From Oceanospirillaceae bacterium (GTDB lineage: Bacteria > Pseudomonadota > Gammaproteobacteria > Pseudomonadales > Balneatricaceae): a DNA stretch of 64,000 nucleotides. This document shows positions 1 through 64,000 of the stretch, piece by piece. How positions within the stretch are numbered: position 1 is the first letter of the stretch; every line of letters begins with the position of its first letter. The stretch lies in the NCBI GenBank assembly GCA_018647765.1, contig JABGSN010000009.1, positions 1 through 64,000 of the forward strand, in the 5' to 3' direction. The notes below the pieces were generated by a model, which was given only the letters and a program-made list of their open reading frames with translations, had not been told where the DNA came from and searched no databases. A program made the position numbers and the translations under genes.

Positions 1-89
1 CTGACCCCATTCCGAACTCAGAAGTGAAACGTTTTAGCGCCGATGGTAGTGTGGGGTTTCCCCATGTGAGAGTAGGTCATCGCCAAGCA
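1..89 (+). rRNA. rrf: 5S ribosomal RNA, 3' part
   Basis: The first ~89 bases match the 3' two-thirds of a bacterial 5S rRNA. They contain the CCGAACTCAGAAGTGAAAC segment (about 11-29), the GCGCCGATGGTAGTGTGGG segment, and the closing GAGAGTAGGTCATCGCCA segment. The 5' end lies outside the window. A strong intrinsic terminator follows about 12 bases later, as expected for the end of an rRNA operon. The exact 3' end is estimated from family structure and may be off by a few bases. Confidence 0.95.
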
Positions 90-100
90 CCTTATTATAT

Positions 101-136
101 AAAAAAGCCTCAATGCTAACGCATTGGGGCTTTTTT
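101..136 (+). terminator. Intrinsic terminator of the rRNA operon
   Basis: The arms AAAAAAGCCTCAATGC and GCATTGGGGCTTTTTT flank a TAAC loop, with one G-T pair. The T-run follows directly. The A-run on the 5' side means it could also work in reverse, but its place just after 5S makes the plus-strand role the natural one. Confidence 0.93.
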
Positions 137-140
137 ATTG

Positions 141-508
141 GATTGAGTTTAGTGCTGAGGCCTTGCACTTGCGATGCAAGGCCGGGCCATCGCCGTAGTT
201 GCCAGTATTGCACTAAATTGCCGGCAGGTCAGGATCTCCTCAACCTCGCTAGATACCAGCCTATGCCCCTATGACGTGATGCCTACACTGGATACAAGTA
301 ACTCTTTAGGTAAAACAACTACAATTACCTGCTATTTGGCCGGCAAATAGTGAGTAATTATCGAACTTACTTCTCATTTTGTAGTTTTTTAACGTATAGT
401 GGGGCAGTTAATTACTACTCCAACGCGTAACTTATCGGCATTACCCACAGCCACAAGCTGTAACGCCGAAGAGTTCCTGGCTTATCCGCCAAAAAAACAA
501 GGGAACCT
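141..508 (+). promoter_or_regulatory. Gene-free leader upstream of icd
   Basis: No convincing small ORF is seen in these 368 bases. Two structured elements are visible. One is the inverted repeat CTATTTG-GCCGG-CAAATAG at 332-350. The other is an imperfect hairpin at about 436-468, in which CGGC and ACAGC pair with GCTGT and GCCG just upstream of the gene. A TATAGT hexamer at 395-400 could be a -10 element, but no good -35 is seen. The ribosome site AAGGGAA lies just before the ATG at 509. Regulation of icd through this leader is inference. Confidence 0.35.
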
Positions 509-2752
509 ATGACTACTAACAAACAAACCATACACTACACCTTAACCGATGAAGCGCCTTCTCTGGCAACCTGCTCATTATTGCCCATCGTTAGAACGTT
601 TACTGAAGCGGCTGGCATTAAGGTTAAAATAACTGATATTTCCTTGGCCGGTCGTATTTTATCCGCCTTTAGCGAATTCCTTAGTGATGATCAGAAAGTT
701 GTAGATGGATTGGCATTTTTGGGAACGCTAACCCAAGACCCAGATGCCAATATTGTAAAGTTACCTAACATTAGTGCCTCAGTACCTCAGCTAGAAGAGT
801 GCATCAAAGAGCTGAAGCAACAAGGCTACCCACTTCCAGATTACCCGCAAATTCCTCACTCAAGTGAGGAAGAGGCAATTAAAGAGCGGTACGGTAAAAT
901 TTTGGGCAGTGCGGTAAACCCAGTATTACGGGAAGGTAACTCAGATCGTCGTGCGCCTAGTGCAGTCAAAGAATACGTACGTAAGTTTCCACACAAAATG
1001 GGTCGTTGGCGCATGGCGTCACGTAGCCACGCTGATTACATGCGTGAAGGTGATTTTTACTCTGGCGAACAATCTATTACGCTTGAAGAAGCCACTGACA
1101 TCCGTATTGAATTTGTTGATGCAGATGGTGTGGTTACGATTAAGAAGGAGCTAAGTATAGAAGCTGGCGAGATCTTAGATAGCATGTACATGAGTGTTGG
1201 TGCGTTACGCACCTTCCTTGAAGAAACACTTAACGACGCCAAAGAATCAAATGTGATGTGGTCTTTACATGTTAAAGCCACCATGATGAAGGTATCTCAT
1301 CCGATTGTTTTTGGTCATGCAGTTACAGTATTTTACAAAGAACTATTCGAAAAGTATGGCCCGTTATTTGAAAAGCTAGAAGTGAACCCTAACAACGGTT
1401 TGAGCAGTGTTTACGAAAAGATTGCCGAATTGCCACGTTCCTTCCGTGAAGAAATTGAAGAAGATATCCACGCCTGCTACGAGCATCGTCCAGAGCTTGC
1501 CATGGTGGACTCAATTAAAGGCGTGACCAACCTACACGTGCCTAGTGACGTTATCGTGGATGCGTCTATGCCTGCTATGATCCGTAACGGCGGTCGTATG
1601 TGGGGTCCAGATGGCAAGGCAAAGGACTGTAAGGCGGTAATGCCCGAAAGTACCTACGCTACCATCTATCAGGAAATGATTAGTTTCTGTAAAACCAATG
1701 GTGCTTTTGATCCTACCACTATGGGTACTGTGCCAAATGTTGGTTTGATGGCTAAAAAAGCTGAAGAGTACGGCTCCCACGATAAGACCTATGAGGTGGC
1801 TGCTAACGGTGTGATGCGCGTCGTCAAAGTCGATGGCACAGTATTGATGCAGCACGATGTTGAAAAAGGTGACATCTGGCGCGCATGTCAAACCAAAGAC
1901 GAGCCTGTACGAGATTGGGTTAAGTTGGCTGTAACACGTAGCCGCCAGTCCAAAACCCCGGCTATTTTCTGGCTAGACCGTAACCGTCCTCATGATATCC
2001 AGCTAATCAAGAAGGTTGAGCGGTATCTTAAAGAACATGATACCGAAGGCCTTGATCTTCGAATTCTTAATTATATCGAAGCCATTCGCCGCAGCATGGA
2101 ACGTATGATTCGTGGTCGTAACACCATCTCCGTAACCGGCAACGTGTTACGTGATTACCTTACAGATCTGTTCCCCATCATGGAATTGGGTACGTCGGCC
2201 AAGATGCTATCTATTGTACCCATGCTTAAAGGCGGTGGTATGTACGAGACTGGTGCTGGCGGTTCAGCACCTAAACACGTACAACAAGTGCTTGAAGAAA
2301 ACCACCTACGTTGGGATTCATTAGGTGAATTCATGGCGCTTGCGGTTTCCCTTGAAGACATGGGTATTAAGCAAGGTAACAAACGTGCTGCAATTTTGGC
2401 TCAAACCTTAGATGCTGCTACCGGCAAGCTGTTGAAAAACGACAAGTCTCCGTCACGTAAAACTGGCGAGTTGGACAACCGTGGTAGCCATTATTACCTG
2501 GGTATGTACTGGGCCGAAGCCTTGGGTGCTCAGACTGATGATGCTGATCTTGCTAAAATATATGCACCATTTGCCAAAAAAATGGCGGCTAATGAAGAAC
2601 AGATCATCAGTGAGCTACGTACAGTTCAAGGTACACCGGCAGCTGTTAATGGTTACTACCATGCTAGCCGTGATGACGTTAAAGCCGTGATGAGAGCCAG
2701 TACTACCCTCAACGGGTTGTTGGCCGAGGCTACTGCTGCTGCTAAGGCTTAG
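509..2752 (+). CDS. icd: NADP-dependent isocitrate dehydrogenase, monomeric type
   Basis: The gene encodes a 747-residue protein that oxidatively decarboxylates isocitrate to 2-oxoglutarate in the TCA cycle, making NADPH in the cytosol. The length and sequence fit the monomeric IDH family (about 740 residues), not the 45-kDa dimeric family. Typical stretches are [15 protein letters not shown] near residue 44, the [20 protein letters not shown] region near 170, and [19 protein letters not shown] near 85. The reading frame is intact, with an AAGGGAA ribosome site and an ATG start. It stands alone between the rRNA terminator and its own terminator at 2793-2827, so it is probably monocistronic. 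No dimeric icd is in the window. Confidence 0.97.
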
Positions 2753-2792
2753 TCTTACCTGCTCATATGTAGGTTAGCTTCTGGTTTAGCTA

Positions 2793-2827
2793 AAGGCGTT
2801 AACTCTTTGAGTTAGCGCCTTTTTTTG
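2793..2827. terminator. Terminator between icd and the convergent methyltransferase gene
   Basis: The arms AGGCGTTAACTC and GAGTTAGCGCCT flank a TTT loop with one G-T mismatch. A run of seven T follows on the plus strand, with AAA before the stem for the other direction. It sits between two converging genes and probably serves both, more strongly icd. Confidence 0.9.
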
Positions 2828-2833
2828 CCCTTA

Positions 2834-3418
2834 TTAACGGACGCCAATGACCTGCACCACAGCGCCTTTGCCGTGGTGGCCACTGCCTTCATGGATATCA
2901 CGCACCACTTCTTGATTTAGGTCTAGGTATAGTGGATTGAGTTCGGTGGCTAGCTCTGAGCTTTGCATCATTAGCGCAGAGTTAGGTGGTCCGCCGGTTT
3001 TAAACTCCAGTTGCTTCGGCGTATAGGCCTCTAGTAGTAACACACCTCCAGCGGCAAGCGCTGTTGGTATGTTGCAGTGCACTTGACGCCGTAATAGCGG
3101 AGATAGGTGGCAAAAAATTGAAACGATACCGTTCCATTGGCCTTTGCCTAAGTCATAATCCGCTAGGTCTGCATGTACAGTGGCTACGGTTAGGCCTTTT
3201 TCGTATGCAAGTTTCTGAGTCTTTGCTAGTCCTACCTCAGAACTATCTACGGCGGTTACATGGTAGCCCAAACTGGCTAAGTAGACCGAGTTTCTACCTT
3301 CGCCGTCGGCCAAACACAAAACTTTTGATTTGGGTAGGCGCGCTGCGTTTAGTCGCAAAAAGTCATTGGGCTGGGTGCCGTATACGTAGTCTGGATTGGC
3401 GTAACGTTGATCCCACAT
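2834..3418 (-). CDS. Class I SAM-dependent methyltransferase (TehB/UbiE-like)
   Basis: This 194-residue protein has the Rossmann-type SAM fold. Motif I is seen as VLCLADGEGRNSVYLASLG (about residues 34-52), followed by the acidic end of strand 2 in VTAVDSSEVGL and a motif around DLADYDLGKGQWNGIVSIF. The N-terminus MWDQRYANPDYVYGTQPNDFL is typical of small TehB/thiopurine-type methyltransferases that act on small molecules or metalloid ions. The substrate cannot be read from sequence. It starts 3 bases after the rhodanese-like gene stop on the same strand, so the two are almost surely cotranscribed. That pairing suggests a role in sulfur or electrophile handling, which is inference. Confidence 0.85.
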   Translation of the reverse strand: MWDQRYANPDYVYGTQPNDFLRLNAARLPKSKVLCLADGEGRNSVYLASLGYHVTAVDSSEVGLAKTQKLAYEKGLTVATVHADLADYDLGKGQWNGIVSIFCHLSPLLRRQVHCNIPTALAAGGVLLLEAYTPKQLEFKTGGPPNSALMMQSSELATELNPLYLDLNQEVVRDIHEGSGHHGKGAVVQVIGVR

Positions 3419-3421
3419 CAG

Positions 3422-3778
3422 TTAGGACGCCTGTGACAAGGCGCGGTAAGCTAGACGGCCGCCCTTAATAAACATAGCCTGGTTATAACCCATATCCCGT
3501 AATGATGCTGCCGATAGGGCACCCCGGTTATTGGCGTTGCAATAACAAATAATGGTGCTGTTTAAATCGGGAATAATGCCTTCTATATTCATTTCCAATT
3601 TGCCACGGCTAACATTTAAAGAGCCGCTGATGTGGTCCTTGTTGTGCTCTTCTTGATCACGAATATCAAGCAAGATGGCGCCGCTTGCCACGAGTGCATC
3701 AACTTGATTGGGGTTAACAGCCTTTACGCGAGCCATTGCTTGGTCTGACATGGTTTGGAACTTTTCGGTGTAAGCCAT
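3422..3778 (-). CDS. Single-domain rhodanese-like sulfurtransferase
   Basis: This 118-residue protein is one rhodanese domain after a short N-terminal helix. The CH2A-like segment ILLDIRDQEEHNKDHISGSLN (about residues 36-56) and the active-site loop CYCNANNRGALSA (about 79-91) are present. The second cysteine of that loop lies at the catalytic position before the conserved Arg, so an active persulfide-transfer enzyme is expected. The C-terminal GYNQAMFIKGGRLAYR matches the usual ending of this family. It is followed immediately by the methyltransferase gene and preceded 88 bases away by the class V aminotransferase gene. The sulfur donor and acceptor are unknown. Confidence 0.88.
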   Translation of the reverse strand: MAYTEKFQTMSDQAMARVKAVNPNQVDALVASGAILLDIRDQEEHNKDHISGSLNVSRGKLEMNIEGIIPDLNSTIICYCNANNRGALSAASLRDMGYNQAMFIKGGRLAYRALSQAS

Positions 3779-3865
3779 CTTGTTTCTCTGGGTTAATTCG
3801 TCCTTTCAATATATTAGCTAGAACTAATTATATTAACAAGGGCTTTTATCCAAGCCCGTGTCTGG

Positions 3866-5041
3866 CTAATCATCATAGCTTTTTTGGTAAACCTGTTGCG
3901 CTGCAGCGACTCCTGAGCCCAGCTTAATGTCATAACCTAAATCAGTCATCACCATCTCTGCGGTGGCAATACCCGCTAACGCCATTACATCGGTCATTGC
4001 GCCAAGGTGTCCTATGCGAAATAGTTTGCCTGCCATTTGCCCAAGACCGCCACCAAAAGATACGCCATAAGCCTTGTAAGCGTGTTGAGTGATCAGGTTC
4101 GCATCCTTGCCTTGTGGCACCATGATGGCCGTAACAGTATCCGAATAAAGGTCTGGGCTTTTAGCACACAGATCCAACCCCCATGCAGCTACAGCAGCCC
4201 TAACGCCCTCTGCAATGCGCTGGTGCCTTGCGTACACATTATCCATGCCTTCGTTAAGAAGTAGGCTTACACTGGCTCTTAGGCCGTTAAAAAGCTGTAC
4301 AGGCGGGGTGTAGGGGTAACTTCCAATAGCGTTGGCATTGGCCATGTCGTTAAAGTCAAAAAAACAGCGTGGGAGGGTTGCGGTTTTAGTTGCTCGCATA
4401 GCCTTGGGGCTGACGCCAACAATAGCCAAACCCGTATTCAACATAAAGCCTTTTTGTGCGCCGGTAATGACAATGTCTACGCCCCAATCGTCCATGCGGA
4501 ACTCCATACTGGCCAAAGAGCTAACCGCATCCACCATCAATAATGACTCATGATTGGCTGTGTTCATGACCTTACGCACACCATATACATCACTTTTTAC
4601 CGCTGTAGCGGTTTCGTTGTGGGTCACTAATACGGCTTTGATTTGTCCTTGTGTGTCCGCCGTTAACCGCCGGCCAAATTCTTCGATCGGCGCCCCGGTG
4701 CCCCATTCACAATCAACCACCTCGACGTCGAGACCAAACCGTTGGCAAAGATCGATCCAACGTTGGCTGAACATGCCGTAACGAGCAATAAGTACTTTAT
4801 CGCCAGGGCATAGGGTATTGCTGATCGCACCTTCCCAGCCACCGGTTCCGGTAGCTGAAAATAGTAATACTTGGCCCGTTTCTGTTTTAAAGACCTTTTT
4901 AAGGTCATTTAAAAGGGGGATGTAATGGTCTGCAAAGTCGGGTGCACGGTGATCAAAGTTGCTGATGTTCATAGCTGCTTTAAGTACATCAGGCGTGTTA
5001 GTTGGGCCTGGGATAAAAATTGGATTTTGATGTTGCATCAT
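3866..5041 (-). CDS. Class V aminotransferase, BhcA/serine-glyoxylate aminotransferase-like
   Basis: This 391-residue PLP enzyme belongs to the alanine/serine-glyoxylate aminotransferase group. Seen features are the N-terminal NPIFIPGPTNTPDVLKAAM, the GTGGWEGAISNTL region that binds the cofactor phosphate, LMVDAVSSLASMEFRMDDWG, and the Schiff-base lysine in TGAQKGFMLNTGLAIVG. The overall pattern is close to BhcA (L-aspartate:glyoxylate aminotransferase of the beta-hydroxyaspartate cycle) as I remember it. Such proteins are usually labelled serine-glyoxylate aminotransferase. It is divergent from an IclR gene, as bhcA is from bhcR, but bhcBCD are not in the window. I chose the ATG at 5041 because AAGGTGG is well placed before it; a GTG two codons earlier is possible. 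Confidence 0.85.
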   Translation of the reverse strand: MMQHQNPIFIPGPTNTPDVLKAAMNISNFDHRAPDFADHYIPLLNDLKKVFKTETGQVLLFSATGTGGWEGAISNTLCPGDKVLIARYGMFSQRWIDLCQRFGLDVEVVDCEWGTGAPIEEFGRRLTADTQGQIKAVLVTHNETATAVKSDVYGVRKVMNTANHESLLMVDAVSSLASMEFRMDDWGVDIVITGAQKGFMLNTGLAIVGVSPKAMRATKTATLPRCFFDFNDMANANAIGSYPYTPPVQLFNGLRASVSLLLNEGMDNVYARHQRIAEGVRAAVAAWGLDLCAKSPDLYSDTVTAIMVPQGKDANLITQHAYKAYGVSFGGGLGQMAGKLFRIGHLGAMTDVMALAGIATAEMVMTDLGYDIKLGSGVAAAQQVYQKSYDD

Positions 5042-5265
5042 TACCACCTTTGGTTACGTCAGTTTATATTGGTAGTTTGCTTTTTAATTTACTAATAAAC
5101 AATTTTTTTGAAAAATAATTCCATTTATAATTAAAATAATCAAATTATTGAAAATAAAGGTTATTTAATATTTCAAAAAAGATTATTACATGTTGTTGGA
5201 AAATTATAGTTGATAAGTTTTCTGTCTTATCGCTTAATACAATAATGAAAATTTTGGAGGTGTAA
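5042..5265. promoter_or_regulatory. AT-rich divergent promoter region, aminotransferase / IclR
   Basis: About 220 bases of strikingly AT-rich sequence separate the two divergent genes. This is the expected site for an IclR-type operator and for both promoters. Short inverted segments such as GAAAA...TTTTC around 5199-5222 occur, but none is clean enough to call. A GGAGG ribosome site at 5256-5260 sets the IclR start. Confidence 0.5.
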
Positions 5266-6081
5266 ATGGTGAATCACATAAAGCGTGGCCGTGGTCGCCC
5301 TAGAAGCGTCGCTGCTGAAGCTGGTAAATCAACCGTGCAAGCGCTAGATCGAGGTATCGCTTTGCTACAAACAATCGCTCAGCACAATGGCGTGAGCTTG
5401 AGTGATTTATCGGTGCAAGTGGGTATGCCAGCCTCTAGCGCACACCGGTTGTTGATGACCTTACAGCAACATGATTTTGTTGATTTTGATGAAAATACAC
5501 AACTGTGGCAAGTGGGTATTGAGGCATTTCGGGTGGGTAGTGCGTACTTGTCACGCAGTAATTTTATTGAAGCGGCGCAAGCACCGTTACGTCATTTGAT
5601 GGAAGTCACCGGTGAAACGGCTAATTTAGCGGTAATGGACAATGCTGAAGTCGTATTTGTGGCTCAAGTAGAAACGACAAACCCTATACGGGCCTTTTTT
5701 AGTGCGGGAACGCGCGCACTTATGCATTCATCAGGCATTGGTAAAGCCTTGCTTGCACAACTGCCGCGGCATAAGGTCGATGGTTTGTTAAAGACCGTTG
5801 GTTTACCCCAGTACACCAGCAAGACCCTGATTACTGCAAAGGACCTGTACGCCGATTTAGATCTCACTTCAGCCCGTGGTTGGTCGTTTGATGAGGAGGA
5901 ACGTTATATCGGTATGAGTTGTGTTGGTGCAGCAATCTGTAACGCCCACGGCGAAGTGGTGGGTGGCATATCGGTATCTGGGCCTAGTGTGCGTTTTGAA
6001 GCGCAACACATCGCCCTAATTGGTGCAAAAGTCACCACAGCGGCGCAACAAGTTACCTTGACGTTAGGTGGAAAAATATAA
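5266..6081 (+). CDS. IclR-family transcriptional regulator (BhcR-like)
   Basis: This 271-residue regulator has a basic tail (KRGRGRPRS), an N-terminal winged helix-turn-helix (about residues 24-90; QALDRGIALLQTIAQHNG and MPASSAHRLLMTLQQHDFV) and a C-terminal IclR effector domain (GTRALMHSSGIGKALLAQLP, and the late EERYIGMSCVGAAICN with a conserved Cys). It is divergent from the aminotransferase gene and so probably controls it. Known relatives such as BhcR sense glyoxylate. That this one does is inference from its neighbour. The GGAGG site six bases upstream supports the ATG used. Confidence 0.92.
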   Translation: MVNHIKRGRGRPRSVAAEAGKSTVQALDRGIALLQTIAQHNGVSLSDLSVQVGMPASSAHRLLMTLQQHDFVDFDENTQLWQVGIEAFRVGSAYLSRSNFIEAAQAPLRHLMEVTGETANLAVMDNAEVVFVAQVETTNPIRAFFSAGTRALMHSSGIGKALLAQLPRHKVDGLLKTVGLPQYTSKTLITAKDLYADLDLTSARGWSFDEEERYIGMSCVGAAICNAHGEVVGGISVSGPSVRFEAQHIALIGAKVTTAAQQVTLTLGGKI

Positions 6082-6103
6082 CCTGGGTGTTAGTTTGACA
6101 GGT

Positions 6104-6174
6104 GGATTGCTTCGCTGCGCTCGCAAAGACAACAGGATGCCTGGGCTTGTATGAGGCCCTGACTTTCGTCAGGA
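6104..6174. repeat. REP-like short hairpin sequences
   Basis: Two elements lie between IclR and ahcY. GGATTGCTTCGCTGCGCTC (from 6104) looks like the dispersed REP-type repeats common in proteobacteria. The hairpin CCTGAC-TTTC-GTCAGG at 6158-6173 has a close copy at 29422-29441 between ABC genes. They may act as transcription or mRNA-decay barriers for the converging genes. Two copies in 64 kb is modest support for a genome-wide family. Confidence 0.5.
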
Positions 6175-6185
6175 CCAGGTGTGCA

Positions 6186-7571
6186 TTAGTACTTGTAGCT
6201 TTCTGGCTTAAATGGGCCTTGAGCAGATACGTTGATGTAGTTGGCTTGGGTGTCGGTCAGCTTGGTCATTACACCGCCAAAACCTGCCACCATGTCGGCT
6301 GCCACTTCTTCATCTAGCTTTTTAGGTAATACTTTTAGCCATAGATTGGCTTGTTTGTCGGCGGCGCTTAGGTTGGCGAACTTGGCTTCCCATAGGTGCA
6401 TTTGTGCCAGTACTTGGTTGGCGAATGAGCCGTCCATAATGCGAGATGGGTGGCCTGTGGCGTTCCCTAGGTTAACGAGGCGTCCTTCGGACAAGAGGAT
6501 AACGAAGTTGCCTTTGTTATCACTCTGGTCGGCAGCGCGGTATACCTTGTGTACTTGTGGCTTAATTTCTTCAAACGCCCAAGTTTCACGCATAAATCCG
6601 GTGTCAATTTCGTTGTCGAAATGGCCGATGTTACACACGACTGCACCATTTTTAATGGTCTTGAGCATATTGGCGTCACACACATTGGTGTTGCCGGTCG
6701 TGGTAACGATAAGGTCAGTCGTGTCCATTATGGCTGTGTTGATACAGCTCACATCACCGGTGTTGTCGCCGTTTAGGTAGGGCGAAACCACTTCAAAGCC
6801 GTCCATGCAGGCTTGCATGGCGCAAATAGGGTCGATCTCGGTGACCCTTACGATCATGCCTTCTTGACGTAACGATGCAGCAGAACCCTTGCCTACGTCG
6901 CCGTAACCGATGACTAGGGCTTTTTTGCCGGCTAGAAGGTGGTCTGTGGCGCGTTTAATGGCGTCGTTTAGCGAATGGCGACAGCCGTATTTGTTGTCGT
7001 TTTTACTTTTGGTCACGGCGTCGTTAACGTTGATAGCGGGCACTTTTAAGGTGCCGGCTTCTAACATTTCTTGTAAACGGTGCACACCAGTGGTAGTTTC
7101 TTCAGAAATGCCGTGACAGTTGCCAAGGATTTCTGGGAACTTATCATGCAGCATTACCGTAAGGTCGCCGCCATCGTCTAGGATCATGTTAGCACCCCAG
7201 TCTTTGCCATCTTTAACGATGGTTTGCTCGATGCACCATTCGGCTTCGTCTTCGGTTTCGCCTTTCCAAGCAAATACAGGGATGCCTGCGGCGGCAATGG
7301 CTGCTGCCGCGTGGTCTTGAGTAGAGAAAATATTGCACGATGACCAGCGAACTTCGGCACCTAAATCTACTAGTGTTTCGATTAATACGGCGGTCTGAAT
7401 CGTCATGTGGATACAGCCCATGATTTTGGCATTGGCCAGAGGTTGTTGGGCAGCGTACTTGGTACGTAATGCCATTAGGGCTGGCATTTCGGTTTCGGCG
7501 ATGTCGATTTCCATGCGGCCCCAAGAGGCTAGGGAGATGTCGGCAACTTTGTAGTCTGTGAATGTGGTCAT
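6186..7571 (-). CDS. ahcY: Adenosylhomocysteinase
   Basis: This 461-residue NAD-dependent enzyme splits S-adenosylhomocysteine into adenosine and homocysteine and so relieves product inhibition of methyltransferases. Seen are the N-terminal [17 protein letters not shown], the substrate region [17 protein letters not shown], and the NAD-binding [17 protein letters not shown] (about residue 225). The C-terminus FKPESYKY is the usual lysine-tyrosine ending that reaches into the partner subunit's NAD site. The ATG at 7571 is preferred to the in-frame GTG two codons upstream, because the family starts near this point. It lies 43 bases downstream of hpaI on the same strand. A TATAAT at about 7607-7612 (minus strand) could give it its own promoter. 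Confidence 0.97.
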
Positions 7572-7614
7572 GGGCACGGCTTCCGTCAGGTAAAATTCAG
7601 AGCCGTATTATACG

Positions 7615-8415
7615 CTAATAGACGCCGGATTCCGACTCTGGCGCGTTGGTATTTTTGTATTGGGCTACCAAACTATCGGTGGCTTTAACGAAGCTGGTAA
7701 CGTCGGTGCCTACGGCGACAAAGGTGGCTCCGAGTTTTAGGTATTGTTGTACTAACTCTGGTACGGCCATAAGGATACCCGCGGCTTTACCAGCGGCAAC
7801 AATCTGTTTTATGGCGGCGCACACGGCCTGTTGCACAGGCTCGGCCGTGGGTAGGCCTAAATAACCCATGTCTGCGGCTAAATCAGCTGGGCCAATAAAT
7901 ACGCCATCGATGCCGTCTACGGTGAGTATTTTTTCTAGATTATCTAACCCGCGCTGGGCTTCAATCTGTATTAACAGGCACACTTGCTCATTGGCTGTTT
8001 GTAGGTAATCGGGGATGCGGTTATGGTGGGAAGCGCGTGCTAAAGCAGCGCCCACACCACGAATACCTTTAGGAGGGTAGTTTACGGCCTGCACCAGTTG
8101 CTTTGCTTGCTCTGCAGTTTCCACCATTGGCACCAACACGGTTTGGCAGCCGATGTCCAAGATTTGCTTCAGAATCCAAGCTTCACCCACTGGTGGGCGT
8201 ATGACCTTACTGGATTCAGAACCTTGTAAAGCGTGCATTTGACTTAATAGGCTAGTGATATCGTTAGGGCCGTGTTCGCCGTCAATTAATAGCCAATCAA
8301 AGCCCGCTCCACCGGCAATTTCCGCGGCGTTAGGGCTACCCATGCCTAACCAAAAACCAATCTGCTGTTGGCCGGCTAAAAGCTTTTGTTTAAACAGATT
8401 TATTGGTGCTGGCAT
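7615..8415 (-). CDS. hpaI: 4-hydroxy-2-oxoheptane-1,7-dioate aldolase (HpcH/HpaI family)
   Basis: This 266-residue class II metal-dependent aldolase is expected to split 4-hydroxy-2-oxoheptanedioate into pyruvate and succinic semialdehyde, the last step of the homoprotocatechuate meta-cleavage pathway. Visible family marks are FDWLLIDGEHGPND (about residues 39-52), VRPP-type IRPPVGEAWILKQILDIG, the metal ligand region LIQIEAQRGLDNLEKI, and VFIGPADLAADMG. The ATG has an AAGGAT ribosome site. It is the last hpa gene of the minus-strand operon, 43 bases after hpaH. The operon setting makes this assignment firmer than for an isolated HpcH/HpaI protein. Confidence 0.92.
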   Translation of the reverse strand: MPAPINLFKQKLLAGQQQIGFWLGMGSPNAAEIAGGAGFDWLLIDGEHGPNDITSLLSQMHALQGSESSKVIRPPVGEAWILKQILDIGCQTVLVPMVETAEQAKQLVQAVNYPPKGIRGVGAALARASHHNRIPDYLQTANEQVCLLIQIEAQRGLDNLEKILTVDGIDGVFIGPADLAADMGYLGLPTAEPVQQAVCAAIKQIVAAGKAAGILMAVPELVQQYLKLGATFVAVGTDVTSFVKATDSLVAQYKNTNAPESESGVY

Positions 8416-8458
8416 GGGTGATCCTTAATAAGTACTTCTAATTAACGTGGTGAACGGC

Positions 8459-9262
8459 TTAAAAACGGCAGCTTACTTGGCCAAAGTCACCGAAATCGGC
8501 TTCAATTAGCGTGCCAGACTTGGTTTCGATGGGGCGGATGAAGGAGCCGGAAAGTACAATTTCGCCTGCCTTTATACTATCACCATACTCATGTAAGCGC
8601 GCGGCTAGCCAAGCAATGCCTAGTGCCGGTTGGTTAAGTACGCCCGCACCTAAGCCAGTTTCTTCCACTTCGCCATCGGCACTGACAATAGCACCAATCC
8701 AACGCATGTCGACGTCTTTAGGGTCGGTGTGTTGCTTGCCCAACACTAAGCCAGCATTGGCCGCATTGTCGGAAATGGTATCCAATACATTACGCGCAAT
8801 ACCGGTCTCTGGGCACTGGCGATAAATGCGAGTGTCCAAAATTTCTAACGTAGGTACAAGGTAGTCAGTGGCTTCTATAACCTGCTCTACAGTGATGTTA
8901 GCCCCACCTAGGTCATGCTTCATGACAAAGGCAATTTCAGCTTCAACGCGGGGCTGAATAAAACGATTTTGAGGAATGGTGGAACCACTCTCAAACAACA
9001 TATCATCAAACAAAACGCCGGAATCTGGAATGTCTATGTTTAGTGCAGCCTGCATAGCTTTAGAAGTAAGGCCAATTTTATGCCCCACAACTCGGCGGCC
9101 ATGATTAAGCTTGTGTGCAACCCAGCCAGCTTGAATAGCATAGGCATCGTCCATGGTCATATTGTCATAAGCTAGAGACATTAAACCTGTTTGTGAACGG
9201 GTTTGTTCTGCATGGTCGAGGCGCTTTGCAGCGGTCTCGATCTGTTGACCAGTTAAAGCCAT
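8459..9262 (-). CDS. hpaH: 2-oxo-hept-4-ene-1,7-dioate hydratase
   Basis: This 267-residue protein is of the HpaH/MhpD hydratase family, which hydrates 2-oxohept-4-enedioate before the aldolase step. Characteristic stretches are MTMDDAYAIQAGWVAHKL, GRRVVGHKIGLTSKAMQ, PRVEAEIAFVMKHDLGG with the acidic metal ligands, and a C-terminal GEIVLSGSFIRPIETKSG. I place the start at the ATG 9260-9262, two bases after the hpaG stop and preceded by GAGG. The longer reading frame to 9292 would overlap hpaG and has no support. The intact frame and spacing show it is translated as part of the hpa operon. Confidence 0.93.
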   Translation of the reverse strand: MALTGQQIETAAKRLDHAEQTRSQTGLMSLAYDNMTMDDAYAIQAGWVAHKLNHGRRVVGHKIGLTSKAMQAALNIDIPDSGVLFDDMLFESGSTIPQNRFIQPRVEAEIAFVMKHDLGGANITVEQVIEATDYLVPTLEILDTRIYRQCPETGIARNVLDTISDNAANAGLVLGKQHTDPKDVDMRWIGAIVSADGEVEETGLGAGVLNQPALGIAWLAARLHEYGDSIKAGEIVLSGSFIRPIETKSGTLIEADFGDFGQVSCRF

Positions 9263-9264
9263 GC

Positions 9265-10137
9265 TTAAACCTCGTCCACTATGGTGTTGCATAGGCGGCC
9301 AATGCCTTCGGCTTCAATCTCAACCACATCACCTGGCTTCAAATAAACTGGTGGATCTAAACGCGCACCAGAGCCTGTAGGTGTACCGGTAACAATGATG
9401 TCACCAGGAGCAAGAGTGGTGAAGGTAGAAACGTAGTTGATGAGGTAGCGGAAGTCGAACATCATGCGTCCAGTACGGTCTTGTTGGCGCAACTCGCCAT
9501 TCACTTTGGTAGTGAGGCCGATGTCTGCAATTTGACTTTCGTCTTTATAAGCTACCATCCACGGGCCTATGGCACCGGTAGAATCAAAGTTTTTACCTTG
9601 GGTAACGTTGAACTTGGCGTGGCGCACCCAATCACGAAGGGTGCCTTCGTTACACAAGCTAATGCCAGCAATGTGGTCTAAGGCAGTTGCCTTAGGAATG
9701 TGACGACCACCCTTACCAATGATGATCACTACTTCGCCTTCGTAGTCCAACTGCTCAGAAGCCTTAGGGCGAATTAGAGGTGTATTGTGGCCAGTAAAGG
9801 AACGGGCAAAACGAATGAACATAGAAGGAAACGGAGGCGCTTCTTGGCCGTCTTTGTATTCTTCGTTACGGGCAGGATAGTTCACACCGATACAAATAAG
9901 TTTTTCAGCGTTGTCGATGGGGATCTGGTAGCTGATTTCAGCTTCCGTGAAATCATCCTGCTGGCCTTTCGCTGCTTCCGCTAAAGCGTCCAGTTGGTCT
10001 GCTTCAATGACGTGCTTTAAAGTAGGGTATTGTGCACCAAAGGTGTTGCTTAGGCAGATGAAGCCTGTGTCGGTAACAATACCGTAATGGCTTGTTTCGT
10101 TGGCCGTAACGGTGGCGAATTTAGGGTAATTGCTCAT
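9265..10137 (-). CDS. hpaG: Fumarylacetoacetate-hydrolase-fold decarboxylase/isomerase of the hpa pathway
   Basis: This 290-residue single FAH-domain protein fits the 5-oxopent-3-ene-1,2,5-tricarboxylate decarboxylase / 2-hydroxyhepta-2,4-diene-1,7-dioate isomerase role. Seen are ICIGVNYPARNEEYK, the metal-binding LDYEGEVVIIIGKGGRHI, and DIIVTGTPTGSGARLDPP near the C-terminus. In E. coli HpaG is a tandem duplication of about 430 residues. Here there is one copy only, so one protein would have to do both reactions or just one of them. It lies between hpaE (27 bases) and hpaH (2 bases) in one operon. The ATG has an AGGA ribosome site. Confidence 0.88.
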   Translation of the reverse strand: MSNYPKFATVTANETSHYGIVTDTGFICLSNTFGAQYPTLKHVIEADQLDALAEAAKGQQDDFTEAEISYQIPIDNAEKLICIGVNYPARNEEYKDGQEAPPFPSMFIRFARSFTGHNTPLIRPKASEQLDYEGEVVIIIGKGGRHIPKATALDHIAGISLCNEGTLRDWVRHAKFNVTQGKNFDSTGAIGPWMVAYKDESQIADIGLTTKVNGELRQQDRTGRMMFDFRYLINYVSTFTTLAPGDIIVTGTPTGSGARLDPPVYLKPGDVVEIEAEGIGRLCNTIVDEV

Positions 10138-10164
10138 GGTAGTTCCTGTGTCTTGTAAAATTAG

Positions 10165-11676
10165 TTATTTAGCCAACTGAGGGGGTTGGTGTCCGGCCAA
10201 GGCAAAGCTAATGTTCTTGGTTTCCATGTAGAAATCGAATGACCAATCACCGCCGTCGCGGCCAATGCCAGAGGCTTTAACACCGCCAAAAGGCGCAGGT
10301 AGGTGACGAGAGTTTTCAGAGTTAACCCAAATCATACCCGCTTCTAGTTGATCAGAAATAGCCCAGCAACGCTCAACGTTTTGGCTCCACAAATAGCCAG
10401 CCAAGCCATACTGGCTGTCATTGGCAATGGCTACAGCATCGGCATCGTCTTTAAACGGGATCGCTGTAAGTACGGGTCCAAAAATTTCTTCTTGCGCTAC
10501 ACGCATTTGGTTATTGGCTTGGGTAAATAGCGTAGGCTCAACATAACAGCCCGCTAGTTCAGCCACTTTTTTACCACCCGCGGCAATTGTTGCGCCGTCG
10601 GCTTTAGCCGCTTCGAAGTAGGACAGTACTTTAGCTTCGTGCTCTGGGTGAATCAGTGGGCCAATAACTGTATTAGGGTCTAATGGGTGTCCCACTTTAA
10701 TGCGCTTGGCGCGGTCGGCAACCATGGTACAAAAAGTGTCGTAGATGCTTTCTTCTACCAAAAGGCGTGAAGACGATGTGCAACGTTCGCCATTGAGCGA
10801 GTAGATCATAAAGGCTGCGGCGTCGGCGGCTTTTTCTAAATCGGCGTCAGCAAACACTAAAACCGGGTTCTTGCCACCTAGCTCAAAATGCGCACGCTTT
10901 AACGTGTCAGCGCCTTGCTTTTGGATCATAGAACCAGTGCGACTTTCGCCTACAAAGGAAATGGCTTTAATGAGTGGGTGCTCGGTAAGGGTTTTACCTG
11001 CGTCTTCGCCCATGCCGTTAACTAAGTTCCACACGCCTTTAGGCAGGCCTGCGTCCTCGGCAATTTGTACTAACAGGCTGGCGGTTAACGGCGAAAATTC
11101 CGCTGGTTTATGCACAATGGTACAACCGGAGGCTAGGGCCGGTGCAATTTTCCAAGTGGAGAGCATGAACGGCGTATTCCAAGGCGTAATGACGCCTACT
11201 GGGCCGATAGGGTAGCGTTTAGTAACGTTTACCTGACCTGGCGCATAAAGTGACTGGCCATCTTGAGCTTCTACGGCTTTGTCCGCAAAGAAGCGGAAGT
11301 TTGCGGCGCCCCTTAAGGCGGCTTTAGCCATAAACTTAATGGACTGGCCGGTATCAATACATTCCAGCAGGGCAATTTCTTGAGCACGGGTCTCAATGCC
11401 ATCGGCTACTTTATGAAGAATTTTTTGCCTTTGCTTGCCACCCATGGCTGCCCAAGGTGTGAACGCGCGATGCGCTGTTTCGACCGCTAGGTTGATGTCG
11501 GCAGCTTTGCCGTGGGCCACTTTAGCAAGGGGCTTTAGATCGATAGGCGATAAGCTCTGGAACCAGGTGTCATCTTGGGCCGGCACTTCTTGGCCATCAA
11601 TGTGGTTTAAAACGCCATTGTTAAACTGCGTTAAAAATTGCGCGACATCTTGTTTGTTCTGGGCAAAGCTACTCAT
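10165..11676 (-). CDS. hpaE: 5-carboxymethyl-2-hydroxymuconic semialdehyde dehydrogenase
   Basis: This 503-residue NAD-dependent aldehyde dehydrogenase oxidises the ring-cleavage semialdehyde of homoprotocatechuate. Seen are the NAD-binding GPVGVITPWNTPFMLSTWKI (about residues 156-175), the catalytic glutamate in RAHFELGGKNPVLVF (about 264-278), the catalytic cysteine in YSLNGERCTSSSRLLVEES (about 293-311), and EEIFGPVLTAIPF. Its start overlaps the hpaF stop by one base (TAATG), which shows translational coupling. The specific substrate is taken from operon context. As a lone gene it could only be called an aldehyde dehydrogenase. Confidence 0.93.
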   Translation of the reverse strand: MSSFAQNKQDVAQFLTQFNNGVLNHIDGQEVPAQDDTWFQSLSPIDLKPLAKVAHGKAADINLAVETAHRAFTPWAAMGGKQRQKILHKVADGIETRAQEIALLECIDTGQSIKFMAKAALRGAANFRFFADKAVEAQDGQSLYAPGQVNVTKRYPIGPVGVITPWNTPFMLSTWKIAPALASGCTIVHKPAEFSPLTASLLVQIAEDAGLPKGVWNLVNGMGEDAGKTLTEHPLIKAISFVGESRTGSMIQKQGADTLKRAHFELGGKNPVLVFADADLEKAADAAAFMIYSLNGERCTSSSRLLVEESIYDTFCTMVADRAKRIKVGHPLDPNTVIGPLIHPEHEAKVLSYFEAAKADGATIAAGGKKVAELAGCYVEPTLFTQANNQMRVAQEEIFGPVLTAIPFKDDADAVAIANDSQYGLAGYLWSQNVERCWAISDQLEAGMIWVNSENSRHLPAPFGGVKASGIGRDGGDWSFDFYMETKNISFALAGHQPPQLAK

Positions 11677-12086
11677 TATTTGTTTCCTTTTTCTGTGCTA
11701 GCGGCGTTACGAATACGCGGGTGCATGGCGTTGGTTTTCCAACTAAGAGAAGAGTTAATTTCTCTCACTTCGATGGAAAGAGCAAAATAGGGTTGGGCTA
11801 ACTGGGCTGCCAAAAATTCTTTCATAGTGGCGTTGATCGCCTCTCCTAGACGTTCTTTGTCAGCTTGACTACGGCCTAAACCAATACGAATGGAGGTGTC
11901 GATAAAGTTGTTTTGTGGCAGCAAATCGGCTATTGCGTAATGATCGCACTTGATAGCGCGTACCCGCACTGCACCGAGTTCAAATAAACCGGTGTCGATA
12001 CCGGTGGTGTGGATGGCGCGGCACAAACCGTCAAAATCAACTGTGGATTCGAGGTTGGCGGAGTATTCCATGATAACGTGGGGCAT
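11676..12086 (-). CDS. hpaF: 5-carboxymethyl-2-hydroxymuconate delta-isomerase
   Basis: This 136-residue tautomerase-superfamily protein is expected to isomerise 5-carboxymethyl-2-hydroxymuconate. The N-terminus MPHVIMEYSANLE places the conserved catalytic proline at position 2. ALGAV-type GLFELGAVRVRAIKCDHYAIAD and FIDTSIRIGLGRSQADKERLGE match HpcD/HpaF proteins of about 125-135 residues. It is the first gene of the minus-strand hpa operon, downstream of the operator-bearing divergent region. A ring-opening dioxygenase gene (hpaD) would usually be next to it but is absent. Confidence 0.93.
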   Translation of the reverse strand: MPHVIMEYSANLESTVDFDGLCRAIHTTGIDTGLFELGAVRVRAIKCDHYAIADLLPQNNFIDTSIRIGLGRSQADKERLGEAINATMKEFLAAQLAQPYFALSIEVREINSSLSWKTNAMHPRIRNAASTEKGNK

Positions 12087-12120
12087 GGGTGTGTCTCTTT
12101 ATATTCAATATGTGGCAAAC

Positions 12121-12142
12121 TAATTAATATGTTAACTAAGTT
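12121..12142. promoter_or_regulatory. Putative HpaR operator 1 (hpaF/hpaR divergent region)
   Basis: TAATTAA-TATG-TTAACTA at 12121-12138 is an inverted repeat with one mismatch. Bases 12124-12142 recur exactly, in reverse complement, at 13971-13989 upstream of the monooxygenase and TRAP genes. A near-perfect palindrome shared by two divergent promoters of one pathway is the expected mark of a MarR-type (HpaR) site. Binding by HpaR is inference. Confidence 0.75.
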
Positions 12143-12216
12143 TTTAATGTGATGCAAATCATGTTTTCTCTTGGTGTGGATTGAGGCTCTCGATCAGGGC
12201 CAGAGGGCGGCATATG

Positions 12217-12256
12217 TAGTTAACCTGTTTAGTAATTTGGATTAAGACTGTATAAT
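12217..12256 (+). promoter_or_regulatory. hpaR promoter with degenerate operator
   Basis: A perfect TATAAT lies at 12251-12256, 36 bases before the hpaR ATG. TAGTTAA-CCTG-TTTAGTA at 12217-12234 has one arm identical to the HpaR-type site and a second arm with two mismatches. It covers the expected -35 position. A further partial match (AAACATATAACT) lies at about 12267-12278, next to the start codon. This pattern suggests autoregulation of hpaR. Confidence 0.55.
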
Positions 12257-12292
12257 AGGGCTCACTAAACATATAACTGTTCGAGACTGACT

Positions 12293-12718
12293 ATGCAGCC
12301 CACCAAAACAGACCGCGCGTTACCTTTGGCTTTGTTACGAGCCCGAGAAACGGTGATGTCTCCCATTCGCAAGGTGCTTAAAGACCACGACGTCACTGAT
12401 CAACAGTGGCGGGTGTTGCGGGTGTTGCACGAAAATGGCTTGATGGACGCTAAAGAATTGGCTCAAAGCTCCTGTGTTCTGGCACCAAGCCTTACTCGTA
12501 TTATCAAAAATTTGGAAGAAAAGACCATGCTCACGCGCCGGGCCGATGGTAAAGACGGACGTCGAGTGTTATTGCAGATATTGCCTCTAGGTGCGCAGCT
12601 CATCGAATCGGTGACGCCAGAAGTACAAGTGGTTTATCAAGGCCTAAACGATAAATATGGTACTCAAAAGATGAGCGACCTGTTAGATTTGTTACATGAT
12701 GTGGTAGAGCTAAGCTAA
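12293..12718 (+). CDS. hpaR: MarR-family regulator of homoprotocatechuate degradation
   Basis: This 141-residue MarR-type regulator belongs to the HpaR group. The N-terminal LPLALLRARETVMSPIRKVLKDHDVTDQQWRVLRVL region, the winged-helix core (ELAQSSCVLAPSLTRIIKNLE, about residues 55-75) and the wing RRADGKDGRRVLLQI match HpaR proteins. HpaR proteins repress the meta-cleavage operon until 4-hydroxyphenylacetate or homoprotocatechuate is present. It is divergent from hpaF across a region holding the inferred operators. A perfect hairpin overlaps its stop codon. Confidence 0.93.
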   Translation: MQPTKTDRALPLALLRARETVMSPIRKVLKDHDVTDQQWRVLRVLHENGLMDAKELAQSSCVLAPSLTRIIKNLEEKTMLTRRADGKDGRRVLLQILPLGAQLIESVTPEVQVVYQGLNDKYGTQKMSDLLDLLHDVVELS

Positions 12719-12744
12719 CATGGCCAGTGCAGGGCCATGTTAGC
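12714..12744. terminator. Perfect 12-bp hairpin between convergent hpaR and monooxygenase genes
   Basis: GCTAACATGGCC (12714-12725) pairs perfectly with GGCCATGTTAGC (12733-12744) around a 7-base loop, starting inside the hpaR stop. There is no T-run on either side, so it is either a Rho-assisted or decay-blocking hairpin rather than a textbook intrinsic terminator. Its position between converging genes supports a bidirectional end role. Confidence 0.6.
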
Positions 12745-12768
12745 TATACAGGTTGAGAAGCTAGGGCG

Positions 12769-13944
12769 TTATAGTAAACGTGGATCTGGCTCTAGACCCA
12801 CCAAATGACGGCCGTAGATCTGCTTACACACGTCGTAATCGGTGTAGGCGTGGGCGGCGGTCATGTGTGAATCTCTAAATAGGCGTTGGGCTTCGTTGCT
12901 TAAGAACCAAGCGTTAGCACCACTAGATTCAAATAAACGGTCCACTGCAGTTACGCACATTTTGACTGCATAGGCTTGGTTGGTGCGCCATTGAGCGAGT
13001 TGATCGGCATCAGGTAGGGCATGTTTTACACCCATCTGCGCTAGGTCGTTCCAGTCTTTTTCTAATAACGCACGGGCGGCGTTAATTTGATGCTTAGATT
13101 CTGCCAGGCGCATGTAAGCCGGTACATCTTTTCCTACTTCTGCGCCAGTATAAGCACGTACACGGGTTTTAGACCGTTCGGTAAACCAACTGACCATTTG
13201 TTCGGCAATGCCTAGGCTAATGGCAGAAAAACCACAGGCAAAATAGGGCCGGTAGGCGGCAAAAAAGATGTCGCTGTCGGGGTACATGCCGTAACCACTA
13301 GATTGTCCGGTCATCAAAGCTTTGGCCGATTCTATGCGGTGTTCTGGTACAAATACATCGCGTACTTTAAGCACCTTAGTGCCCGAACCCTTCATGGCCA
13401 TGGCGTGCCAATTGTCAATAATCTCGTAATTGCTGCGTGGTACTAAAGCAAAATGTTGGTGTGGCTTGGCATCAACTTTAGCGCCAGCGCGGATAAAGCC
13501 CATAATGGCCCACTGGGCATGATCACAACCACTGCTCCAGCTCATGTCGCCGCTGAACATTACGCCGCCATCTACTTCTGTGGTTTTACCAAAGGGTGCA
13601 ATGCTTGAGCTAACGGTCGCTTCTGGGTCTTCTCCCCATACATCCTCTTGGGCTTGTTTGGTGAATAGCGCTAGTTGGTGGCTGTGCGTGTTGAGCAGGC
13701 TGGCAGACCAAGCGGTGCTGGCACAGGCCCCAGCTAGGGTGGCTACCGCTTCTGCAAACTCGGGTAAAGAAACTTCTAGGCCACCCCATGCTTTGGGTTG
13801 AAAGGCGCGTAAAAATTTAATTTTGGTGAGCAGTTCAATGTTCTCATGGGGAACCATGCGCATGGCTTCTGCCTGTTCGGCATTGGCGGCAATGATGGGC
13901 AGGATGTCTTGTAAGTCGTTAAGCAGTTGGCTCTTAGAAGTCAT
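12769..13944 (-). CDS. Flavin-dependent monooxygenase, acyl-CoA-dehydrogenase fold (4-hydroxyphenylacetate 3-hydroxylase C2-like)
   Basis: This 391-residue protein has the acyl-CoA dehydrogenase fold of group D flavin monooxygenases (HsaA / HPA hydroxylase C2 type). Visible marks are the N-terminal helical part with FQPKAWGGLEVSLPEFAEAV, the active-site strand FSGDMSWSSGCDHAQWAIMG (about residues 130-149), DNWHAMAMKGSGTKVLKVRDV, and the C-terminal helical bundle. Next to hpaR and under a matching operator, the natural substrate is 4-hydroxyphenylacetate, giving homoprotocatechuate. Such enzymes need a separate flavin reductase, which is not in the window. HsaA-like activity on another phenol is the main alternative. 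Confidence 0.78.
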   Translation of the reverse strand: MTSKSQLLNDLQDILPIIAANAEQAEAMRMVPHENIELLTKIKFLRAFQPKAWGGLEVSLPEFAEAVATLAGACASTAWSASLLNTHSHQLALFTKQAQEDVWGEDPEATVSSSIAPFGKTTEVDGGVMFSGDMSWSSGCDHAQWAIMGFIRAGAKVDAKPHQHFALVPRSNYEIIDNWHAMAMKGSGTKVLKVRDVFVPEHRIESAKALMTGQSSGYGMYPDSDIFFAAYRPYFACGFSAISLGIAEQMVSWFTERSKTRVRAYTGAEVGKDVPAYMRLAESKHQINAARALLEKDWNDLAQMGVKHALPDADQLAQWRTNQAYAVKMCVTAVDRLFESSGANAWFLSNEAQRLFRDSHMTAAHAYTDYDVCKQIYGRHLVGLEPDPRLL

Positions 13945-13970
13945 GGGCTGTGGTCTTATTTAGGTTTATC

Positions 13971-13992
13971 AACTTAGTTAACATATTAACTA
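13971..13992. promoter_or_regulatory. Putative HpaR operator 2 (monooxygenase / TRAP divergent region)
   Basis: TAGTTAA-CATA-TTAACTA at 13975-13992 is a perfect 7-bp-arm inverted repeat. Bases 13971-13989 are the exact reverse complement of 12124-12142. A TATAAT (about 13992-13997) and a TATAGT follow on the plus strand, so the site overlaps likely TRAP promoter elements and lies 27 bases upstream of the monooxygenase start. It places both the hydroxylase and the TRAP transporter in the inferred HpaR regulon. Confidence 0.75.
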
Positions 13993-14172
13993 TAATTAGG
14001 TGTATAGTAGCAACTGTTGCGTTAAGCCGCAACTTTAATAAAGTGATTCATAAAAAAATAGCCGTTTATATAGTTTACATGTGAACTTGATCGAGTGTAT
14101 GCTGAGTCCAAATTGGTTACCGGCGTTTCTGGTTTCCAGTTTGCTCATAAATCTAAAAAATTGGAGTAATAC

Positions 14173-15195
14173 ATGAAAAATTTAATCGTCGCGACTATGG
14201 CTACTGGCCTAATGCTAGGCGCGTCTACTGTAGTTAGCGCCGCTGAAACCCTATTGTTGTCGTCTTGGTTGCCACCTAAACATCCAGTGGTTGCGGACAT
14301 TATTCAGCCTTGGATCAAAGCCGTAGAAGCTGAAAGTGGCGGCGAGCTGAAGGTGCGTATTTTACCTAAGGCGTTGGGTGCTCCTCCAGCTCACTATGAC
14401 CTTGCTAAAGACGGTGTTGCCGATATAACTTACGGTGTACACGGCTATCAGCCAGGCCGCTTTAAGTTAACGGCCGCTACTGAGTTACCATTTTTAGGTG
14501 ACAGTGCAGAAGACGTATCGGTTGCTTACTGGCGCATCTACAAGAAGCACCTAGAGTCAGTTAACGAGCATGAAGGCACCATTGTGTTGGGCTTGATGTC
14601 TCACGGACCCGGTGTAATTCATAACAACGTGCGTGCAATCAACAGCGTTGAAGATATGGCTGGTTTAAAGTTCCGCGTAGGCGGTGGTGTTGCTGGTAAT
14701 GCAGCTAAAGCCCTGGGTGTGACTGCAATGTTGGCCTCGGCCACTAAAAATTACGAAATGTTATCTAGCGGTGTGGCCGATGGTACTTTCTTACCAACTG
14801 AATCCATTAAATCGTTCAAGTTAAGTAAGTTGTTGAACCATGCGACTAAGGTGCCAGGTGGTTTGTACAACACTAGCTTCTTCTTAACCATGAACCCAGC
14901 TAAGTTTGAAGGCTTAAGTGCCGACAACCAAGCCGCTCTAATGCGCGCTTCTGGTGAAAACTTTGCTCGTATTGCGGGACAAGGTTGGGACAAGCATGAT
15001 GCGTTAGGTCAAGCGGCAATGAACGATGCCGGTATTGCTACCGTTACTGCAAGTGATGCGTTTGTAGCTGAAATTAAAGCAGCAACAAGCCATTTGGAAG
15101 CAGACTGGATCGTAACAGCCAATGGCTTGGGTGTTGACGGTACTGCGGTAATGGCTGATCTACGCGCCGAAATAGCTAAAGTAGCTGCTGAGTAA
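14173..15195 (+). CDS. TRAP transporter substrate-binding protein (DctP family)
   Basis: This 340-residue periplasmic protein has a clear signal peptide (MKNLIVATMATGLMLGASTV, with likely cleavage near VSAAE). A DctP-fold body follows, with LSSWLPPKHPVVADIIQPW, an internal MAGLKFRVGGGVAGNAAKALG containing the conserved Arg that binds a carboxylate ligand, and YEMLSSGVADGTF. The ribosome site GGAG precedes the ATG. It heads a dctP-dctQ-dctM set, divergent from the hydroxylase and sharing its operator. An aromatic acid such as 4-hydroxyphenylacetate is therefore the suggested ligand. That is context, not proof. Confidence 0.93.
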   Translation: MKNLIVATMATGLMLGASTVVSAAETLLLSSWLPPKHPVVADIIQPWIKAVEAESGGELKVRILPKALGAPPAHYDLAKDGVADITYGVHGYQPGRFKLTAATELPFLGDSAEDVSVAYWRIYKKHLESVNEHEGTIVLGLMSHGPGVIHNNVRAINSVEDMAGLKFRVGGGVAGNAAKALGVTAMLASATKNYEMLSSGVADGTFLPTESIKSFKLSKLLNHATKVPGGLYNTSFFLTMNPAKFEGLSADNQAALMRASGENFARIAGQGWDKHDALGQAAMNDAGIATVTASDAFVAEIKAATSHLEADWIVTANGLGVDGTAVMADLRAEIAKVAAE

Positions 15196-15737
15196 TGTCG
15201 CTTAGTCAAGCCAGGAGCCGGGTCCTTGTATCCGGCTCCCTAATGCAGTTTGTGCTGCAGCGTATATTGGGTGGCTTAGCAGCCACCCTTTTGTTTTTGT
15301 TGATGTTGTTAACCTTAATCGACGTGGTAGGTCGTTATGGGTTTAATGCGCCGGTCAACGGCAGCTACGAGATCACTGAATTGCTGTTAGCGGCCATTAT
15401 ATTTTCTGCTTTACCTTTGGTGTCTGCCAAAGATGCCCACATTACTGTGGACCTAATTGATACCTTTGTGCCCAACTTATTAGCTCGGTTAAGAGATGTT
15501 GCGATTGCCGTATCTACGAGCATCATCCTCGCCGGAGTGAGTTATAAAGTGTGGCATAAAGCCCTTGAATCGGTGCGCTACGGCGACCAAACCGCCATGC
15601 TGTTGCTGCCTACGGCGCCGGTATTTTTTTACATTAGTATCGCTATAGGCTTAAGTAGTTTTATTGCCTTATTGTTGGCTTGGCAATATGCTCGAGCAGG
15701 CGTTACACCTTCTACTCCTTCTTCTGAAAAAGCATAA
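15195..15737 (+). CDS. TRAP transporter small permease (DctQ)
   Basis: This 180-residue membrane protein has the four-helix DctQ pattern: a first helix around ILGGLAATLLFLLMLLTLID, the conserved VVGRYGFNAPVNGSYEITEL, the amphipathic LPLVSAKDAHITVDLIDTF, and two further helices. Its ATG overlaps the dctP stop (TAATG). A second in-frame ATG at 15243 would give a more standard N-terminus. It is followed six bases later by dctM. Confidence 0.92.
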   Translation: MSLSQARSRVLVSGSLMQFVLQRILGGLAATLLFLLMLLTLIDVVGRYGFNAPVNGSYEITELLLAAIIFSALPLVSAKDAHITVDLIDTFVPNLLARLRDVAIAVSTSIILAGVSYKVWHKALESVRYGDQTAMLLLPTAPVFFYISIAIGLSSFIALLLAWQYARAGVTPSTPSSEKA

Positions 15738-15742
15738 ACACT

Positions 15743-17077
15743 ATGTATGAATCTTTGATTGCCTTTGCTGCGATGCTCACCTTAGTGATTGTAGTGCGTA
15801 TGCCTATTGCTTTTGCCATGGGTTTGGTGGGGTTTGTCGGGTTTGGTCTAATGACCAGTTTTTCTGGATCTATGGCCATGGCCAGCATTATCACCTACGA
15901 CACCGGCTTGAATTACGGCCTTTCGGTGGTGCCTTTATTTATTTTAATGGGCAATTTTGTTAGCCGCGCCGGTTTGTCAGACGAGTTGTATACGGCCGCC
16001 AATGCCTTTTTAGGCCATCGTCGCGGTGGCCTTGCCATGGCTACTGTGGTGGCCTGTGGTGGTTTTAGTGCGGTGTGTGGTTCGAGTTTAGCCACGGCGG
16101 CGACCATGTCTAAAGTGGCAATGCCACCCATGAGAAAATACGGCTATGACGAAGGCCTAGCCGCAGGCTCCATTGCCGCTGGCGGCACCTTGGGGATTTT
16201 GATTCCTCCCAGTGTAATTTTAATTATTTTTGGCATCATGACCGAAAGCGATATTGGCTTGTTATTTATTGCCGGCATTTTACCAGGCTTGTTAGGTGTG
16301 ATTTTGTATTTGGTTGCGGTGTTAGTCACCGTTACCTTGAAGCCAGAAAAAGGCCCTCGTGGCGATCGTTTTGGTTGGCCCCAACGGTTGCAAGCCCTAT
16401 GGGGCGTATCTGGCGTATTGGCCTTGTTTGGTTTAGTCATTGGTGGCATTTATGGGGGTATTTTCACGCCCACAGAAGCCGCTGGCATTGGTGCTTCGGG
16501 TGCTTTCTTTATTGCCTTAATTCGCCAGCGCCTGAGTTGGCAGTCACTGTTTGAAACATTGGTTGAAAGTGCACGCACTACGGCCATGATATTTGTTATT
16601 TTGATTGGCGCAGAAATCTTCTCAAACTACGTCAATATTGCGGGTCTGCCTGAGTTATTGTCGGGCTGGGTCGTGTCGTTTGATCTGTCTGCCATTGCTG
16701 TGATTATGCTTATTATGCTGGTATATGTGGTGTTGGGCACGGTGTTAGAAAGCCTGTCCATGATTATGTTAACGGTGCCTGTGTTTTACCCGTTAGTGTT
16801 AGGCTTAGATTTAGGTGGTTATTCTGAGGCCTTGATGGACCCTGAGTTAGCGCTTATATGGTTTGGCATTATTGTGGTGGTGATTACCGAGATTAGCCTT
16901 ATTACACCGCCCGTGGGCCTCAATGTATTTGTGCTTAAAAGCATGTTGGACGATGTTAAGTTGAGCACTATATTCCGTGGCGTAACGCCGTTTTGGATTG
17001 TCGACATCGTCCGCTTAATGACCTTAATCCTGTTGCCTGGCTTAGTATTATGGCTGCCTAACTTAATGGCAGGCTAG
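15743..17077 (+). CDS. TRAP transporter large permease (DctM)
   Basis: This 444-residue protein is very hydrophobic, with about 12 membrane segments. It carries DctM marks: PLFILMGNFVSRAGLSDELY, the FSAVCGSSLATAATMSKVAMPPM signature (split across about residues 106-128), AAGGTLGILIPPSVILIIFG, and a final ITPPVGLNVFVLKS. Length is normal for the family (about 430). It forms the Na+-coupled transport channel with the DctQ subunit, fed by the binding protein at 14173. Confidence 0.95.
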   Translation: MYESLIAFAAMLTLVIVVRMPIAFAMGLVGFVGFGLMTSFSGSMAMASIITYDTGLNYGLSVVPLFILMGNFVSRAGLSDELYTAANAFLGHRRGGLAMATVVACGGFSAVCGSSLATAATMSKVAMPPMRKYGYDEGLAAGSIAAGGTLGILIPPSVILIIFGIMTESDIGLLFIAGILPGLLGVILYLVAVLVTVTLKPEKGPRGDRFGWPQRLQALWGVSGVLALFGLVIGGIYGGIFTPTEAAGIGASGAFFIALIRQRLSWQSLFETLVESARTTAMIFVILIGAEIFSNYVNIAGLPELLSGWVVSFDLSAIAVIMLIMLVYVVLGTVLESLSMIMLTVPVFYPLVLGLDLGGYSEALMDPELALIWFGIIVVVITEISLITPPVGLNVFVLKSMLDDVKLSTIFRGVTPFWIVDIVRLMTLILLPGLVLWLPNLMAG

Positions 17078-17081
17078 CCCT

Positions 17082-18275
17082 ATGCGCATTAGCCAGCGCG
17101 AGTTTGTGATTATTATCGCCTGCTTAATGTCTATGGTGGCCTTGACGACCGATGCAATGTTGCCGGCTCTGGGCCTTATGGCACGAGACTTTGCAGTGGA
17201 TGGCAATGCCATTCAATTAGTCATCACCGGCGTATTTGCCGGTCATGCATTAGGGCAGCTAGTGTATGGCCCTATTTCTGATAAATATGGCCGTAGAAGC
17301 AGTATTTTTTTAGGTTTGGCTATCTTTAGTTTAGGCAGCGTTATTAGCGCCAGTGCCACTAGCCTAGAAGCCATGCTCATGGGCCGGTTTTTACAGGGTT
17401 TTGGTGCATCTGGACCAAGGGTGATGGTGGTGGCTTTAGTTCGCGACTGTTATAGCGGGCCAGCCATGGCGCGCATCATGTCGTTTGCCATGACCTTGTT
17501 TATGGCCGTGCCGATTATGTCGCCATTAGTCGGGCAAGGGGTGCTGCTAGTAGGCCCTTGGCAGTGGATCTTTGGTCTGTATGTGGTGATTGCAGCGATC
17601 TTGTTTGTGTGGGTGTTTATACGTTTAGACGAAACTCTTAAACCAGAAAACCGCTTGTCACTGCACCCTAAAAAACTTTGGTCCACCATGTTACAAGTGT
17701 TGGCTAACCCCATTGCCACCGGTTATGCTTTGGTCTCTGGCCTAGTACTGGGCGGTTTTATGGGCTATTTGAGTTCCAGTCAACAAATCTTCCAGCGGAC
17801 CTATGGCGTAGGCGAGGCCTTCCCGTTTTATTTTGCGGTGTTAGCCTTGCCCACCATTGGTGCCTCGTTACTTAATGCCAAGTTGGTGGTGCGCTTTGGT
17901 ATGTACCGATTGGTACAAGTCACCAATGTCATGACCGGCACGGCCTGTTTGGCTTTCTACGTCTATGCCCAAAGCCTAACTAAGGGCCCAAGTTTGGGTG
18001 AATTTATGGCTTTATGCAGTATCATATTTTTCGGCATAGGCTTTCGTTTTGGCAACTTAAACGCTCTTGCTATGGAGCCTTTAGGTAAACTGGCCGGCAT
18101 GGGTGCTTCGGTAGTTGGCTCTAGCGCTACCTTGGTTTCCGTGCCTATTGGTATGTGGGTGGGTATGTCCTACGATGGCACTGTGTTGCCGTTAGTGTTG
18201 GGTTTTGCCAGCACTTCTTGGGTCACCTTTATGGCGATGCTTTATCTCAATAGGTTGCCTAAACCAGCGGTTTAA
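17082..18275 (+). CDS. MFS transporter, Bcr/CflA-type drug-resistance family
   Basis: This 397-residue 12-helix transporter follows dctM by four bases and is likely cotranscribed with it. The loop 2-3 motif YGPISDKYGRRSSIFLGL is intact. ALTTDAMLPALGLMARDF in helix 1 and LMGRFLQGFGASGPRVMVVA in helix 4 are typical of the Bcr/CflA drug:H+ antiporter group. Its place in the TRAP operon suggests export of an aromatic intermediate or overflow product, but the substrate cannot be read. Confidence 0.88.
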   Translation: MRISQREFVIIIACLMSMVALTTDAMLPALGLMARDFAVDGNAIQLVITGVFAGHALGQLVYGPISDKYGRRSSIFLGLAIFSLGSVISASATSLEAMLMGRFLQGFGASGPRVMVVALVRDCYSGPAMARIMSFAMTLFMAVPIMSPLVGQGVLLVGPWQWIFGLYVVIAAILFVWVFIRLDETLKPENRLSLHPKKLWSTMLQVLANPIATGYALVSGLVLGGFMGYLSSSQQIFQRTYGVGEAFPFYFAVLALPTIGASLLNAKLVVRFGMYRLVQVTNVMTGTACLAFYVYAQSLTKGPSLGEFMALCSIIFFGIGFRFGNLNALAMEPLGKLAGMGASVVGSSATLVSVPIGMWVGMSYDGTVLPLVLGFASTSWVTFMAMLYLNRLPKPAV

Positions 18276-18360
18276 CCCCTCAACAGTATTTTTTGTGAAA
18301 ACTGGATTTTTATTGGTGGGAGAGTATGCTGTCAGTACAATAATAAAAAGGAGTTCACTG

Positions 18361-19104
18361 GTGGTTATTTATCCCGACATAGAAATCCAAAATGGCCGTT
18401 GTGTTAACTTGCACCGAGGCCACATGGAAGACCCCATTGTGTATCATGTTTTACCCGTAGAAGCGGCGCAACAATACGTCTCTCAAGGTGCACAAGTATT
18501 ACACGTTGTGGATTTAGATAACGTGATGCGCGGCGGCCACGATAACCATAAAACGGTATTGGAAATCATTCAAGCAGTGGATGTGCCGGTACAAGTGGGT
18601 GGCGGTATTCGTACTATCGAAGGCGCACGTTGGTGGTTTGAACATGGGGCTTCACGGGTGGTGATTGGTACTGCTGCTATAGAGGATCGCCATTTTCTGC
18701 ATGAATTGTGTAACCATTACCCGGGCCAAGTGGTGGTTTCTATCGATGCTCGTCAAAACAAAGTGATGTGTCACGGCTGGACAGAAGAAACCATATACAC
18801 ACCGTTAGAAATGGCGAAGGATCTACAAAATCATGGTGTCGCGGCGATTATATACACCGACATCGACTTAGACGAGGATCACCCCGAAGCCACCTTCGCC
18901 ACGACCACACAAATGGTGTCAGAACTCAATATCCCAGTCATCTCTAGTGGTACGGTTAAAACCCTGGATGATATCTCTACGTTACGTTTGTTACCTAATA
19001 TCGCTGGTGTGGTGGTGGGCCGTGCCCTCATGAATGGCGCTGTGGCATTAGCAGACGCACTGGAAGTTTGCCACCAGGCTGATACCCATGCGGAGTTTGT
19101 ATAA
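18361..19104 (+). CDS. HisA-like (beta/alpha)8-barrel protein, divergent paralogue
   Basis: This 247-residue protein resembles phosphoribosylformimino-AICAR ribotide isomerase (HisA). VQVGGGIRTIEGARWWFEHG, SRVVIGTAAIED, VVVSIDARQNKV and GVVVGRALMNGAVALADAL are the barrel landmarks. It departs from HisA at key points. The N-terminal IPAID-type motif reads YPDIEI, with Glu where the catalytic Asp is expected, and the YTDIDRDG loop reads YTDIDLDE and lacks the GPN phosphate-loop residues. No other his gene is near. I set the start at GTG 18361 because AAGGAG precedes it; an ORF reading back to 18205 overlaps the MFS gene and is not likely. Function is uncertain. Confidence 0.75.
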   Translation: MVIYPDIEIQNGRCVNLHRGHMEDPIVYHVLPVEAAQQYVSQGAQVLHVVDLDNVMRGGHDNHKTVLEIIQAVDVPVQVGGGIRTIEGARWWFEHGASRVVIGTAAIEDRHFLHELCNHYPGQVVVSIDARQNKVMCHGWTEETIYTPLEMAKDLQNHGVAAIIYTDIDLDEDHPEATFATTTQMVSELNIPVISSGTVKTLDDISTLRLLPNIAGVVVGRALMNGAVALADALEVCHQADTHAEFV

Positions 19105-19186
19105 GCGCTTATTGTGTTGTTATTGATGGATTTGTTAGGTTCGCCGAGCAATAGGCTTTTAGGGCTTACCTCAAATCCAGGCTATG

Positions 19187-20122
19187 TCACCAGTAGCCCC
19201 GGTGGGGTAGTCCGCAATATTGCCGACAACTTAAGTCGGCTACAGCAGCCTTGCTGGCCTGCTTAAGATCGATGGCATAGGCCACACCGGTGACACTCAC
19301 TAAACCTGCTAATACACCATTAAAAATGAGTTTGATGTCTGGGTAACCGCGTCGCCATTGGGACACCGCTAAGTTGGCAAGGCCACCGATGACCCTAGCG
19401 ATGAGTGTGACAATAATAATAGCGGATGTAGATTCGGTAAGGGCAAAGGCAGAGCCACCGTTAAACCCCAACCATCCCAGCCACAGCAGTAGCACACCCA
19501 CGGCAGACATCGGCAGATTTTGCGCCTTCATCACAGGACGTTTACTGTCGAATCGGCTGGTACGCGCGCCTAATACAATAATCGCTTCAAGGGCTACCCA
19601 TCCGCCGGTGGCATGAACTACACTCACACCCGCAAAATCGACAAAATCCAAGGCCGAAAGCCAACCCGTGGCCACACCGTCAATCGGCAGTGTACCGCCC
19701 CACATCTATTGACCAAATATGGGGTATCCCACAATAGCCAACAGGCCAGTGAGGATAAGGTAGGCCGAAAACGAATACGTTCGGCCACGGCACCAGACAC
19801 AATGGTGGCTGCTGTACCCGCAAACATTAGTTGAAATAAGAAGGCCGTGTTTAGGACTGCATCTGAGCTAGAAAACAGGAAGTAGTCTGTGGCTAGGCTC
19901 CATTGCGAAAAACCGCCAGCAAACATAAACCCAAAACCAAACAACCAAACAACCAAAAGATACTGGCAGCCAGGCAAAGTCGATCATGTTTTTGATGGCC
20001 ACATTAACCGAGTTCTTACGCCTTACTTGGCTATCTTCTAAACAAATAAAGCCAATTTGAATCAACATTACCAAGGCCGTGCAAACTAACATCCAAAGGT
20101 TATCTATGTGTTGTAGTTGCAT
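19187..20122 (-). pseudogene. amt: Ammonium transporter (Amt) remnant
   Basis: An Amt-family gene is recognisable across three frames on the minus strand. The N-terminal part MQLQHIDNLWMLVCTALVML with FICLEDSQVRRKNSVNVAIK is in one frame to about 19945. WLFGFGFMFAGGFSQWSL to SGAVAERIRFR is in a second. AYLILTGLLAIVGYPIFGQ then a TAG (19706-19708) and MWGGTLPIDGVATGWLSALD are in a third. Frameshifts lie near 19945 and 19768. The TAG falls where family members have a Trp, so it looks like a point nonsense change. The C-terminal third is missing after FNGVLAGLVSVTGVAYAID. The motif FICLEDSQVRRKNS resembles Amt proteins fused to signalling domains, but no such domain remains. Confidence 0.88.
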
Positions 20123-20189
20123 GGGGTCTAGCCTTTATTTAGGTTAATACTGCAAGGCGATATTTGAACAAATTAGGGCAAATACTCCT

Positions 20190-20813
20190 ATGGAAATTGA
20201 TCTTGGTCAAGTAATAGGTTTTACTCGTGGCATGAAAGTGCACTCAATATCTTTATCAACACGCAAACATGTCCTTAATATGAGTCTATGCTTAGGGCTA
20301 GTATGGGGTATTTACGATGCTTTCACGGGCCCTGACTTGGTGTCTGAACTACGTGATTTTACGGGCCGTTACGGCGCCTATTTGTTGCTGATCAGTTTGA
20401 TGTTTACGCCCTTAAGTAAACACTGGAACTGGGTGCGGCGAAACCTTACAATACGCCGAAATGTGGGGGTGTGGGGCTTTGTTTATGGAGCGATTCATTT
20501 GCTGGTGTGGATTGTTTTAGAGTTTGCCTATGACTGGGCTTTGATGTGGGACGAAATCACCGGCAACCTGTTTATCTTGCTAGGTGTATTGGCGTTTGTA
20601 CTGTTATTACCTTTAGCCATTACCTCCAATCGATGGGGTTTACGACGGCTAGGTTACCGGCCGTGGCAGAGTTTGCACACAGCCACTTATATTGCCGTGC
20701 CAGCTGTTATTGCGCATCACTTTATGGCGCAAAAGTCGGATGTTGTAGAGCCTATTTTGATGGGCCTCGTATTAGTTCTGCTGTTAGTTTGGAGGTATCG
20801 TCATGCCCATTAA
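20190..20813 (+). CDS. msrQ: Heme-binding membrane subunit of the periplasmic methionine sulfoxide reductase
   Basis: This 207-residue protein has about six membrane helices and fits MsrQ (YedZ). Seen are the FTGRYGAYLLLISLMFTPLS helix, IRRNVGVWGFVYGAIHLLVW with a histidine heme-ligand candidate, RLGYRPWQSLHTATYIAV with another, and VIAHHFMAQKS. It passes electrons from the quinone pool to MsrP. The gene overlaps the msrP start by 11 bases. The first ATG is used; one at 20232 is also possible, as neither has a strong ribosome site. Confidence 0.9.
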   Translation: MEIDLGQVIGFTRGMKVHSISLSTRKHVLNMSLCLGLVWGIYDAFTGPDLVSELRDFTGRYGAYLLLISLMFTPLSKHWNWVRRNLTIRRNVGVWGFVYGAIHLLVWIVLEFAYDWALMWDEITGNLFILLGVLAFVLLLPLAITSNRWGLRRLGYRPWQSLHTATYIAVPAVIAHHFMAQKSDVVEPILMGLVLVLLLVWRYRHAH

Positions 20814-21747
20814 GCCATCTAAAATCACACCAGAAAAGATCTATAAAAAACGCCGTACCTTTATCGCGGCTGGGCTAGGCATTCTGGCACTGCCTATCAT
20901 TGATAAAGGTTATGCGATGCTTAATACTCAGCAAGATGGCACCGACCAACCTTTTCCACCCATAGAATCGATGCCAGAAGCCGCCGATACAGTACTGAAG
21001 CCCACGCCATTAGAAACCATTACGAGCTACAATAACTATTATGAGTTTGGCTATGGTAAAGATGACCCAGGTGAGGCTGATAAAACGCTTATCACATCAC
21101 CTTGGAGTGTAGAAATAGGTGGCCCGGGAGCCGATAACCCCGGTATTTATGATATCGCCGAAATTAAAGGCGAACACGCCATCGAAAATCATATTCACCG
21201 CTTTCGCTGTGTAGAAGCTTGGTCCATGGTGATCCCTTGGAACGGCATTAAATTAGCCGATATTATTCGATCAGCTCAGCCAAACAGTAAGGCCAAGTTT
21301 GTTCGCTTTACAACCCTCAATGATCCTCAACAAATGCCTAATGCCGGTTGGCCAGGCGGCCCTTATGTAGAAGGTTTGACTATTGAGGAGGCCATGAACC
21401 CACTGACGATGATGGCAACTGGCATTTACGACAAACCCCTAGAACAGCAAAATGGCGCGCCTCTAAGGCTCGTAGTGCCATGGAAATACGGCTTTAAGTA
21501 CATCAAATCGATTGTTAAAATTGAGTTGGTAGAGCATATGCCCCATGGCACTTGGTGGAAGCAAAATGATCGTGAATATGGTTTCTACGCTAACGTCAAT
21601 CCACGTTTTGATCATCCAAGGTGGAGCCAAGCCACAGAGCGGGTGATTGGCGAACGAGGCCGCAAACCCACATTGTTATTTAATGGCTACGCCGACCAAG
21701 TGGCGCACATGTACCCAGACCCAGACAACCGGTTGTATTTTTACTAA
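20803..21747 (+). CDS. msrP: Periplasmic protein-methionine-sulfoxide reductase, molybdopterin subunit
   Basis: This 314-residue enzyme repairs oxidised methionine in periplasmic proteins using a Mo-molybdopterin cofactor. The N-terminal YKKRRTFIAAGLGILALP is a twin-arginine signal. SYNNYYEFGYGKDDPGEA and HRFRCVEAWSMVIPWNGIKL, with the Mo-ligand cysteine, are the family signature. The C-terminal RPTLLFNGYADQVAHMYP-like ending is also typical. Its first codons overlap msrQ and its stop shares bases with the converging prepilin peptidase gene. Confidence 0.95.
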   Translation: MPIKPSKITPEKIYKKRRTFIAAGLGILALPIIDKGYAMLNTQQDGTDQPFPPIESMPEAADTVLKPTPLETITSYNNYYEFGYGKDDPGEADKTLITSPWSVEIGGPGADNPGIYDIAEIKGEHAIENHIHRFRCVEAWSMVIPWNGIKLADIIRSAQPNSKAKFVRFTTLNDPQQMPNAGWPGGPYVEGLTIEEAMNPLTMMATGIYDKPLEQQNGAPLRLVVPWKYGFKYIKSIVKIELVEHMPHGTWWKQNDREYGFYANVNPRFDHPRWSQATERVIGERGRKPTLLFNGYADQVAHMYPDPDNRLYFY

Positions 21748-22619
21748 GGTAGAAGTACTGAGTTAGCCAAACCCCATACCTTCTCCCCATGCAGAAGATA
21801 AACCAAGCCACCCACACTCAAAAATGGCCCAAAAGGGATTAGAGGGTCGGTGGTTTTATTGTTCAAGCGTGCTAATACCCCAACAGCTATCCCTGCCACG
21901 GCAGCAATAAGCACTATCATCGGTAATGCTTGCCAGCCCATCCAAGCACCTAATGCGGCGAGTAATTTAAAGTCGCCATAACCCATGCCGTGTTTGCCCG
22001 TGGTAAGTCGAAAACCCCAGTATACAAACCACAACGACATGTATCCTGCTATGGCTCCCCATACCGCAAACTCTAATGATGTAATGGTGCCAAAGGTATT
22101 GATGATTAATCCCAGCCACATGAGGGGTAGGGTGAGTTGATCGGGCAGTAGTTTGTGGTCTAGGTCGATAAAACTCATGGCCACTAAAAAATACATCAGT
22201 ACGAGGCCTAATAAGCCGTGTAGGGTGGGCCCTAGTACCCATGCCACGCACAAGCCTAGTATGGCAGTAAGTAACTCTACAGTAGGATAGCGGGGACTAA
22301 TGCGGCCCTTGCAAAAAGCACACAGGCCTTTAAGTAATACATAGGAAATGACAGGGATGTTATGCCACGATTTGAGGGGCGTTTCACAGCTGGGGCAGTG
22401 GGAGGCCGGCCATGCAATGGATGCTATTGCTGGGCTGGTGGCTTGTTCTTGTTCTTCGTCGAGTGATAACAGCAACCTGCAGTCTTGTTGCCATTCTTTT
22501 TGCATGGCTTTGGGTAGGCGGTCTATCACCACATTGAGGAAGCTGCCGACCAGCAAACTTACCAGTGCAGCACTTGCAAGCCACAGGCTTGGGTAGTCGT
22601 GAAATAGTTGCCAATACAT
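21744..22619 (-). CDS. pilD: Type IV prepilin peptidase / N-methyltransferase
   Basis: This 291-residue inner-membrane aspartic protease cleaves and methylates type IV pilins and type II secretion pseudopilins. Both cysteine pairs of the methylase domain are present (CPSCETPL and CAFCKGRISPRYP). The catalytic aspartates are in SFIDLDHKLLPDQLTLPL and GKHGMGYGDFKLLAALGAW. About eight membrane helices are expected. It lies away from pilB/pilC, which are not in the window. It sits 3 bases downstream of the alpha/beta-hydrolase gene on the same strand. Confidence 0.95.
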   Translation of the reverse strand: MYWQLFHDYPSLWLASAALVSLLVGSFLNVVIDRLPKAMQKEWQQDCRLLLSLDEEQEQATSPAIASIAWPASHCPSCETPLKSWHNIPVISYVLLKGLCAFCKGRISPRYPTVELLTAILGLCVAWVLGPTLHGLLGLVLMYFLVAMSFIDLDHKLLPDQLTLPLMWLGLIINTFGTITSLEFAVWGAIAGYMSLWFVYWGFRLTTGKHGMGYGDFKLLAALGAWMGWQALPMIVLIAAVAGIAVGVLARLNNKTTDPLIPFGPFLSVGGLVYLLHGEKVWGLANSVLLP

Positions 22620-22622
22620 TGA

Positions 22623-23753
22623 TTATAGGCCCTTTAGGTGTGTATTAAAAAAGCCCACAATGCGTTGTTCTAGGTCGGCAGCGAGTTGTGCTGCTGGAAT
22701 GGTGCCTGCCAGACCTACGGTTTGCATAAACGGCGAAAATAACGGTGCGTCAGAGAAATCAAAATGCTCCGTGCTGGGCATCAGTACGGATTGGTGTTGT
22801 GGGCTATTGCTGAGTAAAACGTCTAACTTCTGGTAATTTAGCGGATCAGGCCAAGTTTCACGCCCAATGAAGAGTATGGGGCTGCTCACGCCTTGGTCAA
22901 TCACTTTTGGGGGCACGGGTAATATCCAACCGTCTAGCACAATGGTGGCGTCAATACGTGGGTCTTGGTGGGCCGCAACTATGCTGGTAGCGCCACCATA
23001 GGAGTGACCGAACATACCAATGCGTTGTAAGTCGACTGCCGCCCACAATGGGTCTTGTGCATCGGCTTTTTGGGCCACGGTGTTAATCATAAAATTGATG
23101 TCGGCCACGCGGGTTTTTACTTGCGGATTACGTAGTGCCCAAAACTCGTCTTCGCTGAGTTCGCCTTCGTAGCCGGAACGGAAGTCGGCAATGGTGCCGT
23201 CGTTAAAGATAGTGAGGCTCGCATCATAGGCGTGGTCTACCGCTAATACAATGTAACCACGGCTGGCCAAGGCTTCAAACTGGGCTGTGTTTTGAAAACG
23301 CATGCCCCAAATACCGTGGGAAAATACCACCAACGGGGTTTTTTTGACTTCTGGATGTAGCGGTGCATTGAGTACTGAGTGAGTATCTATATCGGTTAAA
23401 TGGTTAAAAAGGAATTGAGGTAGCTGTAACACTACGCTAAGGGCGGGAAGCCATTCGTCTGGGTTGGCCAAGTAAGGTAGAGGTTTAGCATCGGAGGCCT
23501 CTGTAGGATACCAAGTTTGGACCACGATACGGCGTTTGTCGCTTTGTTCTTCGGTAAACCACTCATCACGACTGCTATCCTGCCATTCAAACATTTGCGT
23601 CCCCACGGCATAGGGGCCTGTGGGTGTTGGCAAGTCGTTGAGCGGGACTAACATGGGTATGATACTGCGGTGGCCTAGGGCAAAGGTCATCACGAGTAAG
23701 GCAGCAAAGCCAAGGCTATAAAGGCTGATTTTTTTGAAAGTGGGGTTGAGCAT
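22623..23753 (-). CDS. Membrane-anchored alpha/beta hydrolase, PAF-acetylhydrolase-like
   Basis: This 376-residue protein has an N-terminal membrane helix (SLYSLGFAALLVMTFALG) and then an alpha/beta-hydrolase domain. The family shows in VFSHGIWGMRF (oxyanion region), the nucleophile elbow GMFGHSYGGATSIVAAHQ, ATIVLDGWILP with the likely acid, and STEHFDFSDAPLF with the likely histidine. This arrangement matches the platelet-activating-factor acetylhydrolase group of bacterial esterases. The natural ester is unknown. It precedes pilD closely but a functional link is not evident. Confidence 0.82.
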   Translation of the reverse strand: MLNPTFKKISLYSLGFAALLVMTFALGHRSIIPMLVPLNDLPTPTGPYAVGTQMFEWQDSSRDEWFTEEQSDKRRIVVQTWYPTEASDAKPLPYLANPDEWLPALSVVLQLPQFLFNHLTDIDTHSVLNAPLHPEVKKTPLVVFSHGIWGMRFQNTAQFEALASRGYIVLAVDHAYDASLTIFNDGTIADFRSGYEGELSEDEFWALRNPQVKTRVADINFMINTVAQKADAQDPLWAAVDLQRIGMFGHSYGGATSIVAAHQDPRIDATIVLDGWILPVPPKVIDQGVSSPILFIGRETWPDPLNYQKLDVLLSNSPQHQSVLMPSTEHFDFSDAPLFSPFMQTVGLAGTIPAAQLAADLEQRIVGFFNTHLKGL

Positions 23754-23821
23754 GTGGGGTCTGCACAGGAGGAAATAACGTGTATCCGATTATAGCAATA
23801 AACTAGGTCTAGCTTATTACT

Positions 23822-24425
23822 TTAGTTGTCCCACAAAGACTGCCACCATACCGTAGGCTTAAAGGCATGATCATTGGCCTGTGATATTTGCCCGTGATCT
23901 CTCATGGACTGGCGAATATCATTGATGTGCCAACCGGTTAAACGTGCCAATTTTTGGGCTTGATGTTCAAATGTCGCGGGCAAACTGGCGACATAAGTGC
24001 TGGCTTTGGCGCAGGCGTAGCGGTTACCTTGCCATGGGTGACGCAGAATGCAGTGGCCTTAGATATTAGATCGATTACCTGTTTCTGGTAGCATTAAATC
24101 TTCTGGAAAGGTTTGGGTGTTGTAACGCAAGTGCAGGCGGGTAACAAAGGTATTATTTGGCCCTTGTTTGATGTAACTACTCAGTACCTTGCGGGCTTTG
24201 GTAGGCACCTGATAGCCGTTGTTGTCGAGTCATGTTTGTAAACCCTAGCTTTGTTCAGCCGACAGAATAACAATGTCGTACTCTTCTACTTGGTATTGAG
24301 CCTCAATAGTGATCCCTAAGTTTGCCACTGGTTGGGTGGCTATTTGGTATGTGCGGGGATCTGCATCACTGTTGATAGGGTACGCTTAAAGCTGCCAAAG
24401 ATAGAGCTAAGTGTAGATGCCATTT
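23822..24425 (-). pseudogene. DUF2330 protein remnant
   Basis: No ORF survives here, but translation of the minus strand gives DUF2330 pieces. These are RTYQIATQPVANLGITIEAQ with YDIVILSAEQS, then a TAG, then GYQVPTKARKVLSSYIKQG with NTFVTRLHLRYNTQTFPEDL, another stop, and a C-terminal HPWQGNRYACAKASTYVASL plus LARLTGWHINDIRQSMRDHG and WWQSLWDN. The Cys-rich N-terminal half is absent. At least two in-frame stops and one frameshift (between the two early segments) are needed. The stop ending the remnant is at 23822-23824; the 5' boundary is approximate. Confidence 0.75.
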
Positions 24426-24449
24426 TTAGCTGGCCATGAAAACGTTTAA

Positions 24450-26081
24450 CTAAAGCTGCGCCATAATCTCATCTTCATTGATTTCTATGATAACGGGGCA
24501 ACAGCCTTGGCTATAATTTCGCAATATATCGGTGAGTTGGTTGATGTCTGGAAGTTTAACGTAATGCAGGCCGTAGGCTTGAGCTAGTGCATCGAGTTGA
24601 GGCGGTTTAGGGCTAACACCAACGGGAGTCACGCCCACAGCAAGCATGGAAGATTCTATTTCACCGTAGCCATAATTGTTCCATACAAGGTAAATAATGG
24701 GCAAGCCTGTGTCTTTAGCCGTAGCAAGTTCAGCCAAGCAGAATTGCAGGCCGCCATCACCCGTTATAGCAACAAGATTGGCTGCCTTTGCCTGTTGTTC
24801 TTGTCCAAACCTTAGGCCTAGCGCTGCGCCCACGGCTGCCGGAACAGCATAGCCTAAAGTACCAAATCCCGTCGCCGAGTTAAACCATGTGCTCGCGCAG
24901 TTGGCTTCAAAATAACAATTGCCAGCATAAACGGGCTGGGTGGAGTCGCCAACCATCGTAGCCTTGGGTAGGGCGCTGGTGATGAGGTTTAAAAACCGAC
25001 ACTGTTTTTGGTAGTTGGCTGGCAGCTCCGTCATGGCGGCCTGCCGCGTAGATGCTGCTCGGCTGTGGCCTGAGATTTGAGTTGACTGTTTTGTGGTCAG
25101 CAACGGCAACAATGCATTGACTGTATGGCCTACACAGCCATGAATAAACAACTGTTTCTTGTTGTTTTCTAAGGCCGGATTAATATCAATACGAATAAGG
25201 TTGGCTAAATGTGGAAAGCCGCCATTGACGTTCATGTCGTAATCCGTTTGGCCCATTTCCGTGCCAAGGGCAATCACGCATTGTGCGCTGGCGAGCAAAG
25301 CCCTTACGGCATCAAGGCTGGGGCTGGCAGGTACAGACAGCGGGTGGTTTGCTATTAACCCTCTGCCGTTGATGGTGGTCACTACGGGCGCATCTAACAC
25401 GTCTGCTAGGCTTTGCACTTGGGCTTGAGCGTGCACCGCACCGCCGCCTGCAAGGATGACAATAGAATCGTTGTTGTTAATAACGTTGGCCGCTAGTTTT
25501 AGCGCTAACGATGGTGGGGTCGCTAACGGCGCTGTGTGATCCATGACTGGAACAACGTCTTGGGATAGCGCTTCTTGCCCCATTACATCAAGCGGTATTT
25601 GCAAGTGAACTGGCCCTAACTTAGTGCCATTGCTGACGCTAAGGGCAGCAAATACCTGAGCCATGGTCTGGTCTAAATAAGCGTTTTCGTCAATAGAAAA
25701 GCAGGCCACGGTCAGCGGTTTTATCATGCTTTGCTGGTGGGGCATAGCATGTAAACAGCCCATGTTCTCAGTGCCCTTTGGATTAACGGTAGAGATCACC
25801 AACATAGGGATACTGTCGGCCAATGCTTGTCCCATAGCCGTTGCAATGTTACTAAGGCCTGGCCCAGTAATCACAAAACATACACCGGGTTTGCCTGTTA
25901 CGCGGGCGTAACCGTCTGCCATAAATCCCGCCCCTTGTTCGTGGCGTGGGGTAATATGTTGGATGTTGGATTCGCCTAGGCCTCGGTAGAGTTCCACTGT
26001 GTGCACACCGGGAATACCAAATACGGTATCGACGCCATAGTCTTGTAATAGCTCAATGAGGCGTTGGCCTTTGGTATTCAT
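24450..26081 (-). CDS. aruI: Thiamine-diphosphate decarboxylase, 5-guanidino-2-oxopentanoate decarboxylase-like
   Basis: This 543-residue enzyme has the three-domain acetolactate-synthase fold. Seen are DTVFGIPGVHTVELYRGL and PRHEQGAGFMADGYARVTGK with the catalytic Glu (about residue 47), then the ThDP-binding ITGDGGLQFCLAELATA with a late NNYGYGEIES. The N-terminal motif set and the partner gene match AruI of the arginine transaminase pathway, which turns 2-ketoarginine into 4-guanidinobutyraldehyde. Its start overlaps the stop of the aminotransferase gene by 4 bases (ATGA), so the two are coupled. A general acetolactate-synthase-like role is the alternative, made less likely by the partner. 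The downstream dehydrogenase and guanidinobutyrase are not nearby. Confidence 0.87.
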   Translation of the reverse strand: MNTKGQRLIELLQDYGVDTVFGIPGVHTVELYRGLGESNIQHITPRHEQGAGFMADGYARVTGKPGVCFVITGPGLSNIATAMGQALADSIPMLVISTVNPKGTENMGCLHAMPHQQSMIKPLTVACFSIDENAYLDQTMAQVFAALSVSNGTKLGPVHLQIPLDVMGQEALSQDVVPVMDHTAPLATPPSLALKLAANVINNNDSIVILAGGGAVHAQAQVQSLADVLDAPVVTTINGRGLIANHPLSVPASPSLDAVRALLASAQCVIALGTEMGQTDYDMNVNGGFPHLANLIRIDINPALENNKKQLFIHGCVGHTVNALLPLLTTKQSTQISGHSRAASTRQAAMTELPANYQKQCRFLNLITSALPKATMVGDSTQPVYAGNCYFEANCASTWFNSATGFGTLGYAVPAAVGAALGLRFGQEQQAKAANLVAITGDGGLQFCLAELATAKDTGLPIIYLVWNNYGYGEIESSMLAVGVTPVGVSPKPPQLDALAQAYGLHYVKLPDINQLTDILRNYSQGCCPVIIEINEDEIMAQL

Positions 26082-27262
26082 GCCACGTGCTCTTGGCGTT
26101 GGGCGATAAAACCATTAATGCGAGCGCAGGCTTCAGTAAGCAGGCTATCATCGGCAGTGTAGGAAATGCGCACCCAGCCATAGGCGGTTTTTCCAAATGC
26201 GCCTGCATCCAATACAGCTACGCCGGTAGCGGCATATAACGCATTGGCAAACTCTAGGCCATCCATACCTAATGCGCGCACGTCCATCATGATGAACATG
26301 CCTGCTTGAGGTTTAAGTATGGGCGTGAGTGGATTACCGCTTAAGGCATTAAATACTAAGTCGCGACGTTGTTTAAAGGCGGTGCGAATGGCGGCGCTGG
26401 CGGCGGCTGACTGATCTAAGGCTGCGTGGGCCGCCGCTTGGGTAAAACCGGGTAAACCATACAGCATACATAAACCTAGATTGGAGAAGTGCGCTATTAG
26501 GGCCCCGGGGGCAATTGCCCAACCTACACGCCAACCGGTCATAGCATAGGTTTTAGATAAGCTGTTGAGGGTGACCGTACGTTCAAACATTTGTGGTCGC
26601 TGGGCAATGCTAATGTGCTGACCTTCAAACACAAGCTCACCATAGACTTCATCTGAGATGACCCACAGATCGTGGTCTAGGGCGAGGGCACAGAGATCGT
26701 CTATTTCTGACTCAGACATCATCACACCCGTTGGGTTGTTGGGGTTAGTAATGAGTATGGCTTTGGTGTTAGGGGTGATGGCAGCACGAGCAGCGCGCGC
26801 ATCAAAGCGAAAGCCACTGTCGGCACTTTGGGGCACAGCAACTAACTCTGCACCAGAGGCGCGTATGGTGGCCTCGTAGGTGACGTACATGGGGTCAAGT
26901 GCCAACACCTGATCACCCGCATTGAGTAAACATAAGCTGGCGGCAAATAAAGCGTTTTGTGCACCCGCGAACAACATCACATTGTCGGCATCTAATGCCC
27001 CTGTGTTTGGCGTTTGAAATCGCTCGGCAATGAGTTGGCGCACTTCTGGCCGACCGGTGACCAATTGATAGTGAGTGTCGCCCTGTTGGAGTGCAGCAAT
27101 GGCTGCAGCAGTGATGTTTTCTGGGGTGGAAAAATCGGGGTCGCCCACGCTTAATACAATCACATCTTCACCACCAGCTGCGGCTTGTACTGCGACTTCA
27201 TGCAGGTCCCATGCGGCTGCACCCTCGCCATCAATACACTGAGTTAGTTGGGAAAATTGCAT
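26078..27262 (-). CDS. aruH: Class I aminotransferase, arginine:pyruvate transaminase-like
   Basis: This 394-residue fold-type I PLP enzyme resembles AruH of Pseudomonas, which transfers the alpha-amino group of arginine to pyruvate. Seen are GEGAAAWDLHEVAVQAAAGG near the start, NPNNPTGVMMSESEIDDL, WVISDEVYGELVFEG, the Schiff-base lysine in LNSLSKTYAMTGWRVGWAI (about residue 235), and NLGLCMLYGLPGFTQAAAH. I placed the start at ATG 27262, which leaves the operator-like palindrome at 27287-27308 outside the gene. The upstream reading to 27328 would run through that palindrome. It forms a coupled pair with aruI and is divergent from a BetI-like TetR gene. Confidence 0.88.
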   Translation of the reverse strand: MQFSQLTQCIDGEGAAAWDLHEVAVQAAAGGEDVIVLSVGDPDFSTPENITAAAIAALQQGDTHYQLVTGRPEVRQLIAERFQTPNTGALDADNVMLFAGAQNALFAASLCLLNAGDQVLALDPMYVTYEATIRASGAELVAVPQSADSGFRFDARAARAAITPNTKAILITNPNNPTGVMMSESEIDDLCALALDHDLWVISDEVYGELVFEGQHISIAQRPQMFERTVTLNSLSKTYAMTGWRVGWAIAPGALIAHFSNLGLCMLYGLPGFTQAAAHAALDQSAAASAAIRTAFKQRRDLVFNALSGNPLTPILKPQAGMFIMMDVRALGMDGLEFANALYAATGVAVLDAGAFGKTAYGWVRISYTADDSLLTEACARINGFIAQRQEHVA

Positions 27263-27286
27263 ATATGCCTCTGAACTAATAACACC

Positions 27287-27308
27287 ACTATTGAACGATC
27301 GTACAATA
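27287..27308. promoter_or_regulatory. Putative TetR operator, aruH / TetR divergent region
   Basis: ATTGAACGATCGTACAAT (27290-27307) is an imperfect palindrome around CGATCG. Bases 27287-27308 recur exactly, as the reverse complement, at 31050-31071 upstream of the ABC operon and the DDAH-like gene. The core resembles BetI-type sites (TTGAACG with CAA), which fits the adjacent regulator. Binding is inferred. Confidence 0.75.
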
Positions 27309-27311
27309 GTA

Positions 27312-27329
27312 ATTGAGCACTTGCTCAAT
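27312..27329. promoter_or_regulatory. Second palindrome in the aruH / TetR divergent region
   Basis: ATTGAGCA-CT-TGCTCAAT is a perfect 8-bp-arm inverted repeat four bases beyond the first operator. It shares the ATTGA outer arms with that site but not the CGATCG core. It could be a second TetR half of a cooperative pair or the site of another factor. Confidence 0.55.
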
Positions 27330-27365
27330 AGTCAAATAAAGTCGACAATTAGGGTTAATTAATTT

Positions 27366-27986
27366 GTGGGTTTCGAAATTACTTTGAAGAAAAAAACGGA
27401 TCGTTTATCGCCTCCTGAAAGGCGCAGCCAACTCGTAGAAGCGACGCTCACGTGTTTAATGCGTGATGGTGCAGAAGGCTTGTCGTCTCGCAAGATTTGT
27501 GCCCAAGCGGGTGTCTCGGTGGGGTTGCTCAATCACCACTTTGCGAGTCAAATTGAGTTATTGGCGGTGGCTTATGAAGCCATTTCATTACGTTACCACC
27601 AAGCCTTAGAAACCCGCATAGATAACGATTTGAACAACCAAGATGCGCCTATAAAAACCTTGGTGGCCTGCGCCTTTGAAGCGGATATCATGTGTCCAGA
27701 TCAGCTGCGGGCATGGGTAGTGTTTTGGTCAAAAACCATCGACGCGCCGGTGATGAGAGCCATGCACGACACCATTAATGAACGTTTACACGCTTTCCTA
27801 GTAACGGTGCTGGCTAAGTCTTTACCGCAACACAATGAGCAACAATTAAGAGTGCTTGCGGTTGAATACAGCGCCTTGGTCGACGGACTTTGGTTAGACT
27901 GGAGTTTGAATGGCAATAACCAAGATGACAGCCTGTGGCAGACTATCCTTAATCAATGGCTTGAGCGGACCTTAGCCTTGGCTTAA
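27366..27986 (+). CDS. TetR-family regulator, BetI-like
   Basis: This 206-residue protein has an N-terminal helix-turn-helix (about residues 17-62; RRSQLVEATLTCLMRDGAEG and AQAGVSVGLLNHHFASQIEL) and an all-helical ligand domain ending in VEYSALVDGLWLDWSL, as in BetI. The start given is GTG at 27366; ATG at 27384 or later in-frame codons would lose only the basic tail. It is divergent from aruH and converges with the ABC operon. The shared palindromes imply that it controls both aruHI and the ABC/DDAH genes. The ligand is unknown; arginine, 2-ketoarginine or a methylated guanidine are reasonable guesses. Confidence 0.9.
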   Translation: MGFEITLKKKTDRLSPPERRSQLVEATLTCLMRDGAEGLSSRKICAQAGVSVGLLNHHFASQIELLAVAYEAISLRYHQALETRIDNDLNNQDAPIKTLVACAFEADIMCPDQLRAWVVFWSKTIDAPVMRAMHDTINERLHAFLVTVLAKSLPQHNEQQLRVLAVEYSALVDGLWLDWSLNGNNQDDSLWQTILNQWLERTLALA

Positions 27987-28675
27987 CCCGAGGCTTTTGG
28001 TACACGATTCTCTAACCAATGAAACAATACAACAATGACGCCGGTGAGGCAGATGTATACCCCTGCAATAAGCAATAGTGGTTCATAAATGCGGTAAGTT
28101 TCCTGGCGTATGATGGTGCCGACACCAAAAATTTCATACACGGTAATGGTGGCTGCTAAGGGGGTGGCTTTGAGTGTAAGCACCATTTCGCCAGCCAGTG
28201 TGGGCATAACGTTTTGCAAGGCTCTGGGTAACCAGATCCGGCGTAGCAATTGGAATCGGCTCATGCCACTGGCGATGCCAGCTTCTAGTTCGCCTTTGGG
28301 GACATTTTTAAAGGCACCACGCATAATCTCGCCTTCGTAGGCGGCTACACTTAAGGTAAAGGCAACAATGGCATAGGGAAACGCATCCCGTAAATAGGGC
28401 CAAATAAAGCTAGAACGAATGCCGTCCATATAAGGGAATAGGGAGCCAAGTCCGTAGTAGAGCAACCATAACTGAATCAATAATGGCGTGCCGCGAAAGG
28501 TGGTACAAAAGGCCCGTGCTGGTAGAGAAAATATTTTTGGGCCGGTCACTTGTGCCAAACCAATTGGGATGGCTAATAACATACCAAAAAATACCGCCAT
28601 CACTAACAACTGGATGGTGAGCCATGTGCCGGAGAGAAGTTTAGGGGCGTATTCGCCTAGCCAATACCATTCCAT
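27983..28675 (-). CDS. Polar amino acid ABC transporter permease (ArtM/HisM/AotM type)
   Basis: This 230-residue inner-membrane permease has about five helices. The EAA loop is seen as YEGEIMRGAFKNVPKGELEA with GIASGMSRFQLLRRIWLPRA, and the start WYWLGEYAPKLLSGTWLTIQL is typical of HisM/ArtM. It is the last gene of the importer operon and overlaps the convergent TetR gene by 4 bases. The substrate is inferred as a basic amino acid (arginine or a methylarginine) from context and the HisM-type sequence. Confidence 0.92.
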   Translation of the reverse strand: MEWYWLGEYAPKLLSGTWLTIQLLVMAVFFGMLLAIPIGLAQVTGPKIFSLPARAFCTTFRGTPLLIQLWLLYYGLGSLFPYMDGIRSSFIWPYLRDAFPYAIVAFTLSVAAYEGEIMRGAFKNVPKGELEAGIASGMSRFQLLRRIWLPRALQNVMPTLAGEMVLTLKATPLAATITVYEIFGVGTIIRQETYRIYEPLLLIAGVYICLTGVIVVLFHWLENRVPKASG

Positions 28676-28676
28676 G

Positions 28677-29402
28677 TTAATGTCCTAGGCTAGTCATGCC
28701 ACGGCTAGAACGGCGTTCAAGCCATTTAAAGCAGAGGTTAGAAATAAGGGTGACGCTCAAGTAAATGGCCGCCGCAATAAGAAAGAACTCTAAATAATAA
28801 CGTGTAGTGCCTGCTGCCACTCGCGTGGTAAGGGTCAGTTCTTGAAAACCTACTACGGCTAACAGAGCCGTGTCTTTGGTCACAATGAGCCACAAGTTGG
28901 ACATACCTGGCAGGGCGAGAGGGATCATTGCAGGTATAGTAATGCGCCTAAATAGGGTCCAGCGTGACATACCAAAAGCCCTTCCCGCTTCTAGCTGGCC
29001 TTTGGGGATGGCTTGTAAGGCACCACGGATGACTTCCGTAGAATAAGCCCCTTGTACCACACCTAAAACCACGATGCCGGCAATTAAACCGCTAATATCG
29101 ATGGGCCGGTAACCTAAACTCATGAGTACTTCATTTACTAGTGCGGTGCCCGCATAGTAAAGCAACAAAATAAGTACCAACTCAGGTACTGCACGTACCA
29201 AGGTGGTGTAAGTACCTAAGCAAAAACGAGTAACAGGCCCTCCATTGATTTTGCCCAATGCACCGGCAAAACCAATGGAGGTACCTAATAGGTAGGCGCC
29301 AATGGCAATTTCTAGCGTAGCTAACAATCCATAGAAGAGGTTGTCGCCCCAGCCCATGTCTGAAAACTTTAGAATGTTGAGAAATTCTAGAAATGCGTCC
29401 AA
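28677..29402 (-). CDS. Polar amino acid ABC transporter permease (ArtQ/HisQ/AotQ type)
   Basis: This 241-residue permease pairs with the preceding HisM-type protein to form the channel. Seen are GLLATLEIAIGAYLLGTSIG, the TTLVRAVPELVLILLLYYAG segment and the EAA loop YSTEVIRGALQAIPKGQLEA with GRAFGMSRWTLFRRITIPAM. It starts one base upstream of the next gene's ATG region, so the permeases are coupled. A REP-like hairpin separates it from the binding-protein gene. Confidence 0.93.
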   Translation of the reverse strand: MDAFLEFLNILKFSDMGWGDNLFYGLLATLEIAIGAYLLGTSIGFAGALGKINGGPVTRFCLGTYTTLVRAVPELVLILLLYYAGTALVNEVLMSLGYRPIDISGLIAGIVVLGVVQGAYSTEVIRGALQAIPKGQLEAGRAFGMSRWTLFRRITIPAMIPLALPGMSNLWLIVTKDTALLAVVGFQELTLTTRVAAGTTRYYLEFFLIAAAIYLSVTLISNLCFKWLERRSSRGMTSLGH

Positions 29403-29421
29403 GGGAGGCCTTTTATTATAG

Positions 29422-29441
29422 ATCCTGACCTTCGTCAGGAT
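29422..29441. repeat. REP-like hairpin between binding-protein and permease genes
   Basis: ATCCTGAC-CTTC-GTCAGGAT is a perfect 8-bp-arm hairpin in the 50-base gap. A close relative lies at 6158-6173. In enteric bacteria REP elements in the hisJ-hisQ gap keep the binding-protein mRNA at a higher level than that of the membrane genes. The same place here suggests the same role. Confidence 0.7.
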
Positions 29442-29452
29442 GACTGGTTTAA

Positions 29453-30217
29453 TTAACCGCCGTAGATATCAAAATTGAAGAACGGCTTAGAGATCCTATC
29501 AAAGGTGCCGTCGGCACGAATTTGATCAATGGCCGCGTTGATCTTAGCTTTTAGATCTGAACCTTTGCGCAAACCTACACCTACACCCGGACCAAAGATG
29601 GCTACATCATGTAAGTCGCCTTTGATTTCACAACATTGGCCTTCGGTAGACTCTAAGAATGGCTGCATGGCCATGCTGTCACCTACCACTGCGTCAATAC
29701 GACCTGAGAACAGGTCTTGGTTGTGCTCGTCGAAGTTTTGGTAAGACTTAATCGTCGCACTACCCATGTGGGCTTCAACATAGTTGGCGTGAGTGGTGGC
29801 TACTTGTACACCAATATACATACCATCTGTGCTGGCCGCGTCGGCGCTGATGTTAGAGTCTTTAGGCGCCACAATCACAGCAGGAGTGTTGTAGTATTTG
29901 TTAGAGAAGTCGATGGTTTTCATGCGTTCTTCGGTGATCGACATGGAGTTGATAATGGCATCAATTTTGTTCGATGTGAGGGCAGGGATCAGGCCGTCCC
30001 ATGCGGTTTTAACCCATACGCAGTCTTCATTCATGGCCGCACAAATAGCGTCGGCAATCTGAATTTCCCAACCTTCAAGTTGGCCAGAGGCGCTTTCCGC
30101 AGAAAACGGCAGGTAAGGCGCTGGGTCTATGCCAATACGTATTTCAGCTTGACTTACACCCGCCACTAATACCAAGGAGGCTGCGGAGCCTAAGAGTACA
30201 CTTTTTAATTTTTTCAT
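29453..30217 (-). CDS. Periplasmic amino-acid-binding protein (HisJ/ArtJ/AotJ type)
   Basis: This 254-residue solute-binding protein has a signal peptide (MKKLKSVLLGSAASLVLVAG, cleavage near SQA-EIR) and the SBP family 3 fold. Seen are IRIGIDPAPYLPFSAESASG, ISEEMR-like MSITEERMKTIDFSNKYYNT, and GRIDAVVGDSMAMQPFLES. These resemble proteins that bind lysine, arginine, ornithine or histidine. The likely ligand is arginine or a guanidino derivative, since the operon shares its operator with aruHI. It follows the ATPase gene by 20 bases. Confidence 0.92.
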   Translation of the reverse strand: MKKLKSVLLGSAASLVLVAGVSQAEIRIGIDPAPYLPFSAESASGQLEGWEIQIADAICAAMNEDCVWVKTAWDGLIPALTSNKIDAIINSMSITEERMKTIDFSNKYYNTPAVIVAPKDSNISADAASTDGMYIGVQVATTHANYVEAHMGSATIKSYQNFDEHNQDLFSGRIDAVVGDSMAMQPFLESTEGQCCEIKGDLHDVAIFGPGVGVGLRKGSDLKAKINAAIDQIRADGTFDRISKPFFNFDIYGG

Positions 30218-30237
30218 AACTATTTTTCCTTTTTATT

Positions 30238-31023
30238 TTAATGGACACTGTTTACAAAGGCTCGACAACGAGCGCTTTCAGATTCGTTAAATACTTTTTG
30301 TGGGCTGCCTTGTTCTTCAATGCGGCCCTCGTGCAAAAATATGATTTGGTTTGACACGTCTCGCGCAAAACGCATTTCATGGGTCACCATAATCATGGTT
30401 TTTCCTTCTTCGGCAATGCCACGTATGACTTTTAATACTTCACCCACTAACTCAGGGTCTAAGGCTGAAGTTGGCTCATCAAATAGCATCATTTTTGGTT
30501 GCATGGCTAGCGCCCGAGCAATGGCAGCGCGTTGTTGTTGACCGCCGGATAAATGCATTGGATACGCATCTCGCTTATCCCATAAACCTACCCGGTTAAG
30601 TAACTGTTCAGCTTCGTCGATGGCTTGCGCTTTGTCTGTACCGAGCACATGTATCGGCGCTTCGATGATGTTCTTAATCACTGTTTGGTGTTGCCAAAGA
30701 TTAAAGTTTTGGAACACCATACCCAAATTGGTACGTAGGCGTTGAATTTGTTTTTGCCGTTGGGCAGCCAGAATGAGGCCTTGACTGTTGTATTTAAATT
30801 CGATGGCTTCACCAGCAATGCTAATAGCACCCTGGCTGGGCATTTCCAGTAAGTTGAGACAGCGTAAGAAGGTGGATTTCCCAGAACCACTAGAACCAAT
30901 AACAGACCATACTTCTCCGTCTTTTGCCTGCATAGAAATGCCTTTCAGAACTTCATTGTCACCAAAGGATTTATGTAAATCATGCACATCTAAGGCGATA
31001 TTTACTTGCGAATGTTGGGGCAT
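30238..31023 (-). CDS. Polar amino acid ABC transporter ATP-binding protein
   Basis: This 261-residue ATPase of the HisP/ArtP group has Walker A (VIGSSGSGKSTFLRCLNLLE), the signature MHLSGGQQQRAAIARALAMQ, Walker B (MMLFDEPTSALDPELVGEV) and the switch MIMVTHEMRFARD. The start is set at ATG 31023. A longer frame reaches 31095 but would include the shared operator at 31050-31071 and gives an unusual Asn-rich N-terminus. It is the first gene of the operon ATPase - binding protein - two permeases. Confidence 0.95.
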   Translation of the reverse strand: MPQHSQVNIALDVHDLHKSFGDNEVLKGISMQAKDGEVWSVIGSSGSGKSTFLRCLNLLEMPSQGAISIAGEAIEFKYNSQGLILAAQRQKQIQRLRTNLGMVFQNFNLWQHQTVIKNIIEAPIHVLGTDKAQAIDEAEQLLNRVGLWDKRDAYPMHLSGGQQQRAAIARALAMQPKMMLFDEPTSALDPELVGEVLKVIRGIAEEGKTMIMVTHEMRFARDVSNQIIFLHEGRIEEQGSPQKVFNESESARCRAFVNSVH

Positions 31024-31049
31024 TGATCTAGCCTTGTCGTCATTATTAT

Positions 31050-31071
31050 TATTGTACGATCGTTCAATAGT
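31050..31071. promoter_or_regulatory. Putative TetR operator, ABC operon / DDAH divergent region
   Basis: ATTGTACGATCGTTCAAT (31051-31068) is the reverse-complement copy of the palindrome upstream of aruH; 22 bases match exactly between 31050-31071 and 27287-27308. It lies 27 bases before the ATPase ATG and 46 before the DDAH-like ATG, so it can control both directions. Confidence 0.78.
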
Positions 31072-31116
31072 ATTCAACGGCGATGTATTAGTCAACTACC
31101 AGCATAGGAAAAAACC

Positions 31117-31989
31117 ATGTCTAAATATGGGTGCCAATCAATGTCTTTGCCATTACAACGCGTGCTCATGCGAGGCCCCAAAGGGAGCCTGCTGAATGCT
31201 GATGCTAAGCAATGGCATTACGGGCTAACCTTTGATGCTAATTTGGCGCTCGAGCAGTACCAAGCGTTTCGTGACTTAGTGCTCGCCTGCGGTACTGCCA
31301 TCATTGACATTGAGGATGTAAACGATGGCTTGGCCGACGCGATGTTTACCCACGACCCGTCATTAATGAGCGATCATGGGGCCATCATCCTCAACATGGG
31401 TAAGCCGTTGCGTAAGGCAGAACCTGAATTACATGAGCAAGCATATATTAACGCCGGTATTCCTATTTTGGGCCGTGTACAGGCGCCTGGCCAAATCGAA
31501 GGAGGGGACTGCATTTGGCTGGATCAAAACACCTTGGTGGTAGGCCGTGGTTTTCGCTCTAATCAAGCTGGTATTGAACAGCTGCAAGCCATGTTGGCAC
31601 CCTATGGGGTTGATGTCCTTGGTTTCGATTTGCCCGTTTGGCATGGCGCGGCAGCGTGTTTGCACCTAATGTCTGTGATTTCACCTTTGGCCCCAGACCT
31701 TGCCTTAATCCATGCGCCATTGGTGCCGACCGCTTTGTATCAACTGATGCAATCCAAGGGTATCGAGCTGATTGAGGCCCCTAATGATGAGTTTTTGGCA
31801 AGCAGTGGGCTTAATTTAAACGTGCTCCCCACAGCACCTAAAGATTGCATTATGATTGACGGCTTCCCCGCCACTAAAGCGGCTATGGAAGCCGCAGGTT
31901 GCACAGTTCAAATCTTTGCTGGAGATGCGCTTTGTATCGCTTGTGAAGGTGGGCCGACCTGCCTTACTCGTCCGGTGCTGAGGGCTTAA
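31117..31989 (+). CDS. Dimethylarginine dimethylaminohydrolase / arginine deiminase-like guanidine hydrolase
   Basis: This 290-residue protein belongs to the amidinotransferase/DDAH superfamily (alpha/beta propeller). Seen are VNDGLADAMFTHDPSLMSDH with the Asp/His region, IEGGDCIWLDQNTLVVGRGF, VWHGAAACLHLMSVISPLAP with the catalytic His, and the C-terminal nucleophilic Cys in CEGGPTCLTRPVLRA. It would hydrolyse N-methylated arginine to citrulline and methylamines, or arginine to citrulline and ammonia. Next to an arginine-type importer and aruHI both are plausible. The start at 31117 (ATG) is kept; a later ATG at 31141 is also possible. Exact substrate unresolved. Confidence 0.85.
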   Translation: MSKYGCQSMSLPLQRVLMRGPKGSLLNADAKQWHYGLTFDANLALEQYQAFRDLVLACGTAIIDIEDVNDGLADAMFTHDPSLMSDHGAIILNMGKPLRKAEPELHEQAYINAGIPILGRVQAPGQIEGGDCIWLDQNTLVVGRGFRSNQAGIEQLQAMLAPYGVDVLGFDLPVWHGAAACLHLMSVISPLAPDLALIHAPLVPTALYQLMQSKGIELIEAPNDEFLASSGLNLNVLPTAPKDCIMIDGFPATKAAMEAAGCTVQIFAGDALCIACEGGPTCLTRPVLRA

Positions 31990-32006
31990 GTTGACATCAG
32001 GCGTTT

Positions 32007-33098
32007 TTAACGGGCAATAAAAAATTGATGTAGCGGTGGCATAACTTGGGCTACTTCAACACCTAATTGCTGGGCGGCGTGGGTGGGCCAGTATGGGTCG
32101 CGTAGCATTTCTCTTGCCAGCAACACAATGTCGGCTTGGCCGGTGACGATGATATTTTCGGCTTGATCGGCTTGCGTGATTTCGCCCACCGCCATACTCA
32201 TTAAACCGGTACTTTGGCGTAGGTCTGCTGCCATGCCTACTTGTTGAGTGATGCCTCCATTAATCGAACCTCGGGCTGCAGGTGTGGCGCCGCCAGAGCT
32301 ACAGTCTACTAAATCTACTCCAAGGTCTTTAAGCCATGTGGCTACTTGGATATTGTCTTGCACGGTTAAACCGCCTTCTACCCAATCGGTCATGGATAGG
32401 CGTACGGCTAATGGCAAATGTTGGGGCCAGACCTCTCTCACTTTTTGCGTGGTCTCCAATAAAAATTTAGCTCGGCCGCGCAAGTCTCCACCGTAGCCGT
32501 CGTTACGGGTATTGACCAGTGGGCTTAAGAAACTATGCAGCAAATACCCATGGGCGCAGTGGATCTCTAGCAATTCGTAGCCCGCTTCCACGGCGCGACC
32601 GGCTGCCGCTACAAAACCGTCTTGTACTCGGTCAATGTCAGTTTGTGACATTTGTTTTGGGGTTTTCCACAGGCGCGTACCGTCGTCGTCGAAGGGTGCG
32701 TCTGTCGGGCCTAAGGTGTCCCAACCGCCTTCGGCATCGGTGAGTTGTTGCCCGCCTATCCATGGGGGTGCGCTGCTGCCCTTGCGGCCAGAGTGCGCCA
32801 ATTGCATACCGGCAACGGCGCCTTGGCTTTTAATAAACGCAATGATCGGTTTGAGCGCCTCAACCTGATCATTGTTCCACAGGCCCATACAAGCGGGTGT
32901 TATACGCCCTTCTGGCAAAACAGCGGTGGCTTCAGTAATAACTAACCCAGCTCCGCCTACGGCTTTTGAACCCAGCTGAGACATATGCCACGCTTGGGCT
33001 ACGCCATCTATTGCGCTGTATTGGCACATGGGAGCCACACCAATACGATTACGCAAAGTGATGCTTTTGATGGTGAGGGGGCTAAAAAGGTAGGACAT
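32007..33098 (-). CDS. Old yellow enzyme family NADH:flavin oxidoreductase (YqjM-like)
   Basis: This 363-residue FMN-binding TIM barrel has YqjM-class marks. Seen are LFSPLTIKSITLRNRIGVAP, MCQYSAIDGVAQAWHMSQLG with the Cys that tunes FMN, AVAGMQLAHSGRKGSS, and the active-site His pair in LLEIHCAHGYLLHSFLSPL. It is expected to reduce activated C=C bonds with NADPH. I set the start at ATG 33098, which is the normal family start (MSYLFSPL); a longer frame to 33140 has no support. No clear operon partner. Confidence 0.93.
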   Translation of the reverse strand: MSYLFSPLTIKSITLRNRIGVAPMCQYSAIDGVAQAWHMSQLGSKAVGGAGLVITEATAVLPEGRITPACMGLWNNDQVEALKPIIAFIKSQGAVAGMQLAHSGRKGSSAPPWIGGQQLTDAEGGWDTLGPTDAPFDDDGTRLWKTPKQMSQTDIDRVQDGFVAAAGRAVEAGYELLEIHCAHGYLLHSFLSPLVNTRNDGYGGDLRGRAKFLLETTQKVREVWPQHLPLAVRLSMTDWVEGGLTVQDNIQVATWLKDLGVDLVDCSSGGATPAARGSINGGITQQVGMAADLRQSTGLMSMAVGEITQADQAENIIVTGQADIVLLAREMLRDPYWPTHAAQQLGVEVAQVMPPLHQFFIAR

Positions 33099-33266
33099 AA
33101 TGCCGGCTCCAATGAAATGAGTTTGGGGTGTGGTGACCACTTAAAGTGACCATGACATGGCCAATGAATAAGGTCAATAGTTGGGTCGAAGCGTGATTAA
33201 AAATTTTGATTAATAGTTGCAAAAACAGAGGGTTAAGTTTTATCATCGAGCTTTTGGAGTTTACCC

Positions 33267-33614
33267 ATGAACATCGCCCGTCATCAAACTAATGAGCGTA
33301 CCAGTAAAGTTGTAGTACACAATAACGTGGCTTATTTATGTGGCCAGGTGGCTGCCGATGCCAATACCGACATTACCGAACAAACACAAACCATGTTAGC
33401 TAAGGTCGATGAGCTATTAGCCAGTGTTGGGTCAGATTCAACGCGTATGTTGAGCGCTACCATATACCTTAAAACCATGGATGATTTTGCCGCCATGAAC
33501 TTAGTTTGGAATGCATGGGTACCCACGGGCCATGCGCCAGCAAGGGCCTGCGTACAAGCGGCCATGGCTCGCTCAACCTTATTGGTAGAAATTTCTGTGA
33601 CTGCAGCCTGTTAG
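33267..33614 (+). CDS. RidA/YjgF family enamine/imine deaminase
   Basis: This 115-residue protein has the RidA fold. [40 protein letters not shown] and the substrate-binding Arg in [20 protein letters not shown] are seen. Such proteins hydrolyse reactive enamine/imine intermediates that PLP enzymes and amine oxidases release, so it suits this amine-rich region. The ATG has a GGAG site. It is monocistronic, divergent from the OYE gene. Confidence 0.92.
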
Positions 33615-33646
33615 TGACCCTCTCCAAGCTTCGAAGGCCCGGTTGT

Positions 33647-34183
33647 TTATTGGTTAAAGCGCTTCCACCTCATGCGGCGCATGAGGTGGTCTTTAACAAT
33701 AAATTGATGGAACAGTGCGGCACCAATGTGAGCTAACAACACCAGAATCAGTAATTTGGTTAAAATAGTGTGGGCGGTACGTGTAAGTAGATCATCAAAA
33801 CTTTCTGGCATGGTAATGGTTTGAGCAAATAAGCTGGCGAAGTCAGCTTCTACGGCCATGGCCATGCCGGTGCCCACGACGCTCAGGATTAGTAGGTAGA
33901 TGAGCTTGTGAGCCACGCTAGACATCCACGCCATGCGCGAGCCTTGTGGATTGGCAGACTCAGGCTTATTGCGTAACTTGATGTTTAAATACCTTAAGAT
34001 CAGCAATAACCCTATAATTAAACCAAATAGGGCATGGCCTTGTAATGCAGATAATTTTTCGGGGTCTGAGTTGGGTGTGTGCTCTAGTAATATAGTGCCC
34101 TGCAGCAATGACAAAATGACCAGCACAGCCATGAGCCAATGTAATGCCACGGCGATGCGGTTGTATTGAGTGGTTGAGTTCAT
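33647..34183 (-). CDS. Cytochrome b561 family protein
   Basis: This 178-residue membrane protein has four helices with heme-ligand histidines in YNRIAVALHWLMAVLVILSL, LQGHALFGLIIGLLLI, MSSVAHKLIYLLILSVVGTG and LVLLAHIGAALFHQFIVKDH. It belongs to the short bacterial CybB group, thought to move electrons from the quinone pool. It overlaps the upstream P-loop gene by 4 bases, which implies cotranscription with it and perhaps with SQR. Confidence 0.92.
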   Translation of the reverse strand: MNSTTQYNRIAVALHWLMAVLVILSLLQGTILLEHTPNSDPEKLSALQGHALFGLIIGLLLILRYLNIKLRNKPESANPQGSRMAWMSSVAHKLIYLLILSVVGTGMAMAVEADFASLFAQTITMPESFDDLLTRTAHTILTKLLILVLLAHIGAALFHQFIVKDHLMRRMRWKRFNQ

Positions 34184-34752
34184 AAAATGGATTCCTTGGT
34201 GCCGATAAGATCTAGTATTTGTTGCGTTAAGACCTCTATTTTAATCGGTTGGTCGGTTTTTACGGTAATCAATTTACCAATATTTGCGGGCCCTAAGCTG
34301 GCCTCTATTTTGTATTCAGACAGCAGGTCGTAACCTAAGTTAGCCCGGCTACTATCTTGTGAGCCTTGCTTTTGCTGGCGTATTTGGATGCGCTCAAAGG
34401 CGGTTTCTGCGGGGCAGTGACAATACACTTCGATGATTTGTGCGGCGCTCGTACGTAACCATTGAGTGTCTGTGCCTGGCGTAGTGGTGGAAGCGGGGTG
34501 GTTCCAAAAGGTGCATAAAACTCCCATACCTAACTGCTTAGCCACCGCCACAAATACTTGGTCAGCACTCGTGCTTACATGGCGCCTTTGCTCGGCGTTA
34601 GTGGCGCGAAAAGCCAAATTTAGCGGTTCAAGAATAGTGTCTTTATCTAGCAGGGGCAGGCCTAAGCTGGCCTGCAATTGATTCGCTAGGCTGGACTTAC
34701 CGCTAGCGGGTAAGCCACTGACAACAATATAAACGGCGGGTAAAGGCAGCAT
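34180..34752 (-). CDS. P-loop ATPase / small-molecule kinase-like protein
   Basis: This 190-residue protein has a Walker A near the N-terminus (VVSGLPASGKSSLANQLQAS) and no other domain. LLDKDTILEPLNLAFRATNA and IIEVYCHCPAETAFERIQIR resemble AAA_33-type kinases of small molecules. The substrate is not readable. It sits 16 bases after SQR and overlaps the cytochrome b561 gene. Confidence 0.75.
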   Translation of the reverse strand: MLPLPAVYIVVSGLPASGKSSLANQLQASLGLPLLDKDTILEPLNLAFRATNAEQRRHVSTSADQVFVAVAKQLGMGVLCTFWNHPASTTTPGTDTQWLRTSAAQIIEVYCHCPAETAFERIQIRQQKQGSQDSSRANLGYDLLSEYKIEASLGPANIGKLITVKTDQPIKIEVLTQQILDLIGTKESIL

Positions 34753-34768
34753 TATGGCTCCTTATGGA

Positions 34769-35992
34769 TTATGGCTTGGTTAACCATTCTCTGCCTTTTA
34801 ACATCAATTGCCAATAGATGGTCGGCATAGCCTTGGCTTTTAACCACCAAGCACTACGCGTGGGTCGAGTACCGTCTAACAACCACTTGGGAAAGGTGGG
34901 TAGCAACTTACCGCCATAACCAAACTCGGCCAGCACTATACGGCTGCGCGATACTGTGAGCGGGCAGGAACCGTAGCCATCGTAGCTTGCTGTTAACGGT
35001 TGCTGGGCAAGCATGCTTAACAGATTTTTAGCCACAACTGGCGCTTGTTTTCGAACTGCCGCTGCTGTTTTAGCGTTGGGGGTGTTGGCGCCATCGCCCA
35101 AACCAAACACATTGGGGAAGTCGGGGTTTTGTAGGCTTTCTTGATTTACCTTGACCCATCCAGCAGCGTCACAAATGGGTTGGTCCTGCATGAAGTCGTG
35201 CGCGGTTTGTGGTGGGCAGACATGCAACATGTCGAAGGTTTTATTTTCTTGGCCCACGACCGCGCCATCTTTGATGAGATTAAACGTCGCAATTTTATTT
35301 GGGCCGTCCACTTTTACCAGTTGGCTGTTAAGCTGCAAGTCGATAGCGTAGCCGCTCACGGTATCCATCAGCGCCGGCACGTAAGCCGGTACACCAAAGA
35401 GCACGCCGCCAGCGTTGTGAAACGCCACGTCAATATTACTTAGGGTGCCGCGTTGCTGCCACCAATCGGATGATAAATATAGGGCTTTTTGCGGTGCTCC
35501 CGCGCACTTAATCGGCATGGGCGGCTGAGTAAAAAGCGCGGCGCCTTGTTGTAACTCTTGTACTAACTGCCAGGTGTAAGGGGCAAGGTCAACACGATAG
35601 TTAGAGGTGACGCCATGTTGGCCTAAGGTTTCGGTAAGGCCCTCAATAGCCTCAAAGTCGAGTTTTAGCCCTGGAGCCACCACTAGAGCACGATACTCAA
35701 CCGTTGCGCCGCTCTCAAGAATAACGCGATTTTGTGCAGCTTGAAATTCAGCTGCAGCGTCTTGGATCCAGGTCACTGCTTTAGGCATGACACTTTGGGT
35801 AGAGCGTAGGGTTTGTTGTTGGCTAAAAATGCCGGCGCCCACTAGCGTCCAGCCTGGTTGATAGGCATGGGTTTTAGAGGGTTCTATTAATGCTATCTGA
35901 AGTTGGGGTTGGCGTTTTAGCAAGCTGCTTGCAACGGCAATACCTGCAGCCCCTGCACCGACAATGCAGACATCATAGTTGATTTTTGGCAT
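34769..35992 (-). CDS. sqr: Sulfide:quinone oxidoreductase-like flavoprotein
   Basis: This 407-residue flavoprotein has the N-terminal FAD motif YDVCIVGAGAAGIAVASSLL, TWTLVG-type HAYQPGWTLVGAGIFSQQQ, and a second motif FPNVFGLGDGANTPNAKTAA. Two cysteines suited to the redox site are in MPIKCAGAPQKALYLS and YDGYGSCPLTVS. The pattern fits type II (mitochondrial-like) SQR, which oxidises sulfide and passes electrons to quinone. The tandem cytochrome b561 fits electron transfer. A GAGAGGATCC site precedes the ATG. An AT-rich region with a TGTATA-N19-TATACA inverted repeat (36019-36049) lies upstream and could bind a sulfide-sensing ArsR-type regulator. Confidence 0.85.
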   Translation of the reverse strand: MPKINYDVCIVGAGAAGIAVASSLLKRQPQLQIALIEPSKTHAYQPGWTLVGAGIFSQQQTLRSTQSVMPKAVTWIQDAAAEFQAAQNRVILESGATVEYRALVVAPGLKLDFEAIEGLTETLGQHGVTSNYRVDLAPYTWQLVQELQQGAALFTQPPMPIKCAGAPQKALYLSSDWWQQRGTLSNIDVAFHNAGGVLFGVPAYVPALMDTVSGYAIDLQLNSQLVKVDGPNKIATFNLIKDGAVVGQENKTFDMLHVCPPQTAHDFMQDQPICDAAGWVKVNQESLQNPDFPNVFGLGDGANTPNAKTAAAVRKQAPVVAKNLLSMLAQQPLTASYDGYGSCPLTVSRSRIVLAEFGYGGKLLPTFPKWLLDGTRPTRSAWWLKAKAMPTIYWQLMLKGREWLTKP

Positions 35993-36081
35993 AGTGGGAT
36001 CCTCTCAAATTGGCAAATGTATATTTTGATATATATTTATAACTATACAGTATAAGGCAGTTTTAGCAAAGGCGAATATAG

Positions 36082-36648
36082 ATGCAAGATGTTTGTGTTT
36101 TTTGTGGTTCTAGTGAGGGCCAAGATCCAGTTTATATGCAAGCTGCCAAGGCCCTAGGCGAGGCCATTAGTGAGCGTTCATTGGGGCTGGTTTATGGTGG
36201 CGCCCAAGTGGGTTTAATGGGCCAGGTTGCAGATGCGGTTTTAGCTGGTGGTGAAAAGGTGGTGGGGATTATTCCACAGTCGTTTGCTCACAAAGTCTCC
36301 CATGCAGGGTTAACGCAGTTACATGTGGTGGATTCCATGCACACCCGCAAGGCCATGATGTTTGAATTAGCGGGGGCATGTATTGCCTTGCCCGGCGGTT
36401 TTGGCACCTTAGAAGAGCTGACAGAAGTGTTAACTTGGGCACAGCTTGAATTTCATCAAAAACCCATTGGATTGCTCAACATTAATGGCTATTATGACGC
36501 CCTATTGGCGTTTTTTGACTATGCAGTATTGGCTGGTTTTATTAAGCCTAAACACTTACAGTTGTTAATCGTCGATGACGACCCCACAAAGTTATTGCAG
36601 CGCTTACAGGAATATAAACCACCTGCCCAGAGCAAGTGGTCTGATTAA
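36082..36648 (+). CDS. LOG family nucleotide 5'-monophosphate phosphoribohydrolase
   Basis: This 188-residue Rossmann-like protein has the LOG signature in CIALPGGFGTLEELTEVLTW (about residues 93-112) and YGGAQVGLMGQVADAVL near residue 39. Family members remove ribose-5-phosphate from nucleotides. It is followed 24 bases later by an aldehyde dehydrogenase gene, and is divergent from sqr. Confidence 0.93.
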   Translation: MQDVCVFCGSSEGQDPVYMQAAKALGEAISERSLGLVYGGAQVGLMGQVADAVLAGGEKVVGIIPQSFAHKVSHAGLTQLHVVDSMHTRKAMMFELAGACIALPGGFGTLEELTEVLTWAQLEFHQKPIGLLNINGYYDALLAFFDYAVLAGFIKPKHLQLLIVDDDPTKLLQRLQEYKPPAQSKWSD

Positions 36649-36672
36649 CTAGATTTATTCGAGACTTATACT

Positions 36673-38112
36673 ATGATCGACACAAAAAAGTTTTACATTA
36701 ACGGCGCTTGGGTTGCGCCTCTGGCCGCTACAGATCTAGACGTCATAGACCCGTCTACGGAACAAGTTTGTGCCACTATTTCTATCGGTGGCGCGGCCGA
36801 CACCGACGCTGCAGTTGCAGCTGCTAAAGCAGCCTTTGAAAGCTGGAGTCAAACCCCTAAAGCTGAGCGTTTAGGTTTATTGCAAAAATTCCTTGAAATT
36901 TATCAGGCTCGAGCCAGCGAAATGGGTCAAGCTATTAGCCAAGAAATGGGCGCACCGATCGACATGGCTAATGCCTCTCAGGTGGGTACAGGTATTTGGC
37001 ATACTAAAATATTATTACGTGAACTCGATAAGTTTGAATTTGAACGGCCTTTGAACGACCGTGCGCCAAACGACAAAATTATCTATGAGCCGATTGGTGT
37101 GTGCGCTTTGATTACGCCATGGAACTGGCCCATGAACCAAGTGACCTTAAAGGCTATCGCTGCCATGGCTGCGGGCTGCACCATGGTACTTAAGCCGTCT
37201 GAAATTTCTCCTTTGTCTGGTTTAGTATTTGCTGACATGATCCACGAAGCGGGTATTCCAGCAGGTGTGTTTAACCTAGTTAACGGCGACGGCGTAGGTG
37301 TCGGTTCTCAACTTACCAGCCATGCAGATGTCGACATGGTGTCGTTTACGGGTTCAACCCGTGCCGGTGCGTTAATCTCTAAAAACGCTGCCGACAGTGT
37401 GAAGCGTGTGGCCCTAGAGCTCGGTGGTAAAGGTGCCAATATCGTCTTTGCAGACGCCGACGAAAAAGCCATTGTACGTGGTGTAAGGCATTGCTTTAAC
37501 AACACCGGACAATCTTGTAATGCGCCTACGCGCATGTTGGTCGAACGTAGCATTTACGATCAAGCGGTAGAAGCTGCAATTCAGGTGGCTGCTAAAACTA
37601 AAGTGGGCCGCGCTGCAGAGGCAGGCAATCATATTGGTCCTGTAGTTTCAGAATTACAATACAACAAAATTCAGGGCCTTATTAAAGTCGGTATCGACGA
37701 AGGCGCTCGTGTTATTGCTGGTGGATTAGGCAAGCCAGAAGGTCTAGAGACCGGGTATTTTGTTAAACCTACCATCTTTGCCGACGTTAACAATGACATG
37801 CAAATTGCCCGCGAAGAAGTGTTTGGACCCGTGTTATGCATGATCCCGTTTGACACCGAAGAAGAAGCTTTGGCAATTGCTAACGACACCGTTTATGGTT
37901 TGACTAACTATGTACAAACTCAAGACGGCAATAAAGCCAACAGAGTGGCACGTCGCTTGCGCTCTGGTATGGTGGAAATGAACGGTACGTCACGCGCCGC
38001 TGGAGCACCTTTTGGTGGCTACAAGCAGTCTGGCAATGGTCGTGAGGGTGGTGTTTGGGGCCTTGAAGACTTTTTGGAAGTGAAGTCCATTAGTGGTTGG
38101 ACCAACGACTAA
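36673..38112 (+). CDS. Aldehyde dehydrogenase family protein
   Basis: This 479-residue NAD(P)-dependent enzyme has the usual marks. Seen are GVCALITPWNWPMNQVTLKA, the catalytic Glu in VALELGGKGANIVFADADE, the catalytic Cys in NNTGQSCNAPTRMLVERS (about residues 273-290), and EEVFGPVLCMIPFDTEEEA. The substrate cannot be told. It might finish the guanidinobutyraldehyde step from aruI, but it is not in that operon. A terminator with a 9-bp perfect outer stem follows at 38152. Confidence 0.93.
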   Translation: MIDTKKFYINGAWVAPLAATDLDVIDPSTEQVCATISIGGAADTDAAVAAAKAAFESWSQTPKAERLGLLQKFLEIYQARASEMGQAISQEMGAPIDMANASQVGTGIWHTKILLRELDKFEFERPLNDRAPNDKIIYEPIGVCALITPWNWPMNQVTLKAIAAMAAGCTMVLKPSEISPLSGLVFADMIHEAGIPAGVFNLVNGDGVGVGSQLTSHADVDMVSFTGSTRAGALISKNAADSVKRVALELGGKGANIVFADADEKAIVRGVRHCFNNTGQSCNAPTRMLVERSIYDQAVEAAIQVAAKTKVGRAAEAGNHIGPVVSELQYNKIQGLIKVGIDEGARVIAGGLGKPEGLETGYFVKPTIFADVNNDMQIAREEVFGPVLCMIPFDTEEEALAIANDTVYGLTNYVQTQDGNKANRVARRLRSGMVEMNGTSRAAGAPFGGYKQSGNGREGGVWGLEDFLEVKSISGWTND

Positions 38113-38151
38113 GCCTGTTTACGGTTTAGTCATCTTATTTGATCCAGCAAA

Positions 38152-38203
38152 CCTAGATACTTATATCCAACTAAGGTTATAAATATGTATCTAGGCTTTT
38201 ATT
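38152..38203 (+). terminator. Terminator after the aldehyde dehydrogenase gene
   Basis: CCTAGATAC (38152-38160) pairs with GTATCTAGG (38187-38195), with TTATA/TATAA pairing inside, and a CTTTTATTTT tract follows. It ends the LOG-ALDH operon. Confidence 0.75.
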
Positions 38204-38224
38204 TTACCTGTTTAGAACCCCTCT

Positions 38225-38860
38225 ATGCTTATTACATTGCCTGATTACCGCCGTATCTATTCCACAATTCACTCGTTATTGGTGGCCGATGCGGTTGATA
38301 GCCATGAAGCCAACTTTTTGTTTAGCGTATATGGCGCACAAATACTCAAACGCCATTACGGTATTGCGGCACAGCCGGTGGTGGGGTTTGCTGCGTATCA
38401 CTTAGGTTTGCAAGCTAAAGTGTTGGCCTTTGGTGAGTCTCAAGGCGGCCGCTTAGAAAGCAATGACAGTCAGCACCATGCCTGGGTTGAGGCCGATGGT
38501 TGGTTGATCGATTTCATGGCGCCATTGTTCCCTGTGTTGGTTAAACGCGCCGGACAAGACGCTAAAATCGAGCCTTGGATGATGCAAAAGCCCATAGCGA
38601 AAGCCAAGAAATCACTAACCGAGTTGCAACATCAAGGTGATTTTTTTGTGTTAGAAAACGACACTTTGGCGAGCCAAAAGATGTCGGAGTTAGTTACCCA
38701 AAAAGCTCACATTCAGCGTGGTAAGTTGGCTGTAGATTGGTTTGTTAAAGCACCTAAAAAGATGCCGTCGCCGTTGAATGTAACCTATGAAGGTGCACAA
38801 GACGCTGGGAAAAAGAAACTGGTCGCTTATAAGAGTTTTCTTGTCAGCGGCGCTTGGTAA
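38225..38860 (+). CDS. DUF2026 family protein
   Basis: This 211-residue protein of unknown function resembles DUF2026 members. LPDYRRIYSTIHSLLVADAV near the start, GAQILKRHYGIAAQPVVGFA and the HHAWVEADGWLIDFMAPLFP segment (about residues 79-98) are the clearest marks. The latter holds conserved His and Asp residues in a cysteine-peptidase-like or transglutaminase-like arrangement, but I do not see a clear catalytic Cys. It precedes rsuA by 12 bases and may share its transcript. Confidence 0.7.
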   Translation: MLITLPDYRRIYSTIHSLLVADAVDSHEANFLFSVYGAQILKRHYGIAAQPVVGFAAYHLGLQAKVLAFGESQGGRLESNDSQHHAWVEADGWLIDFMAPLFPVLVKRAGQDAKIEPWMMQKPIAKAKKSLTELQHQGDFFVLENDTLASQKMSELVTQKAHIQRGKLAVDWFVKAPKKMPSPLNVTYEGAQDAGKKKLVAYKSFLVSGAW

Positions 38861-38872
38861 CGGCGTGGCACT

Positions 38873-39580
38873 GTGACGTCTTACGCCACTCGTCTAGATA
38901 AGTTTGTGGGCCAACAGTTAGGCTGCAAAAAACGCCAAGTACAGCTGTTACTGGCTCAGGGTTTGGTCACCTTAGATGAGAAGGTGTGTTACCACGGCGA
39001 GCAGCTTATTGGCCAATTTTCGAAGGTAGAGGTTGACCTTGACGGTGAGCACAGAGTGCTTAGGCACAACAACCCAGTCTATGTAATGCTGCATAAACCC
39101 GCTGGCGTTGTAAGTGCTACGATTGATGATCAACATACAACCGTGTTGGATTTGTTGCCTCTGGAGCATCACAGTTTACACATTGCCGGGCGCTTAGACC
39201 TGAGTAGTACGGGCCTGCTGTTGTTAACCAATGACGGTCAATGGTCTCGCCAAATCACCCAGCCAGACACTAAGCTTGCTAAGTATTATAACGTTACCGT
39301 AGCGAACCCGATTACCCAAGCGCAAGTGGATGCTTTTGCACAAGGTATCTATTTTTCTTTTGAGGACTTAACAACGGCACCGGCGCAGCTACATTTACAC
39401 ACGGCGACTAGCGCCCAAGTTATTTTGCAGGAAGGTCGCTATCATCAGATCAAACGTATGTTTGGTCATTTTCGTAACCCCGTGCTGAGTATTCACCGAA
39501 CCCAAATAGGCCATATTAAATTGCCTCAAAGCTTAGCAGCGGGGGATTATCGTGTGGTGTCAGATCCCATGGACTTTTGA
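38873..39580 (+). CDS. rsuA: 16S rRNA pseudouridine synthase (RsuA family)
   Basis: This 235-residue protein has an N-terminal S4 domain (LDKFVGQQLGCKKRQVQLLL) and the RsuA/RluB catalytic domain. HIAGRLDLSSTGLLLLTNDG holds the catalytic Asp (about residue 106), and YHQIKRMFGHFRNPVLSIHR is the C-terminal family motif. It modifies U516-type positions in 16S rRNA. The start is GTG. Its 3' end overlaps the convergent arfB gene by 21 bases. Confidence 0.93.
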   Translation: MTSYATRLDKFVGQQLGCKKRQVQLLLAQGLVTLDEKVCYHGEQLIGQFSKVEVDLDGEHRVLRHNNPVYVMLHKPAGVVSATIDDQHTTVLDLLPLEHHSLHIAGRLDLSSTGLLLLTNDGQWSRQITQPDTKLAKYYNVTVANPITQAQVDAFAQGIYFSFEDLTTAPAQLHLHTATSAQVILQEGRYHQIKRMFGHFRNPVLSIHRTQIGHIKLPQSLAAGDYRVVSDPMDF

Positions 39581-39979
39581 ACGTAATTTTTTAGTTTGGC
39601 CTTTTTGGGTCTTGCTATCTAAACGTCGAGTTTTAGAGCCTTTGGTGGGTTTGGTGGCAATTCTGCGTTTTTCTTGCACCATGGCAGCTTGGATGACTAA
39701 GGTTAACTGCTCTAACGCGGTTTGCCGGTTAGCATCCTGACTTCGGCTGGCCTGAGATTTAATGATGATTTTGCCAGAAGCGCTGATGCGGTGATCTGCC
39801 GTATTCAGGAGTTTGTGTTTGACGTAAGGCGGCAGAGACGTTGACGCGCGGATGTCAAAAAACAAATGCACCGCTGTTGAGGTTTTATTAACATGTTGAC
39901 CACCGGCGCCTTGGGCACGAATAAACTGTTGCTCTATCTCGTGGGCAGGAATGGTGATGCGGTTGGATATCTTTAACAT
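39560..39979 (-). CDS. arfB: Peptidyl-tRNA hydrolase / ribosome rescue factor ArfB
   Basis: This 139-residue protein is YaeJ/ArfB. The GGQ motif is in RAQGAGGQHVNKTSTAVHLF (about residues 24-43), and the basic C-terminal tail GSKTRRLDSKTQKGQTKKLR enters the mRNA channel of stalled ribosomes. It hydrolyses peptidyl-tRNA on non-stop complexes. It converges with rsuA. Confidence 0.95.
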   Translation of the reverse strand: MLKISNRITIPAHEIEQQFIRAQGAGGQHVNKTSTAVHLFFDIRASTSLPPYVKHKLLNTADHRISASGKIIIKSQASRSQDANRQTALEQLTLVIQAAMVQEKRRIATKPTKGSKTRRLDSKTQKGQTKKLRSKVHGI

Positions 39980-40039
39980 TCCCTATTATAAAGACTGTTG
40001 GCCCAATTGTGCTAATCAAAAGCGGCTAACCACATGTGC

Positions 40040-40993
40040 TTATCGTATCAGGTGCTTTTGTTGAAATGCTGGGCTAACTTTTGTGAGCCAGTAACTTAAG
40101 GCGCTGGTGACGACAAAGGCAAACAACAGGCGCAACCAAAGTACACCTGATAAATGGGCACCCAGTAATAACACCAATAAAGTATCCTCAATCAGACTAT
40201 GGCAAAAACCCAGTAGCGCGAGGGAGGTGAAAATGTCTTTTTTGGAGACATGACCGGCATGAGCTTCTTTAATTAACAAACCGCCGCCAAAAGATAAACC
40301 CAAAGTTATCCCCACCAAGGTGATGGTAGTGGCCTCTTTGCCAATACCCATAAGTTTTAATATAGGTCGCAAAATCCATTGGATAACACGTTCAACGCCG
40401 ATGGCTTTGAGGACCTTTAAGAAGGATAGCAGCACGATAATGATGATTTGTATCATCAGCAACGCTTTAATTTGGGCCAATCCCCACGGTATTAAACCGG
40501 GCGCAATAGGGTCTGGTTGCCATACCATTTGGGCAGGCTCTTGTAACCACTGGCCTTGATCGTATAACACATGCAGTAACCAAGCAAAGGCAAAGGCACC
40601 GAGCACACGTATGACGATGGCCGCACGCATTCTCATACCCGCAAGTTGGGCAATTTTGGTTTCAATGGGTAGGCCATGGGCCATGAGCAATAAGCCACTC
40701 AAAACGGTCATTTGAGCGATGGATAGAGGGGTGTCTAAGGGCAGCGAATACAGTACGATCATACCGCCGTAAATGTTAGTAGCTATGGTGGCAGCCCAGA
40801 CTAACCCCATGCCTTCTGGCAGGCCTAGCAGCGCCATGAACGGGCCCAGCCATTGGCCTAAGAGGGCGACACCACCGAGTTCTTCTAACACCTTAACAAT
40901 AACAATCACTGGCACCATGAGTTTAAACAGGGGCCAAGATACAGCCACTATATCGTCAAACAATTCTCGAAAAAATTGGCTTATGTGGAGCAT
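40040..40993 (-). CDS. Nucleoside-recognition (Gate) domain membrane protein
   Basis: This 317-residue membrane protein has about eight helices, with two Gate-type repeats. ATNIYGGMIVLYSLPLDTPL, TVLSGLLLMAHGLPIETKIA and GITLGLSFGGGLLIKEAH are seen. Relatives include spore-maturation-like and nucleoside-recognition proteins of unknown substrate. It is monocistronic. No neighbour suggests a specific role. Confidence 0.78.
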   Translation of the reverse strand: MLHISQFFRELFDDIVAVSWPLFKLMVPVIVIVKVLEELGGVALLGQWLGPFMALLGLPEGMGLVWAATIATNIYGGMIVLYSLPLDTPLSIAQMTVLSGLLLMAHGLPIETKIAQLAGMRMRAAIVIRVLGAFAFAWLLHVLYDQGQWLQEPAQMVWQPDPIAPGLIPWGLAQIKALLMIQIIIIVLLSFLKVLKAIGVERVIQWILRPILKLMGIGKEATTITLVGITLGLSFGGGLLIKEAHAGHVSKKDIFTSLALLGFCHSLIEDTLLVLLLGAHLSGVLWLRLLFAFVVTSALSYWLTKVSPAFQQKHLIR

Positions 40994-41126
40994 ATAAAGG
41001 ACCTTTGACGGTGCTGCAATAGGGAGACGCGATGGTAACTGATTTTAGTCATTTTGTCTTTGCATTGACAGGGCCCTACAGAGGCTGCACTATCGCAGCC
41101 CTAACGCGATTAAATGGATGTAACTC

Positions 41127-41744
41127 ATGAGTATAGCCTTACTGTGGGCATTGATTCCCACCTTCTTTTTTGTGTCGGTAACGCCGGGTATGTGTATGAC
41201 TTTAGCCCTTACCTTGGGTATGACCGTGGGCATCCGCCGTACCCTGTGGATGATGCTAGGTGAATTGATTGGCGTTGGTTTAGTTGCGGTGTTGGTGGTG
41301 GTAGGTGTGGCTGCGTTGATTGTTCAATACCCTGAGCTATTTGTGGTACTAAAAATTGCCGGTGGTGGCTACTTGCTTTACCTCGGTATTCAACTGTGGC
41401 GCTCACGGGGAAAAATGGCTATTGATCTTAATGGCCGTCCTAAAGACACAGGCCGCTGGCAATTGGCCAGTCAAGGTTTTATCACCGCCGTTGCCAACCC
41501 TAAAGGCTGGGCATTTTTTATTGCCCTGTTGCCGCCGTTTCTTGACCCCACGCGGCCTTTACCCGAACAAATGGCCACGTTGCTGAGCGTCATACTAACC
41601 CTCGAAGCCTTATCCTTATTGGTGTACGCCTTAGGCGGCAAAAGCCTGAGTAAAGTGTTACAGAAAAGTGGTAACGTACGCCTCATGAACCGTATTGCCG
41701 GTACCATGATGATCGGTGTAGCGGCTTGGTTAGCTTTGGGCTAG
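41127..41744 (+). CDS. LysE/RhtB family amino acid exporter
   Basis: This 205-residue protein has about six helices and the LysE-family N-terminus (PTFFFVSVTPGMCMTLALTL), the loop KIAGGGYLLYLGIQLWRSRG and the FITAVANPKGWAFFIALLPP segment. It exports amino acids or related solutes. Its stop nearly touches that of the convergent DUF1761 gene. Confidence 0.92.
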   Translation: MSIALLWALIPTFFFVSVTPGMCMTLALTLGMTVGIRRTLWMMLGELIGVGLVAVLVVVGVAALIVQYPELFVVLKIAGGGYLLYLGIQLWRSRGKMAIDLNGRPKDTGRWQLASQGFITAVANPKGWAFFIALLPPFLDPTRPLPEQMATLLSVILTLEALSLLVYALGGKSLSKVLQKSGNVRLMNRIAGTMMIGVAAWLALG

Positions 41745-41745
41745 A

Positions 41746-42045
41746 TCAAAACAGTGTTAACATCAATCCAATAACAGCACAGCCTATGCTTGAATAGCCG
41801 GCGTCGATGACCTGTACTACACCAACCAGCGCAAATAAGTGTTGCATCATAAAGGAAACCACAAGGGCGCTGAGAAAGGCAATAATAAATGGCATTGGGC
41901 CACTTTTGTTCTTGCCATTTTCGTCTTTTAAATCGCTTTCTTTGATCCCCGCAGCGGACATCCAAGGCTTTGACAGGCTCATGTACCAAATAGCACCAAA
42001 GACGTAAGCTGCGGTAGCCGCTGCAAGTGTATTAAGCAATTCCAT
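41746..42045 (-). CDS. DUF1761-like membrane protein, short
   Basis: This 99-residue protein resembles the N-terminal two-thirds of DUF1761 proteins. AYVFGAIWYMSLSKPWMSAA and PFIIAFLSALVVSFMMQHLF are seen. The family is usually about 130 residues and ends in a helix rich in Asn/Tyr/His that is absent here. The gene stops against the LysE gene end (one base apart), so it may be truncated at the 3' end. Whether it works is unknown. Confidence 0.65.
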   Translation of the reverse strand: MELLNTLAAATAAYVFGAIWYMSLSKPWMSAAGIKESDLKDENGKNKSGPMPFIIAFLSALVVSFMMQHLFALVGVVQVIDAGYSSIGCAVIGLMLTLF

Positions 42046-42113
42046 AGAAAGTCCTCACGTTGGTTAAGGTTAAACTATGGCAGGTTAATTGATGCTTTTC
42101 CAATGTCGCATGT

Positions 42114-43298
42114 TTATTGCTGGCGAGCTAACCAATACACCAATATACATCCACAAAACATAAAACCACTGGCAATACCAATGCTCAAACTGTAACTGCC
42201 ACTCCATTGGGCCAATACACCGGCCATTGCGGGGGCGGCCATCTGGGCGACTCCGTATGATAGTGTCATTTTGCCCATCATTTTAGCAGGTCGAGTAGGG
42301 TAGTAACGGCCTGCCATAGTGAGCACCAAACTGACCACACCGATAAAGGTGGCCCCAAACAGCGCGGCTCCCACGAGTGTCCAAGTTAAAGTAGGGCTTA
42401 GCAGTGGGATTAACATGCCTGAAAACTGCAAAATAAAGGCCGCGAGAAGGGCGTTGAGATCGCCAATCCTACGGGCAATGAGATCCCATACTATACAAGC
42501 CGGAGCGGCGGCAATGCCGATGACCATAAACACCACCATGCCCATGCCTGGTTCCACGGACATTAGTTCTACGTGGGCGACGATGAAGGTTGCGATGATG
42601 GCATAACCGGTGCCAGCGCAAAAATAGGCCAGCATAAATACCCGTAAAAATGTTTTGGAGGGCGGCTGGTCCTCCAGCTTTGAGCCATCTACCGCGTAGC
42701 CGCTAACATCAGGTTTAGGTAGCCATAACCATGCTGTAACGGCCAACAGACTGCCTGCGGCCGTGAGCCAAAACCATTGTAGCTGCCAGTTGAGGTAGGG
42801 TTCGAGCAGGTAAACGAACAGCGCAGAAAGAAAAATTCCAGCACCCATACCCATAAAGTGGATGCCTAGTTCGGTACGTAACTTGTGCCTGAGCAGCCAA
42901 TGCATGACTAGGCCCGAGCCCAGTAGCAGGCCAGCGGCACTACTGAGACCAGCGAAGAACCTGAGTAGACTCCACAACCAAAAGTTTTGTGTTAAACCTA
43001 GGCCTAGCGTTGTTATCAGTGCCACCACGAGGCCTAAGCGATAGAGACGGTCCTTGGTGTTGAGGTTGCTTATACTAGCCGCGATAAGGGCGCCGCAAAA
43101 ATAACCTAAGTAATTAAAGGCCGCTAACCAGCCCCCTTCGGCGATGCCTAGTCCGGCTTGATCTTGCATCAACGGCAACATGGGTGTGTAGGCAAAGCGG
43201 GCAATGCCCAGCATTAATACAAGGCTGGCGATACCAGCACTGAGTACTTTAAAACGTTGGGTACGCAAAGAGTCAAGATGAGACGCGCTAGGAGACAT
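42114..43298 (-). CDS. MFS transporter, YbfB/YjiJ family
   Basis: This 394-residue 12-helix protein has the YbfB/YjiJ marks: LVLMLGIARFAYTPMLPLMQ, EGGWLAAFNYLGYFCGALIA, and LTMAGRYYPTRPAKMMGKMT. The start is uncertain. The family begins near ATG 43298, but earlier ATG codons at 43334 and 43370 are in frame and no site has a clear ribosome sequence. Substrate unknown. Confidence 0.85.
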   Translation of the reverse strand: MSPSASHLDSLRTQRFKVLSAGIASLVLMLGIARFAYTPMLPLMQDQAGLGIAEGGWLAAFNYLGYFCGALIAASISNLNTKDRLYRLGLVVALITTLGLGLTQNFWLWSLLRFFAGLSSAAGLLLGSGLVMHWLLRHKLRTELGIHFMGMGAGIFLSALFVYLLEPYLNWQLQWFWLTAAGSLLAVTAWLWLPKPDVSGYAVDGSKLEDQPPSKTFLRVFMLAYFCAGTGYAIIATFIVAHVELMSVEPGMGMVVFMVIGIAAAPACIVWDLIARRIGDLNALLAAFILQFSGMLIPLLSPTLTWTLVGAALFGATFIGVVSLVLTMAGRYYPTRPAKMMGKMTLSYGVAQMAAPAMAGVLAQWSGSYSLSIGIASGFMFCGCILVYWLARQQ

Positions 43299-43423
43299 AG
43301 TCTGAGTTAACACTTTTAAGGTGAGAATGATCATTATGAAGAGGCGCTCTACACAATACAACGTAGACATTCCTCTAACACAGTGGATATAGCTCCCACG
43401 CTTGGGCTAAACTTGAAACCTAG

Positions 43424-43888
43424 CCCCTAAATCAGCTGGAACGAATCATCGACGACGCAAACAACATTAAGCCAGATGGCGCCACTTTTGGCAGAGCTTT
43501 AACAGGAATAGGTGTTAACCTGTTAGTAGACGACATGAGCCGCACTTTGAGCTTTCTGCAGCAGGTATTAGACCTTAAGCCAGTTTATGCAGATACGGAC
43601 TTCGCTATCATGCGCCATGACAACATGGAATTTATGTTACACAGCGACGCTAGTTATCACAGTAATCCGCTGTTGGGGTTGCTGAAACAAGGTGCGATGC
43701 GAGGCACGGGTGTGGAATTGCGGCTTTACGGGATTGATCCCGACGCTGCAGTAACTCAAGCCCAAACGTTGGATTACTACGTGTTACAAGAAGCCACGGA
43801 TAAACCCCATGGTTTGAGAGAGGCCTACATTTTGGACCCCAATGGGTATATTTGGGTGCCCAGTGTTGCCATACATCATGACGTCTAG
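43424..43888 (+). CDS. Glyoxalase/bleomycin-resistance (VOC) protein, start unclear
   Basis: From the first ATG (43535) this is 117 residues: SFLQQVLDLKPVYADTDFAI, MLHSDASYHSNPLLGLLKQG, and REAYILDPNGYIWVPSVAIH. However, the same frame upstream encodes FGRALTGIGVNLLVDDM, which forms the first beta strand of the VOC fold in relatives. That frame opens at 43424, after a TAG, and has no ATG, GTG or TTG. Either a rare start (CTG 43436 or ATT) is used or the 5' end has been lost. Its 3' end overlaps the next MFS gene by 11 bases. Confidence 0.6.
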   Translation, partial: PLNQLERIIDDANNIKPDGATFGRALTGIGVNLLVDDMSRTLSFLQQVLDLKPVYADTDFAIMRHDNMEFMLHSDASYHSNPLLGLLKQGAMRGTGVELRLYGIDPDAAVTQAQTLDYYVLQEATDKPHGLREAYILDPNGYIWVPSVAIHHDV

Positions 43889-45029
43889 TTCAACCCTTTC
43901 TAAAACCCGTGGGCAAACCGTATTTTCAGGTTTTTTCTTTGCTTATTTTGCTTGTTATGGGGTGGTGTTGCCATTTTTGCCTTATTGGATGGTAAGCCGT
44001 GGGCTGGATGCAAGCCAAGCGGCACTAATCCTGAGTTCTGCGTTCATCAGTAAAGTGTTTTTTGGCATGGGCGTGGGTGCTTTAGCTGATGCTACCGGCC
44101 ATAAGAAGCGTTGGATTTTAGCGCTGTCAGTAGTGACCTTGGTGGGTTTTTCAGTGTTCGTACAGGTGCAAACGTTTTGGCCTATGTTACTCACTTGGTT
44201 TGTAGTGGGGGCCTTACAAACCAGCCATATTCCTATGGTCGACGGATTAGCCATTGCCACCGCAAGGATCGGCAAGCTTAACTACAGTAGTGCTCGGTTA
44301 TGGGGTTCGGTGGCCTTTATTGTGTCGTCAACTTTGAGCGGGCTCTACATTGCTGCTTATACCATTGAGGCTTTTCCAGCCTTATTGTTGGTTTTAGCTG
44401 CGGCTGTAGTGGTGTCGGTTTTGCCTTTGCCGGATCTTCGTCCCCAGTCTAAACCACAACGTAAGTTGGCGTTTTTAGAGTTGTTTAAACTGCCTGGTTT
44501 TATTGCTGTGGTGGTGGTTGGCGCCTTGGTACAAGCGAGTCACGGCGCGTTATATGCCATAGGTACCTTGCATTGGCTCAACACGGGTATTAGTGAATCG
44601 GTGATTGGTCTATTGTGGGCACAAGGCGTAGTGGCAGAAGTAATGTTGTTTGCTTTTGGCTTTTGGCTGATGAGAAAAATGGGTGTGCGGGGCTTGCTTT
44701 GGTTGGCCGTTGTGGGCGGCTCAATCCGTTGGATAGTTATGGGTTTCCCCATTGATATTGCCGGCTTGTTTGGTTTGCAAATGCTGCATGCATTTACTTT
44801 TGCAGCCACTCACCTGGCGATGACCCAGTACATCACCCACAAAGTACCCGACCAGCTTACAGCCTCGGCCCAAACGTTTTATGATGCCTTAGCTATGGGC
44901 GCATTTATGGGCGTCACCATGACCCTAGCCGGTATTTTTTATAACGTTATGGAAGGGCAGGTGTTTTGGCTAATGGCCCTTTTGTCCATCGCTGCGGGAT
45001 TGGTTTTGGGCCGCAGCAATAGCAACTAA
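43878..45029 (+). CDS. MFS transporter, HcaT/3-phenylpropionate-transporter-like
   Basis: This 383-residue transporter resembles the MFS_1-like/HcaT group. Seen are FFFAYFACYGVVLPFLPYWM, GVGALADATGHKKRWILALS (loop 2-3), the RLWGSVAFIVSSTLSGLYIA segment and QMLHAFTFAATHLAMTQYIT. It starts inside the VOC gene end. An aromatic acid substrate is possible by homology, but nothing adjacent supports it. Confidence 0.85.
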   Translation: MTSSSTLSKTRGQTVFSGFFFAYFACYGVVLPFLPYWMVSRGLDASQAALILSSAFISKVFFGMGVGALADATGHKKRWILALSVVTLVGFSVFVQVQTFWPMLLTWFVVGALQTSHIPMVDGLAIATARIGKLNYSSARLWGSVAFIVSSTLSGLYIAAYTIEAFPALLLVLAAAVVVSVLPLPDLRPQSKPQRKLAFLELFKLPGFIAVVVVGALVQASHGALYAIGTLHWLNTGISESVIGLLWAQGVVAEVMLFAFGFWLMRKMGVRGLLWLAVVGGSIRWIVMGFPIDIAGLFGLQMLHAFTFAATHLAMTQYITHKVPDQLTASAQTFYDALAMGAFMGVTMTLAGIFYNVMEGQVFWLMALLSIAAGLVLGRSNSN

Positions 45030-45116
45030 TAATCAGGACTGACTTATGAATTTAGCTCACCTGTATGAAACCTTGTCGTTTATTCACCTATGCTAGACAT
45101 GGCAAGGAGTAAATTT

Positions 45117-46223
45117 TTAGCTAAACGAATGTACCAATATACCAATGCGATTTTCATGGGGGTTAACCCCTAATCCATGGCCTGTGGGTAAGGTAAAGTA
45201 GCCATCGGTTGAACGCACGGCATTTTCTGGGTCATAGTGCTCATCGATGTAGTTACCAGCGGTCCATACCGCTTCTAACAGATTCGGTTTAACTGTGGCC
45301 CCCATGTGTAAAATAGCCGCCGATAAAATATCGCCCCCCCAGCTGTCTTCACAGGTATGGGGAAGGCCTCTGGCTTCACAAATGTCCCGCATAGTGGCCA
45401 TGGCATTAAGCCCGCCCACACGGGTGAGTTTTAGGCCAAAGCCGTCACATACGTTACCGCCAATGGCCCGTAACATGTCATTAATACCCTCAATGCTTTC
45501 GTCTAGGGCAATAGGGTGAGACATTTGCGGTCTAATATTAGCCACCTCTTCCATGGTGTTGCAGGGTTGTTCAAACAAAAATGGAATATGCTGGCAGGCC
45601 AAACTCAGTTGCATGGCTTGACTACCGGTCATGCCACGATTAGCGTCAACGACCAAACGAACACGCTTACCTACGGCCTCCCAGACTTTGTGAACCACTT
45701 CGATGTCTTGCGCCACGTCACGGCCACCCACTTTAATTTGTAAGCGTTGATAACCTTGAGCAACCTTATCTTTGGCTTTAGCCGCCACGTCTTCTGCAGA
45801 GCCTTTGCTGATGGCAAAGTAGGCGGGTAGGCGCTCGTTTTCTGCGCCGCCTAATAAGTCGCACACACGCACTTTGTAGTGTTTGCCTATAATGTCCATG
45901 ATGGCAAAATCTAGCGATGCTTTGGCATAGTTGTGGCCGTTGAGGTGTTGGTGCATATGCCGTTGTAGCAAAAGTGGCTGTAAACATTCACGACCAATGA
46001 GTGTCGGTGCCAGATGGCACAGCGCCGCTCGAGCACCGAGAGCGTGTTGGGGTTGGTACACCGGGCCTAACGGTGACACTTCACCCCAGCCGATTAAGCC
46101 GGTATCTGAAACCACTTTGACGATAGTGGCGTCAATGGACGTCAAGGACATAGTGGACATCACATAAGGGCCATCCACAATGGCTTGGTCTTTTTGGTAA
46201 ATGTGTATTTCTGCAATCTTCAT
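45117..46223 (-). CDS. hpbD: Hydroxyproline-betaine/proline-betaine 2-epimerase (enolase superfamily)
   Basis: This 368-residue protein belongs to the mandelate-racemase/MLE subgroup of the enolase superfamily. It closely fits HpbD, the 4-hydroxyproline betaine 2-epimerase. Seen are KIAEIHIYQKDQAIVDGPYV, GHNYAKASLDFAIMDIIGKH, the catalytic Lys in RLQIKVGGRDVAQDIEVV, the metal ligands in LVVDANRG, FLFEQPCN and IALDESIE, and the second catalytic Lys in DGFGLKLTRVGG. I used ATG 46223 with GGAG six bases upstream. It is divergent from TetR-stcD, supporting a proline- or hydroxyproline-betaine route. The first demethylase is not nearby. Confidence 0.9.
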   Translation of the reverse strand: MKIAEIHIYQKDQAIVDGPYVMSTMSLTSIDATIVKVVSDTGLIGWGEVSPLGPVYQPQHALGARAALCHLAPTLIGRECLQPLLLQRHMHQHLNGHNYAKASLDFAIMDIIGKHYKVRVCDLLGGAENERLPAYFAISKGSAEDVAAKAKDKVAQGYQRLQIKVGGRDVAQDIEVVHKVWEAVGKRVRLVVDANRGMTGSQAMQLSLACQHIPFLFEQPCNTMEEVANIRPQMSHPIALDESIEGINDMLRAIGGNVCDGFGLKLTRVGGLNAMATMRDICEARGLPHTCEDSWGGDILSAAILHMGATVKPNLLEAVWTAGNYIDEHYDPENAVRSTDGYFTLPTGHGLGVNPHENRIGILVHSFS

Positions 46224-46278
46224 ATCCAACTCCGTAGTGTGCGAACAGTGATAGCTTATAGATTTGACAATAACACAC

Positions 46279-46314
46279 TTGACACTAGTGTCAATATTTA
46301 TGACACTGGTGTTA
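46279..46314. promoter_or_regulatory. Tandem palindromes, hpbD / TetR-stcD divergent region
   Basis: TTGACACTAGTGTCAA (46279-46294) is a perfect 16-bp palindrome. TGACACTGGTGTTA (46301-46314) is a related imperfect one, with centres 21 bases apart, about two helical turns. Such a pair is typical for two TetR dimers on the same face of DNA. It lies between divergent hpbD and the TetR gene. Confidence 0.75.
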
Positions 46315-46348
46315 TATGCGATACGATATAACCTAATAAAGGATGACT

Positions 46349-46966
46349 ATGAAACCCACTGCAGGCCGTTCCCAGTGGCTTGATGCCGCCTACGACGTGT
46401 TGCTTGAAGCCGGTGTAGGCGCCATTAAAGTGATGCCTCTGGCTAAAGGTTTAAATGTGTCCCGGACCAGTTTTTATTGGCACTTTAAAGACAGGGCCGA
46501 GTTGCTTGATGCTTTGGTGCTGCGTTGGCAGGAAAAAAACACCGGTAATTTGGTCACTCAAGCGGGTTTGTTTGCCGCTTCTTTATGTGAATCTATGCTC
46601 AACGTGATGGATTGTTGGAGCGATAGTGATTTATTTGATGCTCAACTAGATCAAGCTATTCGCTACTGGGCACGTACAGACCCTCAGCTACAAGTTCAAT
46701 TAAATCGAGCAGATGCGCAGCGGCATGAAGCTATAAAGGCCATGTTTATGAACCATGGTTTGGCAGCTGCCCAAGCCGAAGTGCGAGCCATGACCGTGCT
46801 CTATACCCAAGTGGGCTATATTGCTATGGCAATAAAAGAGCCTTTGACGTTAAGGCTTTCGCGTATTGCAGACTATTGCGAAGTCTTTACCGGCCAAAAA
46901 CCCACCACTGTGGAAATGCAACGTTTTAACAGCCGTCATAAAATGGTACCTACTGATGTCCTCTAA
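46349..46966 (+). CDS. TetR-family regulator of the hpbD/stcD module
   Basis: This 205-residue protein has an N-terminal helix-turn-helix (LDAAYDVLLEAGVGAIKVMP, GLNVSRTSFYWHFKDRAELL) and an all-helical C-terminal domain. I used ATG 46349, because AAAGGA precedes it at suitable spacing; ATG 46343 is also in frame. Its 3' end overlaps the stcD start by 11 bases, so the two are cotranscribed. It probably represses both directions through the tandem palindromes, with a betaine or N-methylproline as a plausible inducer. Confidence 0.9.
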   Translation: MKPTAGRSQWLDAAYDVLLEAGVGAIKVMPLAKGLNVSRTSFYWHFKDRAELLDALVLRWQEKNTGNLVTQAGLFAASLCESMLNVMDCWSDSDLFDAQLDQAIRYWARTDPQLQVQLNRADAQRHEAIKAMFMNHGLAAAQAEVRAMTVLYTQVGYIAMAIKEPLTLRLSRIADYCEVFTGQKPTTVEMQRFNSRHKMVPTDVL

Positions 46967-48995
46967 CGATCCCTTATTACAGTCCTATCAGCTCAAGCAC
47001 CTTACCCTTAAAAACCGCATTATGATGACGTCCCATGAACCGGCATACCCAGAAAATGGCATGCCCAAGGCGCGTTATCTGGCCTATCACTTGGAACGCG
47101 CCAAAGCCGGCGTTGCGCTGACCATGACGGCAGGTTCAGCCACTGTTTCTAAAGATAGTCCACCGGTATTTAATAATATTTTGGCCTATAAAGATGAGGT
47201 GGTGCCTTATTTGCGCGATATGACCGACGCCTGTCATGAACATGGTTGTGCAGTGATGTTACAGTTAACCCACCTTGGCCGCCGTACCGGTTGGAATAAA
47301 GGTGACTGGTTACCGGCCGTGTCACCATCCCACCGACGCGAAGCGTCACACCGAAGCTTCCCCAAAAAAATTGAAGATTGGGACATCGAGCGCATTATTA
47401 GAGATTATGCCGATGCTGCGGAGCGTATGTACGCAGCCGGCTTAGACGGTATAGAGCTACAAGCCTATGGCCATTTGATGGATCAGTTCTGGTCGCCGTT
47501 AACCAATACCTTAGACACGCCATACGGCGGTTCGTTAGACAACCGTATACGCTTCACCTTAGAAGTACTGCAGGCGATTCGTGATCGTGTAGGGCCCAAG
47601 TTTATTGTAGGCGTGCGCTACACTGCAGACGAAGCCTTTGCTGGCGGCATTAACCCAGCCGAAGGCATCGCTATTTCTAAAATTTTGCGTGATACCGGTC
47701 ATGTTGATTTTCTTAATGTGATTCGTGGGCGCATTGATACGGATGCGGCCTTAACCGATGTAATTCCCATCATGGGCATGAAAAACTCGCCTCACCTAGA
47801 TTTTGCGGGTGCCGTGCGCGAGGCAACAGGCTTCCCTGTATTTCATGGCGCTAAAATCCCCGACGTGGCCACTGCCCGCCATGCCATAGCCGCAGGCAAG
47901 TTGGATATGGTGGGCATGACACGGGCACATATGGCGGACCCGCATTTGGTACGTAAAATTATGCAGGGTAAGGAGGCCGATATCCGACCCTGTGTTGGTG
48001 CCAATTATTGCTTAGACCGCATTTACCAAGCTGGCGACGCCTTGTGTATTCACAATGCGGCGACGGGCCGAGAGCTCACTATGCCCCATGACATCGTTAA
48101 AGCCGCTGTGCGTAAAAAGGTGGTGATTATTGGTGCTGGCCCTGGAGGCTTAGAAGCTGCAAGAGTGGCCGCTGAAAGAGGTCATCACGTGGTTGTATTA
48201 GAGGCCGCAGCACAGCCGGGTGGGCAGATACGGTTGACGGCTCAAAGCCCACGCCGCACAGAAATGTTGTCTATTATTGATTGGCGCATGGCGCAGTGCC
48301 AGGCCAAAGAAGTTGAGTTTAAGTTTAATACATGGGCCGAGGCCGATGACGTTAAAGCGTTGAGCCCAGATGTGGTCATCGTAGCTACGGGGGGTATGCC
48401 TGATATCGACGTGCTGAGCCATGGTAATGAGTTGGCAGTGTCAAGTTGGGATATTCTCTCTGGCGACGTGAAACTCGGCAACAATGTGCTCATTTTTGAC
48501 GATGCGGGTGATCATCCAGCACTTCAGGCCGCAGAATTGTTAGCTAACACGGGCGCTAAGGTGGAAGTGATGACGCCTGATCGAAGTTTCTCGCCTGAAG
48601 TTATGGCCATGAACTTAGTGCCCTATATGCGCAGCTTACAAGACAAGGATGTAACCTTCACCGTGACGTACCGTGTGGACAGTGCGCGCCGTGTTGGGGA
48701 TCAAATTAAGGTCACGTTAACGAGCGACTATGGCAGTGTTAATAAAACGCGTTTGGTGGATCAATTGGTTATTAATCACGGCACTTTACCCTTAGATGAA
48801 CTTTATTTTGAGTTAAAACCAGACGCGTCTAATCAAGGTGAGCTTGATCAAACCGCCTTCATAGAAGGTTTGCCGCAAACTAGCGTGCGCAACTCCGAAG
48901 GCCAGTATCAGCTGTTTCGAATTGGCGACGCCGTAGCGGCCCGCAACACCCATGCGGCTATCTATGATGGCTTGCGCTTAGCCAAGGATATTTAA
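46956..48995 (+). CDS. stcD: N-methylproline demethylase-like flavoprotein (StcD/HpbA type)
   Basis: This 679-residue protein has an N-terminal OYE-type FMN barrel (about 1-360), an iron-sulfur segment, and a C-terminal FAD/NAD domain (KKVVIIGAGPGGLEAARVAA near residue 385). It fits the family that includes trimethylamine dehydrogenase and StcD. The stretches MTSHEPAYPENGMPKARYLA, LQLTHLGRRTGWNKGDWLPA, ELQAYGHLMDQFWSPLTNTL and DMVGMTRAHMADPHLVRKIM match StcD as I know it. StcD converts N-methylproline to proline in stachydrine breakdown. The Fe-S cysteine set reads C-VGANY-C-(11)-C, that is three Cys where relatives have four. Start ATG 46956 is inside the TetR gene end. Confidence 0.9.
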   Translation: MSSNDPLLQSYQLKHLTLKNRIMMTSHEPAYPENGMPKARYLAYHLERAKAGVALTMTAGSATVSKDSPPVFNNILAYKDEVVPYLRDMTDACHEHGCAVMLQLTHLGRRTGWNKGDWLPAVSPSHRREASHRSFPKKIEDWDIERIIRDYADAAERMYAAGLDGIELQAYGHLMDQFWSPLTNTLDTPYGGSLDNRIRFTLEVLQAIRDRVGPKFIVGVRYTADEAFAGGINPAEGIAISKILRDTGHVDFLNVIRGRIDTDAALTDVIPIMGMKNSPHLDFAGAVREATGFPVFHGAKIPDVATARHAIAAGKLDMVGMTRAHMADPHLVRKIMQGKEADIRPCVGANYCLDRIYQAGDALCIHNAATGRELTMPHDIVKAAVRKKVVIIGAGPGGLEAARVAAERGHHVVVLEAAAQPGGQIRLTAQSPRRTEMLSIIDWRMAQCQAKEVEFKFNTWAEADDVKALSPDVVIVATGGMPDIDVLSHGNELAVSSWDILSGDVKLGNNVLIFDDAGDHPALQAAELLANTGAKVEVMTPDRSFSPEVMAMNLVPYMRSLQDKDVTFTVTYRVDSARRVGDQIKVTLTSDYGSVNKTRLVDQLVINHGTLPLDELYFELKPDASNQGELDQTAFIEGLPQTSVRNSEGQYQLFRIGDAVAARNTHAAIYDGLRLAKDI

Positions 48996-49089
48996 TGCGT
49001 TAGCATAGATAAATGGCTAGTATCTATTACTCGATGAGCACGTATGATGATAAATACGGTATGGATGGAATGACACTGGGGCAGCAACA

Positions 49090-50070
49090 ATGCAAGCACT
49101 GTTAATTAACAAAGATGACACGGGTTATACGGCTCAATTAGGCCAAATCGAAGCAGCGCAGTTACCTGAAGGTGACGTGTTGATTAAGGTGGACTATTCA
49201 ACCCTCAACTACAAAGACAGCTTAGCCATTACCGGCGCATCGCCTGTGGTTCGTAGCTTTCCTATGGTGCCAGGCATAGACCTTGCAGGCACCGTAGAGC
49301 ACAGTGATCACACCGACTTTAAGGCGGGTGACAAAGTCGTGTTGAACGGCTTTGGTGTGGGAGAAGGGCATTGGGGTGGGTTAGCTCAGATCGCACGGGT
49401 TAAAGGCGACTGGCTGGTGCCATTGCCTAACGCCTTCACGCCTAAACAAGCGATGGCTATAGGCACCGCAGGCTACACTGCAATGTTATGTGTAATGGCC
49501 CTAGAGCAGCACGGCGTAACACCAGACAAAGGCGAAATTTTAGTCACCGGTGCGGCCGGTGGTGTGGGCAGTGTTGCAGTGAGTTTGCTCGCCAAGTTGG
49601 GGTATACGGTGGTGGCCTCTAGTGGTCGAGCAGAAGAAACGGACTATTTATTAAGCTTGGGTGCCACTCAGGTATTAAAGCGCAGCGAACTGTCGGAAAA
49701 ATCCAGGCCGCTGGCGAAAGAGCGTTGGGCTGGGGCCATTGATGTTGCGGGCAGCCATACCTTGGCCAATATCTGTGCTTCTATGAAATACGGTGGTACC
49801 GTGGCTGCCTGTGGCTTAGCTCAAGGCTATGACCTTCCTGCCACGGTAATGCCATTTATTTTACGCGGTGTGACCTTAGCAGGTATTGATAGTGTTTATC
49901 GCCCCAAGGCCGACCGAATTGCTGCATGGAACCGGTTGGCGCAAGACCTAGATGTTAGCCATTTAGAACAAATTATGACCGAAATAACCTTAGCCCAAGC
50001 GCTAGAAACGGCGCAACAGCAAATTGACGGGCTCACCCGTGGTCGTTTTGTCGTTAAAGTTAACCCATAA
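49090..50070 (+). CDS. acuI: Acrylyl-CoA reductase/quinone oxidoreductase, AcuI/YhdH family
   Basis: This 326-residue MDR-superfamily enzyme has no zinc-site cysteines, as expected for this branch. MDR marks are [60 protein letters not shown] and the NADPH-binding [20 protein letters not shown]. AcuI reduces acrylyl-CoA to propionyl-CoA with NADPH, detoxifying acrylate from DMSP or other sources. No DMSP lyase is in the window. The next gene follows 12 bases later. Confidence 0.92.
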
Positions 50071-50082
50071 GAACTGTTTAAC

Positions 50083-50652
50083 ATGAATTCAATTAGCCGA
50101 TACCCTGTGCCAGAACTGGCCGACTTCCCAGAAGACATTAAGCACCGAGTAATGGCTGTGCAGGAAAAGGCAGGCTTTGTGCCTAACGTGTTTTTAGCCA
50201 TGGGCCATCGGCCTGATGAGTTACGCGCCTTCATGGATTACCACGACGCGTTGATGAACAAAGAAGGGGGCCTTAGCCAAGCCGAACGTGAGATGGTTAT
50301 TGTGGCCACCTCCAACGACAATGGCTGTTTGTATTGTGTAGTGGCCCATGGCGCGGTATTACGCATACGTGCAAAAAATGCGCTAGTGGCAGACCAAGTG
50401 GCCATTAACTACTTAAAAGCTGATATTAGTGAGCGCCAAAAGGCCATGCTGACCTTTGCTCTTAAAATCTCCAACAATGCCCAAGCTACCAGCGATGACG
50501 ATTTCGCTGTCTTGCAAAGCCATGGCTTTAGTGAGGAAGATATCTGGGATATTGCCGCTATTACTGCCTTTTTTGGTTTGAGTAATCGCATGGTCAATTT
50601 TGCCTCTATGCAGCCTAATGTTGAGTTCTACAACATGGCACGTGACATTTAA
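50083..50652 (+). CDS. Peroxidase-related AhpD/carboxymuconolactone-decarboxylase-like protein
   Basis: This 189-residue alpha-helical protein has the AhpD-type CxxC in NDNGCLYCVVAHGAVLRIRA (about residues 81-100) with the nearby His. The N-terminal EDIKHRVMAVQEKAGFVPNV and LRAFMDYHDALMNKEGGLSQ regions fit the uncharacterised peroxidase-related group. It probably reduces peroxides with a thiol partner. It is cotranscribed with acuI. Confidence 0.88.
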   Translation: MNSISRYPVPELADFPEDIKHRVMAVQEKAGFVPNVFLAMGHRPDELRAFMDYHDALMNKEGGLSQAEREMVIVATSNDNGCLYCVVAHGAVLRIRAKNALVADQVAINYLKADISERQKAMLTFALKISNNAQATSDDDFAVLQSHGFSEEDIWDIAAITAFFGLSNRMVNFASMQPNVEFYNMARDI

Positions 50653-50943
50653 GGTCGATTTAGCTGGCCTCAATCTCCTCGTTCTCCCATTTGTGACTGG
50701 GTTAAAGTGGTACAGAAATAGCTCTCAAAAACATCAATTTGAATCAAGTTTCAGCATTAGACTTTAGTCGTAAGAATAATGTTCGCTATTTCATCATTTT
50801 GTGTGGTCAATACCTGTTGCTTTGCTTTATAACGCGTTACTCTATTGCGACCTACCGATACTCCTAACCGACATAGTGCGGATGCCTTAAGCGGTAGGCC
50901 ATTTTTATTGCTAACCCGATTGCTAATAGCAAGGAATACCTTG
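50653..50943. other. Gene-free spacer before maeB
   Basis: These 291 bases hold no convincing ORF, repeat or terminator. An ORF could reach back to 50845 in the maeB frame, but the malic-enzyme N-terminus and ribosome site place the start at 50944. The promoter of maeB must lie here; I do not see a clear pair of promoter hexamers. Confidence 0.5.
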
Positions 50944-53238
50944 ATGCCTGAGTCTTTAAAAGACAGCGCTATGCGCTACCATACACACCCCACGCCCGGG
51001 AAACTGTGTATTCAACCGACCAAACCTTTAGCCAACAAACGTGATTTATCGAGAGCGTATTCACCCGGTGTGGCATACGCTTGTGAGTCCATTGTAGAAG
51101 AAGAGTCCATGGCTGCAGCGGTAACGGCGCGAGGTAACCTAGTAGGCGTTATTACCAACGGCACTGCGGTGTTAGGTTTGGGCAATATTGGCCCATTAGC
51201 CTCCAAGCCTGTGATGGAAGGCAAGGCGGTATTGTTTAAGAAATTTGCCAACATCGATGTATTTGACATTGAAATTCAAGAAAACGAAGTCGATAAGCTA
51301 GTCGATATCATTGCCTCCTTAGAACCGACCTTTGGTGCCATCAACCTAGAAGACATCAAAGCGCCCGAGTGTTTCTTAGTTGAGAAACAGTTGCGCGAAC
51401 GGATGAATATTCCAGTGTTTCACGACGACCAACATGGCACCGCTATTGTTGCCGCCGCGGCTGTGTACAACGGTTTACGGGTGGTTGAAAAGAGCATCAA
51501 AGACATTAAAGTGGTTGGCTCCGGTTCTGGTGCTGCCAGTATTGCCTGTTTAGATTTGTTGGTGAGTATGGGGTTACCCCGTGAACAAGTTACTTTGGTA
51601 GACCGTTCTGGCGTGATCTATAAAGGCCGCGAACAGGGCATGAACCCGTGGAAAGAAAGCTACGCCCGTGAAACTGACGACCGCACCTTAGCGGATGCCA
51701 TCGCTGGCGCCGATTTATTTATGGGTTTATCTGGCCCAGGGGTCTTAACCCAAGATATGGTGAAAACTATGGGGCCGAAACCCCTTATTTTGGCTATGGC
51801 CAACCCGACACCAGAAATTATGCCAGAATTGGCCATGGCCGTGCGGCCTGATGCCATCGTGGCAACCGGCCGTTCGGACTACCCCAACCAAGTTAACAAC
51901 GTCTTGTGTTTTCCGTTTATCTTCCGAGGTGCCCTCGATTGTGGTGCCACTACCATTAACGAAGAAATGAAGATGGCCTGCGTTAAAGCCATTGCAGATT
52001 TAGCCTGTAAAGAGGCCACAGACGTCGTAGCCGAAGCCTATGCAGGCGAAGATTTCCGTTTTGGGCCAGAGTATTTGATCCCTAAACCATTTGATCCGCG
52101 CCTTATTGAAGAAGTGCCTATTGCCGTGGTGAAGGCGGCCATGGAAAGTGGTGTGGCGACTCGGCCGATCGAAGATTTAGATGCTTATCGTGTAAAGTTG
52201 CAGGGTTACGTTAACCAGGCTGGTTTATTCATGCAGCCCATGATCGAAAAAGCCAAGCAGGGCCCTCAGCGCCGTATCGTATATGCCGAAGGCGAAAACG
52301 TTGACGTACTTATGTCCATGCAAGCGATGGTCGACGAAGGCGTAGCTAAACCGATTTTGATTGGCCGACCAAGCGTCATGCAGGCCACCATTGATCGATT
52401 AAGCTTACGCTTTAAACTGGGCGAAGATGTAGAGGTGTTCGACCCCATTGATTGCGACTCACACAGCCGCTACTGGCAGCACTATCATAATAAAGTCGCT
52501 CGCAAAGGCACCTCGATAGAGACGGCTAAACAGGAAATACGCACTAATACCACGGCGTTGGCCTCGGTGATGGTAGATTTGGACGAAGCTCACGGCATGA
52601 TCTGTGGCAAAGTCGGACGTTTTGATACCCACATTAAGACCTTATTTCAGGTGTTGGGCAGAAAAACCCCAGATACCCATGTGTCTACCGTGTGTGCCTT
52701 ATTATTACCGAGCGGGCCGTTGTTTTTGGCCGATGCTTTTTTAACGGTTGACCCAACCGCAGAAGAAATTGTGTCCACCACTGAAGACAGTATGCGCTTT
52801 GTACGCCAGTTTGGTATTAAACCCAAGGTTGCTTTGTTATCACACTCTAACTTTGGCACCTCGAGTGATCCCCAGGCTCATAAAATGCGCAGTGCATCGG
52901 CGACCTTGCGGGAACGTTACCCTAACGAGGAAATCGAAGGTGAAATGCACTCGTATACGGCATTGAATGAAGAGTTGCGTCAGGCCATCTTCCCGGACTC
53001 AAAGCTGACCGGACAGCCTAATTTGTTGATCATGCCTAACCTAGACACGGCCAACATTACCTTAGGTTTGATTCGTTCACTTACGGATGCCTTGCTGATT
53101 GGACCGTTTGTTCATGGTTTAGCAAAACCTGCCCACATTGTAATTCCTTCGGTGACTGGCCGTGGCATGTTCAACATGAGCGCCATTACTGCAGCCGATG
53201 TAGAGCTGCATTGCGAAACTAACGAATGTAGCGTTTAA
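50944..53238 (+). CDS. maeB: NADP-dependent malic enzyme with phosphotransacetylase-like domain
   Basis: This 764-residue protein has an N-terminal malic enzyme part (about 1-430; [40 protein letters not shown], the NAD(P) motif [20 protein letters not shown], and [15 protein letters not shown]) and a C-terminal phosphotransacetylase-like domain ([20 protein letters not shown] onwards). This large form is MaeB. It decarboxylates malate to pyruvate and makes NADPH; the C-terminal domain is thought to regulate it by acetyl-CoA. Start at ATG 50944 has AAGGA upstream and fits the family length (about 760). Confidence 0.96.
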
Positions 53239-54737
53239 ACCGAGAGCTCTCTCGATCCGGTTTCCACGCTCTGCGTGGGAGCCGTTCCATACCCTGTGGC
53301 TAACAATATCTGCTTTAGCACTATCACGTTATGCGTAAGCTGCTCGTCATCACAGCCCGAGAACCCTAAACAAAATCCGCTTGGGCCATGGTCTGCATAG
53401 TGTTTGGAAAGGGCAAAGGTAGTAACGCCATGGTGTTTTAGATCGACTACGATGGCTTGGTCATCTACTGTGTGGCCGTCTGGAGACTGATGGCAAAAGG
53501 CGACCAAATGCATGCCCGAATCAGGTGAAGTGACATACAGCCACTGGCTTAAGTGTTGGTTAATTAAACCACAAAGCACATCGCGGCGGTGGCGATACAA
53601 CCTGCGCATACGGCCAAGGTGAGGGTTAAAACTACGGTCGGTTAACAACAAGCTTAAGGCCGGTTGAATGTGCAGTGAGGCCATGCCCCCCAACTCTTCC
53701 TGAGCACCTAACACCGCGTCAATCAGCGGTTCTGGTAGCACCAGATAACCGAGTCTAAAACCTTGAAACATGAGTTTAGAAAAACTGCCAATTAAGATCA
53801 CCTTTTGGTTCTGGTCGAGGCTCATTAAGGCATCGGTCTTGTGCCTTTCATAGGTGAATTCGCTGTCGTAATCGTCTTCTAGCAACCAACAGTTTTGGTT
53901 TTGTGCGTGGTTGAGCCAGGCTAATTTACGTGGCCCGCTCATGGCGATCCCTAAAGGATATTGGCGGCTAGGGCTAATGATGGCTAACTTAGTCTGTGGC
54001 GCATTGTTAGCGGGCAACTGGGCACCTTCCTGGTCCACTTCAAGCCAGCGTGGGGTTAAACCTAGGCTATGGATAACCTGCCTTTGTAATGGGTAGCCAG
54101 GATTTTCCATATACACGCGATCACCAGACTGCATTAATGCCTTGCTGATTAACGACAACGAGTCGCGCTGGCCCGCGGTAATGACAATTTGTGATGGGCT
54201 GCAGTAAACACCACGGGTCATATACAGGTAATGGCTTAAACTGCGGCGCAAATTTTCATAACCACCCAGGTGCACGTCTTGTAATAAACTCGGTTCTGGG
54301 CATCGCCAGGCTTTAGCAAGGCAGCGTGCCCATAGCGGAAACGGGAAGCTACGGGCATCTGGCCCAGAGCTAAAACCAACACGAGTGTTGGAGGTTGGTT
54401 GGGTGGTCGCCAAACCACCCCCAATTAATAAAGGTTTGGTTTTGCCTTGCTGTAACGCTGCTGGTAAACCGGTATTGACAAAAATACCAGCACCTTGGCG
54501 GCTAATGAGTAGGCCTTCGGCGAGTAATTGTTGGTATGCACTGGTGCAGGTGGTACGCGACACACCCATGTCTACGGCGAGTTGCCGGCTAGAGGGTAAT
54601 CTGCTGCTGGGTAATACCCGCCCGGTAACAATGAGCAACCGCAGCTGTTGAACCAGCTGTTGGTACAGCGGCTCGGCCGCATCGGCTGACAGACTTACAA
54701 GGTTTTCTAATGGTATATGTGGGTGGTTATTGGTCAT
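53235..54737 (-). CDS. MocR/PdxR-family regulator (GntR helix-turn-helix fused to aminotransferase-like domain)
   Basis: This 500-residue protein has an N-terminal GntR winged helix (PLYQQLVQQLRLLIVTGRVL and QLAVDMGVSRTTCTSAYQQL, about residues 19-75) and a fold-type I aminotransferase domain with the PLP-lysine motif ILIGSFSKLMFQGFRLGYLV. Such regulators respond to PLP or amino-substrate binding. It is divergent from a flavin split-barrel protein gene, across a region holding direct and inverted repeats typical of MocR sites. Which pathway it controls is not obvious; the DegT aminotransferase downstream of its partner is a candidate. Confidence 0.92.
   Translation of the reverse strand: MTNNHPHIPLENLVSLSADAAEPLYQQLVQQLRLLIVTGRVLPSSRLPSSRQLAVDMGVSRTTCTSAYQQLLAEGLLISRQGAGIFVNTGLPAALQQGKTKPLLIGGGLATTQPTSNTRVGFSSGPDARSFPFPLWARCLAKAWRCPEPSLLQDVHLGGYENLRRSLSHYLYMTRGVYCSPSQIVITAGQRDSLSLISKALMQSGDRVYMENPGYPLQRQVIHSLGLTPRWLEVDQEGAQLPANNAPQTKLAIISPSRQYPLGIAMSGPRKLAWLNHAQNQNCWLLEDDYDSEFTYERHKTDALMSLDQNQKVILIGSFSKLMFQGFRLGYLVLPEPLIDAVLGAQEELGGMASLHIQPALSLLLTDRSFNPHLGRMRRLYRHRRDVLCGLINQHLSQWLYVTSPDSGMHLVAFCHQSPDGHTVDDQAIVVDLKHHGVTTFALSKHYADHGPSGFCLGFSGCDDEQLTHNVIVLKQILLATGYGTAPTQSVETGSRELSV
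53237..53278. terminator. Possible hairpins at the maeB / MocR convergent ends
   Basis: AAACCG...CGGTTT (53237-53263) with GAGAG/CTCTC pairing inside, then CCACGC-TCT-GCGTGG (53264-53278), form two adjacent stems at the maeB end, inside the MocR 3' coding end. There is no long T-run, so termination activity is uncertain. Confidence 0.4.
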
Positions 54738-54741
54738 AAAA

Positions 54742-54786
54742 ATTGGCTATTAAAAAGTAATCAATATTGGCTATATTATATAGCCA
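54742..54786. promoter_or_regulatory. MocR-type operator repeats
   Basis: ATTGGCTAT occurs at 54742-54750 and again at 54766-54774, 24 bases apart. TGGCTATA-TTA-TATAGCCA (54768-54786) is a perfect 8-bp-arm palindrome that includes the second copy. Direct plus inverted repeats of one motif are the usual layout for MocR/PdxR binding, and it lies only about 5 to 50 bases upstream of the regulator start. Confidence 0.75.
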
Positions 54787-54842
54787 GTTGTTGATTTATA
54801 TTGCGCCTATTGCTGTCATTAATCAAACTTTGAGTCCCTAAC

Positions 54843-55493
54843 ATGAGCCAAAATAAAGTTACCGCCCGTACCCAGATTAAACGTGGATTAAAACGTGCAG
54901 AATATGATGTGGATAAAGTACATGCCATTATCGATGAAGCGCTGATTTGCCATGTTGGGTTTTTGGTTAAGAGTCAACCGTTAGTGATCCCTACCTGCCA
55001 TTGGCGTGACGGCAATAAAATCTACTGGCATGCTCATAGTAAGGCTCAAAACGTCAATGCGCCCGAGTCTACAGAAACGTGTATGACCATTACGCTTTTA
55101 GACGGCTTAGTGATGGCACGCTCGGCCTTCAACCACTCGGTAAATTACCGTTCGGTAATGATTTTTGGTAAACCCCAAGATATCACCGATGCGGCTGAGA
55201 AAGAGCGCCAGCTAAAATTGATGGTGGATAAGTTTTCGCCTGAGCGCTGGGATCAATTACGCCCCATTACAGACACCGAGGTTAAGGCGACGGGCGTGCT
55301 GATGATGGATTTAGATGAGGTGTCTTGCAAGGTGCGTTCTGGCCCTGCCGTTGATGAACCCGAAGACGTTAGCTGGCCAGTTTGGGCAGGCGTATTACCT
55401 ATGACCAGTGAGTTTGGAGCGGCACAAGAGAATCCGGACACTTTGGCTGGTTATGAAGTTGCTAAGTTGCCAGCTAATCCCTTGCAGCGTTAA
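54843..55493 (+). CDS. Pyridoxamine-5'-phosphate-oxidase-fold flavin-binding protein
   Basis: This 216-residue split-barrel protein is of the flavin/nucleotide-binding PNPOx-like group. VHAIIDEALICHVGFLVKSQ, VIPTCHWRDGNKIYWHAHSK and TLLDGLVMARSAFNHSVNYR are seen. Members linked to MocR regulators are common, but their substrate is mostly unknown. It is divergent from MocR and 47 bases upstream of the DegT gene. Confidence 0.85.
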   Translation: MSQNKVTARTQIKRGLKRAEYDVDKVHAIIDEALICHVGFLVKSQPLVIPTCHWRDGNKIYWHAHSKAQNVNAPESTETCMTITLLDGLVMARSAFNHSVNYRSVMIFGKPQDITDAAEKERQLKLMVDKFSPERWDQLRPITDTEVKATGVLMMDLDEVSCKVRSGPAVDEPEDVSWPVWAGVLPMTSEFGAAQENPDTLAGYEVAKLPANPLQR

Positions 55494-55540
55494 TGCACTT
55501 GTGAGATCTTATTGCTGTGCTTATTTGATGAGATGTATTA

Positions 55541-56743
55541 ATGTCCAAGTTGCAGTTTACAAAAGCCTTTACCCAACAAGAACCTATTCCAGAAGCTGCC
55601 AAGCAAAGGGTAATGGCGTTATTAGATTCAGGCCGGTTACACCGTTATAACACGGTTGGCGCCGAGGTTTCTGACGCCGCTTTGCTGGAACAGCAGTTTG
55701 CCCAGTACCAAGGTAGAAAATACTGTTTAGCCTGTACTTCTGGTGGTTATGGCTTACACATTGCCCTGCGCGCCATGGGCCTGGAGCCAGGCGACGCGGT
55801 GCTGACCAATGCCTATACGCTAGCACCGGTACCCGGCGCTATTCATGCGGCTGGTGGTGTGCCGGTATTGGTGGAAATTGACGACCATTATCATCTGGAT
55901 TTGGCAGACCTTGAAGCGAAGGCAAAATCTAGCCAAGCCAAAATATTGCTGTTGTCGTTGATGCGTGGCCATATTCCCAATATGGACCGGCTCATGGCGC
56001 TGTGTAGCGACCTAGGCATACAAGTATTAGAAGACTGTGCCCATACCATGGGAGGCTCTTGGCGGGGGGTAAAGTCGGGCAATTTTGGCCAGGTGGCGGC
56101 GTTTAGCCTGCAAACCTACAAACACTTAAATACCGGTGAGGGTGGGTTAGTGGTGACCGATGATGCGGACATTGCAGCCCGCTTGATTATGCATTCGGGT
56201 TCCTACATGTTGTATCAACGCCATGGTGCCTCGCCACCGGCAGAGGTGTTTGAAAAAATCCGATTAACCAGTGCCAATATGTCCGGCCGTATGGATAATA
56301 TCCGCGCGGCGATTGCTGTGGCCCAGTTGCCGTCTTTGGACCACAATTGTCAGCGCTGGAACCGCCGGCACCAAATTTTAAGCCAAGCCATTAATGCGAT
56401 TAACGGTTTGGATATTCCGGCTCGGCACGCTGATGAATCTTATGTGGGCAGCTCGTTGCAGTTTCGTGCAACCGGACTTTCAATACATCAAATCCCAGAT
56501 TTTATAGCCGCTTGTGCTAACCAAGGTGTAGAGCTTAAGTGGTTTGGCGAAGCGCAACCTAACGCCTTTACGAGCCGCTACGACAGCTGGCATTATATAG
56601 ACCCGATGCCACATCTGCCGAACACTTTACGGGCGTTAGAGAAAACCATGGACCTACGGGTGCCACTAACTTTTGACCATGACGACTGCAGGGTTATTGG
56701 CGCAGTGATTGAGCAAGTGATGCTTGAATTCACCGACAACTAG
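55541..56743 (+). CDS. DegT/DnrJ/EryC1/StrS-family PLP aminotransferase
   Basis: This 400-residue fold-type I PLP enzyme has the DegT landmarks: YCLACTSGGYGLHIALRAMG, VLEDCAHTMGGSWRGVKSGN and the Schiff-base lysine in AAFSLQTYKHLNTGEGGLVV. These enzymes usually aminate keto-sugars. No sugar-biosynthesis genes are near. Under an apparent MocR regulator it could instead act on a small amine or keto acid. A strong GNRA-loop hairpin follows at 56760. Confidence 0.88.
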   Translation: MSKLQFTKAFTQQEPIPEAAKQRVMALLDSGRLHRYNTVGAEVSDAALLEQQFAQYQGRKYCLACTSGGYGLHIALRAMGLEPGDAVLTNAYTLAPVPGAIHAAGGVPVLVEIDDHYHLDLADLEAKAKSSQAKILLLSLMRGHIPNMDRLMALCSDLGIQVLEDCAHTMGGSWRGVKSGNFGQVAAFSLQTYKHLNTGEGGLVVTDDADIAARLIMHSGSYMLYQRHGASPPAEVFEKIRLTSANMSGRMDNIRAAIAVAQLPSLDHNCQRWNRRHQILSQAINAINGLDIPARHADESYVGSSLQFRATGLSIHQIPDFIAACANQGVELKWFGEAQPNAFTSRYDSWHYIDPMPHLPNTLRALEKTMDLRVPLTFDHDDCRVIGAVIEQVMLEFTDN

Positions 56744-56759
56744 GCCATTGTTACTCGGT

Positions 56760-56790
56760 TGCTGGCTCGGTTGCAAAACCAGAGCCAGCA
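56760..56790. terminator. Strong hairpin between convergent DegT and flavoprotein genes
   Basis: TGCTGGCTC (56760-56768) pairs with GAGCCAGCA (56782-56790), and the loop GGTT-GCAA-AACC gives four more pairs with a GCAA tetraloop. There is no T-run. It separates converging genes and probably marks both transcript ends. Confidence 0.65.
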
Positions 56791-56812
56791 GATAGAGGGT
56801 TGAGACAGGTTG

Positions 56813-59254
56813 TTAAGCCTTAGGGCGTACACCTTTAGGGTCATAGAAGCCCCGCAGGCTAGCTTGGGCCGAATACCGCTTTAAGGCAATTTCGATCTCG
56901 AAGGTGGCCTTGGAAATACGAATAGGCGAAAGGTTGGGCGAGTTGACATAACCCATACCAATGGCACTGCCGAGCGCGTGGCCATACATGCCCGAGGTGA
57001 GGTAACCCACAATGTCGCCATTCATGATAATAGGCTCGTTATGAAACAACATGGCCTCTGTATTGTCTAGTTTAAACTGCACTAAACGGCGTTCAGTTCC
57101 GTTGGCCTCTAGTTGTTCTTTATAACCGTTGATGCCGATGAAATCACCTGCATCCGGTTTGGCAGCCCAGTTTAGGCCCGCTTCAAACAAGTTATCTTCT
57201 GGGCCCACATCGTGACCCCAGTGTACAAAGCCTTTTTCCATGCGAGCGCTGTTGACCGCATGCATACCCACATTGCGTATGCCAAAGTCGGCGCCTGCTG
57301 CCATTAATGCGCGGTAGACGGTGGTGGTATGTTGGGCCGGAATAAATAACTCCCAGCCTAACTCGCCCACATAACTTAACCGTTGCACCCACATACGTAC
57401 ACCAGCCACATCCATGACTTTACCCGTAGCAAACGGGAAGGCTTGATTGCTGAGGTCCGTAGCTGTCACTTTAGACAATACCTCACGTGCCATTGGCCCT
57501 TGGAGAGCAAGGCCGCCAAAGTTCATGCTGATGTCCCGTAGCAATACATCGTCTATGAGGCGGTGATTTAGGTGCCACCAGTCCCGTGAATGGGAGCTGA
57601 TGCCAGTAATCACCCAATAGGTGGTTTGGCCTGTGCGCACCACGGTAACATCGGCTTCGATGCCCCCTCGGGCGTTTAAAAAATGGGTATAAACCACTTT
57701 TCCCACGGGCACATCGATATTGCCTGAGCAGATATACTGTAAGTTTTTGGCAGCGGCGGGGCCTGTAACTTCAAACTTACCAAAAGAAGACATGTCATAC
57801 AGGCCCACACCCTCACGCATAGCCATGTGTTCTTGTTTGCTATTTTCAAACCAGTTGGGTTTGTTGTAACTGTACTCGTATTTGGCTTCTTGGCCGGGGT
57901 TAGCAAACCAGTTGGCACGTTCGTAGCCACATACTTCACCAAAACATGCGCCAGCTGCAGCTAATTCTGCGTGTAGGGGTGAGTGAATTTGATCACGCGC
58001 GGTTTCATACTGGTAAAACGGCCAGTGCATCGCGTACGTATGGCCTAAGGCTTCTGGAATTCGCTCTGCCACGTATTCGTCGTGTTGTTGGGCTGGGTGA
58101 TGACGACGTAAATCACATTCTGTGACGTCACCTGATGGGAAACCATCAATCATCCAGTCGGCCATAATTTTGCCAACACCGCCGCCAGCGCCAATGCCTT
58201 TGGAGTTCATGCCAGCGGCAATAAATAGCTTATCTACTTCTGACGTAGGCCCAAGCAAGTGTAAGTTGTCGTTGGTGAAACTTTCTGGGCCATTAAACCA
58301 GGTACGAATGCCGGTTGTTTCTAGCTGCGGAAAGGTGTCCATACTGTTCATAACGTAGGGTTCTACGTGATCTTGGTCACAAGGGAACTGGCCAAAACAG
58401 AAGTCGTCAGTAATATTGTCCATAGACATGCCTTTAGCATTGTCTTCAAACCAACCTATTAACATTTTACCAGCGTCTTCTTTGTAGTAAAGGCCGCGGT
58501 CATAGTCGCGTAATACCGGGCGTTGGCTTAGGCCTTCCATCTCTTCGGTAACAATATAGGAGTGTTCGCAGGTATATATGGGTAACTGCACACCCACAGT
58601 TTTAGCCAGATCACGGGTCCACATGCCGCCACACAATATCACCTGATCGACTTCCACTTTGCCTTTGTCGGTGCGGATGCCAGTGATCACGTTGTCCTTG
58701 GTCAGCAGTTCTTCCATGACGGTGTTTTCAAAAATTTCCACACCGTTCATGCGAGCACCTTTGGCCAGTGCCATGGTGGTGTCGATGGGGTTAGTTTGGC
58801 CGTCATCTGGCGTATATAGTGCGCCTAAAACGCCGTCGGTATTGATGCCAGGGTACAGTTCGGCTAAGCGGGTGTTGTCGATCATTTCTGATTCCACACC
58901 AAATACTTTGGCCATGGATGAGGTGCGTTTAATCTCTTCTAAACGAGCTTCAGTACGCGCCAGCGAAATACTACCAATCTGCTTGTAACCCGTGGCTTGC
59001 CCCGTTTCTTCTTCTAAACTTGCATACAGCTCGTGGCTGTATTTGGCTAGGTTGGTCAAAGTTGGTGTGGGCCATGATAGGCTGACTAGGCCTGCCGCGT
59101 GCCATGTGGTACCGCTTGTGAGTTGCTTGCGTTCAATAAGGATAACGTCTTTGATGCCACGTTTGGCCAAATGGTAGGCTACAGACGTGCCAATAATACC
59201 GCCACCGATAATGGCAATACGGGCTTTTTCTGGTAATACTTGGGTGTCGCTCAT
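56813..59254 (-). CDS. Dimethylglycine-dehydrogenase-like FAD oxidoreductase with GcvT domain (copy A)
   Basis: This 813-residue protein has an N-terminal FAD domain (RIAIIGGGIIGTSVAYHLAK and LTSGTTWHAAGLVSLSWPTP, whose His is the likely covalent FAD site), a central FAO domain, and a C-terminal aminomethyltransferase (GcvT) domain (about 430 onwards; GVGLYDMSSFGKFEVTGPAA, LSYVGELGWELFIPAQHTTT and RNVGMHAVNSARMEKGFVHW). Such enzymes oxidise an N-methyl group and hand the one-carbon unit to tetrahydrofolate. Candidate substrates are dimethylglycine, sarcosine or another methylated amine. ATG 59254 is chosen; an upstream TTG at 59272 is the only other option. It is the third gene of the MttB cluster. 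Confidence 0.9.
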   Translation of the reverse strand: MSDTQVLPEKARIAIIGGGIIGTSVAYHLAKRGIKDVILIERKQLTSGTTWHAAGLVSLSWPTPTLTNLAKYSHELYASLEEETGQATGYKQIGSISLARTEARLEEIKRTSSMAKVFGVESEMIDNTRLAELYPGINTDGVLGALYTPDDGQTNPIDTTMALAKGARMNGVEIFENTVMEELLTKDNVITGIRTDKGKVEVDQVILCGGMWTRDLAKTVGVQLPIYTCEHSYIVTEEMEGLSQRPVLRDYDRGLYYKEDAGKMLIGWFEDNAKGMSMDNITDDFCFGQFPCDQDHVEPYVMNSMDTFPQLETTGIRTWFNGPESFTNDNLHLLGPTSEVDKLFIAAGMNSKGIGAGGGVGKIMADWMIDGFPSGDVTECDLRRHHPAQQHDEYVAERIPEALGHTYAMHWPFYQYETARDQIHSPLHAELAAAGACFGEVCGYERANWFANPGQEAKYEYSYNKPNWFENSKQEHMAMREGVGLYDMSSFGKFEVTGPAAAKNLQYICSGNIDVPVGKVVYTHFLNARGGIEADVTVVRTGQTTYWVITGISSHSRDWWHLNHRLIDDVLLRDISMNFGGLALQGPMAREVLSKVTATDLSNQAFPFATGKVMDVAGVRMWVQRLSYVGELGWELFIPAQHTTTVYRALMAAGADFGIRNVGMHAVNSARMEKGFVHWGHDVGPEDNLFEAGLNWAAKPDAGDFIGINGYKEQLEANGTERRLVQFKLDNTEAMLFHNEPIIMNGDIVGYLTSGMYGHALGSAIGMGYVNSPNLSPIRISKATFEIEIALKRYSAQASLRGFYDPKGVRPKA

Positions 59255-59323
59255 AAAATTCTCGTTAGTCAAGGGCTCAGTTTGGCCCTTGAAGTGTTTA
59301 ATATTGTTTCTTTGTACTCTGTC

Positions 59324-61747
59324 TTAGCTGCGTAATAAGCTGTTATTTGGATTATACGCGGCGTCGAGTTCTACGTGGCAATGTCTTGTGCCAATAGAGG
59401 TCTCTACGGTGAGTGCCTGACCCGCATTACAGTGTTCGGGTTTTAGATAGGCAAAGGCTAAACTTTTTTGCACTCGATAGCCATAGGCACCGCCGGTGAT
59501 TATGCCCGTATGGTCACCATTAGCAAACACCGCTTCGTTACCAAAACATTCAGCGGGCACTTCGTCGTCAAACACCAAGTAGGCAAGCTGTAGTGCTAGG
59601 CTATCGGACTGGCGCTGGCGCATGTTGTCACTGCCAATAAAATCGCGGCTTAAATCTAAAAAACGATCCATGCCGGCTTCTAAAGCCGAAATTTCTTCGG
59701 TGAATTCAGCGCCATAGGCACGGTACATTTTTTCCATGCGCATGCTGTTAAAGGCACGAGTACCAAAGTCTCGTAAGCCTAACGGTTGGCCAAACTCCAT
59801 TAATGATTCATAAATAGAGATCAGCTGCCATACAGGCATGTGTAATTCCCAACCTAATTCACCGGCGTAAGACACACGCATGGCAAACACTGGCGCAGAG
59901 TCTAGCTGAATGGTTTGGCAAGCAAGCCATGGGAAAGCAGCGGTAGACAGGTCGTCTTCACAAATGTGTTCAAGGATTTCACGAGCTTTGGGGCCAGTGA
60001 GTAATAAACCGCCCCAATCTTCTGTGAAATCTTCTAAGGTGACGTCAAAATTACCTACATGTTGCTGCATCCACTGGAGGTCTTTGATTTGAGAACCAAT
60101 GGCACCCATTAATACAAAATGATCTTGGCTAATACGACTCACGGTTTGTTCGGCCATGATGCCGCCGTTTTTGGCATGGAAAAGCGTTAAGCTGATGCGC
60201 CCGTCTTTAGCAGGTAATTTGTTGCACGACAGGTGATCTAAAAATGCGTAGGCATCTGGGCCGGTGACACGGAATTTGGCAGTACCACTCACGTCGGTAA
60301 TACCACAGGTGTTTTGCACAGCCGCGCATTCTTCAGCTACAACTGCATGGGCCTCGTTGTGAGTCCAGCTATGGCTTTCACTGCGCACGGCGTCAGTTTT
60401 AAACCACGCAGGCTTTTCGTATCCAGCATGGGCAAAATGCACAGCGTCTTTTTGAGCCATCACTGTATGCAATGCACTAACACGGTTGGGGCGTCCATGA
60501 GGGCGATTTTCTGTAGGTGAACCAGCAGTGTACATATTTTCGTAGGATTCAATAGCACGGGTGATGCAGTAGTTTTTATCAGTCCAACGGCCAAATCGAC
60601 GACTATCAAGTGACGACATGTCTAGCTCTGTTTGGCCATGAACCATCCACTGCGCTAAATATTTACCAATGCCGCCTTGAGCAATACCAATAGAGGCACC
60701 TGTTAAATTCCAAAAGTTAGTTAGTCCCTCTGCTGGGCCCACTAAGAAGTTATCATCTGGTGTGTGGGTGATGGGGCCGTTGATGATGGTTTTAACCCCC
60801 ACTTCTTGGAACAATGGTACAAGTTCCATACAGCGATCAAGCCAAGGCATTAAGCGCACTAAATCACCAGCGAATAGCTCTCGGTCAAAGTTCCAATCCA
60901 TACCCTTGAGTGCCCAAGGTTTCGAACCACGTGTTTCATAAGGGCCCACCAACAAGCCATTGCCTTCTTGGCAAATGTAAGCCGATGCGGTGGAGTCTCT
61001 TGTGACTGGCATTTCTTTCACTAGTGCTGCAATATCTGGATGGTCTTCAGTGATTAGATATTGGTGTTCTAAGTTGATAATAGGTAGGTGTGCGCCGACC
61101 ATACGACCTACTTCTGGGGCAAAGCACCCGGCTGAGTTGACCACATGCTCAGCAATAATGTTGCCTTGTTCTGTGATGACTTCATAACCACCTTGAGGCA
61201 GTATTTTAATATCGATTACTCGATTAAAGCGGCTAATCTTAGCCCCGTTATCACGTGCCATTTGCGCTAAAGGCATGACCACCGAGGTTGGGTCTACTCG
61301 ACCATCATTAGGGGTGTATAAAATACAGCGAGCATCATCAAAATTCATCACAGGATTAATCGCTTTGGCCTCTTCTTTAGATACCCAGCGCATTTCACAG
61401 CCCACATTGTGAGCTTTACTCATAATGTTGCGAAACCATTGTTCCTCAAGCTCGGTATAACCTACGCGCAGGCTACCACACTTGTGGAAAGTAGATGCCA
61501 GGCCTGTTTTGGCGGGGATGACTCTATCGTACAAGTCCAGTGTGTAATTATGTATCTGAGATAAAGTGTGATTGCCGTTAAAATTAGGACATAGACCAGC
61601 AGCGTGCCATGTTGACCCACTGGTAAGCTCACCCTTTTCAATCAACACCACATCACTCCAACCTTCTTCTGTAAGGTGATACATAAGGTTAACGCCAAGG
61701 GATCCGCCGCCAATAATGACAACGCGTGCATGGGATTGTAGGGACAT
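59324..61747 (-). CDS. Dimethylglycine-dehydrogenase-like FAD oxidoreductase with GcvT domain (copy B)
   Basis: This 807-residue protein is a paralogue of copy A with the same domain order: FAD motif RVVIIGGGSLGVNLMYHLTE, the covalent-flavin segment LTSGSTWHAAGLCPNFNGNH, FAO middle, then GcvT (SGTAKFRVTGPDAYAFLDHL, VSYAGELGWELHMPVWQLIS, GTRAFNSMRMEKMYRAYGAE). It differs from copy A around the FAD segment and in much of the C-terminal half, so the two are likely to act on different substrates rather than being a recent duplication. It starts 12 bases after the mttB-like stop. Confidence 0.9.
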   Translation of the reverse strand: MSLQSHARVVIIGGGSLGVNLMYHLTEEGWSDVVLIEKGELTSGSTWHAAGLCPNFNGNHTLSQIHNYTLDLYDRVIPAKTGLASTFHKCGSLRVGYTELEEQWFRNIMSKAHNVGCEMRWVSKEEAKAINPVMNFDDARCILYTPNDGRVDPTSVVMPLAQMARDNGAKISRFNRVIDIKILPQGGYEVITEQGNIIAEHVVNSAGCFAPEVGRMVGAHLPIINLEHQYLITEDHPDIAALVKEMPVTRDSTASAYICQEGNGLLVGPYETRGSKPWALKGMDWNFDRELFAGDLVRLMPWLDRCMELVPLFQEVGVKTIINGPITHTPDDNFLVGPAEGLTNFWNLTGASIGIAQGGIGKYLAQWMVHGQTELDMSSLDSRRFGRWTDKNYCITRAIESYENMYTAGSPTENRPHGRPNRVSALHTVMAQKDAVHFAHAGYEKPAWFKTDAVRSESHSWTHNEAHAVVAEECAAVQNTCGITDVSGTAKFRVTGPDAYAFLDHLSCNKLPAKDGRISLTLFHAKNGGIMAEQTVSRISQDHFVLMGAIGSQIKDLQWMQQHVGNFDVTLEDFTEDWGGLLLTGPKAREILEHICEDDLSTAAFPWLACQTIQLDSAPVFAMRVSYAGELGWELHMPVWQLISIYESLMEFGQPLGLRDFGTRAFNSMRMEKMYRAYGAEFTEEISALEAGMDRFLDLSRDFIGSDNMRQRQSDSLALQLAYLVFDDEVPAECFGNEAVFANGDHTGIITGGAYGYRVQKSLAFAYLKPEHCNAGQALTVETSIGTRHCHVELDAAYNPNNSLLRS

Positions 61748-61759
61748 AATAATTTCCTC

Positions 61760-63301
61760 TTAACGGCCGATTTGTTCACGGCTAAGTTTAATGTAAAATT
61801 CTTCACGAATTGCCAAATCAGCGGCATCGTCGATGTGTTTGGGGAAGTAGCTGGCTAACAGTTCTTTCTTTTTCTTGATGGCTTTATCTAACAGTACTGG
61901 TTTGCCGAGTTCTTCCCATACATTGGGGCTGCTGCGGTCGCCAAGATCGGGGTAAATGTATTCGCTTTGCATCACCGATAGAGTTTGCTCGGAACCTAAA
62001 TAATGGCCTTTACCACTCATACAGACTTCATTGATGACATCAAAGCTCAAGGAGTTTTCATCCACCTTAATGCCTTTGGTCATACGCATACAGGCACCGA
62101 GTACATCGTTGTCCATCAATAGGCTTTCTGGGCAAGCGCCCATCAAGCTGGCGTACATGCCTGCAGATTCGTATACCACGTTGGCTCCCGCCATAGCGGC
62201 TGCAGCTGCGGTGTAACCGCGTTCGGCACCGGCTTGATAATCGGGGAACTTGGCGTCGGTCATGCCACATGCAGTGCCAGTGGGCAGATCAAAATAATTG
62301 CCCATTTGCACACAAGCGGCCGACAAAATACCTTGCTCAGGCGATCCGCCACTCATCGCACCGGTACGTAAATCAGACACAAATGGCCAAGTCCCGATTA
62401 TAGTGGGTGCACCGGCCTTAATCGCATTCACATACACCAACCCACCTAAACATTCAGCCCATGCTTGGGACACCGCACCCGCCAAAAGAGCAGGTGAGGT
62501 AGCGCCAGCTTGACCTGCTGAAAGCAACAAAATAGGCATGCCACCTTCTACACCTACGCGCAGGCATTCGAGTGACTCCTCGGCAAAGTTCATGGGTGGC
62601 ACCACAAAACAGTTAGACATGCTCACAAAAGGACGTGCCCGCCATGCCTCTTCACTACCGGCAAAATGGTGTAGCATTTTTAATCCATCTTCCACGTGCT
62701 CAGCCTCGGTAAAGCTGGTGCCAATGTGTTTGCTGTTGCCAATCACCGATGTGTACAGGGTATTGAGGTCCATGGTTTTCGGGTCATCTATATCGCGCAA
62801 TACACACATACGCTGGAACATATGAATATGCTCGCAGGTGTCGGCAATACGCGCCATGTCGTACAAATCTTGGCTAGTGGAATTACGATAGGTGTTGTTT
62901 TCTGGATCGGCCACATGCACCGCAGCCCCAGCGGTAGAAAAATGCACACGCTGACCATTGAGCTCTAGGTCATGTTTAGGGTCTACGCCATGGAGTGTGA
63001 GGTTGCGCTGACAAATGTCTAAAGTGTGGTCTACCAAACTACGAGGAATCCGTAAACGGCCATCGTCACCCATGATGGCGCCAGCGGCGACCATAGTTTT
63101 TGTACAATGGGGCGTTGAGCGGCCAAAACCAATCTCTTCTAAAATACGGTAGGCATTGTTGGCGATGGAGGCCATGTCGGTTTCTGACAGTGGAGCAAAT
63201 GTACCACCAATTTCACCTGCATGAACGGGTTTTTCTTCTTCTGCTAACGGCGCTAGGCGCTCTGCTAAACGGGCCTGGCGGCCTCCAGATCGACGTGACA
63301 T
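61760..63301 (-). CDS. MttB-superfamily methyltransferase, non-pyrrolysine
   Basis: This 513-residue protein belongs to the trimethylamine methyltransferase (MttB) family. Seen are the basic N-terminus SRRSGGRQARLAERLAPLAE, RILEEIGFGRSTPHCTKTMV, SCSN-like PFVSMSNCFVVPPMNFAEES, and the barrel segment GATSPALLAGAVSQAWAECL. The frame is complete with no in-frame TAG, so it is not a pyrrolysine enzyme. Non-Pyl members demethylate quaternary amines such as glycine betaine, proline betaine or carnitine. They pass the methyl group to a corrinoid protein, none of which is encoded here. It is the first gene of a three-gene operon with the two flavoproteins, divergent from a GcvA-like LysR. Confidence 0.9.
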   Translation of the reverse strand: MSRRSGGRQARLAERLAPLAEEEKPVHAGEIGGTFAPLSETDMASIANNAYRILEEIGFGRSTPHCTKTMVAAGAIMGDDGRLRIPRSLVDHTLDICQRNLTLHGVDPKHDLELNGQRVHFSTAGAAVHVADPENNTYRNSTSQDLYDMARIADTCEHIHMFQRMCVLRDIDDPKTMDLNTLYTSVIGNSKHIGTSFTEAEHVEDGLKMLHHFAGSEEAWRARPFVSMSNCFVVPPMNFAEESLECLRVGVEGGMPILLLSAGQAGATSPALLAGAVSQAWAECLGGLVYVNAIKAGAPTIIGTWPFVSDLRTGAMSGGSPEQGILSAACVQMGNYFDLPTGTACGMTDAKFPDYQAGAERGYTAAAAAMAGANVVYESAGMYASLMGACPESLLMDNDVLGACMRMTKGIKVDENSLSFDVINEVCMSGKGHYLGSEQTLSVMQSEYIYPDLGDRSSPNVWEELGKPVLLDKAIKKKKELLASYFPKHIDDAADLAIREEFYIKLSREQIGR

Positions 63302-63393
63302 AGTGGTTTTTCCATGTGGTTGTTGTGGGCCAAAAACAGGCTAATTTTTAACTTAAATTACGATCGATACAATTGATTATTTTTATGGATATG

Positions 63394-63410
63394 GATTAGA
63401 ATAACTAATC
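63394..63410. promoter_or_regulatory. CTAAT-type palindrome, mttB-like / LysR divergent region
   Basis: GATTAG-AATAA-CTAATC is a perfect 6-bp-arm inverted repeat. GcvA in E. coli is known to recognise CTAAT, and the adjacent LysR gene is GcvA-like, so this is its likely site. It lies 31 bases before the LysR ATG and 93 before the mttB-like start. Confidence 0.65.
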
Positions 63411-63440
63411 TAAAATTCGATCTGTGAATGAGCTTAATTA

Positions 63441-64000
63441 ATGGCTAGAAAATTGCCCCCACTCAATAGTTTGCGCGCTTTCGAAGCGGCGGCTAGGCAC
63501 CTGAGCTTTACCCGTGCTGCCGACGAGTTATGCGTGACCCAAGCAGCGATTAGCCATCAGGTGAAAGGCTTAGAAGATTACCTAGGCCACCAGTTGTTTG
63601 AGCGCCTACCACGAAACCTAACGCTCACCAGTCAAGGGGCAGCTTTGATGCCTGTATTAGCGGATGTGTTTGACGACATGGCCAACGCGGTTGCTAGCCT
63701 CAAGCAGGAGAAAGTGGGTTCGTTACTTAATGTACGCTTAGCACCCTCCTTTGCAGCAAAGTGGTTGTCGCCTCGGCTGAAGCAGTTTTGGCAACTTTAC
63801 CCAGAAATTCACCTATGTTTATTTCATGCCCACAATGCGGTCGATTTTGAACGTGAAGATATTGACTTAGCCGTGACCTACGGTCGTGGGGACTGGAAGG
63901 GTGTCGAAAGTACTGCTATCGTTACACTGGATTTTTTCCCAGTAGCAAGCCCAACATGGTTGGCTAATAACGGGCCTATTAGTGAACCAGAGCAGCTACT
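63441..64000 (+). CDS. LysR-family regulator, GcvA-like, cut by the window edge
   Basis: The first 186 residues are present. The N-terminal winged helix is clear: LPPLNSLRAFEAAARHLSFT, RAADELCVTQAAISHQVKGL, EDYLGHQLFERLPRNLTLTS. The start of the substrate domain follows with LNVRLAPSFAAKWLSPRLKQ and DIDLAVTYGRGDW. This pattern is typical of GcvA. It reads away from the mttB-like operon and probably controls it. The rest of the gene lies beyond the window. Confidence 0.92.
   Translation, partial: MARKLPPLNSLRAFEAAARHLSFTRAADELCVTQAAISHQVKGLEDYLGHQLFERLPRNLTLTSQGAALMPVLADVFDDMANAVASLKQEKVGSLLNVRLAPSFAAKWLSPRLKQFWQLYPEIHLCLFHAHNAVDFEREDIDLAVTYGRGDWKGVESTAIVTLDFFPVASPTWLANNGPISEPEQL

Follow-up and report, generated by a model that had tools for sequence, protein, structure and literature searches.

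Where does an MttB-like methyltransferase send its methyl group when its neighbours are flavoprotein genes and no corrinoid protein gene is near? This question is raised by the genes at the end of the window, that is, the whole stretch of 64,000 nucleotides that was analysed, which is part of contig C28 of the genome. The original prediction described here an MttB-like gene, two different flavoproteins with GcvT domains and a divergent LysR gene, and proposed that together they may demethylate a quaternary amine, with tetrahydrofolate as the final one-carbon acceptor and an unusual or distant acceptor for the methyl group moved by the MttB-like protein. All of these genes are in place, and their identities were confirmed with Pfam. 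The features of the region are as follows:

56813..59272, minus strand: FP1, the second dimethylglycine-dehydrogenase-type flavoprotein with a GcvT half, 819 amino acids (DAO, FAO_M, GCV_T and GCV_T_C)
59269..59292, no strand assigned: inverted repeat at the FP2-FP1 junction, T-rich on the plus side only
59324..61747, minus strand: FP2, dimethylglycine-dehydrogenase-type flavoprotein with a GcvT half, 807 amino acids (DAO, FAO_M, GCV_T and GCV_T_C)
61760..63301, minus strand: MttB-superfamily methyltransferase gene without pyrrolysine, 513 amino acids, of a divergent clade (PF06253)
63394..63410, plus strand: palindrome GATTA-N7-TAATC in the LysR-mttB gap, probable LysR-type operator
63441..64000, running on to C28:64319, plus strand: GcvA-type LysR gene, cut by the window end (Pfam HTH_1 and LysR_substrate)

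The mttB, FP2 and FP1 genes follow one another on the same strand, with gaps of 12 nt between mttB and FP2 and 51 nt between FP2 and FP1. The second gap becomes 69 nt if FP1 starts at ATG 59254 (813 amino acids) rather than at TTG 59272, which may be the case, to judge by where the relative in locus L084 (the same record stretch as L154) starts. From these short same-strand gaps, and from the counterparts of FP2 and FP1 that stand behind mttB in related loci, it is fair to infer that the three genes are co-transcribed. Being T-rich on the plus side only, the inverted repeat between FP2 and FP1 makes no clear operon terminator. Across the operon region, 4 terminator-like matches were found, against 8.4 expected from shuffles, and a promoter scan gave no excess over shuffles.

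Both flavoproteins contain DAO, FAO_M, GCV_T and GCV_T_C above the Pfam cut-offs, and both align over nearly their full length with dimethylglycine dehydrogenase. FP2 scores 577 bits against the human enzyme (chain 5l46), while FP1 scores 460 bits against the same chain and 356 bits against N,N-dimethylglycine oxidase (1pj5). The WHAAG histidine, the covalent FAD ligand in mitochondrial dimethylglycine dehydrogenase, is matched in the alignments by His58 in FP1 and by His48 in FP2. FP1 resembles 1pj5 in that its Asp541 aligns with residue 552 of that protein; FP2 has Glu533 at this place, where the human dimethylglycine dehydrogenase also has a glutamate. In domain make-up and in the aligned histidine, FP1 and FP2 are therefore like the dimethylglycine dehydrogenase/oxidase family, but they differ from it in being two tandem paralogues next to mttB.

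The MttB-like protein matches PF06253 at 369 bits (cut-off 25), and scores 194 bits against the solved glycine betaine methyltransferase and 163 bits against the solved trimethylamine methyltransferase. With 324.6 bits it does not reach the cut-off (525) of TIGR02369, the model for pyrrolysine-type trimethylamine methyltransferases. Its frame contains no stop codon, and the alignment places Met347 opposite residue 334 of the solved trimethylamine methyltransferase, which is given as X there and is named in the literature as pyrrolysine, Pyl334 (PMC9842639). The description of the protein as a non-pyrrolysine MttB is borne out by this uninterrupted frame and by the methionine in place of Pyl334.

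The genome of this marine bacterium (2.49 Mb in 68 contigs, 100% complete as computed) has seven PF06253 genes, of which five score 624-762 bits and two are divergent, namely the window gene (369) and the C7 gene (352). In a 70-protein tree, which is a quick tree with SH-aLRT support and no bootstrap and in which L103 forms a long branch, the window protein groups apart from the MtgB-like proteins; a window/C7 group of 41 rows is split at SH-aLRT 100 from 29 rows of MtgB-like and related proteins, a group that is tied to MtgB by score, MtgB itself lying outside the tree. Within the former group, the proteins of L138, L143, L146 and L170 share a 16-row clade with the window protein, also at SH-aLRT 100. 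Among the columns that are unlike between the two clades are 125, 163, 164, 264, 268, 310, 349 and 377. In the window group, G125, Q264, T268, D310, D349 and Y377 vary little or not at all; in the other group of 29 rows, the first is mostly Y, and the rest are replaced by L (28), M (25), S (26), A or G (26) and L (24), respectively. Several of 16 positions, which include N374 and G381, are conserved across both clades, with E283, D354, Q356, H433, T440 and W462 common to both. The predicted structure of the protein has a mean pLDDT of 68.9, which falls below 50 in the part with the active site and the dimer loop.

A search of the whole genome locates the missing corrinoid proteins elsewhere. 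Matches to B12-binding_2 and RACo_C_ter occur on C38 only, and those to Pterin_bind on C38 and C39, so that the statement that the window, on C28, contains no corrinoid genes is correct at the sensitivity used. On C38, MtgC-, DUF1638-, MetF-like, MtgD- and RamA-type genes form a single run on one strand, the MtgC, MtgD, RamA and DUF1638 names being given from Pfam domains and best NCBIfam matches. The B12-binding protein has MtgC as its best NCBIfam match, at 213 bits and under the cut-off of 370, with its Pfam domains above cut-off; the RACo/RamA-type activase matches PF14574 at 303 bits, above cut-off, and NCBIfam RamA at 99 bits, under the cut-off of 500. The pterin-binding methyltransferase of MtgD type passes its NCBIfam cut-off, and the MetF-like gene gives a weak MTHFR match of 19.9 bits (cut-off 24). 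Together with these MtgC-, MtgD-, RamA- and DUF1638-type members of an MtgBCDE-type set, the genome has an MtgE-type gene, of the betaine--homocysteine-methyltransferase type and above cut-off, which adjoins another mttB on C54. The C38 module is followed by genes whose sequence starts resemble those of folD and glyA.

Related genomes link this type of mttB with the same corrinoid system. In a survey of 369 genomes from the window's class, in which up to 4 candidates per genome were scored and copy numbers are therefore lower bounds, 15 genomes matched the window protein at E <= 1e-60. Of these 15, which have the window/C7 type, 14 carry a RamA-type gene, against 11 of the remaining 354 (Fisher p 8e-18, kinship ignored). 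The same 14 RamA-bearing genomes also encode a stand-alone MtgC that shares 77-100% identity with the one on C38. For any PF06253 gene, the figures are 20 of 22 such genomes against 5 of 347 others, the two that lack RamA being G340 (71% complete) and G342.

Gene neighbourhoods were compared in a set of 80 loci, the best of at least 587 from a scan of named genomes, which come mostly from metagenome bins and include near-duplicates. In four of these best 80 (L138, L143, L145 and L146), mtgC lies directly behind a window-type mttB on the same strand, and the mttB proteins of these relatives are 67-70% identical to the window protein. With longest-ORF starts, a single nucleotide separates the two genes in L138, while in L146 they share 8 nt, and in both loci the downstream protein has B12-binding domains above cut-off. 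The mtgC gene is found up to 2 kb upstream of mttB, on the same strand, in L144, L158, L170 and L186; within the best 80 of at least 587, it occurs anywhere in the locus in 13 and is absent from 67, many of the loci being short. The module on C38, the adjacency of mtgC and mttB in relatives and the co-occurrence with RamA all point to an ordinary MtgC, encoded in trans, as the most likely methyl acceptor.

The regulator fits the description given for it, since the full LysR protein (L026), which has 292 amino acids and ends at C28:64319, scores 341 bits against the NCBIfam GcvA subfamily (cut-off 288). When the gaps between the LysR and mttB genes of the window and its relatives are aligned, 13 of the 16 contain GATTA-N7-TAAT, or 12 of 15 once a duplicate record is removed, against 0.05 expected from shuffles; L146, where the LysR ORF overlaps mttB, stands outside this count. 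The 10-base form of the palindrome has 2 matches in the window, the second of them inside FP2, against 0.06 expected, and the full palindrome was not found upstream of five other mttB genes of the same genome. The half-site CTAAT is that of E. coli GcvA, and GATTA-N7-TAATC is a probable LysR-type operator.

We give a probability of about 75% to the reading that the operon, as a substrate-specific input cassette, feeds a B12-dependent MtgC/MtgD module whose genes lie elsewhere in the genome. A quaternary N-methyl compound would give up a single methyl group to the MttB-like protein, which would transfer it to Co(I)-MtgC, MtgD would pass it from MtgC to tetrahydrofolate, and the RamA-type protein would keep MtgC active. 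FP1 and FP2 would then oxidatively strip the next two N-methyl groups, which their GcvT halves would trap as methylene-tetrahydrofolate, and the end product of a trimethylammonium compound would be a primary amine. That two demethylating oxidases adjoin one methyltransferase suggests a substrate with three N-methyl groups. The operon is probably under the control of the GcvA-type LysR protein, acting at the intergenic palindrome. The proposal that a quaternary amine is demethylated and that tetrahydrofolate finally takes up the one-carbon units is plausible and is kept, while the unusual acceptor is not supported. The corrinoid system found on C38 is one of the two parts of the outcome that the original prediction named as refuting, a complete corrinoid system in the genome together with co-expression, and in related genomes mtgC comes immediately after an mttB of this type. 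Such chemistry is probably of a known type.

One alternative is that the mttB and flavoprotein genes are neighbours that share no function. In its favour, 22 of the best 80 of at least 587 loci have no GcvT-flavoprotein gene within 8 kb; the inverted repeat at the FP2-FP1 junction also speaks for a separation. Against this stand the 12-nt gap between mttB and FP2 and the presence of an FP2 counterpart (60-89% identical) directly behind mttB in 25 loci of the same best 80, in eight of which 80 an FP1 counterpart (59-64% identical) comes next after that of FP2. Moreover, alphaproteobacterial loci (e.g. L179, L181 and L190) keep two flavoprotein genes, but upstream of mttB instead, so that the link survives a change of gene order. 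A GcvT-flavoprotein gene is found up to 8 kb away in 58 of the best 80 of at least 587 loci and at least two in 36, figures which become 34 and 26 among the 38 loci of that set that extend 6 kb or more to each side. On these neighbourhoods the GcvT flavoproteins are standing partners of the window mttB type, and chance proximity is very improbable. This constant neighbourhood could in turn favour an unusual acceptor, e.g. tetrahydrofolate bound in a GcvT half, with no corrinoid protein taking part, as could G342 (98% complete, 1% contamination), a genome that has a member of the clade but neither a RamA-type gene nor a stand-alone MtgC, where the only MtgC match is a MetH-like frame of 1273 amino acids. 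Yet the single PF06253 gene of G342 is C7-like and 41% identical to the window protein rather than of window type, and no flavoprotein gene was found in the 12 kb examined; in G342 the bin may have a gap, the gene may be dead, or the fold may serve another purpose. Since mtgC immediately follows this mttB type in four of the best 80 of at least 587 loci, 14 of 15 genomes have a RamA-type gene and the genome itself holds a complete module, such an acceptor is hard to credit. Equally little weight can be given to its broader form, in which the whole window/C7 clade would work without a dedicated corrinoid protein or activase, passing the methyl group to tetrahydrofolate directly or via a GcvT-type partner, MtgC would be borrowed only in some lineages, and G342 would be a remnant of that mode.

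A less remote alternative concerns the substrate. The operon could be a glycine betaine route that ends in glycine, with the MttB-like protein as a second MtgB, dimethylglycine as the substrate of FP2 and sarcosine as that of FP1. Two proteins of the dimethylglycine dehydrogenase type, with FP2 at 577 bits, would suit dimethylglycine and sarcosine, and in L146 the window-type mttB-mtgC pair is preceded by genes for a carnitine 3-dehydrogenase (711 bits, cut-off 592) and for a protein of the keto-acid-cleavage type, with similar genes in L148. However, the genome already has another candidate for this role, MttB_C54, which scores 432 bits against the solved glycine betaine methyltransferase where the window protein scores 194; the C54 type and the window type coexist in one locus in L144, L165, L171, L172, L178 and L192, and the eight clade-differing columns listed above separate the two groups. 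A sarcosine oxidase alpha gene above cut-off, and parts of another, are also present already. In Ruegeria pomeroyi, SPO2108 and SPO2134 are the two PF06253 proteins reported to increase on glycine betaine (PMC12478193); the window-type homologue is on the megaplasmid. The glycine betaine route is accordingly judged possible but doubtful, and a substrate other than glycine betaine is more likely for the proposed cassette, because MttB_C54 in the same genome is much closer to the known MtgB.

Several other substrates were considered and rejected. A sugar-type cluster adjoins the operon (L026) and an inositol-type cluster is near the mttB of L136, but these recur in few loci, most of the L026 sugar-cluster genes being found in 1-3 of the best 80 of at least 587. 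For beta-alanine betaine, a methylmalonate-semialdehyde dehydrogenase gene is directly upstream in L134 and L141, with homologues in only 8 of those best 80. The sole hint of taurine betaine is the 46% identical R. pomeroyi homologue, with an Xsc-like gene under cut-off. Mgd takes part in the homarine pathway according to published work, and no link of homarine to the window mttB gene was seen. No description of a substrate for the window/C7 clade was found in the literature searched.

The proposed arrangement has counterparts among known systems. The MtgBCDE glycine betaine methyltransferase/split methionine synthase system of R. pomeroyi and other marine bacteria (PMC12478193) is similar in having a PF06253 protein with separate MtgC, MtgD, MtgE, RamA, DUF1638 and a MetF-like gene, and several PF06253 genes with one MtgC per genome; it differs in that the window protein is outside the MtgB clade and that the operon genes are away from mtgC in this genome. 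The authors of that work noted up to seven PF06253 genes per genome, the top of which range is reached here, and took several such genes, many with unassigned substrate, to feed one MtgC (PMC12478193). In Eubacterium limosum, MtpB, MtcB, MtyB and other specific MttB-family enzymes share one corrinoid protein, according to the published account (PMC8604678). The likeness is of one methyltransferase per quaternary amine, all feeding into one corrinoid protein; in contrast to that anaerobic acetogen, oxidative flavoproteins adjoin the mttB gene here. A further counterpart is an operon on the R. pomeroyi megaplasmid, where a LysR gene is divergent from a PF06253 gene (46% identical), followed by an aminotransferase gene, two FAD oxidoreductase genes and a gene for an Xsc-like enzyme. 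The divergent LysR and the two flavoproteins with GcvT halves are shared, but the aminotransferase and the sulfoacetaldehyde-acetyltransferase-like gene (under the NCBIfam cut-offs) are extra and absent here.

The window/C7 clade is widespread, at least 587 of 595 candidate stretches encoding a relative, and it retains a pair of flavoproteins as partners. Methylated osmolytes nourish much of the marine bacterial community, and identifying the substrate of this clade would give a function to an entire set of marine genes in one step.

The genome to which the window belongs (2.49 Mb) carries seven genes of the MttB superfamily (PF06253), distributed over contigs C54, C16, C49, C68, C56, C28 (the contig of the window) and C7, and several of them are adjoined by oxidoreductase genes, as listed here together with a second divergent mttB locus.

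C49: FMN oxidoreductase gene neighbouring the PF06253 gene
C16, C56, C28 and C7: GcvT flavoprotein genes neighbouring the PF06253 genes
L020 (C7:2000-20000), 5035-10987: second divergent mttB locus, with one GcvT flavoprotein gene and FrhB/FdhB-type, HutD-like and LysR genes

The pairing of mttB with a GcvT flavoprotein gene, as seen on C7, is conserved in three further loci (L098, L099 and L101). At the junction between the two flavoprotein genes of the window (FP2-FP1, 59269-59292) lies an inverted repeat, which has no T-run on the downstream side of the operon.

Elsewhere in the same genome, two overlapping frames at C9:2896-4616 share a BCCT transporter match that is split at the 3' end, perhaps through a frameshift or an assembly error. 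The sarcosine oxidase alpha gene is complete on C49, and a second one is represented by complementary parts on separate contigs (C8:2-1711 and C47:10291-11562).

Among related genomes, G342 (98% complete) carries a PF06253 gene of the window/C7 clade, and neither a RamA-type activase gene nor a stand-alone MtgC corrinoid protein was found in it. In G265, there were 25 PF06253 candidates at first look, 4 of which were scored, as well as two RamA-type matches.

L102 (G342, C27:1-12000), 1630-3132, minus strand: the window/C7-clade member (PF06253) of G342 named above
L213 (R. pomeroyi megaplasmid), 7953-18249: uninterrupted series of genes for a LysR regulator, a PF06253 protein, a class III aminotransferase, a pair of GcvT flavoproteins and an Xsc-like enzyme

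The megaplasmid row could constitute a pathway that turns an N-methylated amine into an aldehyde.
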